Shown piece by piece: positions 1 through 64,000 of a DNA stretch of 64,000 nt (the first letter of the stretch is position 1; every line of letters begins with the position of its first letter). The position numbers were made by a program, and so were the translations under genes. This DNA is from Odontesthes bonariensis (Eukaryota > Chordata > Actinopteri > Atheriniformes > Atherinopsidae). Where the stretch lies: NCBI RefSeq assembly GCF_027942865.1, contig NC_134522.1:30429349-30493348 (forward strand). Reading direction: 5' to 3'. The notes under the pieces were generated by a model. It saw only the letters and a list, made by a program, of their open reading frames with translations. It was not told the DNA's origin and made no database searches.

Positions 1-504
1 ATTCAATAAAGAGAAATATGCAGCTGAACCTAAATAAAACTTGAACAGAGAACTTACAGGAGAGGTTTTTAATGCTTTTATGCATCAATCTTTACTTCAT
101 TAGCTCCCTCCATGGGATTCAAATTTGGAACATTTTCCTAATAAAAGAAAAAGATGTCAAGGCTCAGAAAGCACCTTTATTATTCTTCTACTCTGTAATA
201 TGTAGAATCCATAAACTCATTTATCACCAGCTCTATCAGCATGGAGAGAATCCCCTTTTCTCCCAAAAGATCCCAGGTGCTGCTCCTGAGGTGTTTCTGT
301 AAGTTTATCACACCAGCTGGTGAAATGAAATGAGTCCCTCTACAGTTGTTATATCAGCTGAGATTCAAACTAAAAGACACATTTTGTGTCTGAAACTGTG
401 AGAGACTGTTAGAGTGGGACTGAAAGCAGATTCAGAGGGTTGTGATGGATGTGTTTCCACCCAAATGATCTGATAACTGTCAGAGATGCAGCAGTGCTAC
501 TTTA

Positions 505-905
505 GGCTGCGGCTACACGAAGACGTTTTTCACTGTAAACGATACTTTTTCTTATCGTTTGGCTGTCGCGGCCACACGGAGCCGGCGTTCCCACTACCCC
601 AAAACGATAGTTTTTGAGAACGGGTTCCAGAGTGGGAAGATTTGAAAACGAGGTCGTTTTGTTTCCATTGTTACAGCGAAAACGTTTTTGCGTCAGTCAA
701 ACGTTGACGCTGTGAGCCAATTTTAACACTTCTCTATTGTCTCACAGCGTGGCGTGACACAGTGGCGTGTGTACTGCATCGTTTCATCGTTTTCATCCGT
801 TTTCGTCTGGACCTGAGTCTTTACCGCAGCGTTGCCGTGTGGTCGCAAGAATTTTCGTACCCGTTTTAAAAAAAAACCTTGTTTCGTTTTCGTGTAGCCG
901 TAGCC
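505..905. mobile_element. 401-bp MITE with TTA target duplication
   Basis: The ends are inverted repeats of about 21 bp (GGCTGCGGCTACACGAAGAC against the complement of the right end). TTA flanks both sides (502-504 and 906-908). Copy B carries the uninterrupted site CTTTAGAAG, so the insertion boundaries are seen directly. A 3-bp TTA duplication fits the PIF/Harbinger superfamily. There is no transposase. The same element lies in copy C, and an inverted relative splits the retrovirus at 24939-26084. Confidence 0.8.
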
Positions 906-1597
906 TTAGAAGCTGCAGTTATTGGACACAATGAAACCATCTCTGTGGCTCAGAGGAAAACTGAGCAGCAAATGTTGTCAGTCTAAAGCTGAAATACTAA
1001 AGAATACTGCTCCTTATGTGGAACAAACCAAACTCCAGAGAAGCTGGAAGCACCACTGCGACTGAACTTGTGACATCATCACAGTTTACGCAGCTTCCTC
1101 CAACATCTATGTCTCTTGAGGCCTTTACAAAATATATTTCTGACACTGATTTTTCTGATGAAGTGCTTTGTTTTATTGCCACTTAAATGAAGCAAACAAT
1201 GCCCTTATTGTTTAAACTGCACCAACGTTGATTTATCTCTGTAATATCTTGTGTTCTGTTCTGGGTGTTCATTCATTACAGATTGTCCAAATAGTGAAAT
1301 CTAAGTGAAAAGAAGCCCTGATATAAAGCAGAACTATTCATGATAAATGCTCTTAACCTGTTGTAGTTTCAGTGAATGTGATCAACACTCTGCAGCTGGT
1401 GTATTTAAGGTGATTTCTATAGTTTATATAGAATTATTCTATAGTTTATATAACTTACAAATGAGGATATAAAGATGCAGCTAACAGCAAAGCTACATAG
1501 AAGGGAAAGTATCAGCCAGGCTCTGTCAGAGGTGACAGTGTAGAAACAGAGTGCAGCATAGAGGGAAGTACAGGTTAAGTGGTAGATTACATTTCTG
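906..1597. other. Duplicated DNA without a recognisable gene
   Basis: AT-rich sequence shared with copies B and C. I see no gene, RNA or transposon here. Short open frames are not supported by any codon or motif signal. Confidence 0.5.
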
Positions 1598-1670
1598 CAC
1601 CTGAACAGGGACTTGAACCCTGGACCCTCAGATTAAAAGTCTGATGCTTTACCAACTGAGCTATCCAGGC
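1598..1670 (-). tRNA. tRNA-Lys (UUU), copy A
   Basis: A 73-nt cloverleaf on the minus strand. The acceptor arm GCCTGGA pairs with TTCAGGT, the anticodon loop is CTTTTAA inside stem TCAGA/TCTGA, and the T loop is TTCAAGT. It differs from the usual vertebrate tRNA-Lys(UUU) at a few positions. Copy C (57744-57816) has the same gene, while copy B keeps only the 3' half. Confidence 0.9.
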
Positions 1671-2118
1671 CCTATGAGAGTGTGTCTGAGTGACAGCTGA
1701 CATCTGAAACACTTCCTGAGTCCAAAGCTGTGACGCTGTTTTCTGAACAAACGCCTGGTTGATGTGAACTTGTGTTGCAGCCACTGAGCATAAAGAAGAA
1801 GGCCTTCATGGAGGGAAACAGGGAGTTAAGGAGGAGTGTGAAGAAAAAAGGAAGAGAGCAAGTCGGTGGGAAACTATCTGCAGCAGAACAGTGTGAGGGA
1901 TGTGTGGTCAGGAATGGAAAAGCTCACAGGCTTTGGGATAATGTGGGATCAGACAGATGGAAGAGTTCAGACAAACTCAGCATGCTGCTGCCTCCTGCTA
2001 CAGACCTCACTTTCTCCATGTACCAACAGCTTCCCTGTCACACCTCAGCACATCTACATGAAACTATCACATCTATAGGAAAATAAACTATCGCCTCATC
2101 TGCATACAAACAAAAGAG

Positions 2119-2240
2119 ATGATTGTGGATTTTAGGAGGAGCAGCAGGCAGCTGAACACCGTCTCCATCCTCGGTGAAGAGGTGGTTGAGGATTACAGAT
2201 ACCTGAGGGTTCACCTGGACAGCAGACTGGCCTGGAAATG
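2119..2240 (+). pseudogene. LINE reverse-transcriptase C-terminal relic, left part
   Basis: Codons read MIVDFRRSSRQL, then a stretch resembling the usual 'valine-YRYLRVHLDSRL-W' end of fish LINE reverse transcriptases. The relic is cut at 2240 by the younger LINE (2241-7155) and resumes at 7156. The uninterrupted version is at 58265-58456 in copy C. It is a nested LINE-in-LINE arrangement. Confidence 0.6.
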
Positions 2241-2538
2241 TAATAATAATAATAATTTTATTTATAAAGCACATTTTCATACATAGAATGCAGCTCAAAG
2301 TGCTCTAACAATAAAAGAATTAAAAAAAACAAATTAAAAGCAACAAAGAATAGAGCACAGTGACACAAGAAATAAGGTTAAAAAAAAAAAAAAAAAAAAA
2401 AAGGTAATGAAAATTAAAATCAAACTTATTAAAATAAATATTTAAAAACCAATACAGAGATTAAACAAATTTCACACAAATTGACTAAAAAACAGCGGGG
2501 AACAGAAAAAAAGAGTGTTGATAGACGAATGACGGCAG

Positions 2539-5334
2539 CTAAGGGAATGCAAGTGTAAAAAGATGTGTTTTGAGCTGTTTCTTAAAAGTGTCCACAGAGG
2601 GGGCTGTTCTAATATGCAAGGGGAGGGAATTCCATTTTTTGGGTGCGTAAAACTCAAATGCGGCTTCACCAATCTTTTTTGGTGGGGGAGGTGGAATTTT
2701 CAGGAGTTTGGAGTCAGCTGACCTGAGGGAACGGGTAGGGGTGTAAAAGGACAGTATGTCAGAGATGTATGGAGGGGCGAGACCGTTTAGGGCCTTGAAC
2801 ACTGTTAAAAGAACTTTAAAATCGATTCTGTAAGGTATAGGCAGCCAATGTAAGGCTGCCAGGACAGGGGTAATATGCTCTCTCTTCCTGGTCCTTGTAA
2901 GCAATCGTGCCGCACTATTCTGTAAGAGTTGTAGCTTATCAAGTATTTTTTTTGGGAGACCAGTGAAGAGTGCATTACAGTAATCGATTCTGCTGGTCAC
3001 AAAGGCGTGCAAAAGTTTTTCAGCATCTTGAATGGAGACATATACACGCACCTTGGCAATGTTTCTAAGATGGAAATAGGCAGATCTGATAATGTTGTTA
3101 ATATGGGGACGGAAGCTCAGGTCGGGGTCAAAGATCACGCCAAGGCTGGTAACAGTGTCTTTAGCGTGCACTTTTAAGTCACCAAGGCAATGGTGAAGTG
3201 CTTGGCGTTTATCCGGGGGGCCGATCAGTAAAACTTCTGTTTTTTCCTCGTTTAGCTTTAAGAGGTTACTGTTCATCCACTTGGTGATGGCGCAGAGGCA
3301 GGTGGATATAGCAGAGATGGTGGTGGAATGGTTTGGCTCGATGGCGATATATAATTGGGTGTCGTCCGCATAACTGTGGAAATCAATGTTGTGCTCCCTG
3401 ATGACACTGCCCAGGGGTAGCATGTATAGGGAGAAGAGGAGAGGGCCTAGGCAGCTTCCCTGAGCAACACCAAAGGGCACATCGTATTTGCTGGACACAT
3501 GATCTCCGATGCTGACTAAAAAAGTTCTGTCTGTGATGTACGATTTGAACCAGTTTAAGGCATGGCCGGACAGTCCCACCCATGATTCAAGGCGGTGTAA
3601 AAGTAGACTATGGTCTAATGTGTCGAATGCGGCACTAAGGTCCAGGAGAATCAGGGCTGACACCTTGTTTGCAGCAGTGTTGCGTCTGAGGTCACTGGTT
3701 ATTTTGGTCAGAGCTGTTTCAGTGCTGTGGTTTGCTCTGAACCCAGATTGGAATTTTTCCAGAATGTCATTTTCGGAAAGGAATGCGTTTAATTGTTTAA
3801 AAACTGCTTTTTCTAGGATTTTGCTGAGGAAGGGAAGGTTGGAGATGGGTCTGTAATTGTTGAGGATGCTTTGGTCCAGGTTTGCTTTTTTCAAGAGTGG
3901 TTTGACTATAGCTGTTTTGAACGAGTTGGGAAAAATGCCAGTGAGAATGGAGCTGTTAATAATATCAAGTATGTATGGTGAGAGACAGCTAAAAATGTTT
4001 TTCAGGAAAAAAGTGGGAATAGGGTCGAGGCTGCAGGTTGACTGTTTGCTGTCCTTGATTAATTTATAGAGATCGTCCTCGGTGATCGGGCTAAAATATG
4101 GGAGGCTGGGCGGCTTTCGGAGAGGGTCTGGTGAGATGTCGTTGGGGACAGAGTCCCCAATCCCTTCCCGGATGTCGACTATCTTCTTAATAAAAAATGC
4201 TGCAAATTCCTCGCATTTTTCAGTTGACGCTGTGGTGAGGAGATCGTTTGTTGGAGTGGGTTTTAGGAGGTGGTCAATGGTGGAAAATAGAACTCTGGCG
4301 TTATTTTTATTGTCCGTTATGATTCGGGAAAAATAAGCTTTTCTTTCCAGGCGTACAGCATTGTTATAGATGGAGATCTTTTCTCTGAGGGACACTCTGT
4401 GAACTTCTAACTTGGTTTTCCTCCAGAGTCGTTCAGTAGCTCTGCATTGTCTCTTTAAAGCTCGAAGTGAATCATTTATCCATGGTGAAATTTTAGCTCT
4501 AGTCCTCGTTTTTGTTTTAATTGGTGCTACTTCGTCTATAAAATTCCTTAAACTTGTGTTAAAACTATCGACCATTTCATTGGGTGTATGGTGGCCATTT
4601 AAAATATCAGTGGACTTAATGAGGTCACTGATTTTTTGCTCCGCAAGCGCGTTGAGACAGCGTTTGCGAATAACGCAGTTATTAGCGGTGGCTGTTGACA
4701 GGGAGAACTCGAATAGCACACAATAGTGGTCAGAGATTCCGACGTCCGTGACAGAGATGTTTGCAACGCTAGATGCGTGTGAAATGAGTAGGTCAAGCGT
4801 ATTTCCTTTGAGGTGGGTTGGGTCGGATACGTTCTGGACTAACCCGAAATCGTCTAAAATGGATAAAAACTCTTTGGCGAACGTGTCACCTGCCTTATTT
4901 ACATGGACATTAAAATCTCCAGCAATAATAACTCTGTCATGGTTTGTGACTACCTCAGATAGGAAAGTGGAAAAATCGGAAAGGAAAGACTGAGAAGGTT
5001 TGGGTGGGCAGTAGAGGGCAACAATAATTAGTCTGTGGTCTGTATTGACTTTCAATGCCAGGTATTCAAAAGAGGGGAAAGCGCCTAGATTTATCTGGCT
5101 GCATGTGAACTTGTCATCGAAGAGAATGGCCACGCCACCTCCTTTTTTTTTTTGTCTTGTGGCATAATGGAAATTGTAGTTGGGGGGGCAAGTCTCGATG
5201 AGAGTCACTGATCCGTTATCATTCAGCCATGTTTCGGTGAGGAACATAAAATTAATGTTACCATCCGAAATGAGCTGATTTACGGCAAAGCTCTTGTTAG
5301 TCAGAGAGCGTACGTTTAGTAGCGCAGCTTTCAC
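2539..5334 (-). CDS. LINE ORF2: endonuclease and reverse transcriptase
   Basis: A 931-codon frame with no internal stop. It makes the protein that nicks target DNA and copies the element's RNA. The N-terminal ~220 residues are an apurinic-type endonuclease (NVRSLTNK, LTETWL, AGDFNVHV, GISDHYCVLFE). The reverse transcriptase occupies roughly residues 400-700, with LLDLSAAFDTLDH, GVAQGSCLGPLLF and the catalytic SYADDTQLYI. The C-terminal part has the conserved HAFVTSRIDYCNALFTGLP and LHWLPIPYRIDFKV blocks of L2/CR1-type elements. Length is normal for the group. The frame sits 3' of ORF1 with ~220 bases between the two stop/start boundaries. An intact frame and absence from copy C suggest a fairly recent insertion. 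Whether the first Met is the true start is not certain. Confidence 0.92.
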   Translation of the reverse strand: MKAALLNVRSLTNKSFAVNQLISDGNINFMFLTETWLNDNGSVTLIETCPPNYNFHYATRQKKKGGGVAILFDDKFTCSQINLGAFPSFEYLALKVNTDHRLIIVALYCPPKPSQSFLSDFSTFLSEVVTNHDRVIIAGDFNVHVNKAGDTFAKEFLSILDDFGLVQNVSDPTHLKGNTLDLLISHASSVANISVTDVGISDHYCVLFEFSLSTATANNCVIRKRCLNALAEQKISDLIKSTDILNGHHTPNEMVDSFNTSLRNFIDEVAPIKTKTRTRAKISPWINDSLRALKRQCRATERLWRKTKLEVHRVSLREKISIYNNAVRLERKAYFSRIITDNKNNARVLFSTIDHLLKPTPTNDLLTTASTEKCEEFAAFFIKKIVDIREGIGDSVPNDISPDPLRKPPSLPYFSPITEDDLYKLIKDSKQSTCSLDPIPTFFLKNIFSCLSPYILDIINSSILTGIFPNSFKTAIVKPLLKKANLDQSILNNYRPISNLPFLSKILEKAVFKQLNAFLSENDILEKFQSGFRANHSTETALTKITSDLRRNTAANKVSALILLDLSAAFDTLDHSLLLHRLESWVGLSGHALNWFKSYITDRTFLVSIGDHVSSKYDVPFGVAQGSCLGPLLFSLYMLPLGSVIREHNIDFHSYADDTQLYIAIEPNHSTTISAISTCLCAITKWMNSNLLKLNEEKTEVLLIGPPDKRQALHHCLGDLKVHAKDTVTSLGVIFDPDLSFRPHINNIIRSAYFHLRNIAKVRVYVSIQDAEKLLHAFVTSRIDYCNALFTGLPKKILDKLQLLQNSAARLLTRTRKREHITPVLAALHWLPIPYRIDFKVLLTVFKALNGLAPPYISDILSFYTPTRSLRSADSKLLKIPPPPPKKIGEAAFEFYAPKKWNSLPLHIRTAPSVDTFKKQLKTHLFTLAFP

Positions 5335-5553
5335 AGTCAGAGTGGCTGTGGAGTTGGGAGAGTTTGTGCGTACAGGAGTCCGGAGGTTTTGTAGGCTGGG
5401 TCGTTGTATGATGGCTCCAGGGATCGTAGGGGGTCTGTTGCTAATTCTAGTCGGGATTGGGTAACAGAGGGGTGTGTGCCGAGAGGGGGGGCATGGGGAC
5501 GGTGAAGTGACAGTGGAGGGCAGGTCAGGTGGGTTTGGGGGGCAGTTGACTAG

Positions 5554-7141
5554 TCAGTCTGAAAAAGGGGGGATTTGTGAGAGGTGATTTGTGAGATTTG
5601 TTATCAATTTCATATCTCCTGCTCTATTGGGGTGTAAACCATCAGCTTTGAGGAGGTGGGGGTTTCCCCAGAAGCTGTCGAATTGGTTCACATATTCCCT
5701 GGAGGTTGCCGTGCAAAAGTTCTGTAGCCATTTGTGTAAACTATATAACCTGCTGAAGCGCTCACAGCCGCGCCTCTGTGTTGGTATTGGTCCGGACAAG
5801 ATGCAATATTTCCCCAAGTTCTCAACAACAGAAAATAGGCTTTCGAAATCCTGTTGTAGTTTAATTGATGTTTTGTCCATGACGTCACAGGCACCCGCAT
5901 GGATGATTACTGTGCGAACGGAAGGGTGTTGTGCAAGCAAGCGTGGGATCTGTCCGATACAATCCTGGACCTTTTTTCCAGATGTACTGTAGGTAATTGC
6001 ACCAGGTAGTGCAACAAACCTCATGATAGAGTCTCCGATGCACAGAATCTCCGGAGCCCAGCTTTCCGAGTTGCTCAGCCCCCTTCGTGCGCCCAAGTGG
6101 GCGTCGCTGCAGGCTAGCTGGCTGGCTAGCACCATTTATGGTAGGTGACGGCTTGAAGCTAGTTGGAGTGCTAGCGTTTGTTGCCGCTGCGAACAGACTT
6201 CCCGAGGGCCGCGGGGGCGACTGCAGTGCGGCTGGAGAACCGTCGAACCCAGCAGTAGCGTCCGCGGCTGGTCTTGCGGGTCTCAGAGATCCCGGTGTCC
6301 TCACTGCAGCGGCGCAAGGAGCCGCAGAGGACACGGGCCTGGGTGCTGAGGTGACGGTAGCCGCAGCAGCAGAGCGCAGAGGCTTGGGATCGGAGGGCCT
6401 CTCCGGGGGCCGTGGTTTCATGGCTGGGGCAGGCGACGGGGAGACAACTGCAGCATCGGAGGACGACAAAGACGGCGTGGACATGGATGTCGGGGGCATC
6501 TCATCACCTGGAGGGATATCGATGATCACAGTGGTCGGTGACTTCACAGCGAGCTCCTCATCGAGTTCCTCACCGGCAGGGAGAGTCGGGTGTTGGAGCC
6601 GTGAGCGTTTGCTCCGCGGGGTGCTGTAACCGGGGGGGCCTGGAGGAGATGTGAGACGAGCAGGACTGGAGGAGCAACAGGAGGGCCGCTTCCTTGATCT
6701 CCTCTGCTCTTCGCGGTAATCCGCGCCGAGGTTCTGAGTCTCATCTTGCAGATCGGCAAGCGGACTGAAGCGGTTCTGTAGCTGTAGGCTTACGGTGGTG
6801 CAGGTCCCGCTCGGATGATCTGGACTACCAGCAGTGGCGTCGGATGTTGTGGATCTCTCTCTATGTGATGGCCGAGGAGTCCCTGGGTCTTGGAGCTGGA
6901 GGAGTAGAGCGTTCAGCTCTGACTGGCGACGACGCAAGTCGCCGACAAGCGTTTCGATGCTGAGTAGTTCGGATTTGATGCTGTCTATTGCAATGGATGT
7001 AGGACCTGTGGTCGAGACTCCAGAATTGGTGAGTTCAAAAACTTTTTCAATCCTGATTTCGCTTATTGCCGGTAAAGCATTGGAAAACTCTGCTTGGCTA
7101 TCCGCCACACACTCACTGCGTTTGACAGGTCTACCGGACAT
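5554..7141 (-). pseudogene. LINE ORF1 with SGNH esterase domain, frameshifted
   Basis: ORF1 starts at the ATG at 7141-7139 (MSGRPVKRSEC). A helical, probably coiled-coil stretch follows (about residues 30-90, rich in L/E/R), then a long Pro/Ser/Ala-rich region. At about 5990-6135 the reading frame must change to continue into an SGNH-type esterase. That part has the serine motif ILCIGDSIMRF near its start, an IHAGACDVM block and the Asp-His motif KADGLHPN near its end, then a stop at 5554. SGNH-type esterases are known in ORF1 of CR1/L2-group LINEs. The two parts are in different frames, so this copy's ORF1 is probably broken. A sequencing or assembly error is the alternative. Confidence 0.8.
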
Positions 7142-7155
7142 GACGAATCTTGTAG

Positions 7156-7217
7156 ACACTGAGGCTGTCTACAAGATGGGACATTCAGTAAACTATTCCT
7201 ATAACTGTATATATGCT
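7156..7217 (+). pseudogene. LINE reverse-transcriptase relic, right part
   Basis: Continuation of the relic at 2119-2240 after the LINE insertion. It reads on as ACACTGAGGCTGTCTAC, matching copy C at about 58388. It then runs into a stop at about 7219. Confidence 0.55.
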
Positions 7218-7219
7218 AA

Positions 7220-8121
7220 CTGAGTTGGCATGGGTTGGTGCACTAAACACATGTTACAGAGTTTAATATTTCTGCATCTTTTAGTAAAAACAGGAAAGAA
7301 TGAGTGTATATTTCCAGCCAAATTCCCAATAAAGCTGCTCTCATCCACATATTTTTCTGTTTCTTCTGTCAGACGGCTAAACTGAAAATCAGCGCATTAA
7401 GACTACGTGTCAACTCGTGGCCACTTAAAGCATGTCCAGACTGTCGCTCTGCTCTAATAAAATCCTGATTTTGTAACCGCAGCCTCATGTGAGAAAATCC
7501 CCCTTCAGGTGACTTAAAGACAACATGTTGGCAGCGATTTCAGCTGCACTTACATGCAGCGTGATGTCCCACAGAGAAAGTTAGAGGCAGCAGAATGTCA
7601 TGAAGGTTCCCTACACAGTCTATCCCGTGCATGTACGCTGGGACAACATGGTGGTCCAGTTAAATGGACGAGTACACCTGGAACTGAAGCTGGACTTACC
7701 TGTGCATGCAAGCGTTCTGAATGTCCTGATCAAGATAAAAATATGTAACATACAGAACAAAAAGCATCCATCTCCAGCTGAAAACATGAAACCTGCAGAC
7801 TACAAATAAAATGTTCCACTGGGGACACCGACCCAAGTTGGTTTTTAGGAGGAAATTTCATAAAAATCCTCAAAACCAGTTTTTCTCAGTGTGCAGACTT
7901 CAGGTTTTTGTTTTAAGTTTTGTACAAAGAAAATATAATGTAACCTCTCTTCAATGCATATTCAGAACTTATTTAAATCTCTTCCAGAAAAACTCTTGTT
8001 TTGATCATTTTCTTTAAAATAAAGATTTTTAAAAAGCTATTTGACCATGTGCTTTGTTTTACAGAGCTTTTTACTCAACTCATCTTCTTTCCAGAACACA
8101 ACCATGACAGCACACACCTGA
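7220..8121. other. Duplicated DNA without a recognisable gene
   Basis: Present in copy C; copy B begins to match again at about 32751. A 69-codon frame at 7600-7809 is open in all three copies, but the copies are nearly identical and it resembles no protein I know. I treat this as non-coding. Confidence 0.45.
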
Positions 8122-8193
8122 AGGTTCCACTGAGATTTGAACTGGGATCACTGGATTCAGAGTCCAGAGTGCTGACCTTTACACCATGGAACC
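8122..8193 (-). tRNA. tRNA-Gln (CUG), copy A, T arm weakened
   Basis: A 72-nt tRNA on the minus strand. The acceptor begins GGTTCCA and ends GGAACC, and the anticodon loop holds CTG (ACTCTGAATCC context). The T arm is CCCAG/CTCAG around loop TTCAAAT, with two mismatched pairs, so this copy may be decaying. Copy C has one mismatch fewer. Copy B has lost the gene through a deletion. Confidence 0.72.
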
Positions 8194-8341
8194 CCTTCCA
8201 CAGTCAATTTACGCTCTCAGTCATGCAAATGCTTTTCAATAAAAGGGTTTTAGCAACGTGTTTTTTTGTTAATTTTTCAGTGATACTCTTACAGCTTGTA
8301 TTCTCAGAACTGGCACGACAGTCAAGCAACACATTCTGTAT

Positions 8342-8409
8342 CTTTGCTGGTCAAAGGTTACAATCCGCCTGTCAAGCGGAGGAACAGGGTTTGATTCCTT
8401 GACCAAAGG
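8342..8409 (+). pseudogene. tRNA-Asp-like gene with short D arm, copy A
   Basis: The sequence resembles tRNA-Asp(GUC) from the anticodon arm (CCGCCTGTCAAGCGG) through the T arm (CAGGGTTTGATTCCTTG). Possible acceptor strands are CTTTGCT and ACCAAAG, with one mismatch. The D arm is about four bases short. Copy C has TTCGATT in the T loop and is closest to a real tRNA. It could be a tRNA pseudogene or a tRNA-derived repeat. Confidence 0.45.
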
Positions 8410-8629
8410 TTGCCATTTTCGCTCAGCAGCTTGGGATTCGTCAAAGTCCATTTCACATCTTAGCATCAGAAAATCTTTTGAAAACCTGCAAAAATTGACT
8501 TTACATGTCAAGAATAGCAGATGAGGCTCCCCTCCTATCCATAATTATGAATATGTTGATGTTGCTATCATTAAGGTGCAGTCATACATCTTCACACAAG
8601 GATGAAATAAATAAAGGAGGAGCAAGCAA

Positions 8630-8702
8630 TGTTTCCGCCCAGTTTTGAATTGAGGACCTTTGCCGTGTGAGGTGAATGTGATAACCGCTACACTACGGAA
8701 AC
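8630..8702 (-). tRNA. tRNA-Val (CAC), copy A, probably degenerate
   Basis: A 73-nt minus-strand tRNA with acceptor GTTTCCG/CGGAAAC and anticodon CAC. Two pairs are lost in the anticodon stem and one in the T stem (CTCAA/CTGGG), so it may be a pseudogene. The copy-C version keeps a good T arm. Confidence 0.65.
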
Positions 8703-8810
8703 TGGTACCATGCCAATGCAATAGTGTTCCGGGAGCCAAAGAATGAGGTAAGTTTTGTTGCTAGCGGAAAGAGATACTCTTACAGCTTGTATTCTCAGAT
8801 TTGCTCTGTA

Positions 8811-8920
8811 TGAATGAATTGGATTCATTCTGATCATAATTACAATGAACTGAACTCCAATTGGCTTGAATTGGACTTTATTATTGAAGTGACCTGAGAT
8901 GACATTTGTTGTAATTGTAA
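8811..8920 (+). repeat. L2-type LINE 3' UTR fragment, copy A
   Basis: The sequence around TTGAATTGGACTTTATTATT and GAGATGACATTTGTTGT is the reverse complement of the 3' UTR of the L2 insertion at 35166-36411. Only the 3' end of the element is left. Confidence 0.6.
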
Positions 8921-9412
8921 TAGTTTATTTTGGCAACATTTTAAAACAAACTGACATTATTCTGTCTTGGGAAACACTGCTGGTGGAAAACATGATGCTG
9001 GCTGCTGTAAAACTGGCAGAAGTGGACCTTCCAACGTGACAGTGACAGGAAGTAATCAGCTGAAGTCGTCCAGAGATTAACAGAGAACACAAATCAACAT
9101 TCTGGAATCCGGACTTCACTTCCATCCAGAGTCTGGTTGGAACCACAGACCAGAAGAGACAGAACAGAAGCCTTCACAAAGCTGTGATGTCATCACTGTA
9201 GTGACATCACAATCGATGTCATCTCTGATCTTGTTTGACATCACAAAGTTTATACAGGCCAGACATTTTCACTGCTTTTTCACAGCTGGTCAGGAGTTTA
9301 TCTGAAGAAAAACGTCCAGTTTTTGAAGCATATTTGAAAGTCACAGCAAACGGTTTTCACATCGCCTAAAAAACACTTAATTATTATCTTAAATAGTCAT
9401 TTTAACAAGCAC

Positions 9413-9655
9413 TTAGAAACAACGCTTACTGTTTCCCTTCCTTAAGAACGGCTTCCTGACAGCCACCCTTCCATGGAGCCCATTTCTGATGAGGCTTGGG
9501 CCAAAAGCAGATGGATCAGCTGAAGGTCCAGATGCATCTCTCAGCTCCTGTGTCAGGTCTTTGCTGGATTTTATCCTCTTTCTTAAGGACATCACTCCCA
9601 GATATTGTTCATCTTCTGTAGATAGTTTTTTATGTCTGACACGTCTTCTTTTGTC
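9413..9655 (-). pseudogene. Tc1-type transposase fragment, copy A
   Basis: The minus strand encodes a stretch with KLSTEDEQYL, SSKDLTQELRDASG, SLIRNGL and GRVAVRKPFLRKGN. This is the paired helix-turn-helix region of Tc1/mariner transposases, ending at a stop at 9413. The catalytic DDE part is absent. The open frame runs on past 9655 into sequence antisense to the zinc-finger fragment, which I do not count as transposase. Confidence 0.75.
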
Positions 9656-9791
9656 CTCCACTTGTCCAGTTTCCTCAAATGGAAACACTGCAGAGCAAGA
9701 CGCTGGAGCAGATTCTGGCAGGCGCTGACGCTCAGAACTGTGACAGCGACACAAAGGAAGCTCATTTAGAAACACCTCCTGGGACGTCTGA

Positions 9792-10259
9792 GGAGAGCCC
9801 ATCTGCACCTGTTCAAAACGTGGCAAAGAAAGCCCTCATGTGTGCCCCGTTTGCTCTAAAGCATTTGATTGTGTCAGAACACTGAACAGACACATACAGT
9901 GCCACACGGACGATCGGCCCTATCACTGCATCCACTGCAACAAGCATTTTAAACACATGCACGGGCTGAAAAGACACCAGATTTACGCCATTTGCCAGAA
10001 GAAGAGCACCCGTTTCTTTTGGAGAAAAGAGTCAAGAGCAGAAGTGAGCGGCACCGACCACCAACAGGGGTCGTCGCTGAAGATACCCGTGTGGTGCTCA
10101 AACTGTGGCAAACACTTCCAGTACCCGTCCGCCCTGAAGGAGCACCAGGAGAACCTCGTGGAAATGAGGGACCTCATGAAATGTGACGACTGCAGGAAGG
10201 AATTCAAGAGCATGACGATGCTCAACGTGCACCAGAGGATTCACGAGCCGCTGTACTGA
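9792..10259 (+). CDS. C2H2 zinc-finger protein, terminal exon or fragment, copy A
   Basis: The frame encodes a C-terminal zinc-finger block that would bind nucleic acid in the nucleus. Finger 1 is VCPVCSKAF...HIQCH (C2H2). Finger 2 is YHCIHCNKHF...HQIYAIC (C2HC). Finger 3 is WCSNCGKHF...H and lacks its second histidine. Finger 4 is MKCDDCRKEF...HQRIH (C2H2). The stop is at 10257-10259 after HEPLY. Upstream in this frame are three TGA codons (about 9724-9791), although the text around them still reads protein-like. A TTGTCCAG splice-acceptor-like site lies at 9668. It may be a last exon with a frame break, or a pseudogene. Copy C has the same structure with one Asp-to-Asn change. Confidence 0.55.
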   Translation, partial: GEPICTCSKRGKESPHVCPVCSKAFDCVRTLNRHIQCHTDDRPYHCIHCNKHFKHMHGLKRHQIYAICQKKSTRFFWRKESRAEVSGTDHQQGSSLKIPVWCSNCGKHFQYPSALKEHQENLVEMRDLMKCDDCRKEFKSMTMLNVHQRIHEPLY

Positions 10260-10337
10260 GTTACATTCATCAGCCGCTTCAGTCAGATTGCCAAACACCT
10301 TATTGTCCTTTATGAAACACTTAGGTTGATCTGGTGA

Positions 10338-11044
10338 TCAAGGCTTATTCACCATTACATTATTTAGGATGTTCCATGTGCGCTTCATGTTATTTTGATT
10401 TATTTGTAACATTTTATCATTATGTTGCTTCTTTGCTTGCCTCAACATGTTGGTCAGCCTGTTTTTGTACATCTCAGCGTTTTTCAGCAACCTCTGTTCT
10501 AGTTTTGATGAAGTCTCCATAAAGTTTATTTTTCTTCTTACATGCATTTTTTAATGCCTTTGTTATCCGAGGTTTCTCAGCATAACTATGCTTATGTGAA
10601 CATAGAACTGTTGGACAGTGTTTATCATGGAGAGATAAATAACAGTTGAAGAATGAATTGTCTGCAGTGTTTACTTCATCTGTATGAAACTCATTCCACT
10701 CTTGTTTTAAAGCTCATTTCTGAAGCATTAATTGCTTTAACAGTCCTTACCCTTTCATATCTACGCTTTTCTGTTTTCTTCCTCTGTAGTTGATCATTAA
10801 ATGTTGCAAATACAGCTAAATGATCACTTACATCACTTATTACCAAACCACTATTTAAACCAGTGTCCAAGGAATGTGTAAAAATGTTGTCAGTTAATGT
10901 TGCACTATTTGTGGCTCCTCTGCTCGGCTTTGTGATCAGTGGATACAAGCCTCTACCGTATAACGCAGCCAAGAAATCACAAGTTTGTTTAGGAGTATGT
11001 AGCTTTAAGAGGTCAATGTTGAAATCACCACAGATCACAAGTGT
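10338..11044 (-). pseudogene. LINE endonuclease relic, copy A
   Basis: On the minus strand, MICGDFNIDLLK and ISDVSDHLAVFATF mark an apurinic-type endonuclease of a non-LTR retrotransposon. A downstream piece (10338-10547) with RLTNMLRQAKKQHNDKML and KRTWNILNNVM matches the linker before the reverse transcriptase. A stop and frame change separate the two pieces, and no reverse transcriptase follows. It is a different lineage from the LINE at 2241-7155. Confidence 0.7.
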
Positions 11045-11883
11045 TTAATTATCTGCTATAATTGTCTGTTTCAACGCTTCGGTCTTGTGCCTCTTGTTTA
11101 AAACTTAATAACAATTGCAGGCTTGGATTTGTTATCCTTTCATGCAAAAGTGCAGCAAGCTGATATCTGTTGATTTTCAAGATGAATGTCCTTACTTGCC
11201 TTGAAGTGAACCACTTGTCCATTTACATCCTCCACTCAACCTGATAGCCATTAAATACTGTGTCTTCTGAGCTGGTTTGGTGGTTCAACAACAAAACAAA
11301 TGTAATGAAGTTTTAAAACTGCAGCGAAAGAGGTGGAATAAATGGAGATCTGACACATTACGAACAACAGGACAGTTAGGATTAGCTGTTGTTTGCATGG
11401 AGATAAAACAGATCTTAAAGGTGTTGCAGCTAACATTCAGAAACACTTGGTGTAACTCCAGAGCACCAGAGCCTCTGACCAAAAGAGAAGCTAATATAAA
11501 CTTATTTACTTGAAGAACTTCTGGTCTTATCTGGCTCTTTGCTAGAGGCCTTTTAGGCCAGAGCATGGGAGCTCTTAGGATTACCATGAGCTGGATGAGT
11601 GAGAATCTTCATCAACATGCTGTGTGTGCTGATGCTAACTGTAAAGATGTGAAGCTCAGACAGGAGAGCGGCTTGTTGTATGAGGACACAGTGTGTGTCT
11701 CATATGGAGGTGGAAGCCTGGCTCAAATACAGAAATCATTTCTTACTGATTTAAATGTGTCCTCTCAGTGGCTGTGAAGTACTGTCAGTAATACTGAGCG
11801 GGACTCTGCATTTATGGAGATGTCTCCCTCTGGTGGCGAATAGAGGAACTGCATGAAGTCAGTTTGATGAACACAGAAGCGTT

Positions 11884-12081
11884 CAACTAAAGGAGGAAGT
11901 GAAAGTCTTCCAGTGGTTCCTGCAGAGTCCTGACTCACTGGATGGTTTCCTGCCGTCTGCAGAAGACGAGCAGAACGGAGCCAGCGGGCCTGATGCTGCA
12001 GATGTGCTGAACACCACAGATGCAATGGTTGGGACAAAGATGGTTGGAGAGAAGACACAGAGGAGTGAAGGCCAGCTGTAG
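11884..12081 (+). pseudogene. Pyrin-domain-like exon relic, copy A
   Basis: The frame reads QLKEEVKVFQWFLQSPDSLD and continues GFLPS...DAADVLNTTDAMVG. This spacing resembles the first helices of pyrin/death-fold exons found in fish NLR-type genes ('ELKEEEFKxFKWxLQ ... GF'). The usual DTVD-MV stretch looks altered. No NACHT or leucine-rich-repeat exon is visible nearby, so at best this is an orphan exon. The same frame is open in copy C. Confidence 0.33.
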
Positions 12082-12093
12082 AGAGAAAAGCAC

Positions 12094-12251
12094 CTCCAGA
12101 TCTGCTGTCTGATGCTGATATCAGTGAAAATGGGCTTCTTCTTCTCCTGTCTGATGATGTGCTCAGTAATTTCAGTGATATACCCCTCAGGTTCAGACTT
12201 GGTTGGTCTGGTGAACACCTTTACTTTCTCTTTTTCACTGACTGATTCCAT
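12094..12251 (-). CDS. Possible coding exon, unknown protein, copy A
   Basis: A minus-strand frame starts MESVSEKEKVKVF directly after an acceptor-like CTCAG and ends near a possible donor GGAG|GTGCTT. It reads charged and protein-like, but I do not recognise it. It lies about 250 bp from the promoter-like block at 12513-12573, which could drive it. In copy C a CAG codon is changed to TAG, cutting the frame short. It overlaps no other good gene candidate. Confidence 0.22.
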
Positions 12252-12512
12252 CTGAGTTAAAAGGCAAAACAGGAAACTGTGAAAAGATGAGAAAAACATC
12301 TGGATTGGACTGATGTGTGTGTGTCCCGTTACTTTAGAAAGCCTGAACTTATAAAGGTTCCTATGGTGACCATGTGTTCTGATAGTGTTGTATGAGTTTT
12401 ATAAACTCTGAGGTGTCAAACAGAAGCTGTGAACATTACAAGCGGCGCTGCTGCCTCCAGAACCACTTCCGCTACACCGGCTTCAGGAGCCAGTAGGAAC
12501 GTTGTCCGTCTC

Positions 12513-12573
12513 TGACGTCATAAGTAATAACCAATGGGAGAGCAGCTGAGTGTTTGGAACAAGCCCCGCCCCC
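12513..12573. promoter_or_regulatory. Promoter-like CRE/CCAAT/GC-box block, copy A
   Basis: A full cAMP-response palindrome TGACGTCA (12513-12520), a CCAAT box (12531) and a GC box CCCCGCCCCC (12564-12573) sit within 61 bases. This is typical of a TATA-less vertebrate promoter. The direction is not clear from the sequence. Copy C keeps all three sites. Confidence 0.5.
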
Positions 12574-13038
12574 TGCTATCTGCTTCTGTCGGGGTGAAGC
12601 ACAGAGATAAATCCAGAGAGGAGAGCAGCCTCGTTCCCTCTGTTAAAGACACCTTTATGCCCACTGAATACAGTCTGAGGAGAACTCTGAAATGTGTCAG
12701 CTAACAGGAAAGTTGTCCACAAGAACAAACACAAGAGGCTTCATGTTTTTAAGTGTACACAGTAGAAAGTTTACAGCCGTTTGGAGGAGCAGACAGGAGT
12801 CCAGCAGCTGAGGAGTGAACCCCAAAAAACTGATTCAACACGCCTAAAAAGACAACATATAGAAACTCAAGTGTCCGCTACACTTGGGATGTTTCCTCTG
12901 CTGTACTGACACCTTCGCTCTCAGAGAAAAGCCCTCATTCCTCATTTAGGCTCCCTGGACACCGCAGCTGTTGGTCTGTTTTCTCTGTGTGACTCTGGTG
13001 TTTAACATGTTAGTTAAAACATCAAAGCCACACATTAA

Positions 13039-13464
13039 AGCAATACTATTTAACATTTCTACCTTAAAATAGCAGCTTGAAAAAAATTGCTTTGATGGCT
13101 AGAATGAGTTTTAATATTACGATTGGCCTGTCTCCTATGCCTTTCGGGGGTCTGAGTTGGAAAAACTGCGCTATGTAACTTTGCTGGACCGGCCCAGGAG
13201 CTGAGCGGAAGTACTTCGACTTGCTTTCTGGCACACCTACCACAAAAACAAATAGACCCCTCTCACGCTCCCAGGTACATTTGATTACTCTTACCTTCTC
13301 GGCCGACATAGCTTGCACCTTCTGACTCCTCGCCAGTTCGTCAACAAACGTGAAACGTGAAAGCGAAAGGGTGTTGTATTTACGACAGTTTAACCGTACA
13401 TTACCTCCAAAGCCTGTAGGGGGAGCTCCATAATGGGCTTTTTGAGAAGTTACATTGTATTGCT
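13039..13464. mobile_element. 426-bp piggyBac-like MITE
   Basis: Both ends are flanked by TTAA (13035-13038 and 13465-13468) and form imperfect inverted repeats (AGCAATACTATTTAAC against the complement AGCAATACAATGTAAC). TTAA duplications are typical of the piggyBac superfamily. No transposase is present. The ends resemble the 3.9-kb element at 37464. Confidence 0.72.
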
Positions 13465-14845
13465 TTAACGCGGACGCTAAAAGATGGAGGCAGCGGTAGA
13501 ACAACAGCAACAGGGTTCGGTAAAGTTTGACACATATTGACAGATTCGCACTTGCTGAATAAATACCTCCAAAATAATGCGTCGTTCCAGATCAAATCCC
13601 ACCACTCTCCATCACATAAACATTTGAATCCAAATAAGCTGTCCTTGGAGCAGGAAAATAACATTAGTCTCCATGTGCAGTCGGCTGCAACACCTGCTAC
13701 AGAAATATTCAATAACTCCGCTCTAATGAGTCTTAATGCCACTAAAATCACTGCAGACATCAAAGGCCTCCTGTTGGTTCTACAAACACAGCTTGTGCTT
13801 CATTTGGTGCGTGTGTGAGTGTGAGTATGTTGTTCTGAACAATTGACCAACATCTGCATTCCAGACTGTGGTGTCATCTCAGAAGCCTCTGATATCCTGC
13901 TGCTTATCCTACAGCAGGTGTGTGCAGCAGGAACAGGGAAAGGATGGATGAGCTCTTTATGATATGATGCAGGTTGGAGCTTCAAAAAGAAGATGAGAAA
14001 AGTCTATATATTTCCACATTTATTTTCTTCACAGAGTTTCTGCATCATGAAACTGACATCATGCAGTTTATCTTTACACCACAAGAGGACAAAAAAGTCT
14101 CCTTCCGTCAGAGTTCCAGCAGATATTAGTTCCATTAGAGCTGAACTGAACATGGATCAGTAACATTTATTCAGTCCTGATTATCAGTGTTTGTCCAGTT
14201 ATGGTAATAAAGACAAACTGGAGACATTTGGCACCATTAAAGATGATTTACAGCCCTTAAATGAACTCTCCGTCTCCTCTGTAACTGATGAGTTCAACAT
14301 GTTGAAGAGCTGTTTGAACCAACTCTGAACTCATTCATTCATTCATATCGTCTCACACTGATTCTCCACACTTTGATGGAAACGTGTCCCACAAAGAAAA
14401 GTGATTATTCATTTTAGATCTAAAATAATCAGTGTTGGTAATCTGAGGCTCTTTTGTACAAATCTAACATGTTTGTAATCCTATAAATGATGTGATCATG
14501 TGACCGGCACTAAATCAGCTGTCTTCAGATCAGAGGTTATCGTTTTATTTGAATAAAATACTTTATAAAGAATCATTTCAGGTGTAGAATATCTAAGTTA
14601 CACAAAGAGCAGAGAGACCTCGATAAAATGACAAACTGACTTTTCAACAACATATCTTCTTCTTTTGTGGAGACTCAGAATGTGTCCAAAGTTTTGGTGG
14701 ACTTTCTTTAAAAAGTGATACATCAGCTATATTCCATCAGCTATATTCCGCATCTGCTGAATACAGAAAGTTTGGACGTGTTTGTGGCTGCTGCTGCTGT
14801 CCCAGCCATGATGTGTCCACACTGCGTGTTGTGTTCAGAAAGAAG
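13465..14845. other. No gene recognised
   Basis: Mixed sequence with a short GTGTGTGAG run near 13810. I find no exon, RNA gene or clear transposon end here. Confidence 0.45.
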
Positions 14846-14925
14846 CATGCACATGCACATGCTAAAACAAGGGCACGGATAGAAATGACCTTTGGCCAAA
14901 TGAAATACAGGTTCATTGCTTAAAC
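14846..14925 (+). pseudogene. Harbinger transposase relic
   Basis: The + strand reads AKTRARIEMTFGQMKYRF, the conserved block before the last catalytic Glu region of PIF/Harbinger (HARBI1-like) transposases, then a stop. Little else of the gene can be followed. Confidence 0.55.
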
Positions 14926-15439
14926 TTCTCAGGCACCATGGCTGATTTCTGACAGAGCCATCTTAAATTAATAGTATACTTCATATTTTATACATTTTGT
15001 CTTGTGGACAACTTTTCAGGCTCAAGTCTTTTCTTCGTTGAGTCCCTGCAGGTTGTAGTGCCTGAAAGGACTCAGTTTCTCCTGACACAGTGAGGGACCT
15101 ATACAGGGACACATATTTCCTTATTGTTGTGACCTTTGAGTTAGAACTTCTTTTCATAATTTAGCATTGACACAGTAGCAGTTTAAGTCAGAGGAAGTGT
15201 AAGAAGGCTAAATGGACAGAGATGATTTATAACTTTCCACACGTTTAGGTCATGGCACCCCACTGTGAATATAAATGTAAAAAACACATTTCTAACACTT
15301 TGCATGAACCGTACAATAATGACAAGTTTGAGTTCAAGTTGTCTTGAATTGTTTAATTTTTGTTACATGTTTCTCAAGCTGTGGAGAGAAACCAGAATTA
15401 AATACAGTTCACAACACGAAATTCTCCTTTATCTGAATT

Positions 15440-16071
15440 TATACTAACGTCCCTCTCCAGTTTCATAATCTCTGGCTTGATCTTTTTTATTTTCAGTTTC
15501 TTGTGTTCCATATGTAGTTTGGTGCTCTCTTTATTGGACAAACACATTTCTTCAAAGGCTACTTACCACTGAAATATTTTCCTGTACTTTACCTTCACCT
15601 GCTGCCAGGTACGCTTTTGGCTGTTAAGATTGCTCCTGTTGAGATGCAACAGCGAAAAAATAATATGTGGGTCACACACTCAGGATAATATGGTCACAAA
15701 GTATGATGATGCGTGTCGATTATTGGGTTATTAATAAACTGAGCAGGGCCAGTATATGTGTGCTGTACATCTCATACAGAGACAATTCAGCATGCTTTAT
15801 GTGAACAAATTATAACACAAAGAGGAGAGCAAAAATACATGAGGACAGTAAAATGAATGTCAATGGTATGAAACTTTCATAACTTACGCATTTAGTCTGT
15901 CTGCAGTTGTTAGTCATGCCGTTTTCTTCGCTTTATTGATCGCAGCTGTATTACCATTTCTGGTGATGAACTTTTAAAATCCTCATGCAGCTCCATCAGC
16001 ATTATTTGTTCAGCTGCCGAAAACATAAAAGCTCTTGTCTTGCTCTCCTTTTCTGCCATCTCTGTTTTTCC
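15440..16071 (-). pseudogene. Harbinger Myb-like protein relic
   Basis: The minus strand has MAEKESKTRAFMFSAAEQIM near 16065, KRTWQQVKVKYRKIFQ followed by a donor-like GTAAGT near 15565, and KLKIKKIKPEIMKLE near 15480. These are the start, DNA-binding and coiled C-terminal parts of the Myb-like partner protein of Harbinger transposons. It is arranged convergently with the transposase relic at 14846, as in complete two-gene elements. Stops are present. Confidence 0.55.
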
Positions 16072-16275
16072 ACCATCCACTCGTCAGGGCTTCTTACGTT
16101 CCTCGTACACTCGCACTTAGCCAGGCTATGTAAGCCTCGCTTGGATTAGCCTCACTGAGATGCAGCTGAGCTGGCTTCATGGAACGACTTGAGGCTTAAT
16201 TGGGAGATGGTGTTAGTTCAAGCGACGCTTTCCGGCTACAGCCTGGCTTTCTTTAGCTACTTTCTAGGAATACCC

Positions 16276-16331
16276 CCCTTGAGTGGCTATGAAAGGTGCC
16301 TATAAATAAAATGTATTATTATTATTATTAA
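16276..16331 (+). repeat. LINE 3' tail fragment
   Basis: AAAGGTGCCTATAAATAAAA followed by an (ATT)n run is the usual 3' terminus of fish L2/CR1-group LINEs. Only the last tens of bases are recognisable. Confidence 0.5.
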
Positions 16332-18060
16332 TTCTGATGTGCGATGAGGCAGTTCTCCTGCAACATTAAGCTCTTTTCCACAAGTACTTACTCACAACCA
16401 CCTCAATGTGGGTGGGTCGTAATAGCAAGGAGGTCCAAAAGTCCTGTGATGTCGGTTTTATGTGACACAAACATGACACAACAATTTAGGACATCGAGGC
16501 GAAGGTTTACCTGCTGCTTGGTCTATGTCTTTGCGTCTAGCAATCCACCTCGTTGACGATCACAGAATACATAAAATCCAACTGTTGCTGTTGCCGGTTC
16601 TTGTTAAGGAGTGGCTTTCATTACTCATCCAGTGACATCACTCCCTGGCCAATCAGTGGCCTACAGTCTGTAGATGTCACATTTTCGGCTCGACTCAACT
16701 CGACCCTGACGGAGTAGGTGCTAAAAATGTACCACCTGGTGTCAGGTGGTATTACCTCATGGAAAACCCTAACAGCTGAGTGGGATCCAGTCGATGAGAC
16801 TCTTAATCTTAATCTTAAAAGCCACAGACACTGAGGGTGGGGGTATTTCTACATGCATTCACTTCTTTTACAGTACCCTTAGCAGACGCTTTTACAAATT
16901 AGGATAATTAGGATTTGATGACAGACAGTCATCATTGAAAAAAATAAACATGCACAATTGTTCTCCTATAATGCAATCTATGCAATTTCCAATTATAGAA
17001 TCGAGTGTAAGAGCGAGTGAAATTAAAGAATTCCCGATTTCCATGTCTTTTTTAAAAATTTAAAGAAAAAAAAAATTTAATTTAAAAAAAATTTTTTTAT
17101 TTTTTTTTATTTTCCTGGTTTGGAATGTCTCGCGGACCGGTACTGATTTAAGAGATCAGTATTTAACAACTTTGTTGCACAAAGGCTGGGTGGCCTCTCG
17201 CGGCCCAGTTTCCCTTTTTAAATAAACATTCCAGTCATACGTATTGAATGTTGACCCCGTGCTTGAACATCAAACATTTAGATGCAAACCTTGAAGACGT
17301 AGAACGTTTCAAACTGGATGTTTCGGCTGTTGTCTTGAAGCAAGTTCATCAACAGTTTCAAGTTCTCTGCCCGACTGATGTACTTAGAAGGTTTTGGATC
17401 AACATCAAATGAATCCCTGGAGTCAAAAGAACCACCACTTTTATTATGGGTAGTCCAACAGATAATGGTGAGAATATAGAGGGGGATGGCCACTATATAA
17501 CGCTGTTTTTACGTAGTTGTTAGCTGCTCACTGGTGTGAACTGTGAACCTGAACGAGTGTGTACAAGTATAGCAGATTTTCAGCTTCCCACATGAGAAGC
17601 CTGGACAGAAATGTTTGTTTTGATTTAAAAACCTCTTTACTCCATGACCCTTTCTCTTAGTGCAGAATTAGAACCCCAGAATGTTCTAATTTATTCGCTG
17701 AGCCCCCTGTGACATCCCACAGAACCCCCCTTAATGTACAGAATACGGAACCCGTGGCAGCTGGATCCTTACCAGACCGGTGCAGAGTAACACCTGTTTC
17801 AGTAGTTTGTGAAAGCCTTTAACTAACTTCAACACTGTTGATATACAGCTTGCAGACATCCATTGCATCTCTCAGTTTTGAATGAAGATGATGCCCTTCA
17901 GTGATGATGACGATGTGAGTACAACCAAATGCTCGATGCTGTAAATTGTCTCTTTGGGTCTTAAAATTCTTTTGGGTCTATCATAAAGGAACATAAACTC
18001 GAGAGTGATATTACAGTTCTTAAATGATGCGCCTATGACTCAGAGTTTACACCTAATAAG
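16332..18060. other. No gene recognised
   Basis: A low-complexity A/T stretch lies at 17050-17115. The rest looks like old transposon-rich intergenic DNA, but I cannot assign ends. Confidence 0.4.
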
Positions 18061-19167
18061 TTGGACTCTAGATTCAAAGATTGGATAGCTAAGGGTATAA
18101 CAGCCTTATGCAGGGTAATGAAAGATGGGAAAATGCTCAGTTTTGAAACGCTTAAAAGGACACATTTATTAGAAAAACAAGACTTCTATCGATATCTGCA
18201 GCTGCGGCACTACGTTGATACGAAGATGAAAAATGTAACAAAGACTGGCACATGTTTGATTGAACTGTTTACAAAAGCCTATAATTCAGAAACTATTGAT
18301 AGAACTGTTTCATGTTTATATAAGAGTCTGTCGAATTTGAAATCACATTCAACTTCATATATTAAAACAAAATGGGAGAAGGAAGGAGGAATAATTATAT
18401 CTGAAGAAGAATGGACAACAATATGGAGGTATCAATGGATGTGTACCAGCTCACAGAAGTGGAGGAAGTTTGGCTGGAAAAGCCTGATTAGGTGCTTTAT
18501 TACACCCTCCCAGAAATCTCACTATGACAATAACTCCTCAGTCTGCTGGAGGAACTGTGGAAATCAAAATGCAAACCATTATCACATTTTCTGGGACTGC
18601 CCGGTCATGAAGGACTATTGGAAAAAGATACACAACGCCCTACAGGACATCTTCAAATGTGAAATACCCCTCGACATTAAGACTATGTTTTTCGGACACA
18701 TACCTGAGGGATGGCTGAAAAGAGATAAGCACCTCATAAATATCCTGCTAATGGCTTGCAAAAAGAATATCACCAAGAAATGGCTATCACAAGAGAGCCC
18801 AACTGTCAACATCTGGATGGACATCACAATGGACATATATAAAATGGAGAGAATAACAGCATTTGTTCATTTTAAACTGGAGAAATTCACCTCATACTGG
18901 GAAAACTGGGTCAACTATGTCACGCCCCATAGGCCTGATTTTATTTTTACAAATCAATAACTATGCCATATAAAAAGGATCACTCCCCACTTTGTACATA
19001 TTCTTGTGTGTTTTTGTTGTTGTTTGGTTCTTTTTTTTTTGTTATCGTTTAGACATAAAATAAAAATACCACTTTGGCATTTAGGACAGACAAGAGATGT
19101 AAGATATATGCACATGTACCGGATGTGAATATTTGTTTCTGAATGTCAATAAAAAAAAAATAATAAT
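18061..19167 (+). mobile_element. 5'-truncated L1-type LINE with C-terminal ORF2 fragment
   Basis: A 299-codon frame (18061-18960) has the C-terminal features of L1-clade ORF2: a tryptophan-rich region, a Cys-His knuckle-like stretch (CWRNCGNQNANHYHIFWDCP) and a final HFKLEKFTSYWENW. A 3' UTR with AATAAA (about 19147) and a poly-A/TAA tail end at about 19167. Endonuclease and reverse transcriptase are missing. It lies just upstream of TRBV-like segment 1 and may have displaced that segment's leader exon. Confidence 0.75.
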
Positions 19168-19322
19168 AATCGTTCTTTTGGGTGGGCATTGATGACAGCT
19201 AAGCCACAGAAATGTATCACTGCAGTAATGGACAACTGTCGGCCCAGTTAAAGTACATTACAATCATTTGTCATTTACCATTTATCATTATCTAAAATGT
19301 TCTATTGTCTTTCTGTTTCCAG

Positions 19323-19637
19323 CTGTTAGTGTGGGTCTTGAGGTCCGTCAGTCTCCCTCTGATCTCATCAGAAATCCTGGTGACAAAATGCAGATTTTCT
19401 GCAGCCACAATAAAACTGACTACAGAGTGATGCTCTGGTACCAGCAGTCACCTGGAGACACAGCTATGAAACTCATTGGATATTTGAACTACAAAGCTGT
19501 CACATTGGAAGACAAATATAAAGATGGTTTCAATCTCGCTGGAGATTTGGGTGGAGACGCAGCAAAGAATGGATCTCTGCACATCCCAGATGCAGGAGTG
19601 AATTACAGTGCAGTTTACTACTGTGCAGCACCAGAAG
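19323..19637 (+). CDS. T-cell receptor beta V segment 1 (V exon only)
   Basis: An immunoglobulin variable domain that would form part of an antigen receptor chain after V(D)J joining. The exon starts after the acceptor TTTCTGTTTCCAG in splice phase 1, as V genes do. Conserved features are the first Cys (QIFCSH), Trp (LWYQQSPGD), the KLIGY strand and the second Cys (AVYYCAA). The exon runs directly into a CACAATG heptamer. The KNGSLHI strand and YYCAA end favour TRBV over TRAV. No leader exon is recognisable in the ~150 bp upstream, where an L1 fragment ends, so it may not be functional. Confidence 0.8.
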
Positions 19638-19675
19638 CACAATGACAGAAATCCCCTCTGAACTCTACAAAAACT
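19638..19675 (+). other. Recombination signal of V segment 1
   Basis: Heptamer CACAATG (19638-19644), a 22-base spacer and nonamer ACAAAAACT (19667-19675). The spacing fits a 23-type signal, as expected after a TRBV exon. The heptamer departs from CACAGTG at one base. Confidence 0.8.
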
Positions 19676-21128
19676 GCACACCAGTTTTTTTCTGCAGGTG
19701 TTTTTTTAGAGGGGCTCCCAAAGCAGCTGCTATGTGGTTGCCTTTCAGTTTGATGCATTCGCAGCACACTTCAGTAACACTGTTTCTGTACACTTTAACT
19801 TGGTGTCTCACTTTAGCACGATTTATACATCCAGGAAGGCAATCTACAGCAGCAAGAATATGTGAAGCCACTCCCTCCTTCCACTTCATCAGTTACAGTG
19901 ATGGTGTTTCTTCATCCTCTTCATTCCTCTTTAAACCTCACTCATCTCATTTGAGCCATGATTTGAGCCTTAACACAAGTATAGATGCTGAGACTTTTCT
20001 GACTGTATCAACATCTGCAAAACTCTGTGAAACAGTTTTATAAGTTTTTTTTAAAGGCTTTTAAACAAATCATCTGTGCTGCACGAGATGCACAATGACA
20101 CAAATCCCCTCTGAACTCTACAAAAACTGAACACGACTTATCAACTTCAGTGGTTTTGAATGAAAATGAAAAAAGCTTCTCTGGGACACCTGCTGAAGAT
20201 CTCACTACACAAGGCAGCACTTTGGGTTTTAAAAAACTGTAATGAGCCTTTTTCATGTTTTCTGAAAAAGCAAAAGTTTAAGAATGCAGGTAAATGATGG
20301 ATAACTGCAGCAACAATGGGAGCCATCAGTCTGGTTTACAGCCACAGGAAGCCACTCCTCTCTTGACATCACATCGGTTGGCTCATAAAATCACTCTCAG
20401 TTCAGTTAAAAGGAGAAACCCTGTCATGATTTCACTCCTGTGTTTCATTGCTGACGTCAGAGTGACTGCACTCATGTCAGACTTCTACAGGATCATCATA
20501 TTTCTTATTTATCATTTCCTCACAGGTAGCGATTGTTTCATTGTGAATTAAGATGTCTTCTACACCAACGGTGAGTCATTCACAAACTTAACTTCACGGT
20601 GAAGAAAACTGGTGAATGTGCAGACAGTAAAACAAACAAAATAGACAAAAAGCTCAGAAGTTCTGTGACAAACCCCAAATAGTATATCTATATCTGTAGT
20701 ATATCAGATAGTATATCTCCCTCTGTCTTTAAAGCACCATCAGCTCCGTCAACATGTCCAAAGACACTGACGAACTCCTGTACCGACCACACACAAACCC
20801 GCCTCCGTTTCACTTGTTTGAATATTTGTTAAGGACAGAAAAATGTTCATTCCAATATTTCAAAGTGTTACAAGTGTGCACGTCAATATCAGAACGGATC
20901 ACATGGTGGAACTTCTCCATCAGCTGATTCATACTTCACACAGTCTAATCTTCCTGGTTTCACAGCTGTGTTCACTTCAGTTAAGCTTATCCCACATAAC
21001 AAACGTGGCCTCCTGTTGGTTCACAGGATCAGAGAAGGTCACACCTTGCAGTGACACACCTCCCTGCATCTCTTAATATCTGTGACTACACAGTGAGATA
21101 CTGTAACTGAGACCCTGAGTTTTACAGC
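19676..21128. other. Intergenic DNA between the V segments
   Basis: It contains an orphan recombination signal (listed separately) and, at about 21051-21060, AGTGACACAC, which resembles the conserved decamer of TRBV promoters. I see no other gene. Confidence 0.45.
20075..20128 (+). pseudogene. Orphan V-segment 3' end with recombination signal
   Basis: TGTGCTGCACGAGATG, a germline V end (second Cys followed by Ala-Arg-like codons), is joined to heptamer CACAATG (20091-20097), a 22-base spacer and nonamer ACAAAAACT (20120-20128). The spacer is nearly identical to that of V segment 1. No V domain is readable upstream, so this looks like the remains of a duplicated V gene. Confidence 0.65.
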
Positions 21129-21606
21129 ATGACCTCTATCAGACATCGGCTCCTCAGCTTATTGGTGCTTGCTCACTGGATCAAAGGTAAAGTAGTATGT
21201 TATTAGCAGATTCATTTCAGCAGTTAGATGGTGTCTGCACCGGTGAAACCGTTAACTGGTAAAATGCTCATTTGTGGTAACTTTCTCTGTTGTACTCACA
21301 GGTCATGTTGATGGAAGTGATGTCTACCAGACTCCCATACTGTGGGAGCAGCAGGGTGAAAATGCAACAATACACTGTAACCACACAAAAGGTGGAGGCT
21401 ATTACCAGATGTACTGGTACAGACAGCTGCCTGGAGAAACTATGAAACTTATCGTTTTCACAACTACAGCTAAAACAGATCACGACTTTGGAGAATTCAG
21501 CAAAGACAAATTCTCAGCCACCAAGACTGAAGCTGAGAGAGGAACATTCACAGTAAAGAATCTGCAGCCAGAAGATAAAGGCTGGTGTTTCTGTGCTGTG
21601 AGTCAA
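21129..21606 (+). CDS. T-cell receptor beta V segment 2 (leader plus V exon)
   Basis: The leader exon (21129-21186) encodes MTSIRHRLLSLLVLAHWIK, a hydrophobic signal peptide, and ends at AAAG|GTAAAG. The V exon (21302-21606) starts after TGTACTCACAG and joins in phase 1. The domain has the first Cys (TIHCNH), Trp (MYWYRQLPGE), KLIVF, and a C-terminal KDKFSATKTE...LQPEDKGWCFCAVSQH, a pattern I associate with fish TRBV genes. One oddity is Cys where Tyr is normal two residues before the second conserved Cys (WCFC). A consensus 23-type signal follows directly, so this segment looks able to rearrange. Confidence 0.88.
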
Positions 21607-21645
21607 CACAGTGATCCAAACACATGTGAACTCTGAACAAAAACC
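21607..21645 (+). other. Consensus 23-bp recombination signal of V segment 2
   Basis: Heptamer CACAGTG (21607-21613), an exactly 23-base spacer, and nonamer ACAAAAACC (21637-21645). Both elements match consensus. Confidence 0.93.
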
Positions 21646-21887
21646 TCTGCACACTGTTCCCATCTGTATTTATCTGCTCTCCTGTAGGGGGAGCTCAAGT
21701 ACAAGCTGACAATGTCTCACAGTCATGTGACACTCACATATGCAAGTCTTCATATCTGTGCTGTGATGTCAGAGCTGCCATCACACACACTGACAGTGAC
21801 TGTGGTCTCCAAGTTCAGTCTTCTCCCAACACAATAATGATCCCAGCTGCTCTGATCAAACTCTCTGCAGCTCTGCTCTGTATTTGT

Positions 21888-22193
21888 TGTGGAGAAAAAG
21901 GAGTCGAATCCGCCTCGGTCAGCCTCTCATGGGGAAGTTTTATTGAACAAACCGTCACAGAAACATGTGCGTACAGAATGTCCGAAGATTCCCTCTGACC
22001 TCAATTTGTGACAATCTTTTATACTGCCCTGCTTCATACAACGCGTATGTGGCTCAGGCCCCAATCTCTCTCAGGCGCCTGGCTTTTGCCATTATCGTAA
22101 ACAAGCTCATTCTAATCTTAAGCAATATTCATATGAACCAGTCAACAAGGCACACGATGTAACCAGGCCATGTCATGACATTTCTCTCCCACA
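21888..22193 (-). repeat. Retroviral 3' LTR
   Basis: A 306-bp LTR that begins TGTGGGAGAG and ends CTCCACA on the minus strand. It contains the AATAAA poly-A signal (about 21940). A G-rich polypurine-like run (GGGGGGACTA) lies just outside the start. The other LTR at 31049-31290 matches its U3 half. Confidence 0.8.
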
Positions 22194-22499
22194 TAGTCCC
22201 CCCTGAAATCACTTATCAGTGATTTAATAAAGAAATAATCCAAAAGGAAAGAAAATCATCCCACATATTTAACATAACTAATTAATTAATAATTAATTAA
22301 CGTAATCAACACTAAATTATTCTACATTCTGAGTCAAAGGGAACATATTGAATAAATGAAAAGGAATACATATATGTACCCAAATCACATTAAATTATAC
22401 TGAATTCAACAATCATTTAAATTTTTAACATCGCCATCACATTTGTCCACTGTTCGCAATGAATTAATCACAGTTTTGTACCAAGTACAATACAAAAAA

Positions 22500-23990
22500 T
22501 TATGGATTATCACACAACAATAGTAATAAAATGCAATGTAATGCAGCTCCTCCAGTCCCGTCCCATCTCCCGTACTCTGGTGTTGTCTGCTCCTGGCCGA
22601 ACATCCGTCCGGCTGGGTCTGGAACTGCTAAGCTAACTCTGGGAGGAGAGGTTGCCAGTACGTCACTCCCAATCAAAGAGGTCTTTACCATCTCCTCTCC
22701 CTGTCAGGCTAAACTTGGTTCCACACCCGAGGAAAGAATCTTGTGAACCGTCCGTTGATAACCTTCGTTCGTCGTCCAGTTCTCCCATGCGTTGGTCCTC
22801 AGACCCGGTCTCGCAAGGTCAGCTGCATCCTGGCTTCTTCCACTGTTTGTTTGAACATCACTTGCAGCAAACACCTTCTCAGAATGGGTTTAATGCAACA
22901 CACCAATAGGGAGACCATTATCACCATCAACAACATAGCTATTCCCGCCTTAACTGTCATCGCTCATTACCCCCTACCCGAACCAGGGTTTGAATCCCAT
23001 TCCCGCCTATCTTACCTCTTTTATTTCTTCCCCTACCCGAACCAGGGTTTGCATCCCCACCCCGCTGTGACTGGTGTGCAGTTGGTGAGAGTGAGTTGTA
23101 TGGCTTTGTTTTTGCTGGTATTTTTAGTGATTATAGGACTGTTTAGGTGAATTTTATCCATGATGTAGTTACCACTATATCTTTTAACTCTCCCTTTTTC
23201 CACATCCAAACCTCGCATCTCGTTTACCTTGTCATACACTAACACAAACAATGTCTTCCTCCTCACCAGTGCCCAAAGACCTATCCACCTGTTGGGTACA
23301 CATTTAACAAAACATCATCTCCACACATCCAGTAACTATCGGCTATTGGGTGTGTCTGATCCCCAAACAGGTAGAGAGTCGGAATTGTCATTTCTATATT
23401 TTCACATTTTTGTTCCAAAGGAACCGGATTTTCAAACCTCACAGGTGTCCTGATAAATATTGGTTTCATATTTGCGTGTGGAAACCAAGATAAAACCCAT
23501 ACGACATTTCATCTAACAGTAGTATTACCTCCATCACTTGTAAAGTATTCAAACTCACTATAACTCTATACTTTATAACCAGTGGGAGGCCCATCCTGTG
23601 TTGTACTAAGATTAAATTCAGCACAAGAAGACTCCAATTTGTGGCCCTTCCCTATTTTGAAAACAATTATGTAATTTATTTGGCCCACACATCAATCTGC
23701 ACTTAATCCCACACATAGGAAACAATAACCATTTATCCTCTTCCGATGTGAACCTACCTTCTCTACATTCCCGTTGCTGGACCACCGCACAGTCCCTGAA
23801 GGTGTGTGGCTCTGACACAACAACAGGCAATGCTCCTGGAGCGTCTGCACATATGAGACACTCCGTCGCTGTCAGTTCTCTTGTAGTGTACCATGCCCAT
23901 CTATACCACATATCCTGTGCTGCCTTAACCCATTTCCCACAGTTACACTGTTTTCCTGACTCTACCTGTGCATGTACACACCGTCTGTTC
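22500..23990 (-). pseudogene. Retroviral env remnant
   Basis: Minus-strand frames at about 23618-23911 (Cys-rich, with ECLICADAPGALP) and 23033-23266 resemble the surface part of fish retroviral envelope proteins in composition and position between integrase and the 3' LTR. Stops and frame changes break it throughout. Assignment rests partly on position. Confidence 0.5.
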
Positions 23991-24041
23991 TTGGATTAAC
24001 ATGATTATTCTGTCCTGTAGTGCTAATGGTATCAAGTCCCC

Positions 24042-24767
24042 CTAGACTTTCACGAGAAATCTTTCTATCCTTACAACCATTATGAACAACTTCTTCTGAC
24101 CCGAGGACAACATGATCTTACCAGATTGCCCCTTTGTCGTGGCGCCCGGAGGCGGTGGTTTGGTCGTCTCCTCCTCCGGACCCATGCTCCACACTTCCTC
24201 ACCATCCTTTATTCCCATGAACTTAAATTCACGCTTAACAGATACCTCTTCACAACTAGCTCTAGTGTGTATTGCTGGCAACGTTAGTGGTGTGGCATGG
24301 TCTGAGTGGGTGTGTATTGTTGCATCATACTCATCTGACCCAGGCTGGCTACTTCCCCTGCGGGGTGGCTTCATCACGGGACCCTTCCAGCCTCTCCTGT
24401 TCGCGGGATCCCGTCCAACATCTCCAGGCTTCGTTCTCCTGAGCCCATGCTGTCGGCCAACACCCATACCTGGATGCTCATTAGTGTCAGAAATCCTAAC
24501 ATCTTCCTTTTGTTCATCCTTTCCCTCGGACTTAACTCCGTCTGTGTCTTTAGTCCGAACCTTAGTGCAGTGATTCAAATGGTACCATGTGTTGCTACCT
24601 TCCACAAGCCACTTCCTTCGGAACACTCTGATGTGCACCTGGTCGCCTGGCACCACTGGTCTCTCAACCAGCTGTTCGAGACTCAAGTCTCTGGTCTCCT
24701 CCTGTAGATAGATTGTTCTGTGGATTGCAGTTAGTTGCTTCATGTAACCTCTCAACTTTGTTTGCAA
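24042..24767 (-). pseudogene. Retroviral integrase C-terminal part
   Basis: An open 241-codon minus-strand frame. Its first ~70 residues contain VVPGDQVHIRVFRRKW and NTWYHLNHCTKV, the DNA-binding C-terminal domain of gammaretrovirus-like integrases. The remaining Pro/Gly/Glu-rich stretch leads toward env. The catalytic core lies beyond the MITE at 24939-26084, so the gene is split. Confidence 0.7.
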
Positions 24768-24938
24768 CTACTCAAGTGGGGGGGGTCCTCTTAAGGGACC
24801 TCTCACTGAGGTGCCGGAATGGGTCGACCCGTTAGCATTTTATGCGGTGTTAGTGCGTGACTCTATGAGTCTGCATACAATAGCTCATTGGTGCAAGTGG
24901 CAAAGCATCCAGTTTAGTTTAGTTGAAGCACAGATTAA

Positions 24939-26084
24939 GGCTACGGCTACACGAAAACGAAACAAGGGTTCTTTTGAAAACGGGTACGAAAATTATTGCG
25001 GCCATACGGCAACGCTGCTGTAAAGACAGGTCCAGACGAAAACGATGAAAAACGATTAAACGATGCAGTACACACGAAACACCTCTAGGTGCGCTGTAAG
25101 CCACCCCCACCGGTTACACCAGAACAATAGAAGAAGCAATGCTCATGCGTGTACGCCCCTACTTCTACCAGCGCGAAGCTCACGTTGTTCCTTCAACAAC
25201 GCCGCTGCAGTTACGGTAGGCGTCCACTATTCCGGCACGTCAAGCCGTATCCAACGCATTCAATTCATTTTCAATGAAATCCGGCCGATCGTTGTCGCCG
25301 TGCTCGCAAAGCATGCTGGGATTCCGGCACGGCGAGCGGCGGACCTGCGGCACGTCAAAAAGTTGGGCTCGGCCGAACTTTATGCAAATTTGCCACGGCA
25401 GACGGAGTGCGTTACCCAATGACAGTAGATCATGTGTTCTCCTGTGTCGCAGCAGCAGCAGCAGCACAGCAGCTCTCCTCGCTCGCAGAATGATCCACAG
25501 CCATGGTGCAATATGAAATAATGTTCCATTGCTGACGATTTATACACATTCATTTCCCTCCAAAACTCAAATTTTTAGAGGGAGAAACTTCGGTTGGTTA
25601 AAATCACAAGTTATTTACTTTCCCCCGGAGCCATTCTACACGCCCCACACACCCACTGTAGTAGCAACACGGCGACAACTAGGCATCCAATCCGGCGAGT
25701 TACGTTGACGTGCCGGAATAGTGGACGCCTAGCCTTAGCAGTGTCTGCAACAGTGCTGCTATCAATGTTGTGGGGTCCATGATGATCGCTGTCTGTCCTT
25801 GTTGTGTTGTCTTCTTCTTCCAGATTTTGAATGGAAGCCGCTTTTTGTTCTGGTCACTGACGTATGTGTATACGTCACTAGCGTTAGCCATGTGGCTGTG
25901 ACGCAGAAACGAATCCGTTTTCGCTGTAACAATGGAAACGAAACGACCCCGTTTTCAAATCTTCCCACTCTGGAATCCGTTCTCAAAAACTATCGTTTTG
26001 GGGTAGTGGGAACGCCGGCTCCGTGTGGCCGCGATAAGAAAAAGTATCGTTTACAGTGAAAAACGTTTTCGTGTAGCCGTAGCC
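24939..26084. mobile_element. Harbinger-type MITE relative, itself interrupted
   Basis: Ends GGCTACGGCTACACGAAAAC and the inverse match the 401-bp MITE at 505-905, in opposite orientation, with TTAA on both sides. It is inserted in the retroviral integrase. Its centre holds a second MITE (25219-25729), which accounts for much of the extra length. Confidence 0.75.
25219..25729. mobile_element. 511-bp nested MITE with perfect terminal repeats
   Basis: The two ends are perfect inverted repeats of at least 25 bases, beginning GGCGTCCACTATTCCGGCAC. TA lies on each side (25217-25218 and 25730-25731). It holds no transposase. Perfect ends suggest it is younger than its host MITE. Confidence 0.8.
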
Positions 26085-27260
26085 TTAATTCAATTTCACT
26101 TTCAAGGTTCCATTAATTCTCTCAATCACCCCTGATTTTGTGGATGATAAACGGCCCCACAGCGCTGCTTGATTCGCAGCTGCTGCAGAATAACTTTTCC
26201 AACTTTCTAAACAAACACTGAACCATTATTTGAGCTAATCTCTGATGGAATGACAAACAGATGAATCAATTCTCTTACCAAAAATTTTTTACGACTATTT
26301 ATCCAATATGTATGACCAATATCCTTGTGGTGGCGTGACATCTGGCTCCAGTGACACCATTGGTGCCAAAACAGCAAGCTGGCACTTTGATGCTACTTTC
26401 GCTGCTACATCAGCCGCGTTATTACCTTTACTGACCATTTCGTTACCTTTACGATTATTTGACACATCATCACCGCCAGTTTCGAGGGGAGCATCATGAC
26501 GGCACTCAGCTCCTTCATTTGAACCTCATGTCGCGCTGGACTTCCGTCTGACCTCCTGAACCCTCTCTGCTTCCAAACTGCTTCAAACAAATAGCAAATA
26601 TCATGAGCATATGCAGAATCTGTGTATACATTTGCAACCTTACCTTACACCAGTAGACATGCTTCCATTAATGCCTTCAGTTCAGCCAAGGGTGAACATG
26701 GCTGTTCACCCTTCTCAGCTTTCACCGTCACAAAGTTTCCCACCTTCCTGTTTCACAACTGCAAAACCTGCATGATTACCCAAATGATCTCAAAACATGA
26801 TCCACACATAACATAAGTGACGTCAGCCTGCACAAGTGAAGTTGCTTCTAAGTCAGGTCTCAGTTTAATGTATCTCACAGCCTCTGCTACACGCTCATGT
26901 GGTTTTCCTTCAAACTCACGTGGAATGACATCTGCAGGATCCGATGTAGTACACTTCTGTATTCTCACATCTGGATGTGTCAAAAGATGCACAACCTGCA
27001 AACATCCTGCCTGAGTCACAACATACCTACTCTGATTTATTAGTTCTGAAATCTTATGGTGTCTATTGGAGACATATAAGAGAAATGGCTTTTCATAGTC
27101 TAGTGTTGCCAGTTTTGGATGATTTTTGCAAATCTTGTTTCAAACTTTCAAAGGCTAACTTAGCCTCATTTGTCCTCTCCAGTTGTGCTTCCAACCTTTG
27201 ATCTTTGGATTGTTTCATGATTCCTTTCAGAGGAAACCCATTTTATTGCATAATCTTCCC
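26085..27260 (-). pseudogene. Retroviral pol remains: connection, RNase H, integrase core
   Basis: Reading leftward on the minus strand: a connection-domain-like stretch near 27150, an RNase H region with RPDLEATSLVQADVTY (26753-27019) whose usual catalytic Asp position appears altered, and an integrase block IPSEISSNNGSVF near 26235 where the catalytic Asp position reads Asn. Multiple stops are present. Confidence 0.6.
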
Positions 27261-27453
27261 CAAAAAGATCATAATTGTTTTTATTTTTAATTTTATTTAT
27301 TTATTCATTTCGTTATTTATTTATTTTGGACATGGCGCTTTACTTACTCCCTCCAAGTGGAATGGAGAGATATCAGTAGTTCCCTATGGGATTAATAGAT
27401 ATTCTAATTTAGGCTAACAATGCTAAAATTTAAAATGACCTTACCTCTATATG

Positions 27454-28002
27454 CAGACATCCCAAGTTCCAAAAACTCACCCCACCCCACCCCACCCCCA
27501 CCCCGCGCCCCATATAGTAGTATATTGTGCTGTAAAATGAGTCATATATTTTCGTTTTTTACTCGAGGATTCACCCTCTGCCATTTGGCAGGGTGCACAG
27601 TTTTGAGTGGTAACTTAGGTGACTGTCAGAGAGTAAATCGAAGCCCTCCCACACCAAACGTTATTGGCTTATTTTGCTGACTAAACCAATCAGCGCGCCT
27701 TCTGACCAGCAGTCGCCCTGAACGCTCGTTGAACAGAGCATCGCTTTGGACAGACACGCACAGGTTTCACACCTCTTCCCCCCCCCCTCCCCCCTCTCTC
27801 TCGTGCCTGCGCAGTCGAAACACGCATGGTGCACGAGTTATTGTATGGCCTGCACGCTCTCACTCGCATTGGAAAAAAAAAAAAAAAAACAGTCCCTCGC
27901 ATAGTCTAAAATCCGGGATATTTTATCCAACTCGCGGGCATCCGTGATTAACTATCAATATCAGGGAGACTCCCGGAACTTCCGGGAGACTTGGGATGTC
28001 TG
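27454..28002. mobile_element. 549-bp MITE with TATATG target duplication
   Basis: Terminal inverted repeats CAGACATCCCAAGT/ACTTGGGATGTCTG are flanked by TATATG (27448-27453 and 28003-28008). The CAG ends suggest a hAT-like element, though hAT duplications are normally 8 bp. Inside are a C-rich simple run (about 27480-27510) and short palindromes near the right end. Confidence 0.7.
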
Positions 28003-28013
28003 TATATGTCAAT

Positions 28014-28767
28014 AGCCCCTTTCACACTGCGAGCCGCTACCTTAGCGGGTCCAAATTGCACCTTCGACCCGCGTCGAGCAATGTGAACGCTTGGCGTGTC
28101 AGGGTGACCCGCCTGAAGCCAAGTTCAGGGGGAGTTGCCTAGTGGCAGAGCGTCAGTCGAAACACATAAAATGCTGGGCGTGTACAATGACGTAGGCACA
28201 AGCCATGCGTCGGAGGTAGGGTTAAATACACCTGTCTGCATCAAATTTTTCAAACAAACGATGGCGGGACACCTTGAGAACTCGTTTTTGCAATGCATTT
28301 CATGGAGATGTTACTTTACGGTGCGTGGGAAACCGCGCTCACCCATCTTTCTCGCCAGCCCTTCCAGCAGAGGTCCATCCTTCACCGTCCCCGAAATGTG
28401 GCGGTAAATAACGTCCTCTGCTCGGAGGCTGAGGAGCTCGCGGACCTCCTTGTCTCCCCAGTTGGCCATATTAAAAAATGTTTCAAACTTGATGTAGGCT
28501 AAAACAGAGTAAAACTTGTCCTCACCTGTCGCTGTTGTTCTGAATCAGCTGTCCATTCTGTCTTTTAAACTCCTCACGTCACGCCCACGTCCGACCCGCG
28601 TCGATTGCGTTCACATCAAACTCGGCTCGGCAAAAAGACTAGGGTCCGACGCGGGTCGAAAGGCGAGTCGAGTTGACGCGGCATCCCGGGTCGGCAGTGT
28701 GAACGCAACAGCGGACACGCTAAATTCGCGAATTAAACGCGGGTTATTCGGCGGTGTGAAAGGGGCT
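28014..28767. mobile_element. 754-bp MITE with AAT target duplication
   Basis: Terminal inverted repeats AGCCCCTTTCACAC/GTGTGAAAGGGGCT are flanked by AAT (28011-28013 and 28768-28770). A 3-bp duplication suggests the Harbinger group. GC-rich repeats with CGACCCGCGTCGA-like palindromes lie inside. It is inserted at the gag-pol boundary of the retrovirus, next to the preceding MITE. Confidence 0.72.
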
Positions 28768-30872
28768 AATGCCAACAAATACTGGGATTCCTCTGCCCGA
28801 GGAACGCCGTGGACCTGCCGGGCCACTTGCTCCGCCCCCCAGGGACTGGCCACGGTCCTGCCGAACACTCGGGTTTCTCGGTGCTCTCGGACAGCTGTAA
28901 ACAAAGTGTCCCCTCTCGCCACAGGCCCAACATGCTCCCGAGGACCTTCGTCCTCCAGGTGCACCTCCTCTTGACCTTTGACAGGGTCGACGATGGACTT
29001 GCCCCTGTAATGGCTGTTCAGCGGCCCCCGCTGTCATGGCCTCATTTTGTACTTCTTGCTTCACTTGCAGTTCTTCTAACTGCAACCGTGCAAGTTCCCT
29101 TTGCATATCCTTCTCCTGCTCCTTCCGTTTCAGTTCTTTTCTGTATTTGTTTACTGCGTGCACCACGTGGTCTCGGAATTGTCCATGTGACATTGAATTC
29201 AAACCCACCACATCCTCCAGCCTCCCCTGAACTGGGGCAGGCAGAACCTCTTTGATGGAAACTCTGAACAATGTCACCCATTTCAATTTCTTCCTCAGTC
29301 TCTTGTCTCCATTTCTTCAATTGTTGTGCAATGTACACAGCTGGACTCTCTGTTTCTGACAGTGGCTCCCCCTCTAGGTCCACTCCTACAGGAAACTCAG
29401 CTCGTAAAGGCTCTAGCATGGTTGCTGCGTCTGCTCGCGCGAGCGGTGCTGATGACGTCACAAGTTCGTGCCCGCCATATATAGTGTCGCAACTCGATGC
29501 GCCAGTCGTTGCAATTTTCTCCGTCACAGAGGTGGCGCTGCTACGTGAAGGTTACCGCTACTCTACAACCATGAAAGTGGAGAAGAAGACAATGAAGAGC
29601 AGGAACACTGTCATTAATGATACTGCTGCAGTATTCGGATAATTAAAATTTTTTCATTCAGTTAAAAGAGGTGAAGGTTTGAAGCCCCCGTCATCAACAG
29701 AGCCTCTGCCCTCTTCTTTGCCTTCACGTATCTGTCCCGTAGCTCCTTCGACACTCTCTTACAGAACTCTCCCTCTTTCCCCAAAGTTCTGCCCATCTCT
29801 GTGCACCAGTTTGGGGAGTTTACGTGCTCCCTGTGCTGTTTCACTGCAGTTTCGTACAGCTACCTGTACAAACGCACCTCCTCACTGAGCCGGTCTCACA
29901 ACGGTCCATCCGGTTTTTCCTTGGTGGCGCCGCCAAGTTACAAAAATCTACTGGTGCACGACAACGCGCTGCGCCGTCTTTTCAAGGGAAGCGCCAGGCC
30001 TGAAACGTCATTTTGACGTCACGGTCCGCCACCGCCGTGACAGACGCAGCAACCATGCTAGCGCCTTAACACTCTCCAGAGTGCAGCTCGATATGCATTA
30101 AACTCATATGCATCAGCTCGGTGGCTTAACATCCAGTCATTCTCACTGTGTCTCAAAATGCCCTCCATGGTAGAATTTCCAAAACACAGTGCCCACACTG
30201 CCTTAATGTGTCCCACAGACAACAGTTTATCCACTGTTTCTTGTTCAAAAGCTCTTATCCATTTGCTTGCACCTGTGTGAACATCCGGCAATCGAGCAAC
30301 CAGCCCCGCAAGGTCGAGCATCTGCCACGGCACATACTGTCCCTGCGTCATTTCTATCAAACTCGCTGCTGACGCTGTTGGACTCTTATGTTCTTCAGAA
30401 GATGCCTTTTGAACTGGAGGTGCCAGTTCTGGTGATTTTTGATATTGTGGGAGCTGTCCCCTTGCCTGATCTGAATTACAGACGGCGTCTGGCTCAGGAG
30501 CTCCATGACTGCTTGATGTAGCTATTTGTGGTTCTGGACGTTCATGAGATATTTTGTGATCTTTTATTTCAGAATCTCCTTGTATGTTTACTGCTCCTGG
30601 CAGTGTTGGATATAGCTCTGCATTTTCAAAGAAATGTAAAACTTTTAATTCAAGCTCTCTCTTTTCCTGTCTCTTTTTGCTTTTGTCCTTTGGTTTGTAA
30701 GCTTTAATCCTTGTTCCATAATCTTACAGGTAGTTACATTGAAAGTGCCACCTTTTGGCCAGGGTGAGAACATATTTTTTTTTTGTTTTTCCCATTTTTG
30801 AGATATCTTTTTAATATCTTTGGAATGTTCTGGATGCTTGGCGCTGATGGTTATTGTTGGTGTTACATCCAT
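28768..30872 (-). pseudogene. Retroviral gag remnant
   Basis: Minus-strand pieces in order: a matrix-like start at 30645-30872, a capsid-like stretch at 30058-30360 (GASKWIRAFEQETVDKLLSV), a further helical piece at 29662-29844, and a nucleocapsid with one CCHC zinc knuckle (CWACGERGHFVYSC) in 28744-29286. At least two frame changes and several stops separate the pieces. Confidence 0.75.
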
Positions 30873-31048
30873 TGTTTCACCTAGTTAGTTCCCTTCTTTT
30901 GACTTTTTTTATTTACTTATTTTATTTTTATTTTTTTTAACAACTCTTGAAAGTCAATTTAAATTAAACTAACTCTAAACAATGCTAATTTAATGCTCGG
31001 TTAAATTTAGCTTAGATGCTGCTGCTAATTATTCTAATTGTTGGGTAC

Positions 31049-31290
31049 ACAGAAAATGTGCATACAGAATGTCCGAAAATCTCCGCCGACCTCATTTTGT
31101 GACAACCCTTTATACTGCTCCTGGATCAGACGCATACATGCATACATGGCCCAAGCCCCAACCTTCCTCAGGCGCCTGGCTTTTGCCATTATCATAAACA
31201 AGCTCATTCTAACTATCAACAATATTCATATGAACCAGTCAACAAAGCACACGATGTAATTAGGCCATGTCATGACATTTCTCTCCCACA
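31049..31290 (-). repeat. Retroviral 5' LTR, lacking R/U5
   Basis: It matches the U3 part of the LTR at 21888-22193 (start TGTGGGAGAG at 31290) but lacks the AATAAA-containing end. It abuts the start of segmental duplication copy B at about 31292. Confidence 0.75.
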
Positions 31291-32706
31291 AAGTTTGGTG
31301 GATTAAAGCCTGCTGTTTAAAGCACAGAGCAACGTCACCTCCCAAACCCAACCCTGTCACTGGCTCTAAAGGAGAGGAGCCTGTTAGCGGAGGGCCCTGC
31401 TCAGAGTCCTGCTTTAGTGAACTACAGCAACCAAGTAAACCTGCGAGACTTCTGTTGAGATCAGACTGATCTATGAGGGCTTAATGATTCAATAAAGAGA
31501 AACATGCAGCTGAACCTAAATAAAACTTGAACAGAGAACTTACAGGAGAGGTTTTTAATGCTTTTATGCATCAATCTTTACTTCATTAGCTCCCTCCATG
31601 GGATTCAAATTTGGAACATTTTCCTAATAAAAGAAAAAGATGTCAAGGCTCAGAAAGCACCTTTATTATTCTTCTACTCTGTAATATGTAGGATCCATAA
31701 ACTCATTTATTACCAGCTCTATCAGCATGAAGAGAATCCCCTTTTCTCCCAAAAGATCCCAGGTGCTGCTCCTGAGGTGTTTCTGTAAGTTTATCACACC
31801 AGCTGGTGAAATGATATGAGTCCCTCTACAGTTGTTGGAGATATCAGCTGAGATTCAAACTAAAAGACACATTTTGTGTCTGAAACTGGGAGACTGTTCA
31901 AGTGGGACTGAAAGCAGATTCAGAGGGTTGTGATGTATGTGTTTCCACCCAAATGATCTGATAACTGTCAGAGATGCAGCAGTGCTATGAAATCCACTTT
32001 AGAAGCTGCAGTTATTGGACACAATGAAAGCTGACCATCTCTGTGGCTCAGAGGAAAACTGAGCAACAAATGTTGTCAGTCTAAAGCTGAAATACTAAAG
32101 AATACTGCTCCTTATGTGGAACAAACCAAACTCCAGAGAAGCTGGAAGCACCACTGCGACTGAACTTGTGACATCATCACAGTTTACGCAACTTCCTCCA
32201 ACATCTATGTCTCTTGAGGCCTTTACAAAATATATTTCTGACACTGATTTTTCTGATGAAGTGCTTTGTTTTATTGCCGCTTAAATGAAGCAAACAATGC
32301 CCTTGTTGTTTAAACTGCACCAACGTTGATTTATCTCTGTAATATCTTGTGTTCTGTTCTGGGTGTTCATTCATTACAGATTGTCCAAATAGTGAAATCT
32401 AAGTGAAAAGAAGCCCTGATATAAAGCAGAACTATTCATGATAAATGCTCTTAACCTGTTGTAGTTTCAGTGAATGTGATCAACACTCTGCAACTGGTGT
32501 ATTTAAGGTGATTTCTATAGTTTATATAGAATTATTCAATAGTTTATATAACTTACAAATGAGGATATAAAGATGCAGCTAACAGCAAAGCTAACAATAA
32601 GCTACATAGAAGGGAAAGCATCAGCCAGGCTCTGTCAGAGGTGACAGTGTAGAAACAGAGTGCAGCATAGAGGGAAGTACAGGTTAAGTGGTAGATCACA
32701 TTTCTG

Positions 32707-32750
32707 CACCTGAACAGGGACTTGAACCCTGGACCCTCAGATTAAAAGTC
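32707..32750 (-). pseudogene. tRNA-Lys 3' half, copy B
   Basis: It retains the 3' acceptor, T arm and anticodon (TTT) but is cut in the anticodon stem by the copy-B deletion. The shared GTC at the two breakpoints points to microhomology joining. Confidence 0.85.
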
Positions 32751-33336
32751 CCACAGAGAAAGTTAGAGGCAGCAGAATGTCATGAAGGTTCCCTACACAG
32801 TCTATCCCGTGCATGTACGCTGGGACAACATGGTGGTCCAGTTAAATGGACGAGTACACCTGGAACTGAAGCTGGACTTACCTGTGCATGCAAGCGTTCT
32901 GAATGTCCTGATCAAGATAAAAATATGTAACATACAGAACAAAAAGCATCCATCTCCAGCTGAAAACATGAAACCTGCAGACTACAAATAAAATGTTCCA
33001 CTGGGGACACCGACCCAAGTTGGTTATTAGGAGGAAATTTCATAAAAATCCTCAAAACCAGTTTTTCTCAGTGTGCAGACTTCAGGTTTTTGTTTTAAGT
33101 TTTGTACAAAGAAAATAGACTCAAATGTAACCTCTCTTCAATGCATATTCAGAACTTATTTAAATCTCTTCCAGAAAAACTCTTGTTTTGATAATTTTCT
33201 TTAAAATAAAGATTTTTAAAAAGCTAATTGACCATGTGCTCTGTTTTACAGAGCTTTTTACTCAACTATCAGTGATACTCTTACAGCTTGTATTCTCAGA
33301 ATTGGCACGACAGTCAAGCAACACATTCTGTATCTT

Positions 33337-33404
33337 CTTCAATGGTCAAAGGTTAGAATCCGCCTGTCAAGCGGAGGAACAGGATTTGATTCCTTGACCA
33401 AAGG
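33337..33404 (+). pseudogene. tRNA-Asp-like gene, copy B
   Basis: Same anticodon arm as copy A, but the 5' acceptor strand is changed to CTTCAAT and the T arm reads AGGATTTGATTCC. Less tRNA-like than copies A or C. Confidence 0.4.
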
Positions 33405-33624
33405 TTGCCATTTTCGCTCAGCAGCTTGGGATTCGCCAAAGTCCATTTCAAACCATAGCATCAGAAAATCTTTTGAAAACCTGCAAAAATTGACTTTACA
33501 TGTCAAGAATAGCAGATGAGGCTCCCCTCCGATCCATAATTATGAATATGTTGATGTTGCTATCATTAAGGTGCAGTCATACATCTTCACACAAGGATGA
33601 AATAAATAAAGGAGGAGCAAGCAA

Positions 33625-33697
33625 TGTTTCCGCCCAGTTTTGAATTGAGGACCTTTCCCGTGTTAGGCGAACGTGATAACCGCTACACTACGGAAAC
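33625..33697 (-). tRNA. tRNA-Val (AAC), copy B
   Basis: 73 nt with acceptor GTTTCCG/CGGAAAC. The anticodon loop CTAACAC gives AAC, while copies A and C have CAC. One mismatch lies in the anticodon stem, and the T stem has the same defect as copy A. Function is uncertain. Confidence 0.65.
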
Positions 33698-33964
33698 TGG
33701 TGCCATGCCTATTCACTAGTGTTCCAGAAGGCAAACAATGACGTAAGTTTTCCCAAATTTTGTTGCAAGCGTAAAGAGATTGTGGAGTTTCAACAAATTG
33801 AGTCAGAAGTGGGATTGTGGAAGATCACTTTATTTTGAGGCTTTTTCTTCAAACTAAAACCCCACTTTCATAATTACTCGGGACTCTTTGTAAAATGCAA
33901 ATAAAGCCAGAAAGATATGATCTTAGAACTATTAAAAAGTTCTATCTAATTAGAAATAGTGCCA

Positions 33965-34118
33965 GTTCGGTGCCATCTGTTGGTTTCCTTAGCTAGGAAA
34001 TAGTTTTTGAATTGCTCTGTATGAATGAATTGGATTCATTCTGAATTGAATGATTTCCAATTGGCCTGAATTGGACTTTATTACTGAAGTGCCCTGAGAT
34101 GACATTTGTTGTAATTGT
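33965..34118 (+). repeat. L2-type LINE 3' UTR fragment, copy B
   Basis: A longer version of the fragment in copies A and C, reaching upstream to CTGTTGGTTTCCTTAGCTAG. It matches the complement of the 3' UTR of the L2 at 35166-36411. Confidence 0.65.
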
Positions 34119-34720
34119 AATAGTTTATTTTGGCAACATTTTAAAACAAACTGACATTATTCTGTCTTGGGAAACACTGCTGGTGGAAAACATGATGCTG
34201 GCTGCTGAAAAACTGGCAGAAGTGGACCTTCCAACGTGACAGTGACAGGAAGTAATCAGCTGAAGTCGTCCAGAGATTAACAGAGAACACAAATCAACAT
34301 TCTGGAATCCGAACTTCACTTCCATCCAGAATCTGTGGTTGGAACCACAGACCAGAAGAGACAGAACAGAAGCCTTCACAAAGCTGTGATGTCATCACTG
34401 TAGTGACATCACAATCGATGTCATCTCTGATCTTGTTTGACATCACAAAGTTTATACAGGCCAGACATTTTCACTGCTTTTTCACAGTTGGTCAGGAGTT
34501 TATCTGAAGAAAAACGTCCAGTTTTTGAAGCATATTTGAAAGTCACAGCAAACGGTTTTCACATTGCCTAAAAAACACTTAATTATTATCTTAAATAATC
34601 ATTTTAACAAGCACTTAGAAACAACGCTTACTTACTATCTTAAAAAAAATTGATTTTAAATACTTACAAACAACAAGCAAAATGTTTGCTTTATTCTTTC
34701 ATCAGTTTTATGAAACATGT

Positions 34721-34763
34721 GGTGCTGTGGCTTAGTTGGTCAAAGTGCCTGTCTTGTAAACAG
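34721..34763 (+). pseudogene. tRNA-Thr 5' fragment
   Basis: GGTGCTGTGGCTTAGTTGGT through the anticodon loop CTTGTAA and part of its 3' stem, then a jump to CTTATTATCAG. That sequence follows AAACAG at 37404 after a complete tRNA-Thr, so a deletion between repeat units formed this fragment. Confidence 0.8.
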
Positions 34764-35165
34764 CTTATTATCAGCTTTCTACTAAATCCTTTTCATTGGT
34801 CCACTTAATGAAAGTGCGTATAAATAGCACACAGCTTTTAAAGTCTCATTTATGCCTTTTTTATACTTTCAGAGTAATTTTCCTCCGTTCACATAACAAG
34901 TCAAATGGTTTGGGTACAGTACGGTGGAAGTTCTCCTCCTGTCACACTACATAACATCAAAATGAACATACAAACCGTGAAATAGTCAGAGTTAGAGTAA
35001 AAGCTGAGGGCAGGACGTCATTTCCTTGAAATATGTAGCGGAAAATAATACGCAGAAGCATAAAAAAGCCTTGTAAAAACACAGTAAATGACTTGGCGTG
35101 TAATAAGTACACCGCTTCATGAGATCTGGCTGTAACTGGTGAAAGTGACTTCCACATGAACACCA
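34764..35165 (+). repeat. Tandem block, left copy (pairs with 41373-41735)
   Basis: Nearly identical to the DNA around 41373-41735 and to the left flank of the 3.9-kb element at 37400-37463. It supplies the empty site CCACTTAATGAAAG (about 34803) for that element. The right copy supplies the empty site for the L2 at 35166. Confidence 0.85.
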
Positions 35166-36411
35166 ATTCAATTCAATTCATTTTTATTTATATAGCGCCA
35201 AAAACAACAAATGTCATCTCAAGGCACTTATATAGTAAGTCCAATTCAAGCCAATTGGAATTCAATTAATTAATAATAATCATAATTCATAAAATAATCC
35301 AATTCGTTCATATAGAGCCAATTCAAAAACAATTTCCTAGCTAAGAAAACCAACAGATTGCACTGAAAACTTTTTGTTTTTCGGTCCAATCTCCCGGCCT
35401 GAGCGGCGTGCCTGAGGCGACTGTGGAGAGAAACGACTCCCTTTTAACAGGAAGAAACCTCTGGCAGAACCAGACTCAGGAAGGGTGGCCATCCGCCTCG
35501 ACCAGCTGGGGTTTGAGAAGACAGAAAGGGGGGGAGGGCCGCAGCGGCGGCGGCACTGTAACACCATTCAAAGGATATCTGTTGGAACAGGGAAACACGA
35601 GTTAATGACCACAATAATATCACATATACATAAAGAGAGTAAAGTGAGGAAAGGTGTGTCAGATGAGGCCCCCCAGCAGTCTAGGCCTATAGCAGCTTAA
35701 CTATGGGATGTTTCAGGATCACCTGAGCCATCCCTAACTATAAGCTTTATCAAAAAGGAAAGTTTTAAGCTTGGTCTTAAAAGTGGAAAGGGTGTCTGCT
35801 TCCCGGACATTTACTGGCAGCTTATTCCACAAGAGAGGGGCCTGATAACTGAAGGCTCTGCCTCCCATTCTACTTTTAGAAACTCTGGGAACCTCAAGTA
35901 AACCTGCAGTTTGGGAACGAAGTGCTCTGTTAGGAAAATATCTTACAATGAGATCTTTAAGATATGATGGAGCTCGGTCATTAAGAGCTTTATATGTAAG
36001 GAGAAGAATCTTAAATTCTATTCTGAATTTAACAGGGAGCCAATGAAGAGAAGCTAAAACTGGAGAAATATGATCTCTCCTGTTAGTTCTCATCAGAACT
36101 CTGGCTGCAGCATTTTGGATCAACTGAAGGCTTTTCAGAGAATATGTGGGACAGCCCAATAATAAAGAATTACAGTAGTCCAATCTTGAAGTAACAAATG
36201 CATGAATTAGTTTTTCTGCATCACTCTGAGACAGGATGTTCCTGATTTTAACAATATTACGAAGGTGAAAGAAGGCAGTCCTAGAAACCTGTTTTATATG
36301 CGAGTCAAATGATAAGTTCTGGTCAAAAATAACTCCAAGGTTCCTCACTGTAGAACTAGAAGCCAAGGAAATACCATCTAGAGTAACTATATAGCTAGAC
36401 AATTTCTTCAG
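35166..36411 (-). mobile_element. 5'-truncated L2-type LINE (1.25 kb)
   Basis: Its 3' end is at the left with an (AATTC)n-type tail, and the target duplication is ACCA (35162-35165 and 36412-36415). The empty site is visible at about 41733. A frame from 36411 to 35734 encodes the reverse-transcriptase C-terminus (DAEKLIHAFVTSRLDYCNSL, LHWLPVKFRIEFKI, a final DTLSTFKTKLKTFLFDKAYS). Endonuclease and catalytic YADD are missing. Confidence 0.9.
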
Positions 36412-36589
36412 ACCAGGGTCTGAGTTGAAAACCCAACAATATCTGCAAAATATGATGAAGTTTTGAACCAATTGGAGGCACTTCTACTCATGGCTTTAAC
36501 TATTCTTGAGGTACAGAATCACAAAAAACATTTTCTGAGGTGGATCCAGGTCCTGCTCTTTATTCTTTCATCAGTTTTGGGAACCATGT

Positions 36590-36663
36590 GGTGCTGTGGC
36601 TTATTTGGTCAAAGTGCCTCTCCAGTAAACAGGAGATCCTGGGTTCAAATCCCAGCAGTGTCA
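36590..36663 (+). pseudogene. tRNA-Thr relic with AGT in the anticodon place
   Basis: 74 nt and clearly homologous to the tRNA-Thr at 36968. The anticodon stem has a C-C mismatch, the loop reads CCAGTAA, and the acceptor 3' strand is CAGTGTC with wobble pairs. Probably not functional. Confidence 0.75.
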
Positions 36664-36967
36664 CAAGATGTTATTATGTACGTCAACATGGTGCCCTAAC
36701 TGTTTACAGCAGTGCTTCAGGAGTGCTGGACTTCCAAAGCAGTCTGCACTTGGAAGCACTTCATCTCATGGCTTTAACTATTCTTGAGGTACAGAAGATG
36801 GAACTGGGACTTAATCCAATGTTTTCACATATAGAGATAATTTGAATAACATCAAGCCCTGATTTATGCAAAGATCACATGAATATTGGAAATAAGTCAC
36901 AAAAACCACTTCCTGAGGTGAATCCAGTTCCTGCTCTTTATTCTTTCATCAGTTTTATGAACCATGT

Positions 36968-37041
36968 GGTGCTGTGGCTTAGTTGGTCAAAGTGCCTGTC
37001 TTGTAAACAGGAGATCCTGGGTTCAAATCCCAGCAGTGCCT
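36968..37041 (+). tRNA. tRNA-Thr (UGU), gene 1
   Basis: 74 nt. Acceptor GGTGCTG/CAGTGCC, D arm GGCTTAGTTGGTCAAAG, anticodon stem-loop CCTGT-CTTGTAA-ACAGG, T arm CTGGG-TTCAAAT-CCCAG. All stems pair. It lies in a tandem unit shared with the next gene and several relics. Confidence 0.93.
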
Positions 37042-37303
37042 GTGAGCCTTCAGAGCTAGCTATGTTTTAGCATGAGAAACTGGTAGTTAACAGGGTTCTA
37101 CCGAATGCTTTGCATTGTTGGATTTCATCAAATGATGGACCTTTCTATGAGCATCATGGTAATTATGAGTCTGTTCATTGGTCAGACTTGATAAAAAAAT
37201 TTTTTAGAAGTCACAGTTAGTTTTGGGAGAGTCTCAGGACCTTGTTTCCTGAAATGGATCCAGTTCCTGCTCTTTATTCATTCATCAGTTTTGTGAACCA
37301 TGT

Positions 37304-37377
37304 GGCGCTGTGGCTTAGTTGGTCAAAGTGCCTGCCTTGTAAACAGGAGATCCTGGGTTCAAATCCCAGCAGTGCCT
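37304..37377 (+). tRNA. tRNA-Thr (UGU), gene 2
   Basis: 74 nt. Acceptor GGCGCTG/CAGTGCC, anticodon TGT. The loop-closing pair of the anticodon stem is C-A instead of T-A; everything else pairs. The upstream DNA (CCAGTTCCTGCTCTTTATTC) repeats that of gene 1. Confidence 0.9.
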
Positions 37378-37463
37378 GTGGTACTTCAGAGCAAGCTATA
37401 ACTTAGCACATGAAACAGCTTATTATCAGTTTTATACTAAATCATTTTCACTGGTCCACTTAA

Positions 37464-40400
37464 AGCTGTCGTCGGCAACTTTTTTTTAGTTATATTAGCT
37501 TGAACTGTCATGGGATTCTGGAAGTAGAATATTAAATAGGCTGTTTAGGAAAAATCCCGAATTCTGTAGCTCCCTCTGAAGCCTGTAATAGTGCCTGCAA
37601 AAATCAAGCGCTCCCGGCTGTTTTTAACCAATCACGTTGGGTTTATTATGGGTGCCAATGCCAAAGGCATAGGCAAACATCTTACTATTGTGCCAGACTC
37701 TTGTTATTCCGTTTCCGCCCTAAAGTTCGGCGACTATCTAGTCTGGCAGCGATGGTCCGACCGACATAAAAAGCGCACCGTTAGGTGCGCATTGATCGGG
37801 AATAGTGTGCAATGACTTTTCTCTCTCATTAGTCAAAAGGAATTCCGGAAAAATGGGAAAACGTCGGAAACGAGCTTGAAAAGGGCATTTTTAGAGGCCT
37901 TATAACTCAGCCATACAGCATCGTACAGACCTCATTCAAAGTTTCTAAGTGACACGAGACTCTCGGCTATAACTGAATCGAAGGGTTTGAATATATTCAA
38001 TACGGCTTTGACACAACGGCAGTTTACGTTTGAGGGTGCCAAAATCTCAGATCTGGCGTCTCTTGCACTCAAGCCCTCACTCTACAAATCATTAATCACG
38101 GATTCGTCAAACAAAACTCTCTCATGTCTGAAATATCTGGCCGATCTGGACAAATTTTATCACAAAACGTAGGTATTTTTGTCCTTTTTCACACAATGTC
38201 ACACTCATTGACCTCTCCCACACAGATTTATCACAAATTGCCTCTGAGCGCAAAGTTCCGTCCCTCAATCCCATTATAAATGGCTAAAATCCTAAAATCA
38301 GTGTTTAAATGTGATTTTAAAACTGCCATTTAAAACGAGCCCGAGGGGGTAGCCGAATGAAAATCATACCACTGGATTCGGCCGTCCCTTGTGGCGCTCA
38401 CGGTACAGAAATGATACGGATTCGAGCTTTACTTTTCGAGCTGTGACCGTTTGTTTGAGAAAGTAGCCGGAAATCAAAAATGCTCCATTTTAAGCAGGTC
38501 ATAGTGTCTGTCATTTGCAGCAGCTGTCAGTTACAGCCTGTGCGCATGCTAACGAGCGGTCTCCTAGCAACAAGCTTAACAGCCTGCTCAGGGCTGAGAC
38601 AGACTGCTTAGGAAGAAAAGGCCAAGATGGAGCCTTTCAGGAGCCATATTGTGCCTTCCAGTTGCCTTATCCAAGTATCCAAGTAAATGCATTGAAAAGC
38701 ACTTAACATTAAGCACTTAAGCTTATTTAAAATGACATAAAAACTGTTTTTTACACCAGACCTTGATAGAAATGACATAAATGTGTCCCCCATTTAGGGG
38801 CTTGCACAAGCGCAAAATTGAATTGGAAAATCGATTGTAAAGCACAAAATGAGCCTAAAATGCAAAAAAAAAATGCCGTTTTGGAGGCCTCATAACTCAG
38901 CCATACAAATTCACAGAGACCTCATTCAAAGTTTATATGTGACAGGAGGCTCTCAACTTTCTTCAGAAGACCTGTCTTAGGAATTTTGGAAGGAAAAATC
39001 GATTGAAAAGCACTTAACGAGCCAAATATGCCAAAAAATGCCGTTTTGGAGGCCTCATAACTCAACCATACGATATCACAGAGACCTCATTCAAAGTTTA
39101 TATGTGACAGGAGACTCTCGACTTACACTGAACTAAAGTCTGTTTTCCCACTGGTTTCATCTCTTTCTAGTGGTTCTGCCTGCCTCCTGCCTGTATTTAT
39201 GCTCATTTGCATCTGTTTTCCCACTGGTTTCATCTCTTTCTGGTGGTTCTGTGTGCCTCCTGCATGTATTTATGCTCATTTGCATCTGTTTTCTCACTGG
39301 TTTCATCTCATTCTAGTGGTTCTGTGTGCCTCCTGCATGTATTTATGCTCATTTACATCTGTTTTCCCACTGGTTTAATCTCTTTCTGGTGGTTCTGTGT
39401 GCCCCTTGCATGTATTGATGCTCATTTGCATCCGTTTTCCCACTGGTTTCATCTCTTTCTGGTGGTTCTGTATGCCCCCTGCATGTATTTATGCTCATTT
39501 GCATCTGTTTTCCCACTGGTTTCATCTCTTTCTAGTGGTTCTGTGTGCCTCCTGCATGTATTTATGCTCATTTGCATCTGTTTTCCCACTGGTTTCATCT
39601 CTTTCTGTTGGTTCTGTGTGCCTCCTGCATGTATTTATGCTCATTTGCATCTGTTTTCCCACTGGTTTCATCTCTTTCTGGTGGTTCTGTGTGCCTCCTG
39701 CATGTATTTATGCTCATTTGCATCTGTTTTCCCACTGGTTTCATCTCTTTCTGGTGGTTCTGTGTGCCTCCTGCATGTATTTATGCTCATTTGCATCTGT
39801 TTTCTCACTGGTTTCATCTCATTCTAGTGGTTCTGTGTGCCTCCTGCATGTAGTTATGCTCATTTGCATCTGTTTTCCCACTGGTTTCATCTTTTTCTAT
39901 TGGTTCTGTGTGCCTCCTGCATGTATTTATGCTCATTTGCATCTGTTTTCCCACTGGTTTCATCTCTTTCTGGTGGTTCTGTGTGCCTCCTGCATGTATT
40001 TATGCTCATTTGCATCTGTTTTCACACAGGTTTCATCTCTTTCTGGTGGTTTTGTTTGCCTCCTGCATGTATTTATGCTCATTTGCATCTGTTTTCCCAC
40101 TGGTTTCATCTCTTTTTAGTGGTTCTGCCTGCCTCCTGCATGTATTTATGCTCATTTGCATCTGTTTTCCCACTGGTTTCATCTCTTTCTGGTGGTTCTG
40201 TGTGCCTCCTGCATGTATTTATGCTCATTTGCATCTGTTTTCTCACTGGTTTCATCTCTTTCTAGTGGTTCTGTGTGCCTCCTGCATGTATTTATGCTCA
40301 TTTGCATCTGTTTTCCCATTGGTTTCATCTCTTTCTGTTGGTTCTGTGTGCCTCCTGCATGTATTTATGCTCATTTGCATCTGTTTTCCCACTGGTTTCA

Positions 40401-41372
40401 TCTCTTTCAAGTGGTTCTGCCTGCCTCCTGCATGTATTTATGCTCATTTGCATCTGTTTTCCCACTGGTTTCATCTCTTTTTAGTGGTTCTGCTTGCCTC
40501 CTGCATGTATTTATGCTCATTTGCATCTGTTTTCCCACTGGTTTCATCTCTTTCTGGTGGTTCTGTGTGCCTCCTGCATGTATTTATGCTCATTTGCATC
40601 TGTTTTCCCACTGGTTTCATCTCTTTCTAGTGGTTCTGTGTGCCTCCTGCATGTATTTATGCTCATTTGCATCTGTTTTTTCACTGGTTTCATCTCTTTC
40701 TAGTGGTTTTGTGTGTCTCCTGCATGTATCTGTCCTCATTTACATCTGTTTTCCCACTGGTTTCATCTCTTTCTGGTGGTTTTGTGTGCCTCCTGCATGT
40801 ATTTATGCTCATTTACATCCGTTTTCCTACTGGTTTCATCTCTTTCTGGTGGTTCTGTGTGCCTCCTGCATGTATTTATGCTCATTTGCATCTGTTTTCC
40901 CACTGGTTTCATCTCTTTCTAGTGGTTCTGTGTGCCTCCTGCATGTATTTATGCTCATTTGCATCTGTTTTCCCACTGGTTTCATCTCTTTCTGGTGGTT
41001 CTGTGTGCCTCTTTTGGAGTTGCCATAACTCAGCCATCCGACATCGCAGAGACCTCATTCAAAGTTTATATGTGACAGGAGACTCTCGACTTTAACATAA
41101 CTAAAATATTTTTTTATTGGACGGGCAGTAGATTGGCACCCATCCAAAATTTCTTCAGAAATTTTCTAGTTATTTATCTATTATCTGAGCAGAACAGTCA
41201 CCAACCACATCTTCCATGCTGAGCGTAAGTCTGCCCACAGTTTGTGTGCGGGCACACTGGTGTGAACTCACGTGCACAACCTTGTCCACAGAGGGGGAGG
41301 GACCTGAAAGTTTTATCAGTTCACATTTTCCGACTTTAGACTCGGAATTTTGACAACCTGCCAACGGCAGCT
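37464..41372. mobile_element. 3.9-kb TTAA-flanked inverted-repeat element with internal minisatellite
   Basis: TTAA lies on both sides (37460-37463 and 41373-41376), and the empty site CCACTTAATGAAAG exists at about 34803. The ends are imperfect inverted repeats (AGCTGTCGTCGGCA against the complement AGCTGCCGTTGGCA). This fits a piggyBac-like non-autonomous element. No transposase frame is visible. Inside are four copies of a block containing TAACTCAGCCATAC...AGAGACCTCATTCAAAG (near 37900, 38890, 39060, 41025) and a 1.9-kb array of 73-bp units. TA as target (Tc1-like) is a possible alternative reading. Confidence 0.78.
39137..41012 (+). repeat. 73-bp minisatellite, about 25.7 units
   Basis: The unit runs from CATCTGTTTTCCCACTGGTT through GGTTCTGTGTGCCTCCTGCA to TATTTATGCTCATTTG, 73 bases long (for example 39210 to 39283). 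Units differ at a few positions, such as CTAGTGG/CTGGTGG/CTGTTGG. Since 73 is not a multiple of three, all three forward frames stay open over long stretches. The resulting 140-290-codon frames are by-products of the repeat and not genes. Confidence 0.96.
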
Positions 41373-41909
41373 TTAATGAAAGTGCGTATAAATAGCACAC
41401 AGCTTTTAAAGTCTCATTTATGCCTTTTTTATACTTTCAGAGTGTAATTTTCCTCCGTTCACATAACATGTCAAATGGTTAGGGTACAGTATGGTGGAAG
41501 TTCTCCTCCTGTCACACTACATAACATCAAAATGAATGTACAAACCGTGAAATAGTCAGAGTTAGAGTAAAAGCTGAGGGCAGGACGTCATTTCCTTGAA
41601 TTATGTAGCGGAAAATAATACGCAAAAGCATAAAAAAGCCTTGTAAAAACACAGTAAATGACTTGGCGTGTAATAAGTACACCGCTTCATGAGATCTGGC
41701 TGTAACTGGTGAAAGTGACTTCCACATGAACACCAGGGTCTGAGTTGAAAACCCAACAATATCTGCAAAATATGATGAAGTTTTGAACCAATTGGAGGCA
41801 CTTCTACTCATGGCTTTAACTATTCTTGAGGTACAGAATCACAAAAAACATTTTCTGAGGTGGATCCAGTTCCTGCTCTTTATTCTTTCATCAGTTTTAT
41901 GAACCATGT

Positions 41910-41983
41910 GGCGCTGTCGCACATTTGGTCAAAGTGCCTGTCTAGTAAACAGGAGATCCTGGCTTCAAATCCCAGCAGTGCCT
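41910..41983 (+). pseudogene. tRNA-Thr relic
   Basis: Homologous to the tRNA-Thr genes, but the D arm is damaged (GTCGCACATTTGG), the anticodon loop reads CTAGTAA and the T stem has a C-C mismatch. Confidence 0.8.
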
Positions 41984-42245
41984 GTGAGCCTTCAGAGCTA
42001 GCTATGTCTTAGCATGAGAAACTGGTAGTTAAAAGGGTTCTACCGAATGCTTTGCATTGTTGGTTTTCATCAAATGATGGACCTTTCTATGAGCATCATG
42101 GTTATTTTGAGTCTGTTCTTTGGTCAGACTTGATAAAAAAAAAATTTTGAAGTCATAGTTAGTTTTGGGAGAGTCTCAGGACCTTGTTTCCTGAAATGGA
42201 TCCAGTTCAGGATCTTTATTCATTCATCAGTTTTATGAACCATGT

Positions 42246-42283
42246 GGTCCTGTGGCTTAGTTGGTCAAAGTGCCTGTCTAGTG
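42246..42283 (+). pseudogene. tRNA-Thr 5' fragment at a breakpoint
   Basis: GGTCCTGTGGCTTAGTTGG to the anticodon loop (GTCTAGT), then an abrupt switch to unrelated DNA (GTAAAAATTGGC). It marks the right edge of the tRNA-Thr repeat cluster. Confidence 0.8.
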
Positions 42284-43366
42284 TAAAAATTGGCTTTGTT
42301 CTTAGACATTATGAATGAAATAGTGATCCAGGAGTACGGAGACAAAACAATTGGGAAAGCAAGGGCAGATTCACACGTACACATTGTTTTGGGCTGATCC
42401 AGAGAATATGACGAAGCATGTTGGACCTACTCATGTCCAATCATAATCGGTCGAGTGTGAGTCCAACCTGTGAGGCTATTAATACAAATGATACCCAGAA
42501 ATCGAGGTGCAGTCTGACGGACTTCCTGCGGGATATGATATGCTTTGACGTACTGGTGACCTCTCCTTCCAAGATTAGTTCCGGATCAGAATGCTGAACA
42601 GACGTTCAGCCAAGAGGAGAACTGAGCACCAAGCAGTGACAAGATTGGTCGAGAAGAGACTACACGACATCATAAAAAATTGTATTTGTTCATCTGTTGT
42701 ATTTCATGTAATCATTAAGCTGACTAAACATTTTGTGGGTATAAATCAACCAATCATTAGTATGATCATTGCCAGTGGGGTGACTCGGCTGTTTGGAGCA
42801 GGACCTTAGACTTTGAAAGGTAATGAGTTGGTCGGTCGCCAAGTGGAACTGGGGCCATAGGAGAATTTTTCCCGGTTCAGCCATCGGGTTCTCGCTCCTA
42901 TTCGCTGCAAACGGTGGACGAGCCTGCTGGTAATGTAATTGCATTATGCAATGTTTGAGTGTCATTAGGTTAGAAATTATGTAATAATTTTTGATAAATC
43001 AGTGTTGTGTGTTGTGATGGTACTTATGGGGGAGCAAGGCCTTGTGAACCACATAGAGTTTTAGGCCATTATGAACAAAGAGTCCACACAGAGGATGGGT
43101 TCGGGGCCACATACACACAATACATATAGCAAAATATTATTTTCTACATATAATCTATTAAGAAATGTGCTCAATTGCGGAGTTATTATCAGTTGAGTGA
43201 GGAAGGTTTTAAATTTACTAGAAAAGAGTCTCTATTTCTAGAATCTTGATCAATACTCCTGATATAGAAGGTTTTTCGCTAACGCATTAGAATTGTTTTC
43301 TACTATTTCCACATGCCTGTGCAATGAAGACTTGCTTGCTGCTGTAATTGCTACAGCAGCACCAAC
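42284..43366. other. Unassigned DNA between the tRNA-Thr cluster and the YqaJ-like exon
   Basis: Unique in this window. A TATAAAT at about 42740 and a C/G-richer stretch (42830-42930) give it an LTR-like look, but I cannot define LTR ends. No coding frame is convincing. Confidence 0.35.
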
Positions 43367-43681
43367 ATGGAGATGAATGAATATTGTAGTGGTTTGGAGC
43401 CGGCATATAGGGAAAGGTATTTGGCGTTAGTTGAGAAATACATTGGGCGTGACCCATACTTAATGAAAATGTCCGAATTTTCGCAAGACCGGAACGATTT
43501 GCCAAATATAGAGGCTGTGGACATAACGAGCTACCTGGTTCTTCAGACGTCTTACTACACCAAGCAACAGATGAAGGCCCACAAAAGTTTGGAGGCATAC
43601 AACTATTACCACAGCGGATGGATCAGCAAACTCGGAGTAAAACGTCTACAGAATGATTGTGTTTTGGCGTTCGCCTGGAGG
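43367..43681 (+). CDS. First exon of a YqaJ-like/uncharacterised fish multigene protein
   Basis: The frame begins MEMNEYCSGLEPAYRERYLA and continues with a DPYLM stretch, DITSYLVLQTSYYT, LEAYNYYHSGWI and DCVLAFAW. It ends at a consensus donor (TGGAGG|GTAAGT, 43682). This layout (GLEP..RERYL, DPY, then YxxSGWI) is what I know from the N-terminus of fish proteins carrying a SWIM-like Cys/His region and a YqaJ-type nuclease domain, often multicopy. The next exon is not seen before the microRNA array starts about 590 bp on, so the gene is either truncated or has an intron spanning the array. Confidence 0.5.
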
Positions 43682-44269
43682 GTAAGTTTGTTTTCTGTGT
43701 TGTTTATGGTGCATTATCCCAATGGAAAATGCAGTGTGAAGTGCAGGGCTGGGCAGTAAAGCAGAACTTAACATGTTGAATGCCGAGCTGTGAATGTTGG
43801 CACTCAAATAACAATCAAAAATGTTTATGTTTTAATAAAATGCTGAGATCCAAATATCCAAATGCTGACATTGTGTCTTTGTTAGCCTAATGCACAAGGC
43901 AGAGAGAGAGAGAGCGATTCTGTTGTCAAGAACTTGGGAGCTAATGTGCCCTGTTAGCACTTAAGCACTTCGTGGATACTACTGAAACGTGAAGATTGTG
44001 ACAAATTTGTTTTGTTTAGATCAACCACTCTTAGAGATCGCATGAAACACCGATGACAGTGTCTTAGCTCTGTGTTTTGGTAACCCAGCTTGATCGTCGG
44101 AGCCCAGTCCACTGACTCAGTAGCCAACAACGCGCTGGGGCAGCCTTCAAAACAAAGCCCAAACGTAGCCCATATTACATTACTGTTGATTGGCATTTAA
44201 CAACATAATACTTTACTGCACTACTACTAAACAGTTAGATTTCGCACATACCTTTGACGAAGTGGTCAC
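43682..44269. other. DNA between the YqaJ-like exon and the microRNA array
   Basis: Would be intron if the upstream exon is live. A GAGAGAGAGAGA run lies at about 43902. No hairpin or exon is recognised. A palindrome-like GTTAGCACTTAAGCACTT at 43953 resembles the microRNA seed but lacks a proper stem. Confidence 0.4.
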
Positions 44270-44281
44270 CGCTCAATCTCA

Positions 44282-44343
44282 GATCACTTCAAATGAGTCA
44301 CTCCTGATTCTTGTGCTCAAAAGTGCTTCTCTTTGGGGTTGTC
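44282..44343 (+). ncRNA. mir430: miR-430 hairpin delta, partial unit 0
   Basis: Class delta: the 3' arm AAAGTGCTTCTCTTTGGGGT (seed at 44321) pairs with a 5' arm of the ACCTCAAAGGAGTCACT type. It is the closest class to zebrafish miR-430c as I remember it. This copy has TTCAAATGAG in the 5' arm, which weakens the stem slightly. Confidence 0.85.
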
Positions 44344-44489
44344 TTGGTAGTGAAAATGTACAAGATCTGAACCTTTGACACAAACTGGATTACTTCTAGG
44401 GATGACATGTGATTTTCCAAGTCAAATAGAAGATCAATATTGTGGCCACGATTAGAATGATACTTATTTTCTATCGGAAGCGAGACTTT

Positions 44490-44568
44490 GTCATGATAAG
44501 TGCCCTAATAGAAACACTGAGCTGTTCCTCATTATAGTAAGTGCTTCTTGTTGGGATAGTTTCATGAC
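44490..44568 (+). ncRNA. mir430: miR-430 hairpin epsilon, unit 0
   Basis: Class epsilon: the stem base GTCATGA/TCATGAC encloses a 3' arm TAAGTGCTTCTTGTTGGG (seed at 44539). This copy has GGGATAG where the others have GGGGTAG. Confidence 0.87.
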
Positions 44569-44762
44569 CTACAGATCTTCCTCGTGAGCTGAACGGCAAG
44601 CTCACCGTTATCCACTTTTTTTTGAGAACATGGTAGAAAGTCCTGTTGAGTTTGGGTGTGATTCTGAACAGACTCCTTCAGCGATTGAAAACATTTCCTG
44701 GACTGTCTTCCAAAGAATAAGAAATGATCTCAAATAGTCGTGTGGATACCTCAGTAGGACAT

Positions 44763-44826
44763 GCACTTCAACTTTATGCACATTCTTTGGCGAAAATGGT
44801 GGAAAGTGCTTTGAAGTTGGGGTGTG
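44763..44826 (+). ncRNA. mir430: miR-430-like hairpin zeta, unit 0 copy 1
   Basis: Class zeta, carried by the ~164-bp sub-repeat. 5' arm GCACTTCAACTTTATGCAC and 3' arm AAAGTGCTTTGAAGTTGGGG pair almost throughout with one small bulge, around a loop of about 14 bases (CTTTGGCGAAAATGG). Confidence 0.85.
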
Positions 44827-44926
44827 ATTCTTAACTGACTGCTTCAAATATTGGACAAGATTCCAGGACTGTCAACCAAATAGTAGGAAACTCTTGAAAA
44901 TTCATGTGGATTCCTCAGTAGGACAT

Positions 44927-44990
44927 GCACTTCAACTTTATGCACATTCTCTGGAGAAAATGGTGGAAAGTGCTTTGAAGTTGGGGTGTG
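44927..44990 (+). ncRNA. mir430: miR-430-like hairpin zeta, unit 0 copy 2
   Basis: Arms identical to copy 1; the loop reads CTCTGGAGAAAATGG. Confidence 0.85.
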
Positions 44991-45090
44991 ATTCTTAACT
45001 TACTGCTTCAGCGATTGAAGACATTTCCAGGACTGTCTTCTAAATAGTAGGAAACTCTTGAAAATTCATGTGGATTCCTCAGTAGGACAT

Positions 45091-45153
45091 GCACTTCAAC
45101 TTTATGCACATTCTTTGGCGAAAATGGTGGAAAGTGCATGACGTTTGGGTGGG
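45091..45153 (+). ncRNA. mir430: Zeta-last hairpin, unit 0
   Basis: Last sub-repeat of the unit. The 3' arm diverges to AAAGTGCATGACGTTTGGGT, keeping AAAGTGC but losing the T after it, so target choice would differ. Confidence 0.6.
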
Positions 45154-45515
45154 ATTCTTGCCTCACTGTATGATGAATCCAGACTCTTAAATCTTTCCAC
45201 AGTGTGGGGAGCCAATTTACAATCCACCCACTTTTTCTGTCTCTTACACTTGATACCAGACTATACATTTGGTTTTGTCTTGTTTTGAAGTACGTGTGAT
45301 GGAACTCCAACTGGAGGCTTCCTTTGTCAAACAAGTTTCATGGAGCAAAACTGCAGAAAGCTGATTGATAACTCATCAACACCTAACTGCCCTCATGTCT
45401 GCATTCATTCCAAAACGATTCTTCTTTGAATGGTTGTTTAATGGCCCATTGCCTGGACCATAGAAACCTTGTGGAAAAGGAAGGTGGAGTTTGTTTGAAC
45501 AACAAACACTGAGCA

Positions 45516-45522
45516 TATAAAA
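45516..45522 (+). promoter_or_regulatory. TATA box, unit 1
   Basis: CATATAAAATGGG, preceded by TTGTTTGAACAACAAACAC (Sox/Fox-like) and TTTAATGGCCCATTG (Nanog/CCATT-like) within ~90 bp. A CACACTCACC start-like element lies ~30 bp downstream. Confidence 0.75.
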
Positions 45523-45620
45523 TGGGCAACTCTGTTCGACACACTCACCAAGTTGGAAATGCAACGTGGAGGACACAAGAAAGCATCAACTGGACCGAGG
45601 AGAAATTAATGTAAGAAAAA

Positions 45621-45685
45621 AATCGGATTCATTGTATGTGCTGACTTGTGTTTGAGTTCAGGAAGTGCTTCTGGTTGGGGCGATT
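45621..45685 (+). ncRNA. mir430: miR-430 hairpin alpha, unit 1
   Basis: Class alpha: the 3' arm AAGTGCTTCTGGTTGGGGCG (seed at 45663) faces a 5' arm beginning AATCGG that pairs largely through G-U pairs. It is the weakest stem of the six classes. It starts only ~10 bases after the GTAAGA donor. Confidence 0.68.
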
Positions 45686-45734
45686 GTACACGACAAATGC
45701 TATTGACTGCAACTGAAGCTAGCATATGAGTTTA

Positions 45735-45817
45735 TCACATGGAGACCACCTCAAACAGACACACTGATGGTTCTTGATTTCATAAGTGCTTCTCTTTTGG
45801 GGTTGTTTCGCATGTGA
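45735..45817 (+). ncRNA. mir430: miR-430 hairpin beta, unit 1
   Basis: Class beta: stem base TCACATG/CATGTGA, 5' arm GGAGACCACCTCAAACAGAC, 3' arm TAAGTGCTTCTCTTTTGGGG (seed at 45784). A long, well-paired hairpin of 83 nt. Confidence 0.9.
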
Positions 45818-45865
45818 GATTTTCTTCAATAAGACATGACTGTTCTTTCCTGAATTTGTCCCCAA

Positions 45866-45930
45866 CATTATCTTAACACAGGCACTGACTACATTTCTTA
45901 AAAAAGTAAGTGCTACTTGTTGGGGTAATC
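45866..45930 (+). ncRNA. mir430: miR-430 hairpin gamma, unit 1
   Basis: Class gamma: 5' arm CATTATCTTAACACAGGCAC, 3' arm TAAGTGCTACTTGTTGGGGT (seed at 45908), closing on ATTA/TAAT. It differs from the others by A after the seed. Confidence 0.85.
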
Positions 45931-46128
45931 TTGCAGACGGCTCTCATTCAAAAATCCTACTGCAAAATATGAACTATAGATAAAAATGTATTTGCATGGA
46001 ATTTCTATTTAATTTTTACCTAATTTGAGCATTTACATGGCTTTGAAGTGAAATAGTGCAACACTCTGGGACAGACCACATCCACTGCGTGAATGTGAAG
46101 CCTCATTTTTGTGGGCAAATCACTCTCA

Positions 46129-46190
46129 GATCACCTCAAAGGAGTCACTCCTGATTCTTGTGCTCAAAAGTGCTTCTCTTTGGGGTTGTC
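46129..46190 (+). ncRNA. mir430: miR-430 hairpin delta, unit 1
   Basis: 5' arm ATCACCTCAAAGGAGTCACT with intact seed AAGTGCT in the 3' arm. This is the reference form of the class. Confidence 0.9.
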
Positions 46191-46334
46191 TTGGTAGTGA
46201 AAATGTACAAGATCTGAACCTTTTAAAAAAACTATTACTTCTAGGGATGACATGTGATTTTCCAAGTCAAATAGAAGATCAATATTGTGGTCACGATTAG
46301 AATGACACTTATTTTCTATCAGAAGCGAGACTTT

Positions 46335-46413
46335 GTCATGATAAGTGCCCTAATAGAAACACTGAGCTGTTCCTCATTATAGTAAGTGCTTCTTGTTGGG
46401 GTAGTTTCATGAC
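46335..46413 (+). ncRNA. mir430: miR-430 hairpin epsilon, unit 1
   Basis: The 3' arm ends GTTGGGGTAG. The stem base GTCATGA/TCATGAC is intact. Confidence 0.9.
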
Positions 46414-46604
46414 CTGCAGACCTCGTGTGAGCTGAACGGCAAGCTCACCGTTATCCACTTTTTTTGAGAACACGTTGGAAAGTCCTGTTGAGTTTGGGTG
46501 TGATTCTGAACAGACTCCTTCAGCGATTGAAGACATTTCCTGGACTGTCTTCCAAAGAATAAGAAATGATCTCAAATAGTCGTGTGGATACCTCAGTAGG
46601 ACAT

Positions 46605-46668
46605 GCACTTCAACTTTATGCACATTCTTTGGCGAAAATGATAGAAAGTGCTTTGAAGTTGGGGTGTG
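46605..46668 (+). ncRNA. mir430: miR-430-like hairpin zeta, unit 1 copy 1
   Basis: Loop variant GCGAAAATGATAG; both arms as in unit 0. Confidence 0.85.
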
Positions 46669-46768
46669 ATTCTTAACTGACTGCTTCAGCGATTGAAGAC
46701 ATTTCCAGGACTGTCTTCTAAATAGTAGGAAACTCTTGAAAATCCATGTGGATTCCTCAGTAGGACAT

Positions 46769-46832
46769 GCACTTCAACTTTATGCACATTCTTTGGGGAA
46801 AATGGTGGAAAGTGCTTTGAAGTTGGGGTGTG
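46769..46832 (+). ncRNA. mir430: miR-430-like hairpin zeta, unit 1 copy 2
   Basis: The extra sub-repeat that makes this unit ~1.84 kb. Loop variant TTTGGGGAAAATGG. Confidence 0.85.
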
Positions 46833-46932
46833 ATTCTTAACTGACTGCTTCAGTTATTGGACAAGATTCCAGGACTGTCAACCAAATAGTAGGGAACTCT
46901 TGAAAATTCATGTGGATTCCTCAGTAGGACAT

Positions 46933-46995
46933 GCACTTCAACTTTATGCACATTCTTTGGCGAAAATGGTGGAAAGTGCATGAGGTTGGGGTGGG
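46933..46995 (+). ncRNA. mir430: Zeta-last hairpin, unit 1
   Basis: 3' arm AAAGTGCATGAGGTTGGGGT; the position after AAAGTGC is A. Confidence 0.6.
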
Positions 46996-47357
46996 ATTCT
47001 TGCCTCACTGTATGATGAATCAAGACTCTTAAATCTTTCCACAGTTTGGGGAGCCAATTTACAATCCACCCACTTTTTCTGTCTCTTACACTTGATACCA
47101 GACTATATATTTGGTTTTGTCTTGTTTTGAAGTACGTGTGATGGAACTCCAACTGGAGGCTTCCTTTGTCAAACAAGTTTCATGGAGCAAACCTGCAGAA
47201 AGCTGATTGATAACTCATCAACACCTAACTGCCCTCATGTCTGCATTCATTCCAAAACGATTCTTCTTTTAATGGTTGTTTAATGGCCCATTGCCTGGAC
47301 CATAGAAACCTTGTGGAAAAGGAAGGTGGAGTTTGTTTGAACCACAAGCATTGAGCA

Positions 47358-47364
47358 TATAAAA
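47358..47364 (+). promoter_or_regulatory. TATA box, unit 2
   Basis: CATATAAAATAGG. The upstream element reads GTTTGAACCACAAGCATTG, changed from the AACAAACAC form of units 1, 3, 5 and 6. Confidence 0.7.
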
Positions 47365-47461
47365 TAGGCAACTCTGTTCAACACACTCACCAAGTTGGAA
47401 ACGCAACATGGAGGACACAAGAAAGCATCAACGGGATCCAGGAGAAATTCAAGTAAGAAAA

Positions 47462-47526
47462 AATCGGATTCATTGTATGTGCTGACTTGTGTTTGAGTTC
47501 AGGAAGTGCTTCTGGTTGGGGCGATT
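47462..47526 (+). ncRNA. mir430: miR-430 hairpin alpha, unit 2
   Basis: Arms as in unit 1. The exon-donor junction just upstream reads TTCAAGTAAG instead of TTAATGTAAG. Confidence 0.68.
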
Positions 47527-47575
47527 GTACATGACAAATGCTATTGACTGTAATTGAAGCTAGCAGATGAGTGTA

Positions 47576-47658
47576 TCACATGGAGACCACCTCAAACAGA
47601 CACACTGATGGTTCTTGATTTCATAAGTGCTTCTCTTTTGGGGTTGTTTCGCATGTGA
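47576..47658 (+). ncRNA. mir430: miR-430 hairpin beta, unit 2
   Basis: Stem base TCACATG/CATGTGA retained; seed intact. Confidence 0.9.
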
Positions 47659-47706
47659 GATTTTCTTCAATAAGACATGACTGTTCTTTCCTGAACTTGT
47701 CCCCAA

Positions 47707-47771
47707 CATTACCTTAACACAGGCACTGACTACATTTTTTCAAGAAGTAAGTGCTACTTGTTGGGGTAATC
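47707..47771 (+). ncRNA. mir430: miR-430 hairpin gamma, unit 2
   Basis: 5' arm CATTACCTTAACAC; loop variant ATTTTTTCAAGAAG in place of ATTTCTTAAAAAAG. Confidence 0.86.
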
Positions 47772-47969
47772 TTGCAGACGGCTCTCATTCAAAAATCCTT
47801 CTACAAAATATGAACTATAGATAAAAATGTATTTGCAAGGAATTTCTATTTAATTTCTACCTAATTTGAGCATTTACATGGCTTTGAAGTGAAAGAGTGC
47901 GACACTCTGGAACAGACCACATCCACTGGGTAAATGTGAAGCCTCATTTTTGAGGGCAAATCACTCTCA

Positions 47970-48031
47970 GATCACCTCAAAGGAGTCACTCCTGATTCTT
48001 GTGCTCAAAAGCTCTTCTCTTTGGGATTGTC
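47970..48031 (+). ncRNA. mir430: miR-430 hairpin delta, unit 2, seed changed
   Basis: The 3' arm reads AAAAGCTCTTCTCTTTGGGA. The seed AAGTGCT has become AAGCTCT, and GGGG has become GGGA. The hairpin may still form but would not target the usual sites. Confidence 0.6.
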
Positions 48032-48177
48032 TTGGTAGTGAAAATGTACAAGATCTGAACCTTTGAGACAAACTGGATTACTTTTAGGGATGACATGTGA
48101 TTTTCCAAGTCAAATAGAAGATCAATATTGTGGTCACGATTAGAATGACACTTGTTTTCTATCAGAAGCGAGACTTT

Positions 48178-48256
48178 GTCATGATAAGTGCCCTAATAGA
48201 AACACTGAGCTGTTCCTCATTATAGTAAGTGCTTCTTGTTGGGGTAGTTTCATGAC
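48178..48256 (+). ncRNA. mir430: miR-430 hairpin epsilon, unit 2
   Basis: Identical over both arms to unit 1. Confidence 0.9.
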
Positions 48257-48449
48257 CTGCAGACCTCGTGTGAGCTGAACGGCAAGCTCAACGTTATCCA
48301 CTTTTTTTTTTAGAACATGGTGGAAAGTCCTGTTGAGTTTGGGTGTGATTCTGAACAGACTCCTTCAGCGATTGAAAACATTTCCTGGACTGTCTTCCAA
48401 AGAATAAGAAATGATCTCAAATAGTGGTGTGGATACCTCAGTAGGACAT

Positions 48450-48513
48450 GCACTTCAACTTTATGCACATTATTTGGGGAAAATGGTGGAAAGTGCTTTG
48501 AAGTTGGGGTGTG
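48450..48513 (+). ncRNA. mir430: miR-430-like hairpin zeta, unit 2
   Basis: 5' arm tail reads CACATTATTTGGGG in place of CACATTCTTTGG; seed intact. Confidence 0.84.
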
Positions 48514-48613
48514 ATTCTTACCTGACTGCTTCAATTATTGGACAAGATTCCAGGACTGTCAACCAAATAGTAGGGAACTCTTGAAAATCCATGTGGATTC
48601 CTCAGTAGGACAT

Positions 48614-48676
48614 GCACTTCAACTTTATGCACATTCTTTGGAGAAAATGGTGGAAAGTTCATGAGGTTGGGGTGGG
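48614..48676 (+). ncRNA. mir430: Zeta-last hairpin, unit 2, seed changed
   Basis: 3' arm AAAGTTCATGAGGTTGGGGT; AAAGTGC has become AAAGTTC. Confidence 0.5.
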
Positions 48677-49038
48677 ATTCTTGCCTCACTGTATGATGAA
48701 TCCAGACTCTTAAATCTTTCCACAGTGTGGGGAGCCAATTTACAATCCACCCACTTTTTCTGTCTCTTACACTTGATACCAGACTATACATTTGGTTTTG
48801 TCTTGTTTTGAAGTACGTGTGATGGAACTTCAACTGGAAGCTTCCTTTGTCAAACAAGTTTCATGGAGCAAAACTGCAGAAAGCTGATTGATAACTCATC
48901 AACACCTAACTGCCCTCATGTCTGCATTCATTCCAAAACGATTCTTCTTTGAATGGTTGTTTAATGGCCCATTGCCTGGACCATAGAAACCTTGTGGAAA
49001 AGGAAAGTGGAGTTTGTTTGAACAACAAACACTTAGCA

Positions 49039-49045
49039 TATAAAA
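49039..49045 (+). promoter_or_regulatory. TATA box, unit 3
   Basis: CATATAAAATGGG with AACAACAAACACTTAG upstream. Confidence 0.75.
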
Positions 49046-49143
49046 TGGGCAACTCTGTTCAACACACTCACCAAGTTGGAAACGCAACGTGGAGGACACA
49101 AGAAAGCATCAACTGGACCGAGGAGAAATTAATGTAAGAAAAA

Positions 49144-49208
49144 AATCGGATTCATTGTATGTGCTGACTTGTGTTTGAGTTCAGGAAGTGCTTCTGGTTG
49201 GGGCGATT
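49144..49208 (+). ncRNA. mir430: miR-430 hairpin alpha, unit 3
   Basis: Arms as in unit 1. Confidence 0.68.
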
Positions 49209-49257
49209 GTACACGACAAATGCTATTGACTGCAACTGAAGCTAGCAGATGAGCGTA

Positions 49258-49340
49258 TCACATGGAGACCACCTCAAACAGACACACTGATGATTCTTGA
49301 TTTCATAAGTGCTTCTCTTTTGGGGTTGTTTCTCTTGTGA
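49258..49340 (+). ncRNA. mir430: miR-430 hairpin beta, unit 3
   Basis: The stem base is weakened: the 3' side reads TCTCTTGTGA instead of TCGCATGTGA. The same change is in units 4 and 6. Confidence 0.87.
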
Positions 49341-49388
49341 GATTTTCTTCAATAAGACATGACTGTTCTTTCCTGAACTTGTCCCCAA

Positions 49389-49453
49389 CATTACCTTAAC
49401 ACAGGCACTGACTACATTTCTTAAAAAAGTAAGTGCTACTTGTTGGGGTAATC
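49389..49453 (+). ncRNA. mir430: miR-430 hairpin gamma, unit 3
   Basis: 5' arm CATTACCTTAACAC with loop ATTTCTTAAAAAAG. Confidence 0.86.
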
Positions 49454-49651
49454 TTGCAGACGGCTCTCATTCAAAAATCCTACTACAAAATATGAACTAT
49501 AGATAAAAATGTATTTGCAAGGAATTTCTATTTAATTTTTACCTAATTTGAGCATTTACATGGCTTTGAAGTGAAAGAGTGCGACACTCTGGGACAGACC
49601 ACATCCACTGGGTAAATGTGAAGCCTCATTTTTGTGGGCAAATCACTCTCA

Positions 49652-49714
49652 GATCACCTCAAAGGAGTCACTCCTGATTCTTTGTGCTCAAAAGTGCTTC
49701 TCTTTGGGGTTGTC
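49652..49714 (+). ncRNA. mir430: miR-430 hairpin delta, unit 3
   Basis: One extra T in the loop (GATTCTTTGTGC); seed intact. Confidence 0.9.
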
Positions 49715-49856
49715 TTGGTAGTGAAAATGTACAAGATCTGAACCTCTTAAAAAAACTATTACTTCTAGGGATGACGTGATTTTCCAAGTCAAATAGAGGA
49801 TCAATATTGTGGTCACGATTAGAATTATACTTATTTTCTATCGGAAGCGAGACTTT

Positions 49857-49935
49857 GTCATGATAAGTGCCCTAATAGAAACACTGAGCTGTTCCTCATT
49901 ATAGTAAGTGCTTCTTGTTGGGGTAGTTTCATGAC
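49857..49935 (+). ncRNA. mir430: miR-430 hairpin epsilon, unit 3
   Basis: Arms unchanged. The DNA just 5' has TCGGAAGCGAG, as in unit 0. Confidence 0.9.
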
Positions 49936-50130
49936 CTGCAGATCTTCCTCGTGTGAGCTGAACGGCAAGCTCACCGTTATCCACTTTTTTTGAGAACATG
50001 GTGGAAAGTCCTGTTAAGTTTGGGTGTGATTCTGAACAGACTCCTTCAGCGATTGAAGACATTTCCTGGACTGTCTTCCAAAGAATAAGAAATGATCTCA
50101 AATAGTCGTGTGGATACCTCAGTAGGACAT

Positions 50131-50194
50131 GCACTTCAACTTTATGCACATTCTTTGGCGAAAATGGTGGAAAGTGCTTTGAAGTTGGGGTGTG
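50131..50194 (+). ncRNA. mir430: miR-430-like hairpin zeta, unit 3
   Basis: Arms and loop as in unit 0 copy 1. Confidence 0.85.
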
Positions 50195-50294
50195 ATTCTT
50201 AACTTACTGCTTCAGCGATTGAAGACATTTCCAGGACTGTCTTCTAAATAGTAGGAAACTCTTGAAAATCCATGTGGATTCCTCAGTAGGACAT

Positions 50295-50357
50295 GCACTT
50301 CAACTTTATGCACATTCTTTGGAGAAAATGGTGGAAAGTGCATGAGGTTGGGGTGGG
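50295..50357 (+). ncRNA. mir430: Zeta-last hairpin, unit 3
   Basis: 3' arm AAAGTGCATGAGGTTGGGGT. Confidence 0.6.
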
Positions 50358-50719
50358 ATTCTTGCCTCACTGTATGATGAATCCAGACTCTTAAATCTTT
50401 CCACAGTGTGGGGAGCCAATTTACAATCCACCCACTTTTTCTGTCACTTACACTTGATACCAGACTATACATTTGGTTTTGTCTTGTTTTGAAGTACGTG
50501 TGATGGAACTCCAACTGGAAGCTTCCTTTGTCAAACAAGTTTCATGGAGCAAACCTGCAGAAAGTTGATTGATAACTCATCAACACCTAACTGCTCTCAT
50601 GTCTGCATTCATTCCAAAACGATTCTTCTTTGAATGGTTGTTTAATGGCCCATTGCCTGGACCATAGAAACCTTGTGGAAAAGGAAGGTGGAGTTTCTTT
50701 GAACCACAAGCAGTGAGCA

Positions 50720-50726
50720 TATAAAA
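50720..50726 (+). promoter_or_regulatory. TATA box, unit 4
   Basis: CATATAAAATGGG. The upstream element is the TTTGAACCACAAGCAGTG variant shared with unit 2. Confidence 0.72.
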
Positions 50727-50824
50727 TGGGCAACTCTGTTCAACACACTCACCAAGTTGGAAACGCAACATGGAGGACACAAGAAAGCATCAACTGGACC
50801 CAGGAGAAATTCATGTAAGAAAAA

Positions 50825-50889
50825 AATCGGATTTATTGTATGTGCTGACTTGTGTTTGAGTTCAGGAAGTGCTTCTGTTTGGGGCGATT
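50825..50889 (+). ncRNA. mir430: miR-430 hairpin alpha, unit 4
   Basis: The 3' arm reads AAGTGCTTCTGTTTGGGGCG, with TGTTT in place of TGGTT. Confidence 0.68.
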
Positions 50890-50938
50890 GTACACGACAA
50901 ATGCTATTGACTGCAACTGAAGCTAGCATATGAGTTTA

Positions 50939-51021
50939 TCACATGGAGACCACCTCAAACAGACACACTGATGATTCTTGATTTCATAAGTGCTTCTCTT
51001 TTGGGGTTGTTTCTCTTGTGA
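50939..51021 (+). ncRNA. mir430: miR-430 hairpin beta, unit 4
   Basis: TCTCTTGTGA stem variant; seed intact. Confidence 0.87.
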
Positions 51022-51069
51022 GATTTTCTTCAATAAGACATGACTGTTCTTTCCTGAACTTGTCCCCAA

Positions 51070-51134
51070 CATTACCTTAACACAGGCACTGACTACATTT
51101 TTTCAAGAAGTAAGTGCTACTTGTTGGGGTAATC
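51070..51134 (+). ncRNA. mir430: miR-430 hairpin gamma, unit 4
   Basis: Loop ATTTTTTCAAGAAG, as in units 2 and 5. Confidence 0.86.
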
Positions 51135-51332
51135 TTGCAGACGGCTCTCATTCAAAAATCCTTCTACAAAATATGAACTATAGATAAAAATGTATTTGCA
51201 AGGAATTTCTATTTAATTTCTACCTAATTTGAGCATTTACATGGCTTTGAAGTGAAAGAGTGCGACACTCTGGGACAGACCACATCCACTGCGTAAATGT
51301 GAAGCCTCATTTTTGTGGGCAAATCACTCTCA

Positions 51333-51395
51333 GATCACCTCAAAGGAGTCACTGCTGATTCTTTGTGCTCAAAAGTGCTTCTCTTTGGGGTTGTC
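51333..51395 (+). ncRNA. mir430: miR-430 hairpin delta, unit 4
   Basis: The loop side reads GTCACTGCTGATT (C to G); seed intact. Confidence 0.89.
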
Positions 51396-51541
51396 TTGGT
51401 AGTGAAAATGTACAAGATCTGAACCTTTGAGACAAACTGGATTACTTTTAGGGATGACATGTGATTTTCCAAGTCAAATAGAAGATCAATATTGTGGTCA
51501 CGATTAGAATGACACTTGTTTTCTATCAGAAGCGAGACTTT

Positions 51542-51620
51542 GTCATGATAAGTGCCCTAATAGAAACACTGAGCTGTTCCTCATTATAGTAAGTGCTTCT
51601 TGTTGGGGTAGTTTCATGAC
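51542..51620 (+). ncRNA. mir430: miR-430 hairpin epsilon, unit 4
   Basis: Arms unchanged. Confidence 0.9.
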
Positions 51621-51808
51621 CTGCAGACCTTTGAGCTGAACGGCAAGCTCACCGTTATCCACTTTTTTTGAGAACACGGTGGAAAGTCGTGTTAAGTTTG
51701 GGTGTGATTCTGAACAGACTCCTTCAGCGATTGAAGACATTTCCTGGACTGTCTTCCAAAGAATAAGAAATGATCTCAAATAGTGGTGTGGATACCTCAG
51801 TAGGACAT

Positions 51809-51872
51809 GCACTTCAACTTTATGCACATTCTTTGGCGAAAATGGTGGAAAGTGCTTTGAAGTTGGGGTGTG
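51809..51872 (+). ncRNA. mir430: miR-430-like hairpin zeta, unit 4 copy 1
   Basis: Arms as in unit 0. Confidence 0.85.
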
Positions 51873-51972
51873 ATTCTTAACTTACTGCTTCAAATATTGG
51901 ACAAGATTCCAGGACTGTCAACCAAATAGTAGGAAACTCTTGAAAATTCATGTGGATTCCTCAGTAGGACAT

Positions 51973-52036
51973 GCACTTCAACTTTATGCACATTCTCTGG
52001 AGAAAATGGTGGAAAGTGCTTTGAAGTTGGGGTGTG
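51973..52036 (+). ncRNA. mir430: miR-430-like hairpin zeta, unit 4 copy 2
   Basis: Loop CTCTGGAGAAAATGG, identical to unit 0 copy 2. This suggests that unit 0 and unit 4 share a source. Confidence 0.85.
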
Positions 52037-52136
52037 ATTCTTAACTTACTGCTTCAGCGATTGAAGACATTTCCAGGACTGTCTTCTAAATAGTAGGAAA
52101 CTCTTGAAAATTCACGTGGATTCCTCAGTAGGACAT

Positions 52137-52200
52137 GCACTTCAACTTTATGCACATTCTTTGGCGAAAATGGTGGAAAGTGCATGAGGTTTGGGGTGGG
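52137..52200 (+). ncRNA. mir430: Zeta-last hairpin, unit 4
   Basis: 3' arm AAAGTGCATGAGGTTTGGGG, one T longer than in the other units. Confidence 0.6.
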
Positions 52201-52562
52201 ATTCTTGCCTCACTGTATGATGAATCCAGACTCTTAAATCTTTCCACAGTGTGGGGAGCCAATTTACAATCCACCCACTTTTTCTGTCTCTTACACTTGA
52301 TACCAGACTATACATTTGATTTTGTCTTGTTTTGAAGTACGTGTGATGGAACTCCAACTGGACGCTTCCTTTGTCAAACAAGTTTCATGGAGCAAAACTG
52401 CAGAAAGCTGATTGATAACTCATCAACACCTAACTGCCCTCATGTCTGCATTCATTCCAAAACGATTCTTCTTTGAATGGTTGTTTAATGGCCCATTGCC
52501 TGGACCATAGAAACCTTGTGGAAAAGGAAGGTGGAGTTTGTTTGAACAACAAACACTGAGCA

Positions 52563-52569
52563 TATAAAA
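52563..52569 (+). promoter_or_regulatory. TATA box, unit 5
   Basis: CATATAAAATGGG with the AACAACAAACACTGAG upstream form. Confidence 0.75.
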
Positions 52570-52667
52570 TGGGCAACTCTGTTCAACACACTCACCAAGT
52601 TGGAAACGCAACATGGAGGACACAAGAAAGCATCAACGGGATCCAGGAGAAATTAATGTAAGAAAAA

Positions 52668-52732
52668 AATCGGATTCATTGTATGTGCTGACTTGTGTTT
52701 GAGTTCAGGAAGTGCTTCTGGTTGGGGCGATT
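52668..52732 (+). ncRNA. mir430: miR-430 hairpin alpha, unit 5
   Basis: Arms as in unit 1. Confidence 0.68.
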
Positions 52733-52781
52733 GTACATGACAAATGCTATTGACTGTAAATGAAGCTAGCAGATGAATGTA

Positions 52782-52864
52782 TCACATGGAGACCACCTCA
52801 AACAGACACACTGATGGTTCTTGATTTCATAAGTGCTTCTCTTTTGGGGTTGTTTCGCATGTGA
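52782..52864 (+). ncRNA. mir430: miR-430 hairpin beta, unit 5
   Basis: TCACATG/CATGTGA base present; seed intact. Confidence 0.9.
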
Positions 52865-52912
52865 GATTTTCTTCAATAAGACATGACTGTTCTTTCCTGA
52901 ACTTGTCCCCAA

Positions 52913-52977
52913 CATTACCTTAACACAGGCACTGACTATATTTTTTCAAGAAGTAAGTGCTACTTGTTGGGGTAATC
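52913..52977 (+). ncRNA. mir430: miR-430 hairpin gamma, unit 5
   Basis: Loop side reads CTGACTATATTTTTTC (C to T against unit 2). Confidence 0.86.
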
Positions 52978-53175
52978 TTGCAGATGGCTCTCATTCAAAA
53001 ATCCTTCTACAAAATATGAACTATAGATAAAAATGTATTTGCAAGGAATTTCTATTTAATTTCTACCTAATTTGAGCATTTACATGGCTTTGAAGTGAAA
53101 GAGTGCGACACTCTGGAACAGACCACATCCACTGGGTAAATGTGAAGCCTCATTTTTGAGGGCAAATCACTCTCA

Positions 53176-53238
53176 GATCACCTCAAAGGAGTCACTCCTG
53201 ATTCTTTGTGCTCAAAAGCTCTTCTCTTTGGGATTGTC
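53176..53238 (+). ncRNA. mir430: miR-430 hairpin delta, unit 5, seed changed
   Basis: Same AAGCTCT seed and GGGA change as unit 2, with the extra loop T of unit 3. Confidence 0.6.
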
Positions 53239-53384
53239 TTGGTAGTGAAAATGTACAAGATCTGAACCTTTGAGACAAACTGGATTACTTTTAGGGATGA
53301 CATGTGATTTTCCAAGTCAAATAGAAGATCAATATTGTGGTCACGATTAGAATGACACTTGTTTTCTATCAGAAGCGAGACTTT

Positions 53385-53463
53385 GTCATGATAAGTGCCC
53401 TAATAGAAACACTGAGCTGTTCCTCATTATAGTAAGTGCTTCTTGTTGGGGTAGTTTCATGAC
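53385..53463 (+). ncRNA. mir430: miR-430 hairpin epsilon, unit 5
   Basis: Arms unchanged. Confidence 0.9.
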
Positions 53464-53656
53464 CTGCAGACCTCGTGTGAGCTGAACGGCAAGCTCAGCG
53501 TTATCCACTTTTTTTTTTAGAACATGGTGGAAAGTCCTGTTGAGTTTGGGTGTGATTCTGAACAGACTCCTTCAGCGATTGAAAACATTTCCTGGACTGT
53601 CTTCCAAAGAATAAGAAATGATCTCAAATAGTCGTGTGGATACCTCAGTAGGACAT

Positions 53657-53720
53657 GCACTTCAACTTTATGCACATTATTTGGGGAAAATGGTGGAAAG
53701 TGCTTTGAAGTTGGGGTGTG
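53657..53720 (+). ncRNA. mir430: miR-430-like hairpin zeta, unit 5
   Basis: CACATTATTTGGGG variant shared with unit 2. Confidence 0.84.
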
Positions 53721-53820
53721 ATTCTTACCTGACTGCTTCAATTATTGGACAAGATTCCAGGACTGTCAACCAAATAGTAGGGAACTCTTGAAAATCCATG
53801 TGGATTCCTCAGTAGGACAT

Positions 53821-53883
53821 GCACTTCAACTTTATGCACATTCTTTGGAGAAAATGGTGGAAAGTTCATGAGGTTGGGGTGGG
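53821..53883 (+). ncRNA. mir430: Zeta-last hairpin, unit 5, seed changed
   Basis: AAAGTTC, as in unit 2. Confidence 0.5.
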
Positions 53884-54245
53884 ATTCTTGCCTCACTGTA
53901 TGATGAATCCAGACTCTTAAATCTTTCCACAGTGTGGGGAGCCAATTTACAATCCACCCACTTTTTCTGTCTCTTACACTTGATACCAGACTATACATTT
54001 GGTTTTGTCTTGTTTTGAAGTACGTGTGATGGAACTTCAACTGGAAGCTTCCTTTGTCAAACAAGTTTCATGGAGCAAACCTGCAGAAAGCTGATTGATA
54101 ACTCATCAACACCTAACTGCCCTCATGTCTGCATTCATTCCAAAACGATTCTTCTTTGAATGGTTGTTTAATGGCCCATTGCCTGGACCATAGAAACCTT
54201 GTGGAAAAGGAAGGTGGAGTTTGTTTGAACAACAAACACTGAGCA

Positions 54246-54252
54246 TATAAAA
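54246..54252 (+). promoter_or_regulatory. TATA box, unit 6
   Basis: CATATAAAATGGG with AACAACAAACACTGAG upstream. Confidence 0.75.
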
Positions 54253-54350
54253 TGGGCAACTCTGTTCAACACACTCACCAAGTTGGAAACGCAACGTGGA
54301 GGACACAAGAAAGCATCAACTGGACCGAGGAGAAATTAATGTAAGAAAAA

Positions 54351-54415
54351 AATCGGATTCATTGTATGTGCTGACTTGTGTTTGAGTTCAGGAAGTGCTT
54401 CTGGTTAGGGCGATT
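54351..54415 (+). ncRNA. mir430: miR-430 hairpin alpha, unit 6
   Basis: The 3' arm has TTAGGG where the others have TTGGGG. Confidence 0.65.
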
Positions 54416-54464
54416 GTACACGACAAATGCTACTGACTGCAACTGAAGCTAGCAGATGAGCGTA

Positions 54465-54547
54465 TCACATGGAGACCACCTCAAACAGACACACTGATGA
54501 TTCTTGATTTCATAAGTGCTTCTCTTTTGGGGTTGTTTCTCTTGTGA
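54465..54547 (+). ncRNA. mir430: miR-430 hairpin beta, unit 6
   Basis: TCTCTTGTGA stem variant, as in unit 3. Confidence 0.87.
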
Positions 54548-54595
54548 GATTTTCTTCAATAAGACATGACTGTTCTTTCCTGAACTTGTCTCCAA

Positions 54596-54660
54596 CATTA
54601 CCTTAACACAGGCACTGACTACATTTCTTAAAAAAGTAAGTGCTACTTGTTGGGGTAATC
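54596..54660 (+). ncRNA. mir430: miR-430 hairpin gamma, unit 6
   Basis: Loop ATTTCTTAAAAAAG. The flank has GTCTCCAAC in place of GTCCCCAAC. Confidence 0.86.
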
Positions 54661-54858
54661 TTGCAGACGGCTCTCATTCAAAAATCCTACTACAAAATAT
54701 GAACTATAGATAAAAATGTATTTGCAAGGAATTTCTATTTAATTTTTACCTAATTTGAGCATTTACATGGCTTTGAAGTGAAAGAGTGCGACACTCTGGG
54801 ACAGACCACATCCACTGCGTAAATGTGAAGCCTCACTTTTGTGGGCAAATCACTCTCA

Positions 54859-54921
54859 GATCACCTCAAAGGAGTCACTCCTGATTCTTTGTGCTCAAAA
54901 GTGCTTCTCTTTGGGGTTGTC
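54859..54921 (+). ncRNA. mir430: miR-430 hairpin delta, unit 6
   Basis: Seed intact; extra loop T. Confidence 0.9.
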
Positions 54922-55065
54922 TTGGTAGTGAAAATGTACAAGATCTGAACCTTTTAAAAAAACTATTACTTCTAGGGATGACATGTGATTTTGCAAGTCA
55001 AATAGAAGATCAATATTGTGGTCACGATTAGAATGACACTTGTTTTCTATCAGAAGCGAGACTTT

Positions 55066-55144
55066 GTCATGATAAGTGCCCTAATAGAAACACTGAGCTG
55101 TTCCTCATTATAGTAAGTGCTTCTTGTTGGGGTAGTTTCATGAC
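55066..55144 (+). ncRNA. mir430: miR-430 hairpin epsilon, unit 6
   Basis: Arms unchanged. Confidence 0.9.
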
Positions 55145-55331
55145 CTGCAGATCTTCCTCGTGTGAGCTGAACGGCAAGCTCACCGTTATCCACTTTTTTT
55201 GAGAACATGGTGGAAAGTCCTGTTGAGTTTGGGTGTGATTCTGAACAGACTCCTTCAGCGATTGATGACATTTGTCTTCCAAAGAATAAGAAATGATCTC
55301 AAATAGTCGTGTGGATACCTCAGTAGGACAT

Positions 55332-55395
55332 GCACTTCAACGTTATGCACATTCTTTGGAGAAAATGGTGGAAAGTGCTTTGAAGTTGGGGTGTG
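55332..55395 (+). ncRNA. mir430: miR-430-like hairpin zeta, unit 6
   Basis: 5' arm reads CTTCAACGTTATGCAC (T to G). Confidence 0.82.
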
Positions 55396-56645
55396 ATTCT
55401 TACCTGACTGCTTCAATTATTGGACAAGTTTCCAGGACTGTCTTCTAAATAGTAGGAAACTGAAACTTGAAAATTCATGTGGATTCCTCAGTAGGACATG
55501 CACTTCAACTTTATGCACATTCTTTGGAATTCTGGAATTCTTGCCTCACTGTATGATGAATCCAGACTCTTAAATCTTTCTACAGTCTGGGGAGCCAATT
55601 TACAACCAGACTATACATTTGGTTTTGTCTTGTTTTGAAGTACGTGTGATGGAACTCCAACTGGAAGCTTTCTTTGTCAAACAAGTTTCATGGAGCAAAC
55701 CTGCAGAAAGCTGATTGATCACTCAAAGTGAGGACATTTAGTTTCTGGGTTACCAGGTAGATCATTACTGAGAGTTTTCAAAGAATGAAGAAGTAAAGGA
55801 AGTAAATCAGATCCTCTCTGTGTCCAATGAGTGTGATCCTGACCGTATCCAAACCAGTCAAACTTCTGCTTAGTTCAGGTTCAGTTGAAGATTTAGTCAG
55901 TGGTGTTATTTATTTAGTCATTTACAAATCTGAAAAGTAGATCATAAACCAACTGAAGTTTGGTGGATTCTTTAAAGCACAGAGCAACGTCACCTCCCAA
56001 ACCCAACCCTGTCACTGGCTCTAAAGGAGAGGAGCCTGTTAGCGGAGGGCCCTGCTCAGAGTCCTGCTTTAGTGAACTACAGCAACCAAGTAAACCTGCG
56101 AGACTTCTGTTGAGATCAGACTGATCTATGAGGGCTTAAATATTCAATAAAGAGAAACATGCAGCTGAACCTAAATAAAACTTGAACAGAGAACTTACAG
56201 GAGAGGTTTTTAATGCTTTTATGCATCAATCTTTACTTCATTAGCTCCCTCCATGGGATTCAAATTTGGAACATTTTCCTAATAAAAGAAAAAGATGTCA
56301 AGGCTCAGAAAGCACCTTTATTATTCTTTTACTCTGTAATATGTAGAATCCATAAACTCATTTATTACCAGCTCTATCAGCATGAAGAGAATCCCCTTTT
56401 CTCCCAAAAGATCCCAGGTGCTGCTCCTGAGGTGTTTCTGTAAGTTTATCACACCAGCTTGTGAAATGAAATGAGTCCCTCTACAGTTGTTATATCAGCT
56501 GAGATTCAAACTAAAAGACACATTTTGTGTCTGAAACTGTAAGAGACTGTTAGAGTGGGACTGAAAGCAGATTCAGAGGGTTGTGATGTATGTGTTTCCA
56601 CCCAAATGATCTGATAACTGTCAGAGATGCAGCAGTGCTACTTTA

Positions 56646-57046
56646 GGCTGCGGCTACACGAAAACGTTTTTCACTGTAAACGATACTTTTTCTTATCGTT
56701 TCGCTGTCGCGGCCACACGGAGCCGGCGTTCCCACTACCCCAAAACGATAGTTTTTGAGAACGGGTTCCAGAGTGGGAAGATTTGAAAACGAGGTCGTTT
56801 CGTTTCCATTGTTACAGCGAAAACGTTTTTGCGTCAGTCAAACGTTGACGCTGTGAGCCAATTTTAACACTTCTCTATTGTCTCACAGCGTGGCGTGACA
56901 CAGTGGCGTGTGTACTGCATCGTTTCATCGTTTTCATCCGTTTTCGTCTGCACCTGAGTCTTTACCGCAGCGTTGCCGTGTGGTCGCAAGAATTTTCGTA
57001 CCCGTTTTAAAAAAAAACCTTGTTTCGTTTTCGTGTAGCCGTAGCC
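56646..57046. mobile_element. 401-bp MITE, copy C
   Basis: Same length, ends and TTA duplication as the copy-A element. It was therefore present before A and C separated. Confidence 0.8.
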
Positions 57047-57743
57047 TTAGAAGCTGCAGTTATTGGACACAATGAAAGCTGACCATCTCTGTGGCTCAGA
57101 GGAAAACTGAGCAACAAATGTTGTCAGTCTAAAGCTGAAATACTAAAGAATACTGCTCCTTATGTGGAACAAACCAAACTCCAGAGAAGCTGGAAGCACC
57201 ACTGCGACTGAACTTGTGACATCATCACAGTTTACGCAGCTTCCTCCAACATCTATGTCTCTTGAGGCCTTTACAAAATATATTTCTGACACTGATTTTT
57301 CTGATGAAGTGCTTTGTTTTATTGCCGCTTAAATGAAGCAAACAACGCCCTTGTTGTTTAAACTGCACCAACGTTGATTTATCTCTGTAATATCTTGTGT
57401 TCTGTTCTGGGTGTTCATTCATTACAGATTGTCCAAATAGTGAAATCTAAGTGAAAAGAAGCCCTGATATAAAGCAGAACTATTCATGATAAATGCTCTT
57501 AACCTGTTGTAGTTTCAGTGAATGTGATCAACACTCTGCAGCTGGTGTATTTAAGGTGATTTCTATAGTTTATATAGAATTATTCAATAGTTTATATAAC
57601 TTACAAATGAGGATATAAAGATGCAGCTAACAGCAAAGCTACATAGAAGGGAAAGTATCAGGCAGGCTCTGTCAGAGGTGACAGTGTAGAAACAGAGTGC
57701 AGCATAGAGGGAAGTACAGGTTAAGTGGTAGATTACATTTCTA

Positions 57744-57816
57744 CACCTGAACAGGGACTTGAACCCTGGACCCTCAGATTAAAAGTCTGATGCTTTACCA
57801 ACTGAGCTATCCAGGC
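57744..57816 (-). tRNA. tRNA-Lys (UUU), copy C
   Basis: 73 nt; both acceptor strands and the anticodon arm are as in copy A. Confidence 0.9.
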
Positions 57817-58264
57817 CCTATGAGAGTGTGTCTGAGTGACAGCTGACATCTGAAACACTTCCTGAGTCCAAAGCTGTGACGCTGTTTTCTGAACAAACGC
57901 CTGGTTGATGTGAACTTGTGTTGCAGCCACTGAGCATAAAGAAGAAGGCCTTCATGGAGGGAAACAGGGAGTTAAGGAGGAGTGTGAAGAAAAAAGGAAG
58001 AGAGCAAGTCGGTGGGAAACTATCTGCAGCAGAACAGTGTGAGGGCTGTGTGGTCAGGAATGGAAAAGCTCACAGGCTTTGGGATAATGTGGGATCAGAC
58101 AGATGGAAGAGTTCAGACAAACTCAGCATGCTGCTGCCTCCTGCTACAGACCTCACTTCCTCCATGTACCAACAGCTTCCCTGTCACACCTCAGCACATC
58201 TACATGAAACTATCAAATCTATAGGAAAATAAACTATCGCCTCATCTGCATACAAACAAAAGAG

Positions 58265-58456
58265 ATGATTGTGGATTTTAGGAGGAGCAGCAGGCAGCTG
58301 AACAGCGTCTCCATCCTCGGTGAAGAGGTGGTTGAGCATTACAGATACCTGAGGGTTCACCTGGACAGCAGACTGGACTGGAAATGCAACACTGAGGCTG
58401 TCTACAGGATGGGACATTCAGTAAACTATTCCTATAACTGTATATATGCTAACTGA
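58265..58456 (+). pseudogene. LINE reverse-transcriptase relic, uninterrupted, copy C
   Basis: MIVDFRRSSRQL, then VEHYRYLRVHLDSRLDWKC and NTEAVYRMG: the 3' end of a fish LINE reverse transcriptase, followed by a stop. It provides the pre-insertion state of the copy-A LINE at 2241. Confidence 0.65.
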
Positions 58457-59356
58457 GTTGGCATGGGTTGGTGCACTAAACACATGTTACAGAGTTGAAT
58501 ATTTCTGCATCTTTTAGTAAAAACAGGAAAGAATGAATGTATATTTCCAGCCAAATTCCCAATAAAGCTGCTCTCATCCACATATTTTTCTGTTTCTTCT
58601 GTCAGACGGCTAAACTGAAAATCAGCGCATTAAGACTACTCGTCAACTCGTGGTCACTTAAAGCATGTCCAGACTGTCGCTCTGCTCTAATAAAATCCTG
58701 ATTTTGTAACTGCAGCCTCATGTGAGAAAATCACCCTTCAGGTGACTTAAAGACAACATGTTGGCAGCGATTTCAGCTGCACTTACATGCAGCGTGATGT
58801 CCCACAGAGAAAGTTAGAGGCAGCAGAATGTCATGAAGGTTCCCTACACAGTCTATCCCGTGCATGTACGCTGGGACAACATGGTGGTCCAGTTAAATGG
58901 ACGAGTACACCTGGAACTGAAGCTGGACTTACCTGTGCATGCAAGCGTTCTGAATGTCCTGATCAAGATAAAAATATGTAACATACAGAACAAAAAGCAT
59001 CCATCTCCAGCTGAAAACATGAAACCTGCAGACTACAAATAAAATGTTCCACTGGGGACACCGACCCAAGTTGGTTTTTAGGAGGAAATTTCATAAAAAT
59101 CCTCAAAACCAGTTTTTCTTTTTTTGTGCAGACTTCAGGTTTTTGTTTTAAGTTTTGTACAAAGAAAATATAATGTAACCTCTCTTCAATGCATATTCAG
59201 AACTTATTTAAATCTCTTCCAGAAAAACTCTTGTTTTGATCATTTTCTTTAAAATAAAGATTTTTAAAAAGCTATTTGACCATGTGCTTTGTTTTACAGA
59301 GCTTTTTACTCAACTCATCTTCTTTCCAGAACACAACCATGACAGCACACACCTGA

Positions 59357-59428
59357 AGGCTCCACCGAGATTTGAACTGGGATCACTGGATTCAGAGTCC
59401 AGAGTGCTGACCTTTACACCATGGAACC
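59357..59428 (-). tRNA. tRNA-Gln (CUG), copy C
   Basis: 72 nt. T stem CCCAG/CTCGG has one mismatch. The acceptor is GGTTCCA/TGGAGCC with one G-U pair. Better preserved than copy A. Confidence 0.78.
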
Positions 59429-59576
59429 CCTTCCACAGTCAATTCATTCTCTCAGTCATGCAAATGCTTTTCAATGAAAGGGTTTTAGCAACGTGTTTTT
59501 TTGTTAATTTTTCAGTGATACTCTTACAGCTTGTATTCTCAGAACTGGCACGACAGTCAAGCAACACATTCTGTAT

Positions 59577-59644
59577 CTTTGCTGGTCAAAGGTTAGAATC
59601 CGCCTGTCAAGCGGAGGAACAGGGTTCGATTCCTTGACCAAAGG
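59577..59644 (+). pseudogene. tRNA-Asp-like gene with short D arm, copy C
   Basis: Best-preserved of the three: T arm CAGGG-TTCGATT-CCTTG, anticodon loop with GTC, acceptor CTTTGCT/ACCAAAG with one mismatch. The D arm remains too short. Confidence 0.48.
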
Positions 59645-59864
59645 TTGCCATTTTCGCTCAGCAGCTTGGGATTCGCCAAAGTTAGTTTCAAACCATAGCA
59701 TCAGAAAATCTTTTGAAAACCTGCAAAAATTGACTTTACATGTCAAGAATAGCAGATGAAGCTCCCCTCCTATCCATAATTATGAATATGTTGATGTTGC
59801 TATCATTAAGGTGCAGTCATACATCTTCACACAAGGATGAAATAAATAAAGGAGGAGCAAGCAA

Positions 59865-59937
59865 TGTTTCCGCCCAGTTTCAAACTGAGGACCTTTGCCG
59901 TGTGAGGCGAACGTGATAACCGCTACACTACGGAAAC
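59865..59937 (-). tRNA. tRNA-Val (CAC), copy C
   Basis: 73 nt; T arm CTCAG-TTTGAAA-CTGGG pairs. The anticodon stem has two mismatches (TTCGC/GGCAA). Confidence 0.7.
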
Positions 59938-60037
59938 TGGTGCCATGCCTATTCACTAGTGTTCCGGGAGCCAAACAATGAGGTAAGTTTTGTTGCTAGC
60001 GGAAAGAGATACTCTTACAGCTTGTATTCTCAGATTT

Positions 60038-60150
60038 GCTCTGTATGAATGAATTGGATTCATTCTGATCATAATTACAATGAACTGAACTCCAATTGGC
60101 CTGAATTGGACTTTATTACTGAAGTGCCCTGAGATGACATTTGTTGTAAT
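60038..60150 (+). repeat. L2-type LINE 3' UTR fragment, copy C
   Basis: Equivalent of 8811-8920, with CCAATTGGCCTGAATTGGAC. Confidence 0.6.
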
Positions 60151-60649
60151 TGTAATAGTTTATTTTGGCAACATTTTAAAACAAACTGACATTATTCTGT
60201 CTTGGAAAACACTGCTGGTGGAAAACATGATGCTGGCTGCTGTAAAACTGGCAGAAGTGGACCTTCCAACGTGACAGTGACAGGAAGTAATCAGCTGAAG
60301 TCGTCCAGAGATTAACAGAGAACACAAATCAACATTCTGGAATCCGGACTTCACTTCCATCCAGAATCTGTGGTTGGAACCACAGACCAGACGAAACAGA
60401 ACAGAAGCCTTCACAAAGCTGTGATGTCATCATTGTAGTGACATCACAATCGATGTCATCTCTGATCTTGTTTGACATCACAAAGTTTATACAGGCCAGA
60501 CATTTTCACTGCTTTTTCACAGCTGGTCAGGAGTTTATCTGAAGAAACGCGTCCAGTTTTTGAAGCAGATTTGAAAGTCACAGCAAACGGTTTTCACATC
60601 GCCTAAAAAACACTTAATTACTATCTTAAATAATCATTTTAACAAGCAC

Positions 60650-60892
60650 TTAGAAACAACGCTTACTGTTTCCCTTCCTTAAGAACGGCTTCCTGACAGC
60701 CACCCTTCCATGGAGCCCATCTCTGATGAGGCTCGGGCCAACAGCCGATGGATCAGCTGAAGGTCCAGATGCATCTCTCAGCTCCTGTGTCAGGTCTTTG
60801 CTGGATTTTATCCTCTTTCTTAAGGACATCACTTTCAGATATTGTTCATCTTCTGTAGATAGTTTTTTATGTCTGACACGTCTTCTTTTGTC
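60650..60892 (-). pseudogene. Tc1-type transposase fragment, copy C
   Basis: Same helix-turn-helix fragment as copy A, with a Gly-to-Lys change in the first helix (EDEQYLKVMSLR). Confidence 0.75.
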
Positions 60893-61028
60893 CTCCACTT
60901 GTCCAGTTTCCTCAAATGGAAACACTGCAGAGCAAGACGCTGGAGCAGATTCTGGCAGGCGCTGACGCTCAGAACTGTGACAGCGACACAAAGGAAGCTC
61001 ATTTAGAAACACCTCCTGGGACGTCTGA

Positions 61029-61496
61029 GGAGAGCCCATCTGCACCTGTTCAAAACGTGGCACAGAAAGCCCTCATGTGTGCCCCGTTTGCTCTAAAGCA
61101 TTTGATTGTGTCAGAACACTGAACAGACACATACAGTGCCACACGGACGATCGGCCCTATCACTGCATCCACTGCAACAAGCATTTTAAACACATGCACG
61201 GGCTGAAAAGACACCAGATTTACGCCATTTGCCAGAAGAAGAGCACCCGTTTCTTTTGGAGAAAAGAGTCAAGAGCAGAAGTGAGCGGCACCGACCACCA
61301 ACAGGGGTCGTCGCTGAAGATACCCGTGTGGTGCTCAAACTGCGGCAAACACTTCCAGTACCCGTCCGCCCTGAAGGAGCACCAGGAGAACCTCGTGGAA
61401 ATGAGGAACCTCATGAAATGTGACGACTGCAGGAAGGAATTCAAGAGCATGACGATGCTCAACGTGCACCAGAGGATTCACGAGCCGCTGTACTGA
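61029..61496 (+). CDS. C2H2 zinc-finger terminal exon or fragment, copy C
   Basis: Same four-finger block as 9792-10259 (fingers 1 and 4 complete, finger 2 C2HC, finger 3 incomplete). Only one residue differs (EMRNL for EMRDL). The three upstream in-frame TGA codons are present here too, so they predate the duplication. Confidence 0.55.
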   Translation, partial: GEPICTCSKRGTESPHVCPVCSKAFDCVRTLNRHIQCHTDDRPYHCIHCNKHFKHMHGLKRHQIYAICQKKSTRFFWRKESRAEVSGTDHQQGSSLKIPVWCSNCGKHFQYPSALKEHQENLVEMRNLMKCDDCRKEFKSMTMLNVHQRIHEPLY

Positions 61497-61574
61497 GTTA
61501 AATTCATCAGCCGCTTCAGTCAGATTGCCAAACACCTTATTGTCCTTTATGAAACACTTAGGTTGATCTGGTGA

Positions 61575-62281
61575 TCAAGGCTTATTCACCATTACATTAT
61601 TTAGGATGTTCCATGTGCGCTTCATGTTATTTTGATTTATTTGTAACATTTTATCATTATGTTGCTTCTTTGCTTGCCTCAACATGTTGGTCAGCCTGTT
61701 TTTGTACATCTTACCGTTTTTCAGCAACCTCTGTTCTAGTTTTGATGAAGTCTCCATAAAGTTTATTTTTCTTCTTACATGCATTTTTTAATGCCTTTGT
61801 TATCCGAGGTTTCTCAGCATAACTATGCTTATGTGAACATAAAACTGTTGGACAGTGTTTATCATGGAGAGATAAATAACAGTTGAAGAATGAATTGTCT
61901 GCAGTGTTTACTTCATCTGTATGAAACTCATTCCACTCTTGTTTTAAAGCTCATTTCTGAAGCATTAATTGCTTTAACAGTCCTTACCCTTTCATATCTA
62001 CGCTTTTCTGTTTTCTTCCTCTGTAGTTGATCATTAAATGTTGCAAATACAGCTAAATGATCACTTACATCACTTATTACCAAACCACTATTTATACCAG
62101 TGTCCAAGGAATGTGTAAAAATGTTGTCAGTTAATGTTGCACTATCTGTGGCTCCTCTGCTCGGCTTTGTGATCAGTGGATACAAGCCTCTACCGTATAA
62201 CGCAGCCAAGAAATCACAAGTTTGTTTAGGAGTATGTACCTTTAAGAGGTCAATGTTGAAATCACCACAGATCACAAGTGT
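61575..62281 (-). pseudogene. LINE endonuclease relic, copy C
   Basis: MICGDFNIDLLK and ISDVSDHLAVFATF again, with the same break before the linker part. Small substitutions only. Confidence 0.7.
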
Positions 62282-63105
62282 TTAATTATCTGCTATAATT
62301 GTCTGTTTCAACGCTTCGGTCTTGTGCCTCTTGTTTAAAACTTAATAACAATTGCAGGCTTGGATTTGTTATCCTTTCATGCAAAAGTGCAGCAAGCTGA
62401 TATCTGATGATTTTCAAGATGAATGTCCTTACTTGCCTTGAAGTGAACCACTTGTCCATTTACATCCTCCACTCAACCTGATAGCCATTAAATACTGTGT
62501 CTTCTGAGCTGGTTTGGTGGTTCAACAACAAAACAAATGTAATGAAGTTTTAAAACTAAATAAATGGAGATCTGACACATTACGAACAACAGGACAGTTA
62601 GGGTTAGCTGTTGTTTGCATGGAGATAAAACAGATCTTAAAGGTGTTGCAGCTAACATTCAGAAACACTTGGTGTAACTCCAGAGCACCAGAGCCTCTGA
62701 CCAAAAGAGAAGCTAATATAAACTTATTTACTTGAAGAACTTCTGGTCTTATCTGGCTCTTTGCTAGAGGCCTTTTAGGCCAGAGGATGTGAGCTCTTAG
62801 GATTACCATGAGCTGGATGAGTGAGAATCTTCATCAACATGCTGTGTGTGCTGATGCTAACTGTAAAGATGTGAAGCTCAGACAGGAGAGCTGCTTGTTG
62901 TATGAGGACACAGTGTGTGTCTCATATGGAGGTGGAAGCCTGGCTCAAATACAGAAATCATTTCTTACTGATTTAAATGTGTCCTCTCAGTGGCTGTGAA
63001 GTACTGTCAGTAATACTGAGCGGGACTCTGCATTGATGGAGATGTCTCCCTCTGGTGGCGAATAGAGGAACTGCATGAAGTCAGTTTGATGAACACAGAA
63101 GCGTT

Positions 63106-63303
63106 CAACTAAAGGAGGAAGTGAAAGTCTTCCAGTGGTTCCTGCAGAGTCCTGACTCACTGGATGGTTTCCTGCCGTCTGCAGAAGACGAGCAGAACGG
63201 AGCCAGCGGGCCTGATGCTGCAGATGTGCTGAACACCACAGATGCAATGGTTGGGACAAAGATGGTTGGAGAGAAGACACAGAGGAGTGAAGGCCAGCTG
63301 TAG
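63106..63303 (+). pseudogene. Pyrin-domain-like exon relic, copy C
   Basis: Same 66-codon reading as 11884-12081, with the open stretch from the GTG at 63121 onward encoding an identical protein. Confidence 0.33.
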
Positions 63304-63315
63304 AGAGAAAAGCAC

Positions 63316-63473
63316 CTCCAGATCTGCTATCTGATGCTGATATCAGTGAAAATGGGCTTCTTCTTCTCCTGTCTGATGATGTGCTCAGTAATTTCAGTGA
63401 TATATCCCTCAGGTTCAGACTTGGTTGGTCTGGTGAACACCTTTACTTTCTCTTTTTCACTGACTGATTCCAT
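63316..63473 (-). pseudogene. Possible exon of unknown protein, copy C, with stop
   Basis: Counterpart of 12094-12251. The codon CAG (Gln) of copy A is TAG here (about 63329), which ends the frame before the putative donor. Confidence 0.25.
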
Positions 63474-63733
63474 CTGAGTTATGAAGGCAAAACAGGAAAC
63501 TGTGAAAAGATGAGAAAAACATCTGGATTGGACTGATGTGTGTGTCCCGTTACTTTAGAAAGCCTGAACTTATAAAGGTTCCTATGGTGACCAGGTGTTC
63601 TGATAGTGTTGTATGAGTTTTATAAACTCTGAGGTGTCAAACAGAAGCTGTGAACATTACAAGCGGCGCTGCTGCCTCCAGAACCACTTCCGCTACACCG
63701 GCTTCAGGAGCCAGTAGGAACGTTGTCCGTCTC

Positions 63734-63794
63734 TGACGTCATAAGTAAAGACCAATGGGAGAGCAGCTGAGCGTTTGGAACAAGCCCCGCCCCC
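63734..63794. promoter_or_regulatory. Promoter-like CRE/CCAAT/GC-box block, copy C
   Basis: TGACGTCA (63734-63741), CCAAT (about 63752) and CCCCGCCCCC (63785-63794) are retained without change. Confidence 0.5.
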
Positions 63795-64000
63795 TGCTAT
63801 CTGCTTCTGCCGGGGTGAAGCACAGAGATAAATCCAGAGAGGAGAGCAGCCTCGTTCCCTCTGTTAAAGACACCTTTATGCCCACTGAATACAGTCTGAG
63901 GAGAACTCTGAAATGTGTCAGCTAACAGGAAAGTTGTCCACAAGAACAAACACAAGAGGCTTCATGTTTTTAAGTGTACACAGTAGAAAGTTTACAGCCG

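Follow-up and report, generated by a model that had tools for sequence, protein, structure and literature searches.

A tandem miR-430 gene array with large, multi-class repeat units in Odontesthes bonariensis

Described miR-430 arrays and the locus in Odontesthes bonariensis

MicroRNAs of the miR-430 family rid the early fish embryo of maternal mRNAs. In a survey of fish, miR-430 was present in all species studied, and the miR-430 locus seeds transcription bodies when zygotic transcription begins. The guide strand of zebrafish miR-430 is the 3′ arm. The parts of PMC6370886 concerned with the zebrafish cluster describe at least eight CAGE start sites—each with a predicted TATA box and 6–9 miR430 genes—and rank the miR-430 genes as the earliest and most highly expressed of the first zygotic wave.

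In the 64-kb window (i.e., the whole stretch of DNA analyzed here), the + strand from 44246 to 55720 forms an array of seven tandem units, six complete (1681–1847 bp) and the last partial, with every miR-430-like site on that strand. The complete units are U1 (44246–46092), U2 (46093–47933), U3 (47934–49616), U4 (49617–51297), U5 (51298–53140) and U6 (53141–54823), followed by the partial U7 (54824–55720); their borders are our choice, set 75 bp before each alpha seed, and pairwise identity between units is 0.938–0.995 over ungapped columns. Each complete unit holds 8–9 sites from 8 classes. Window positions 1–2243 plus 7156–12779 are a 98–99% copy of the block just after the array.

As in the zebrafish miR-430 cluster on chromosome 4, tandem units each contain several hairpins. 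Repeated TATA promoters, described in the sections of PMC6370886 on the cluster, have their likeness here at the level of TATA motifs only, and zinc-finger genes on the zebrafish miR-430 chromosome (PMC10547256) are a further likeness; a zinc-finger frame lies in the window at 9792–10259. The zebrafish unit, however, measures 1129 bp and encodes three miR-430, ordered a-c-b (PMC10417697 Table 1), and more than 2000 zebrafish precursors have been quoted (PMC10569791), against 55 sites here, counted within the window only. Cichlid clusters likewise show an AAGUGCA seed beside AAGUGCU (PMC10417697), as in the class gammaL here, but no cluster listed there combines the two seeds, whereas here both occur within the same unit, and cichlid units span 215–1128 bp with 1–4 sites (PMC10417697 Table 2). 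Xenopus miR-427, a related early-zygotic miRNA of maternal clearance, also lies in multicopy arrays, which hold 33 precursors in X. laevis, spread across 55 kb and both strands, and 171 in X. tropicalis (PMC10569791); the array here occupies a single strand. The present array is of a known type, with an unusually large repeat unit containing several different hairpins, some of which seem to have decayed; what is distinctive is unit size and the two seed variants within one unit.

Family identity, hairpin classes and folding

The motif AAGTGC-N5..9-TTGGG occurs 43 times in the window (both strands searched), all 43 lying within 44321–55390 of the + strand, whereas 100 shuffles averaged 0.27 occurrences and never exceeded 3. 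AAGTGCT alone occurs 56 times in the whole window (both strands), 40 of these on the + strand of the array, while the shuffled whole window gave a mean of 13.8 and a maximum of 22. Counting changed seeds, the array has 55 miR-430-like 3′-arm sites, at 44 of which AAGTGC is intact (40 AAGTGCT, 4 AAGTGCA) and at 11 of which it is lost. The Rfam miR-430 model (RF01413) matches 38/55 sites on the + strand at E<1, over 67–72 nt and from 44280 onward, and 12/55 once the gathering threshold is applied (highest score 72.1 bits, E 6.5e-12), so annotation that uses this curated cut-off undercounts. Seed, tail, arm polarity and tandem layout all fit miR-430, and we regard a fish miR-430 gene array as a highly probable identification at the very least.

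A preliminary description of this DNA had proposed a miR-430 cluster of about 48 hairpins, 60–85 nt long, in six classes sharing one seed, and had expected annotation pipelines to miss copies. Cluster and name are right, the matched lengths agree, the proposed limits (44270–55720) hold to within ~25 bp, as unit-like sequence runs to about 55720, and the missed copies are borne out for one pipeline, the Rfam gathering cut-off. The counts need revision: 42 of the 55 sites fall in six hairpin classes (alpha, beta, gamma, gammaL, eps, zeta), the seed is shared by most sites rather than all, and eight classes were found, although whether one arrives at six depends on lumping gamma0, gamma and gammaL, which are sub-types related to one another.

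All classes lie on the + strand, and the example hairpins given here are those of U2. Alpha (46127..46193; 7 copies) has seeds at 44321, 46168, 48009, 49692, 51373, 53216 and 54899, lost at 48009 and 53216, with z < −2 in 4/7 copies and Rfam E<1 in 5/7. Beta (46341..46409; 7 copies) has seeds at 44539, 46384, 48227, 49906, 51591, 53434 and 55115, z from −3.35 to −4.87 throughout, and Rfam E<1 in 7/7, above gathering in 6/7. The 5′ arm of beta carries AAGTGCC in 7/7 copies, which we considered as the seed of a second, 5′-arm guide and rejected: in the predicted U2 fold the stretch that pairs with the 22-nt guide of the 3′ arm begins at 46346, within AAGTGCC (46343–46349), and normal processing would thus yield a 5′ product that does not start with that motif.

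Gamma (46601..46672; 10 copies, 1–2 per unit) sits in a 164-bp sub-repeat, with seeds at 44804, 44968, 46646, 46810, 48491, 50172, 51850, 52014, 53698 and 55373, z from −2.22 to −4.45 in 10/10 and Rfam E<1 in 8/10; it seems b-like. In contrast to gamma here, variant b was not found in cichlids (PMC10417697). GammaL (46929..46999; 6 copies) has the seed AAGTGCA at 45132, 46974, 50336 and 52178 and AAGTTCA at 48655 and 53862, with z < −3 in 3/6 and Rfam E<1 in 6/6. Eps (47583..47651; 6 copies; seeds at 45784, 47625, 49307, 50988, 52831 and 54514) folds with z < −3 in 6/6 and matches Rfam at E<1 in 6/6, below gathering, and zeta (47705..47774; 6 copies; seeds at 45908, 47749, 49431, 51112, 52955 and 54638) has z from −2.69 to −4.22 in 6/6 and exceeds gathering in 6/6. 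Mature arms are identical among all copies of gamma (10/10), eps (6/6) and zeta (6/6).

Folding covered all 55 sites in 97-nt windows, with 200 shuffles each. At 36/55 sites z fell below −2, and all 36 have an intact AAGTGC and 14–20 of 22 mature bases paired upstream; the other 19 (alpha 3, gamma0 7, gammaL 3, delta 6), among them every gamma0 and delta copy, did not fall below that value. Across predicted folds of one copy from each of six classes, compared with no null model, pairing is kept although the classes differ in both paired bases at mature positions 10, 12, 13, 14, 16, 20 and 21. When 24 of the 42 hairpin-class copies were aligned with MAFFT, RNAalifold returned zero pairs, and the profile model R1 was therefore built from sequence only; 5′ arms are apparently misaligned between classes in that alignment. 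Searched at E up to 5, R1 gave 56 matches—the 42 hairpin-class copies, from 24 of which it was built, 7 gamma0, 6 delta and 1 half hairpin—and zero outside the array.

These data bear on whether the hairpins are miRNA genes at all or could instead be a chance property of a repeat, such as a transposon-like element. Tandem copying does inflate hairpin number, as one hairpin copied seven times counts seven times, and zeta hairpins give 6 additional miR-430 matches in − strand orientation (30.4–37.6 bits, below gathering). Yet seed, tail and polarity are common to six hairpin classes per unit whose 5′ arms differ (gamma and gammaL share theirs), and this, with the strength of the best Rfam matches, makes a chance origin extremely improbable.

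Apparent relics and change between units

Two classes look like relics. Gamma0 (7 copies; U2 example 46442..46511, limits approximate) lies at 44638, 46480, 48325, 50006, 51684, 53532 and 55215, has AAGTCC or AAGTCG at the seed position and matches R1 weakly; its copies form no hairpin beyond shuffles (z +0.52 to −1.05) and none of the seven matches Rfam at E<1, though 6/7 give a single-loop fold of −15.8 to −32.0 kcal/mol, energies that carry no shuffle control. Delta (6 copies; U2 example 47493..47522) lies at 45663, 47504, 49186, 50867, 52710 and 54393 and retains its seed, but R1 matches it solely over the 3′ part of the profile, and it shows no hairpin beyond shuffles (z > 0 in 6/6), no Rfam match at E<1 in any of the six and 1 weak fold in 6. 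In addition, U7 contains half a gamma-type hairpin (55495..55533, +), a 5′ arm lacking its 3′ arm (16.7 bits, model positions 2–45).

Decay might extend further, leaving miR-430 production to a minority of copies and turning the others into relics that tandem duplication carries along. Consistent with this, the 13/55 sites of gamma0 and delta belong to classes without a hairpin beyond shuffles, the seed is lost at 4 further sites (alpha and gammaL in both U3 and U6), two seed-intact U1 sites reach only z −1.23 and −1.41, and U7 is truncated. Still, 36/55 sites passed every test, as did 29/29 copies of beta, gamma, eps and zeta for seed and fold, and we consider decay of most of the array quite unlikely.

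Comparison between units points only faintly to selection on the hairpins. Hairpins have 23/438 variable columns vs. 104/1228 (Fisher p 0.017), with 116/1665 circular shifts equal or better, whereas the mature arms of the six classes (7/132 vs. 120/1534; p 0.19) do not differ significantly. The mature arms of the four best classes, picked post hoc, have 1/88 variable columns vs. 126/1578 (p 0.007; 48/1665 shifts), and the spacer at 47000–47319 varies less (11/320) than the hairpins. The test for hairpin protection is no more than weakly positive, and we do not use it as proof. Copy number varies at three levels: the 164-bp gamma sub-repeat, the 1.7–1.85-kb unit and a three-unit (5207-bp) step.

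Candidate unit promoters and what the array may record

Each of the six complete units has a TATA box before hairpins (TATAAAA at 45516, 47358, 49039, 50720, 52563 and 54246, +) with a GTAAG donor at a constant 95 bp downstream, which at motif level marks a candidate promoter, first exon and splice donor (47320..47460 in U2). By analogy with zebrafish, the likeliest mechanism would use unit-internal Pol II promoters and a polycistronic pri-miR-430 at zygotic genome activation. Specifically, each unit's own TATA promoter, located before the donor, is probably where RNA polymerase II initiates. The pri-miRNA would then carry the eps, zeta, alpha, beta, gamma and gammaL hairpins that precede the next promoter, and perhaps sequence past it. 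Processing by Drosha and Dicer would free 3′-arm guides of ~22 nt, most with seed AAGUGCU and those of gammaL with AAGUGCA, as zygotic transcription sets in, and maternal mRNAs would be repressed and deadenylated by these guides. The array, its units, hairpins and seeds and the family match are observed in the sequence, whereas how promoters are used, splicing, the choice of arm, timing and targets are what we infer; the zebrafish-type mechanism keeps that standing here because TATA motifs are equally frequent outside the array.

That frequency (the outside 52,525 bp carry 21 TATAWAW on their + strand, about as dense as one per unit, with one extra in the array at 47104) counts against unit promoters and suits a genuine miR-430 array transcribed from a promoter outside it, the unit TATA boxes being chance motifs copied with the repeat. 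The promoter/exon stretch is also not better conserved than the rest (15/140 variable columns vs. 127/1666 overall), and for 3 species a published survey reports no promoter within the repeat unit (PMC10417697). On the other side stand the TATA–GTAAG spacing, constant in 6/6 units though all copies descend from one unit, and the at least two internal promoters in use in the zebrafish cluster, by uniquely mapped reads, in the portion of PMC6370886 that deals with them. An outside promoter therefore seems to us possible but somewhat improbable, and we retain unit-internal initiation as the preferred reading. Against that reading, the stretch from 44246 to about 45500, a half unit ahead of the first TATA, lacks an upstream promoter of this kind within the array. 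In its favor, AATAAA/ATTAAA is absent from the + strand of the array vs. 78 occurrences outside, the first AATAAA downstream lying at 56146. Transcription-factor motifs gave, on the same strand, 1 octamer in the array and 26 outside, a Sox-like pattern in 5/6 units and 19 outside, and the loosely Nanog-like CATCAA 12 times in the array and 20 outside, counts from which we draw no conclusion.

A bolder proposal, which we advance as doubtful, is that miR-430 guides with two different seeds, AAGUGCU and AAGUGCA, come simultaneously from a single transcription unit, the AAGUGCA class having arisen from gamma via the 164-bp tandem duplication; the U8-to-A change would complete AUGCAC/GUGCAU pairing and thus have been favored by hairpin stability. 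If true, precursor folding would drive miR-430 seed evolution in a fast-turning, three-level array. The array leaves existing knowledge of miR-430 unchanged, and a single family model at its curated cut-off finds about a fifth of the sites. Compact as it is, the array combines eight related classes, sites that look like relics and a pair of seed variants per unit, and it offers a natural record of how members of this family are gained, lost and changed.

Site classes, folding, and family membership

The segment at 44246–55720 (+) is a genuine miR-430 array of a well-known kind, arranged head-to-tail as six complete units (U1–U6: 1847, 1841, 1683, 1681, 1843, and 1683 bp) followed by an incomplete seventh (U7, 897 bp), with pairwise identities between units of 0.938–0.995 over ungapped columns. 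The pattern AAGTGC-N5..9-TTGGG, which joins the seed and tail of the 3′ arm, matched 43 times in the window, each time on the + strand within the array (mean in shuffles, 0.27), and 55 sites are counted once changed seeds are included. The preliminary description named the family correctly, though its figures of ~48 hairpins and six classes were not exact, as the 55 sites form eight classes (alpha 7, beta 7, gamma0 7, gamma 10, gammaL 6, delta 6, eps 6, zeta 6). The AAGTGC seed is intact in 44 of these sites (AAGTGCT in 40, AAGTGCA in 4) and absent from 11 (all 7 gamma0, 2 alpha, 2 gammaL). A common 5′ arm links gammaL to gamma; four of the six gammaL copies carry AAGTGCA, and in predicted U2 folds A8 of gammaL would be paired and U8 of gamma unpaired.

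Of the 55 sites, 12 score at or above the gathering threshold of Rfam's miR-430 model (RF01413), and 38 match it on the + strand at E<1 (alpha 5, beta 7, gamma 8, gammaL 6, eps 6, zeta 6, delta 0, gamma0 0); the E<1 list also held six zeta matches on the − strand and six weak mir-1420 matches, all below gathering. A sequence profile made from 24 hairpins picked up every one of the 42 copies in the six hairpin classes plus one half hairpin, matched the gamma0 and delta sites weakly (13/13), and had no match in the window outside the array.

Each of the 55 sites was folded in a 97-nt window and compared with 200 dinucleotide shuffles; 36 gave z < −2 (beta 7/7, gamma 10/10, eps 6/6, zeta 6/6, alpha 4/7, gammaL 3/6; gamma0 0/7 and delta 0/6), and each of the 36 has AAGTGC and pairs 14–20 of 22 mature bases with the upstream arm. 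A second search over many window lengths, run without a shuffle control and requiring a hairpin with one loop in which no fewer than 14 mature bases pair with upstream sequence, recovered beta 7/7, gamma 10/10, gammaL 6/6, eps 6/6, zeta 6/6, and alpha 5/7, as well as gamma0 6/7 (−15.8 to −32.0 kcal/mol) and delta 1/6 (−11.1 kcal/mol). Mean folding energy was −28.2 kcal/mol for the 55 sites vs. −17.7 in 300 control windows outside the array, with 75 vs. 11% at −25 kcal/mol or lower. When a single copy per class is compared across six classes, both pairing partners differ at several positions, and pairing would be retained in the predicted folds. The delta and gamma0 sites are most simply read as relics, because delta has seed and tail and no partner arm was found for it, while gamma0 is seedless and folds no better than shuffles.

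Repeat structure and candidate unit promoters

Repetition is visible at three levels, namely a sub-repeat of 164–166 bp (158 bp in U7) in the order gamma0-gamma-(gamma)-gammaL, the unit itself, and a longer step of 5207 bp that spans three units. At this last level, U3 and U6 are 99.5% identical and have the alpha and gammaL seed losses in common, and identity across seven 250-bp bins (48000–49749) is 0.984–1.000. Selection on the hairpins is not clearly visible: among the six complete units, with gapped columns excluded and the second gamma copy thereby left out, 23 of 438 hairpin columns vary vs. 104 of 1228 others (Fisher p 0.017), counts as low as this arise in 116 of 1665 circular shifts, and one spacer is less variable than the hairpins (11/320).

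Every complete unit has TATAAAA with GTAAG 95 bp downstream; between there and the next TATA come delta, eps, zeta, alpha, beta, gamma0, one or two gamma, and gammaL, and after the last candidate promoter the site set ends early, at gamma. The zebrafish miR-430 cluster has at least eight CAGE start sites with a predicted TATA box and 6–9 miR430 genes each (PMC6370886), and transcription bodies nucleate at this locus (PMC11021188). By analogy, every unit would act as promoter plus polycistron. Against such unit promoters, TATAWAW is equally frequent in the rest of the window (21 occurrences in 52,525 bp), the promoter stretch (e.g., 47320–47460 in U2) is no better conserved (15/140 variable columns vs. 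127/1666 overall, likewise in gap-free columns of the six complete units), and the half unit that opens the array (44246 to about 45500) lies upstream of the first TATA. No AATAAA or ATTAAA occurs on the + strand of the array vs. 78 outside, the first AATAAA downstream being at 56146; as the array is one copied unit, this absence represents ~1.8 kb, where 2–3 would be expected by an arithmetic estimate, and is therefore suggestive only. The putative first exon (45560–45615 and equivalents) reads ATG GAG GAC ACA AGA in U2, U4, and U5, with GTG instead of ATG in U1, U3, and U6, as though promoter and exon might derive from a coding gene.

Surroundings of the array

A segmental duplication flanks the array (56142–64000 vs. 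1–2243 plus 7156–12779, 98.2–98.7% identical). The left copy alone holds a 4.9-kb insert (about 2243–7156) with a LINE-type reverse transcriptase frame, both copies hold a C2H2 zinc-finger frame (9792–10259, 61029–61496), and parts of the block recur at 31316–34632. There may be another array to the left of the window.

The window contains roughly ten tRNA genes or pseudogenes (two listings of 10, not wholly overlapping): three tRNA-Thr genes (36590–37377) and a fourth match (41910–41983) in repeated blocks, and others at 1597, 8120, 33625, 57744, 59355, and 59576. At 39139–41011, a tandem repeat with a 73-bp period and 25.7 copies (94% matches) has long open stretches in several + strand frames. 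An immunoglobulin V-set-like frame at 21300–21660 scores 49.0 bits, above Pfam's cut-off, and another at 19320–19690 falls just below it (24.4 vs. 26); both resemble T cell receptor V segments. The former is followed 3′ by CACAGTG, 23 bases, and ACAAAAACC, which we take to be a recombination signal, and the latter by CACAATG, 22 bases, and ACAAAAACT.

Comparison with published miR-430 units

In the tables of a fish miR-430 survey (PMC10417697), repeat units span 251–1481 bp (Table 1) or, in cichlids, 215–1128 bp (Table 2), with one to four miR-430 each, whereas the Odontesthes unit is longer and has 8–9 sites. The survey reports AAGUGCA in cichlids only, and each listed cluster has one seed, whereas the Odontesthes unit has both AAGUGCU and AAGUGCA; a literature search for miR-430 together with AAGUGCA returned nothing beyond this survey. 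Its repeats are consensus sequences from short reads, which may conceal such unit complexity. Compared with the listed units of this one survey, the unit of the Odontesthes array is unusually complex.
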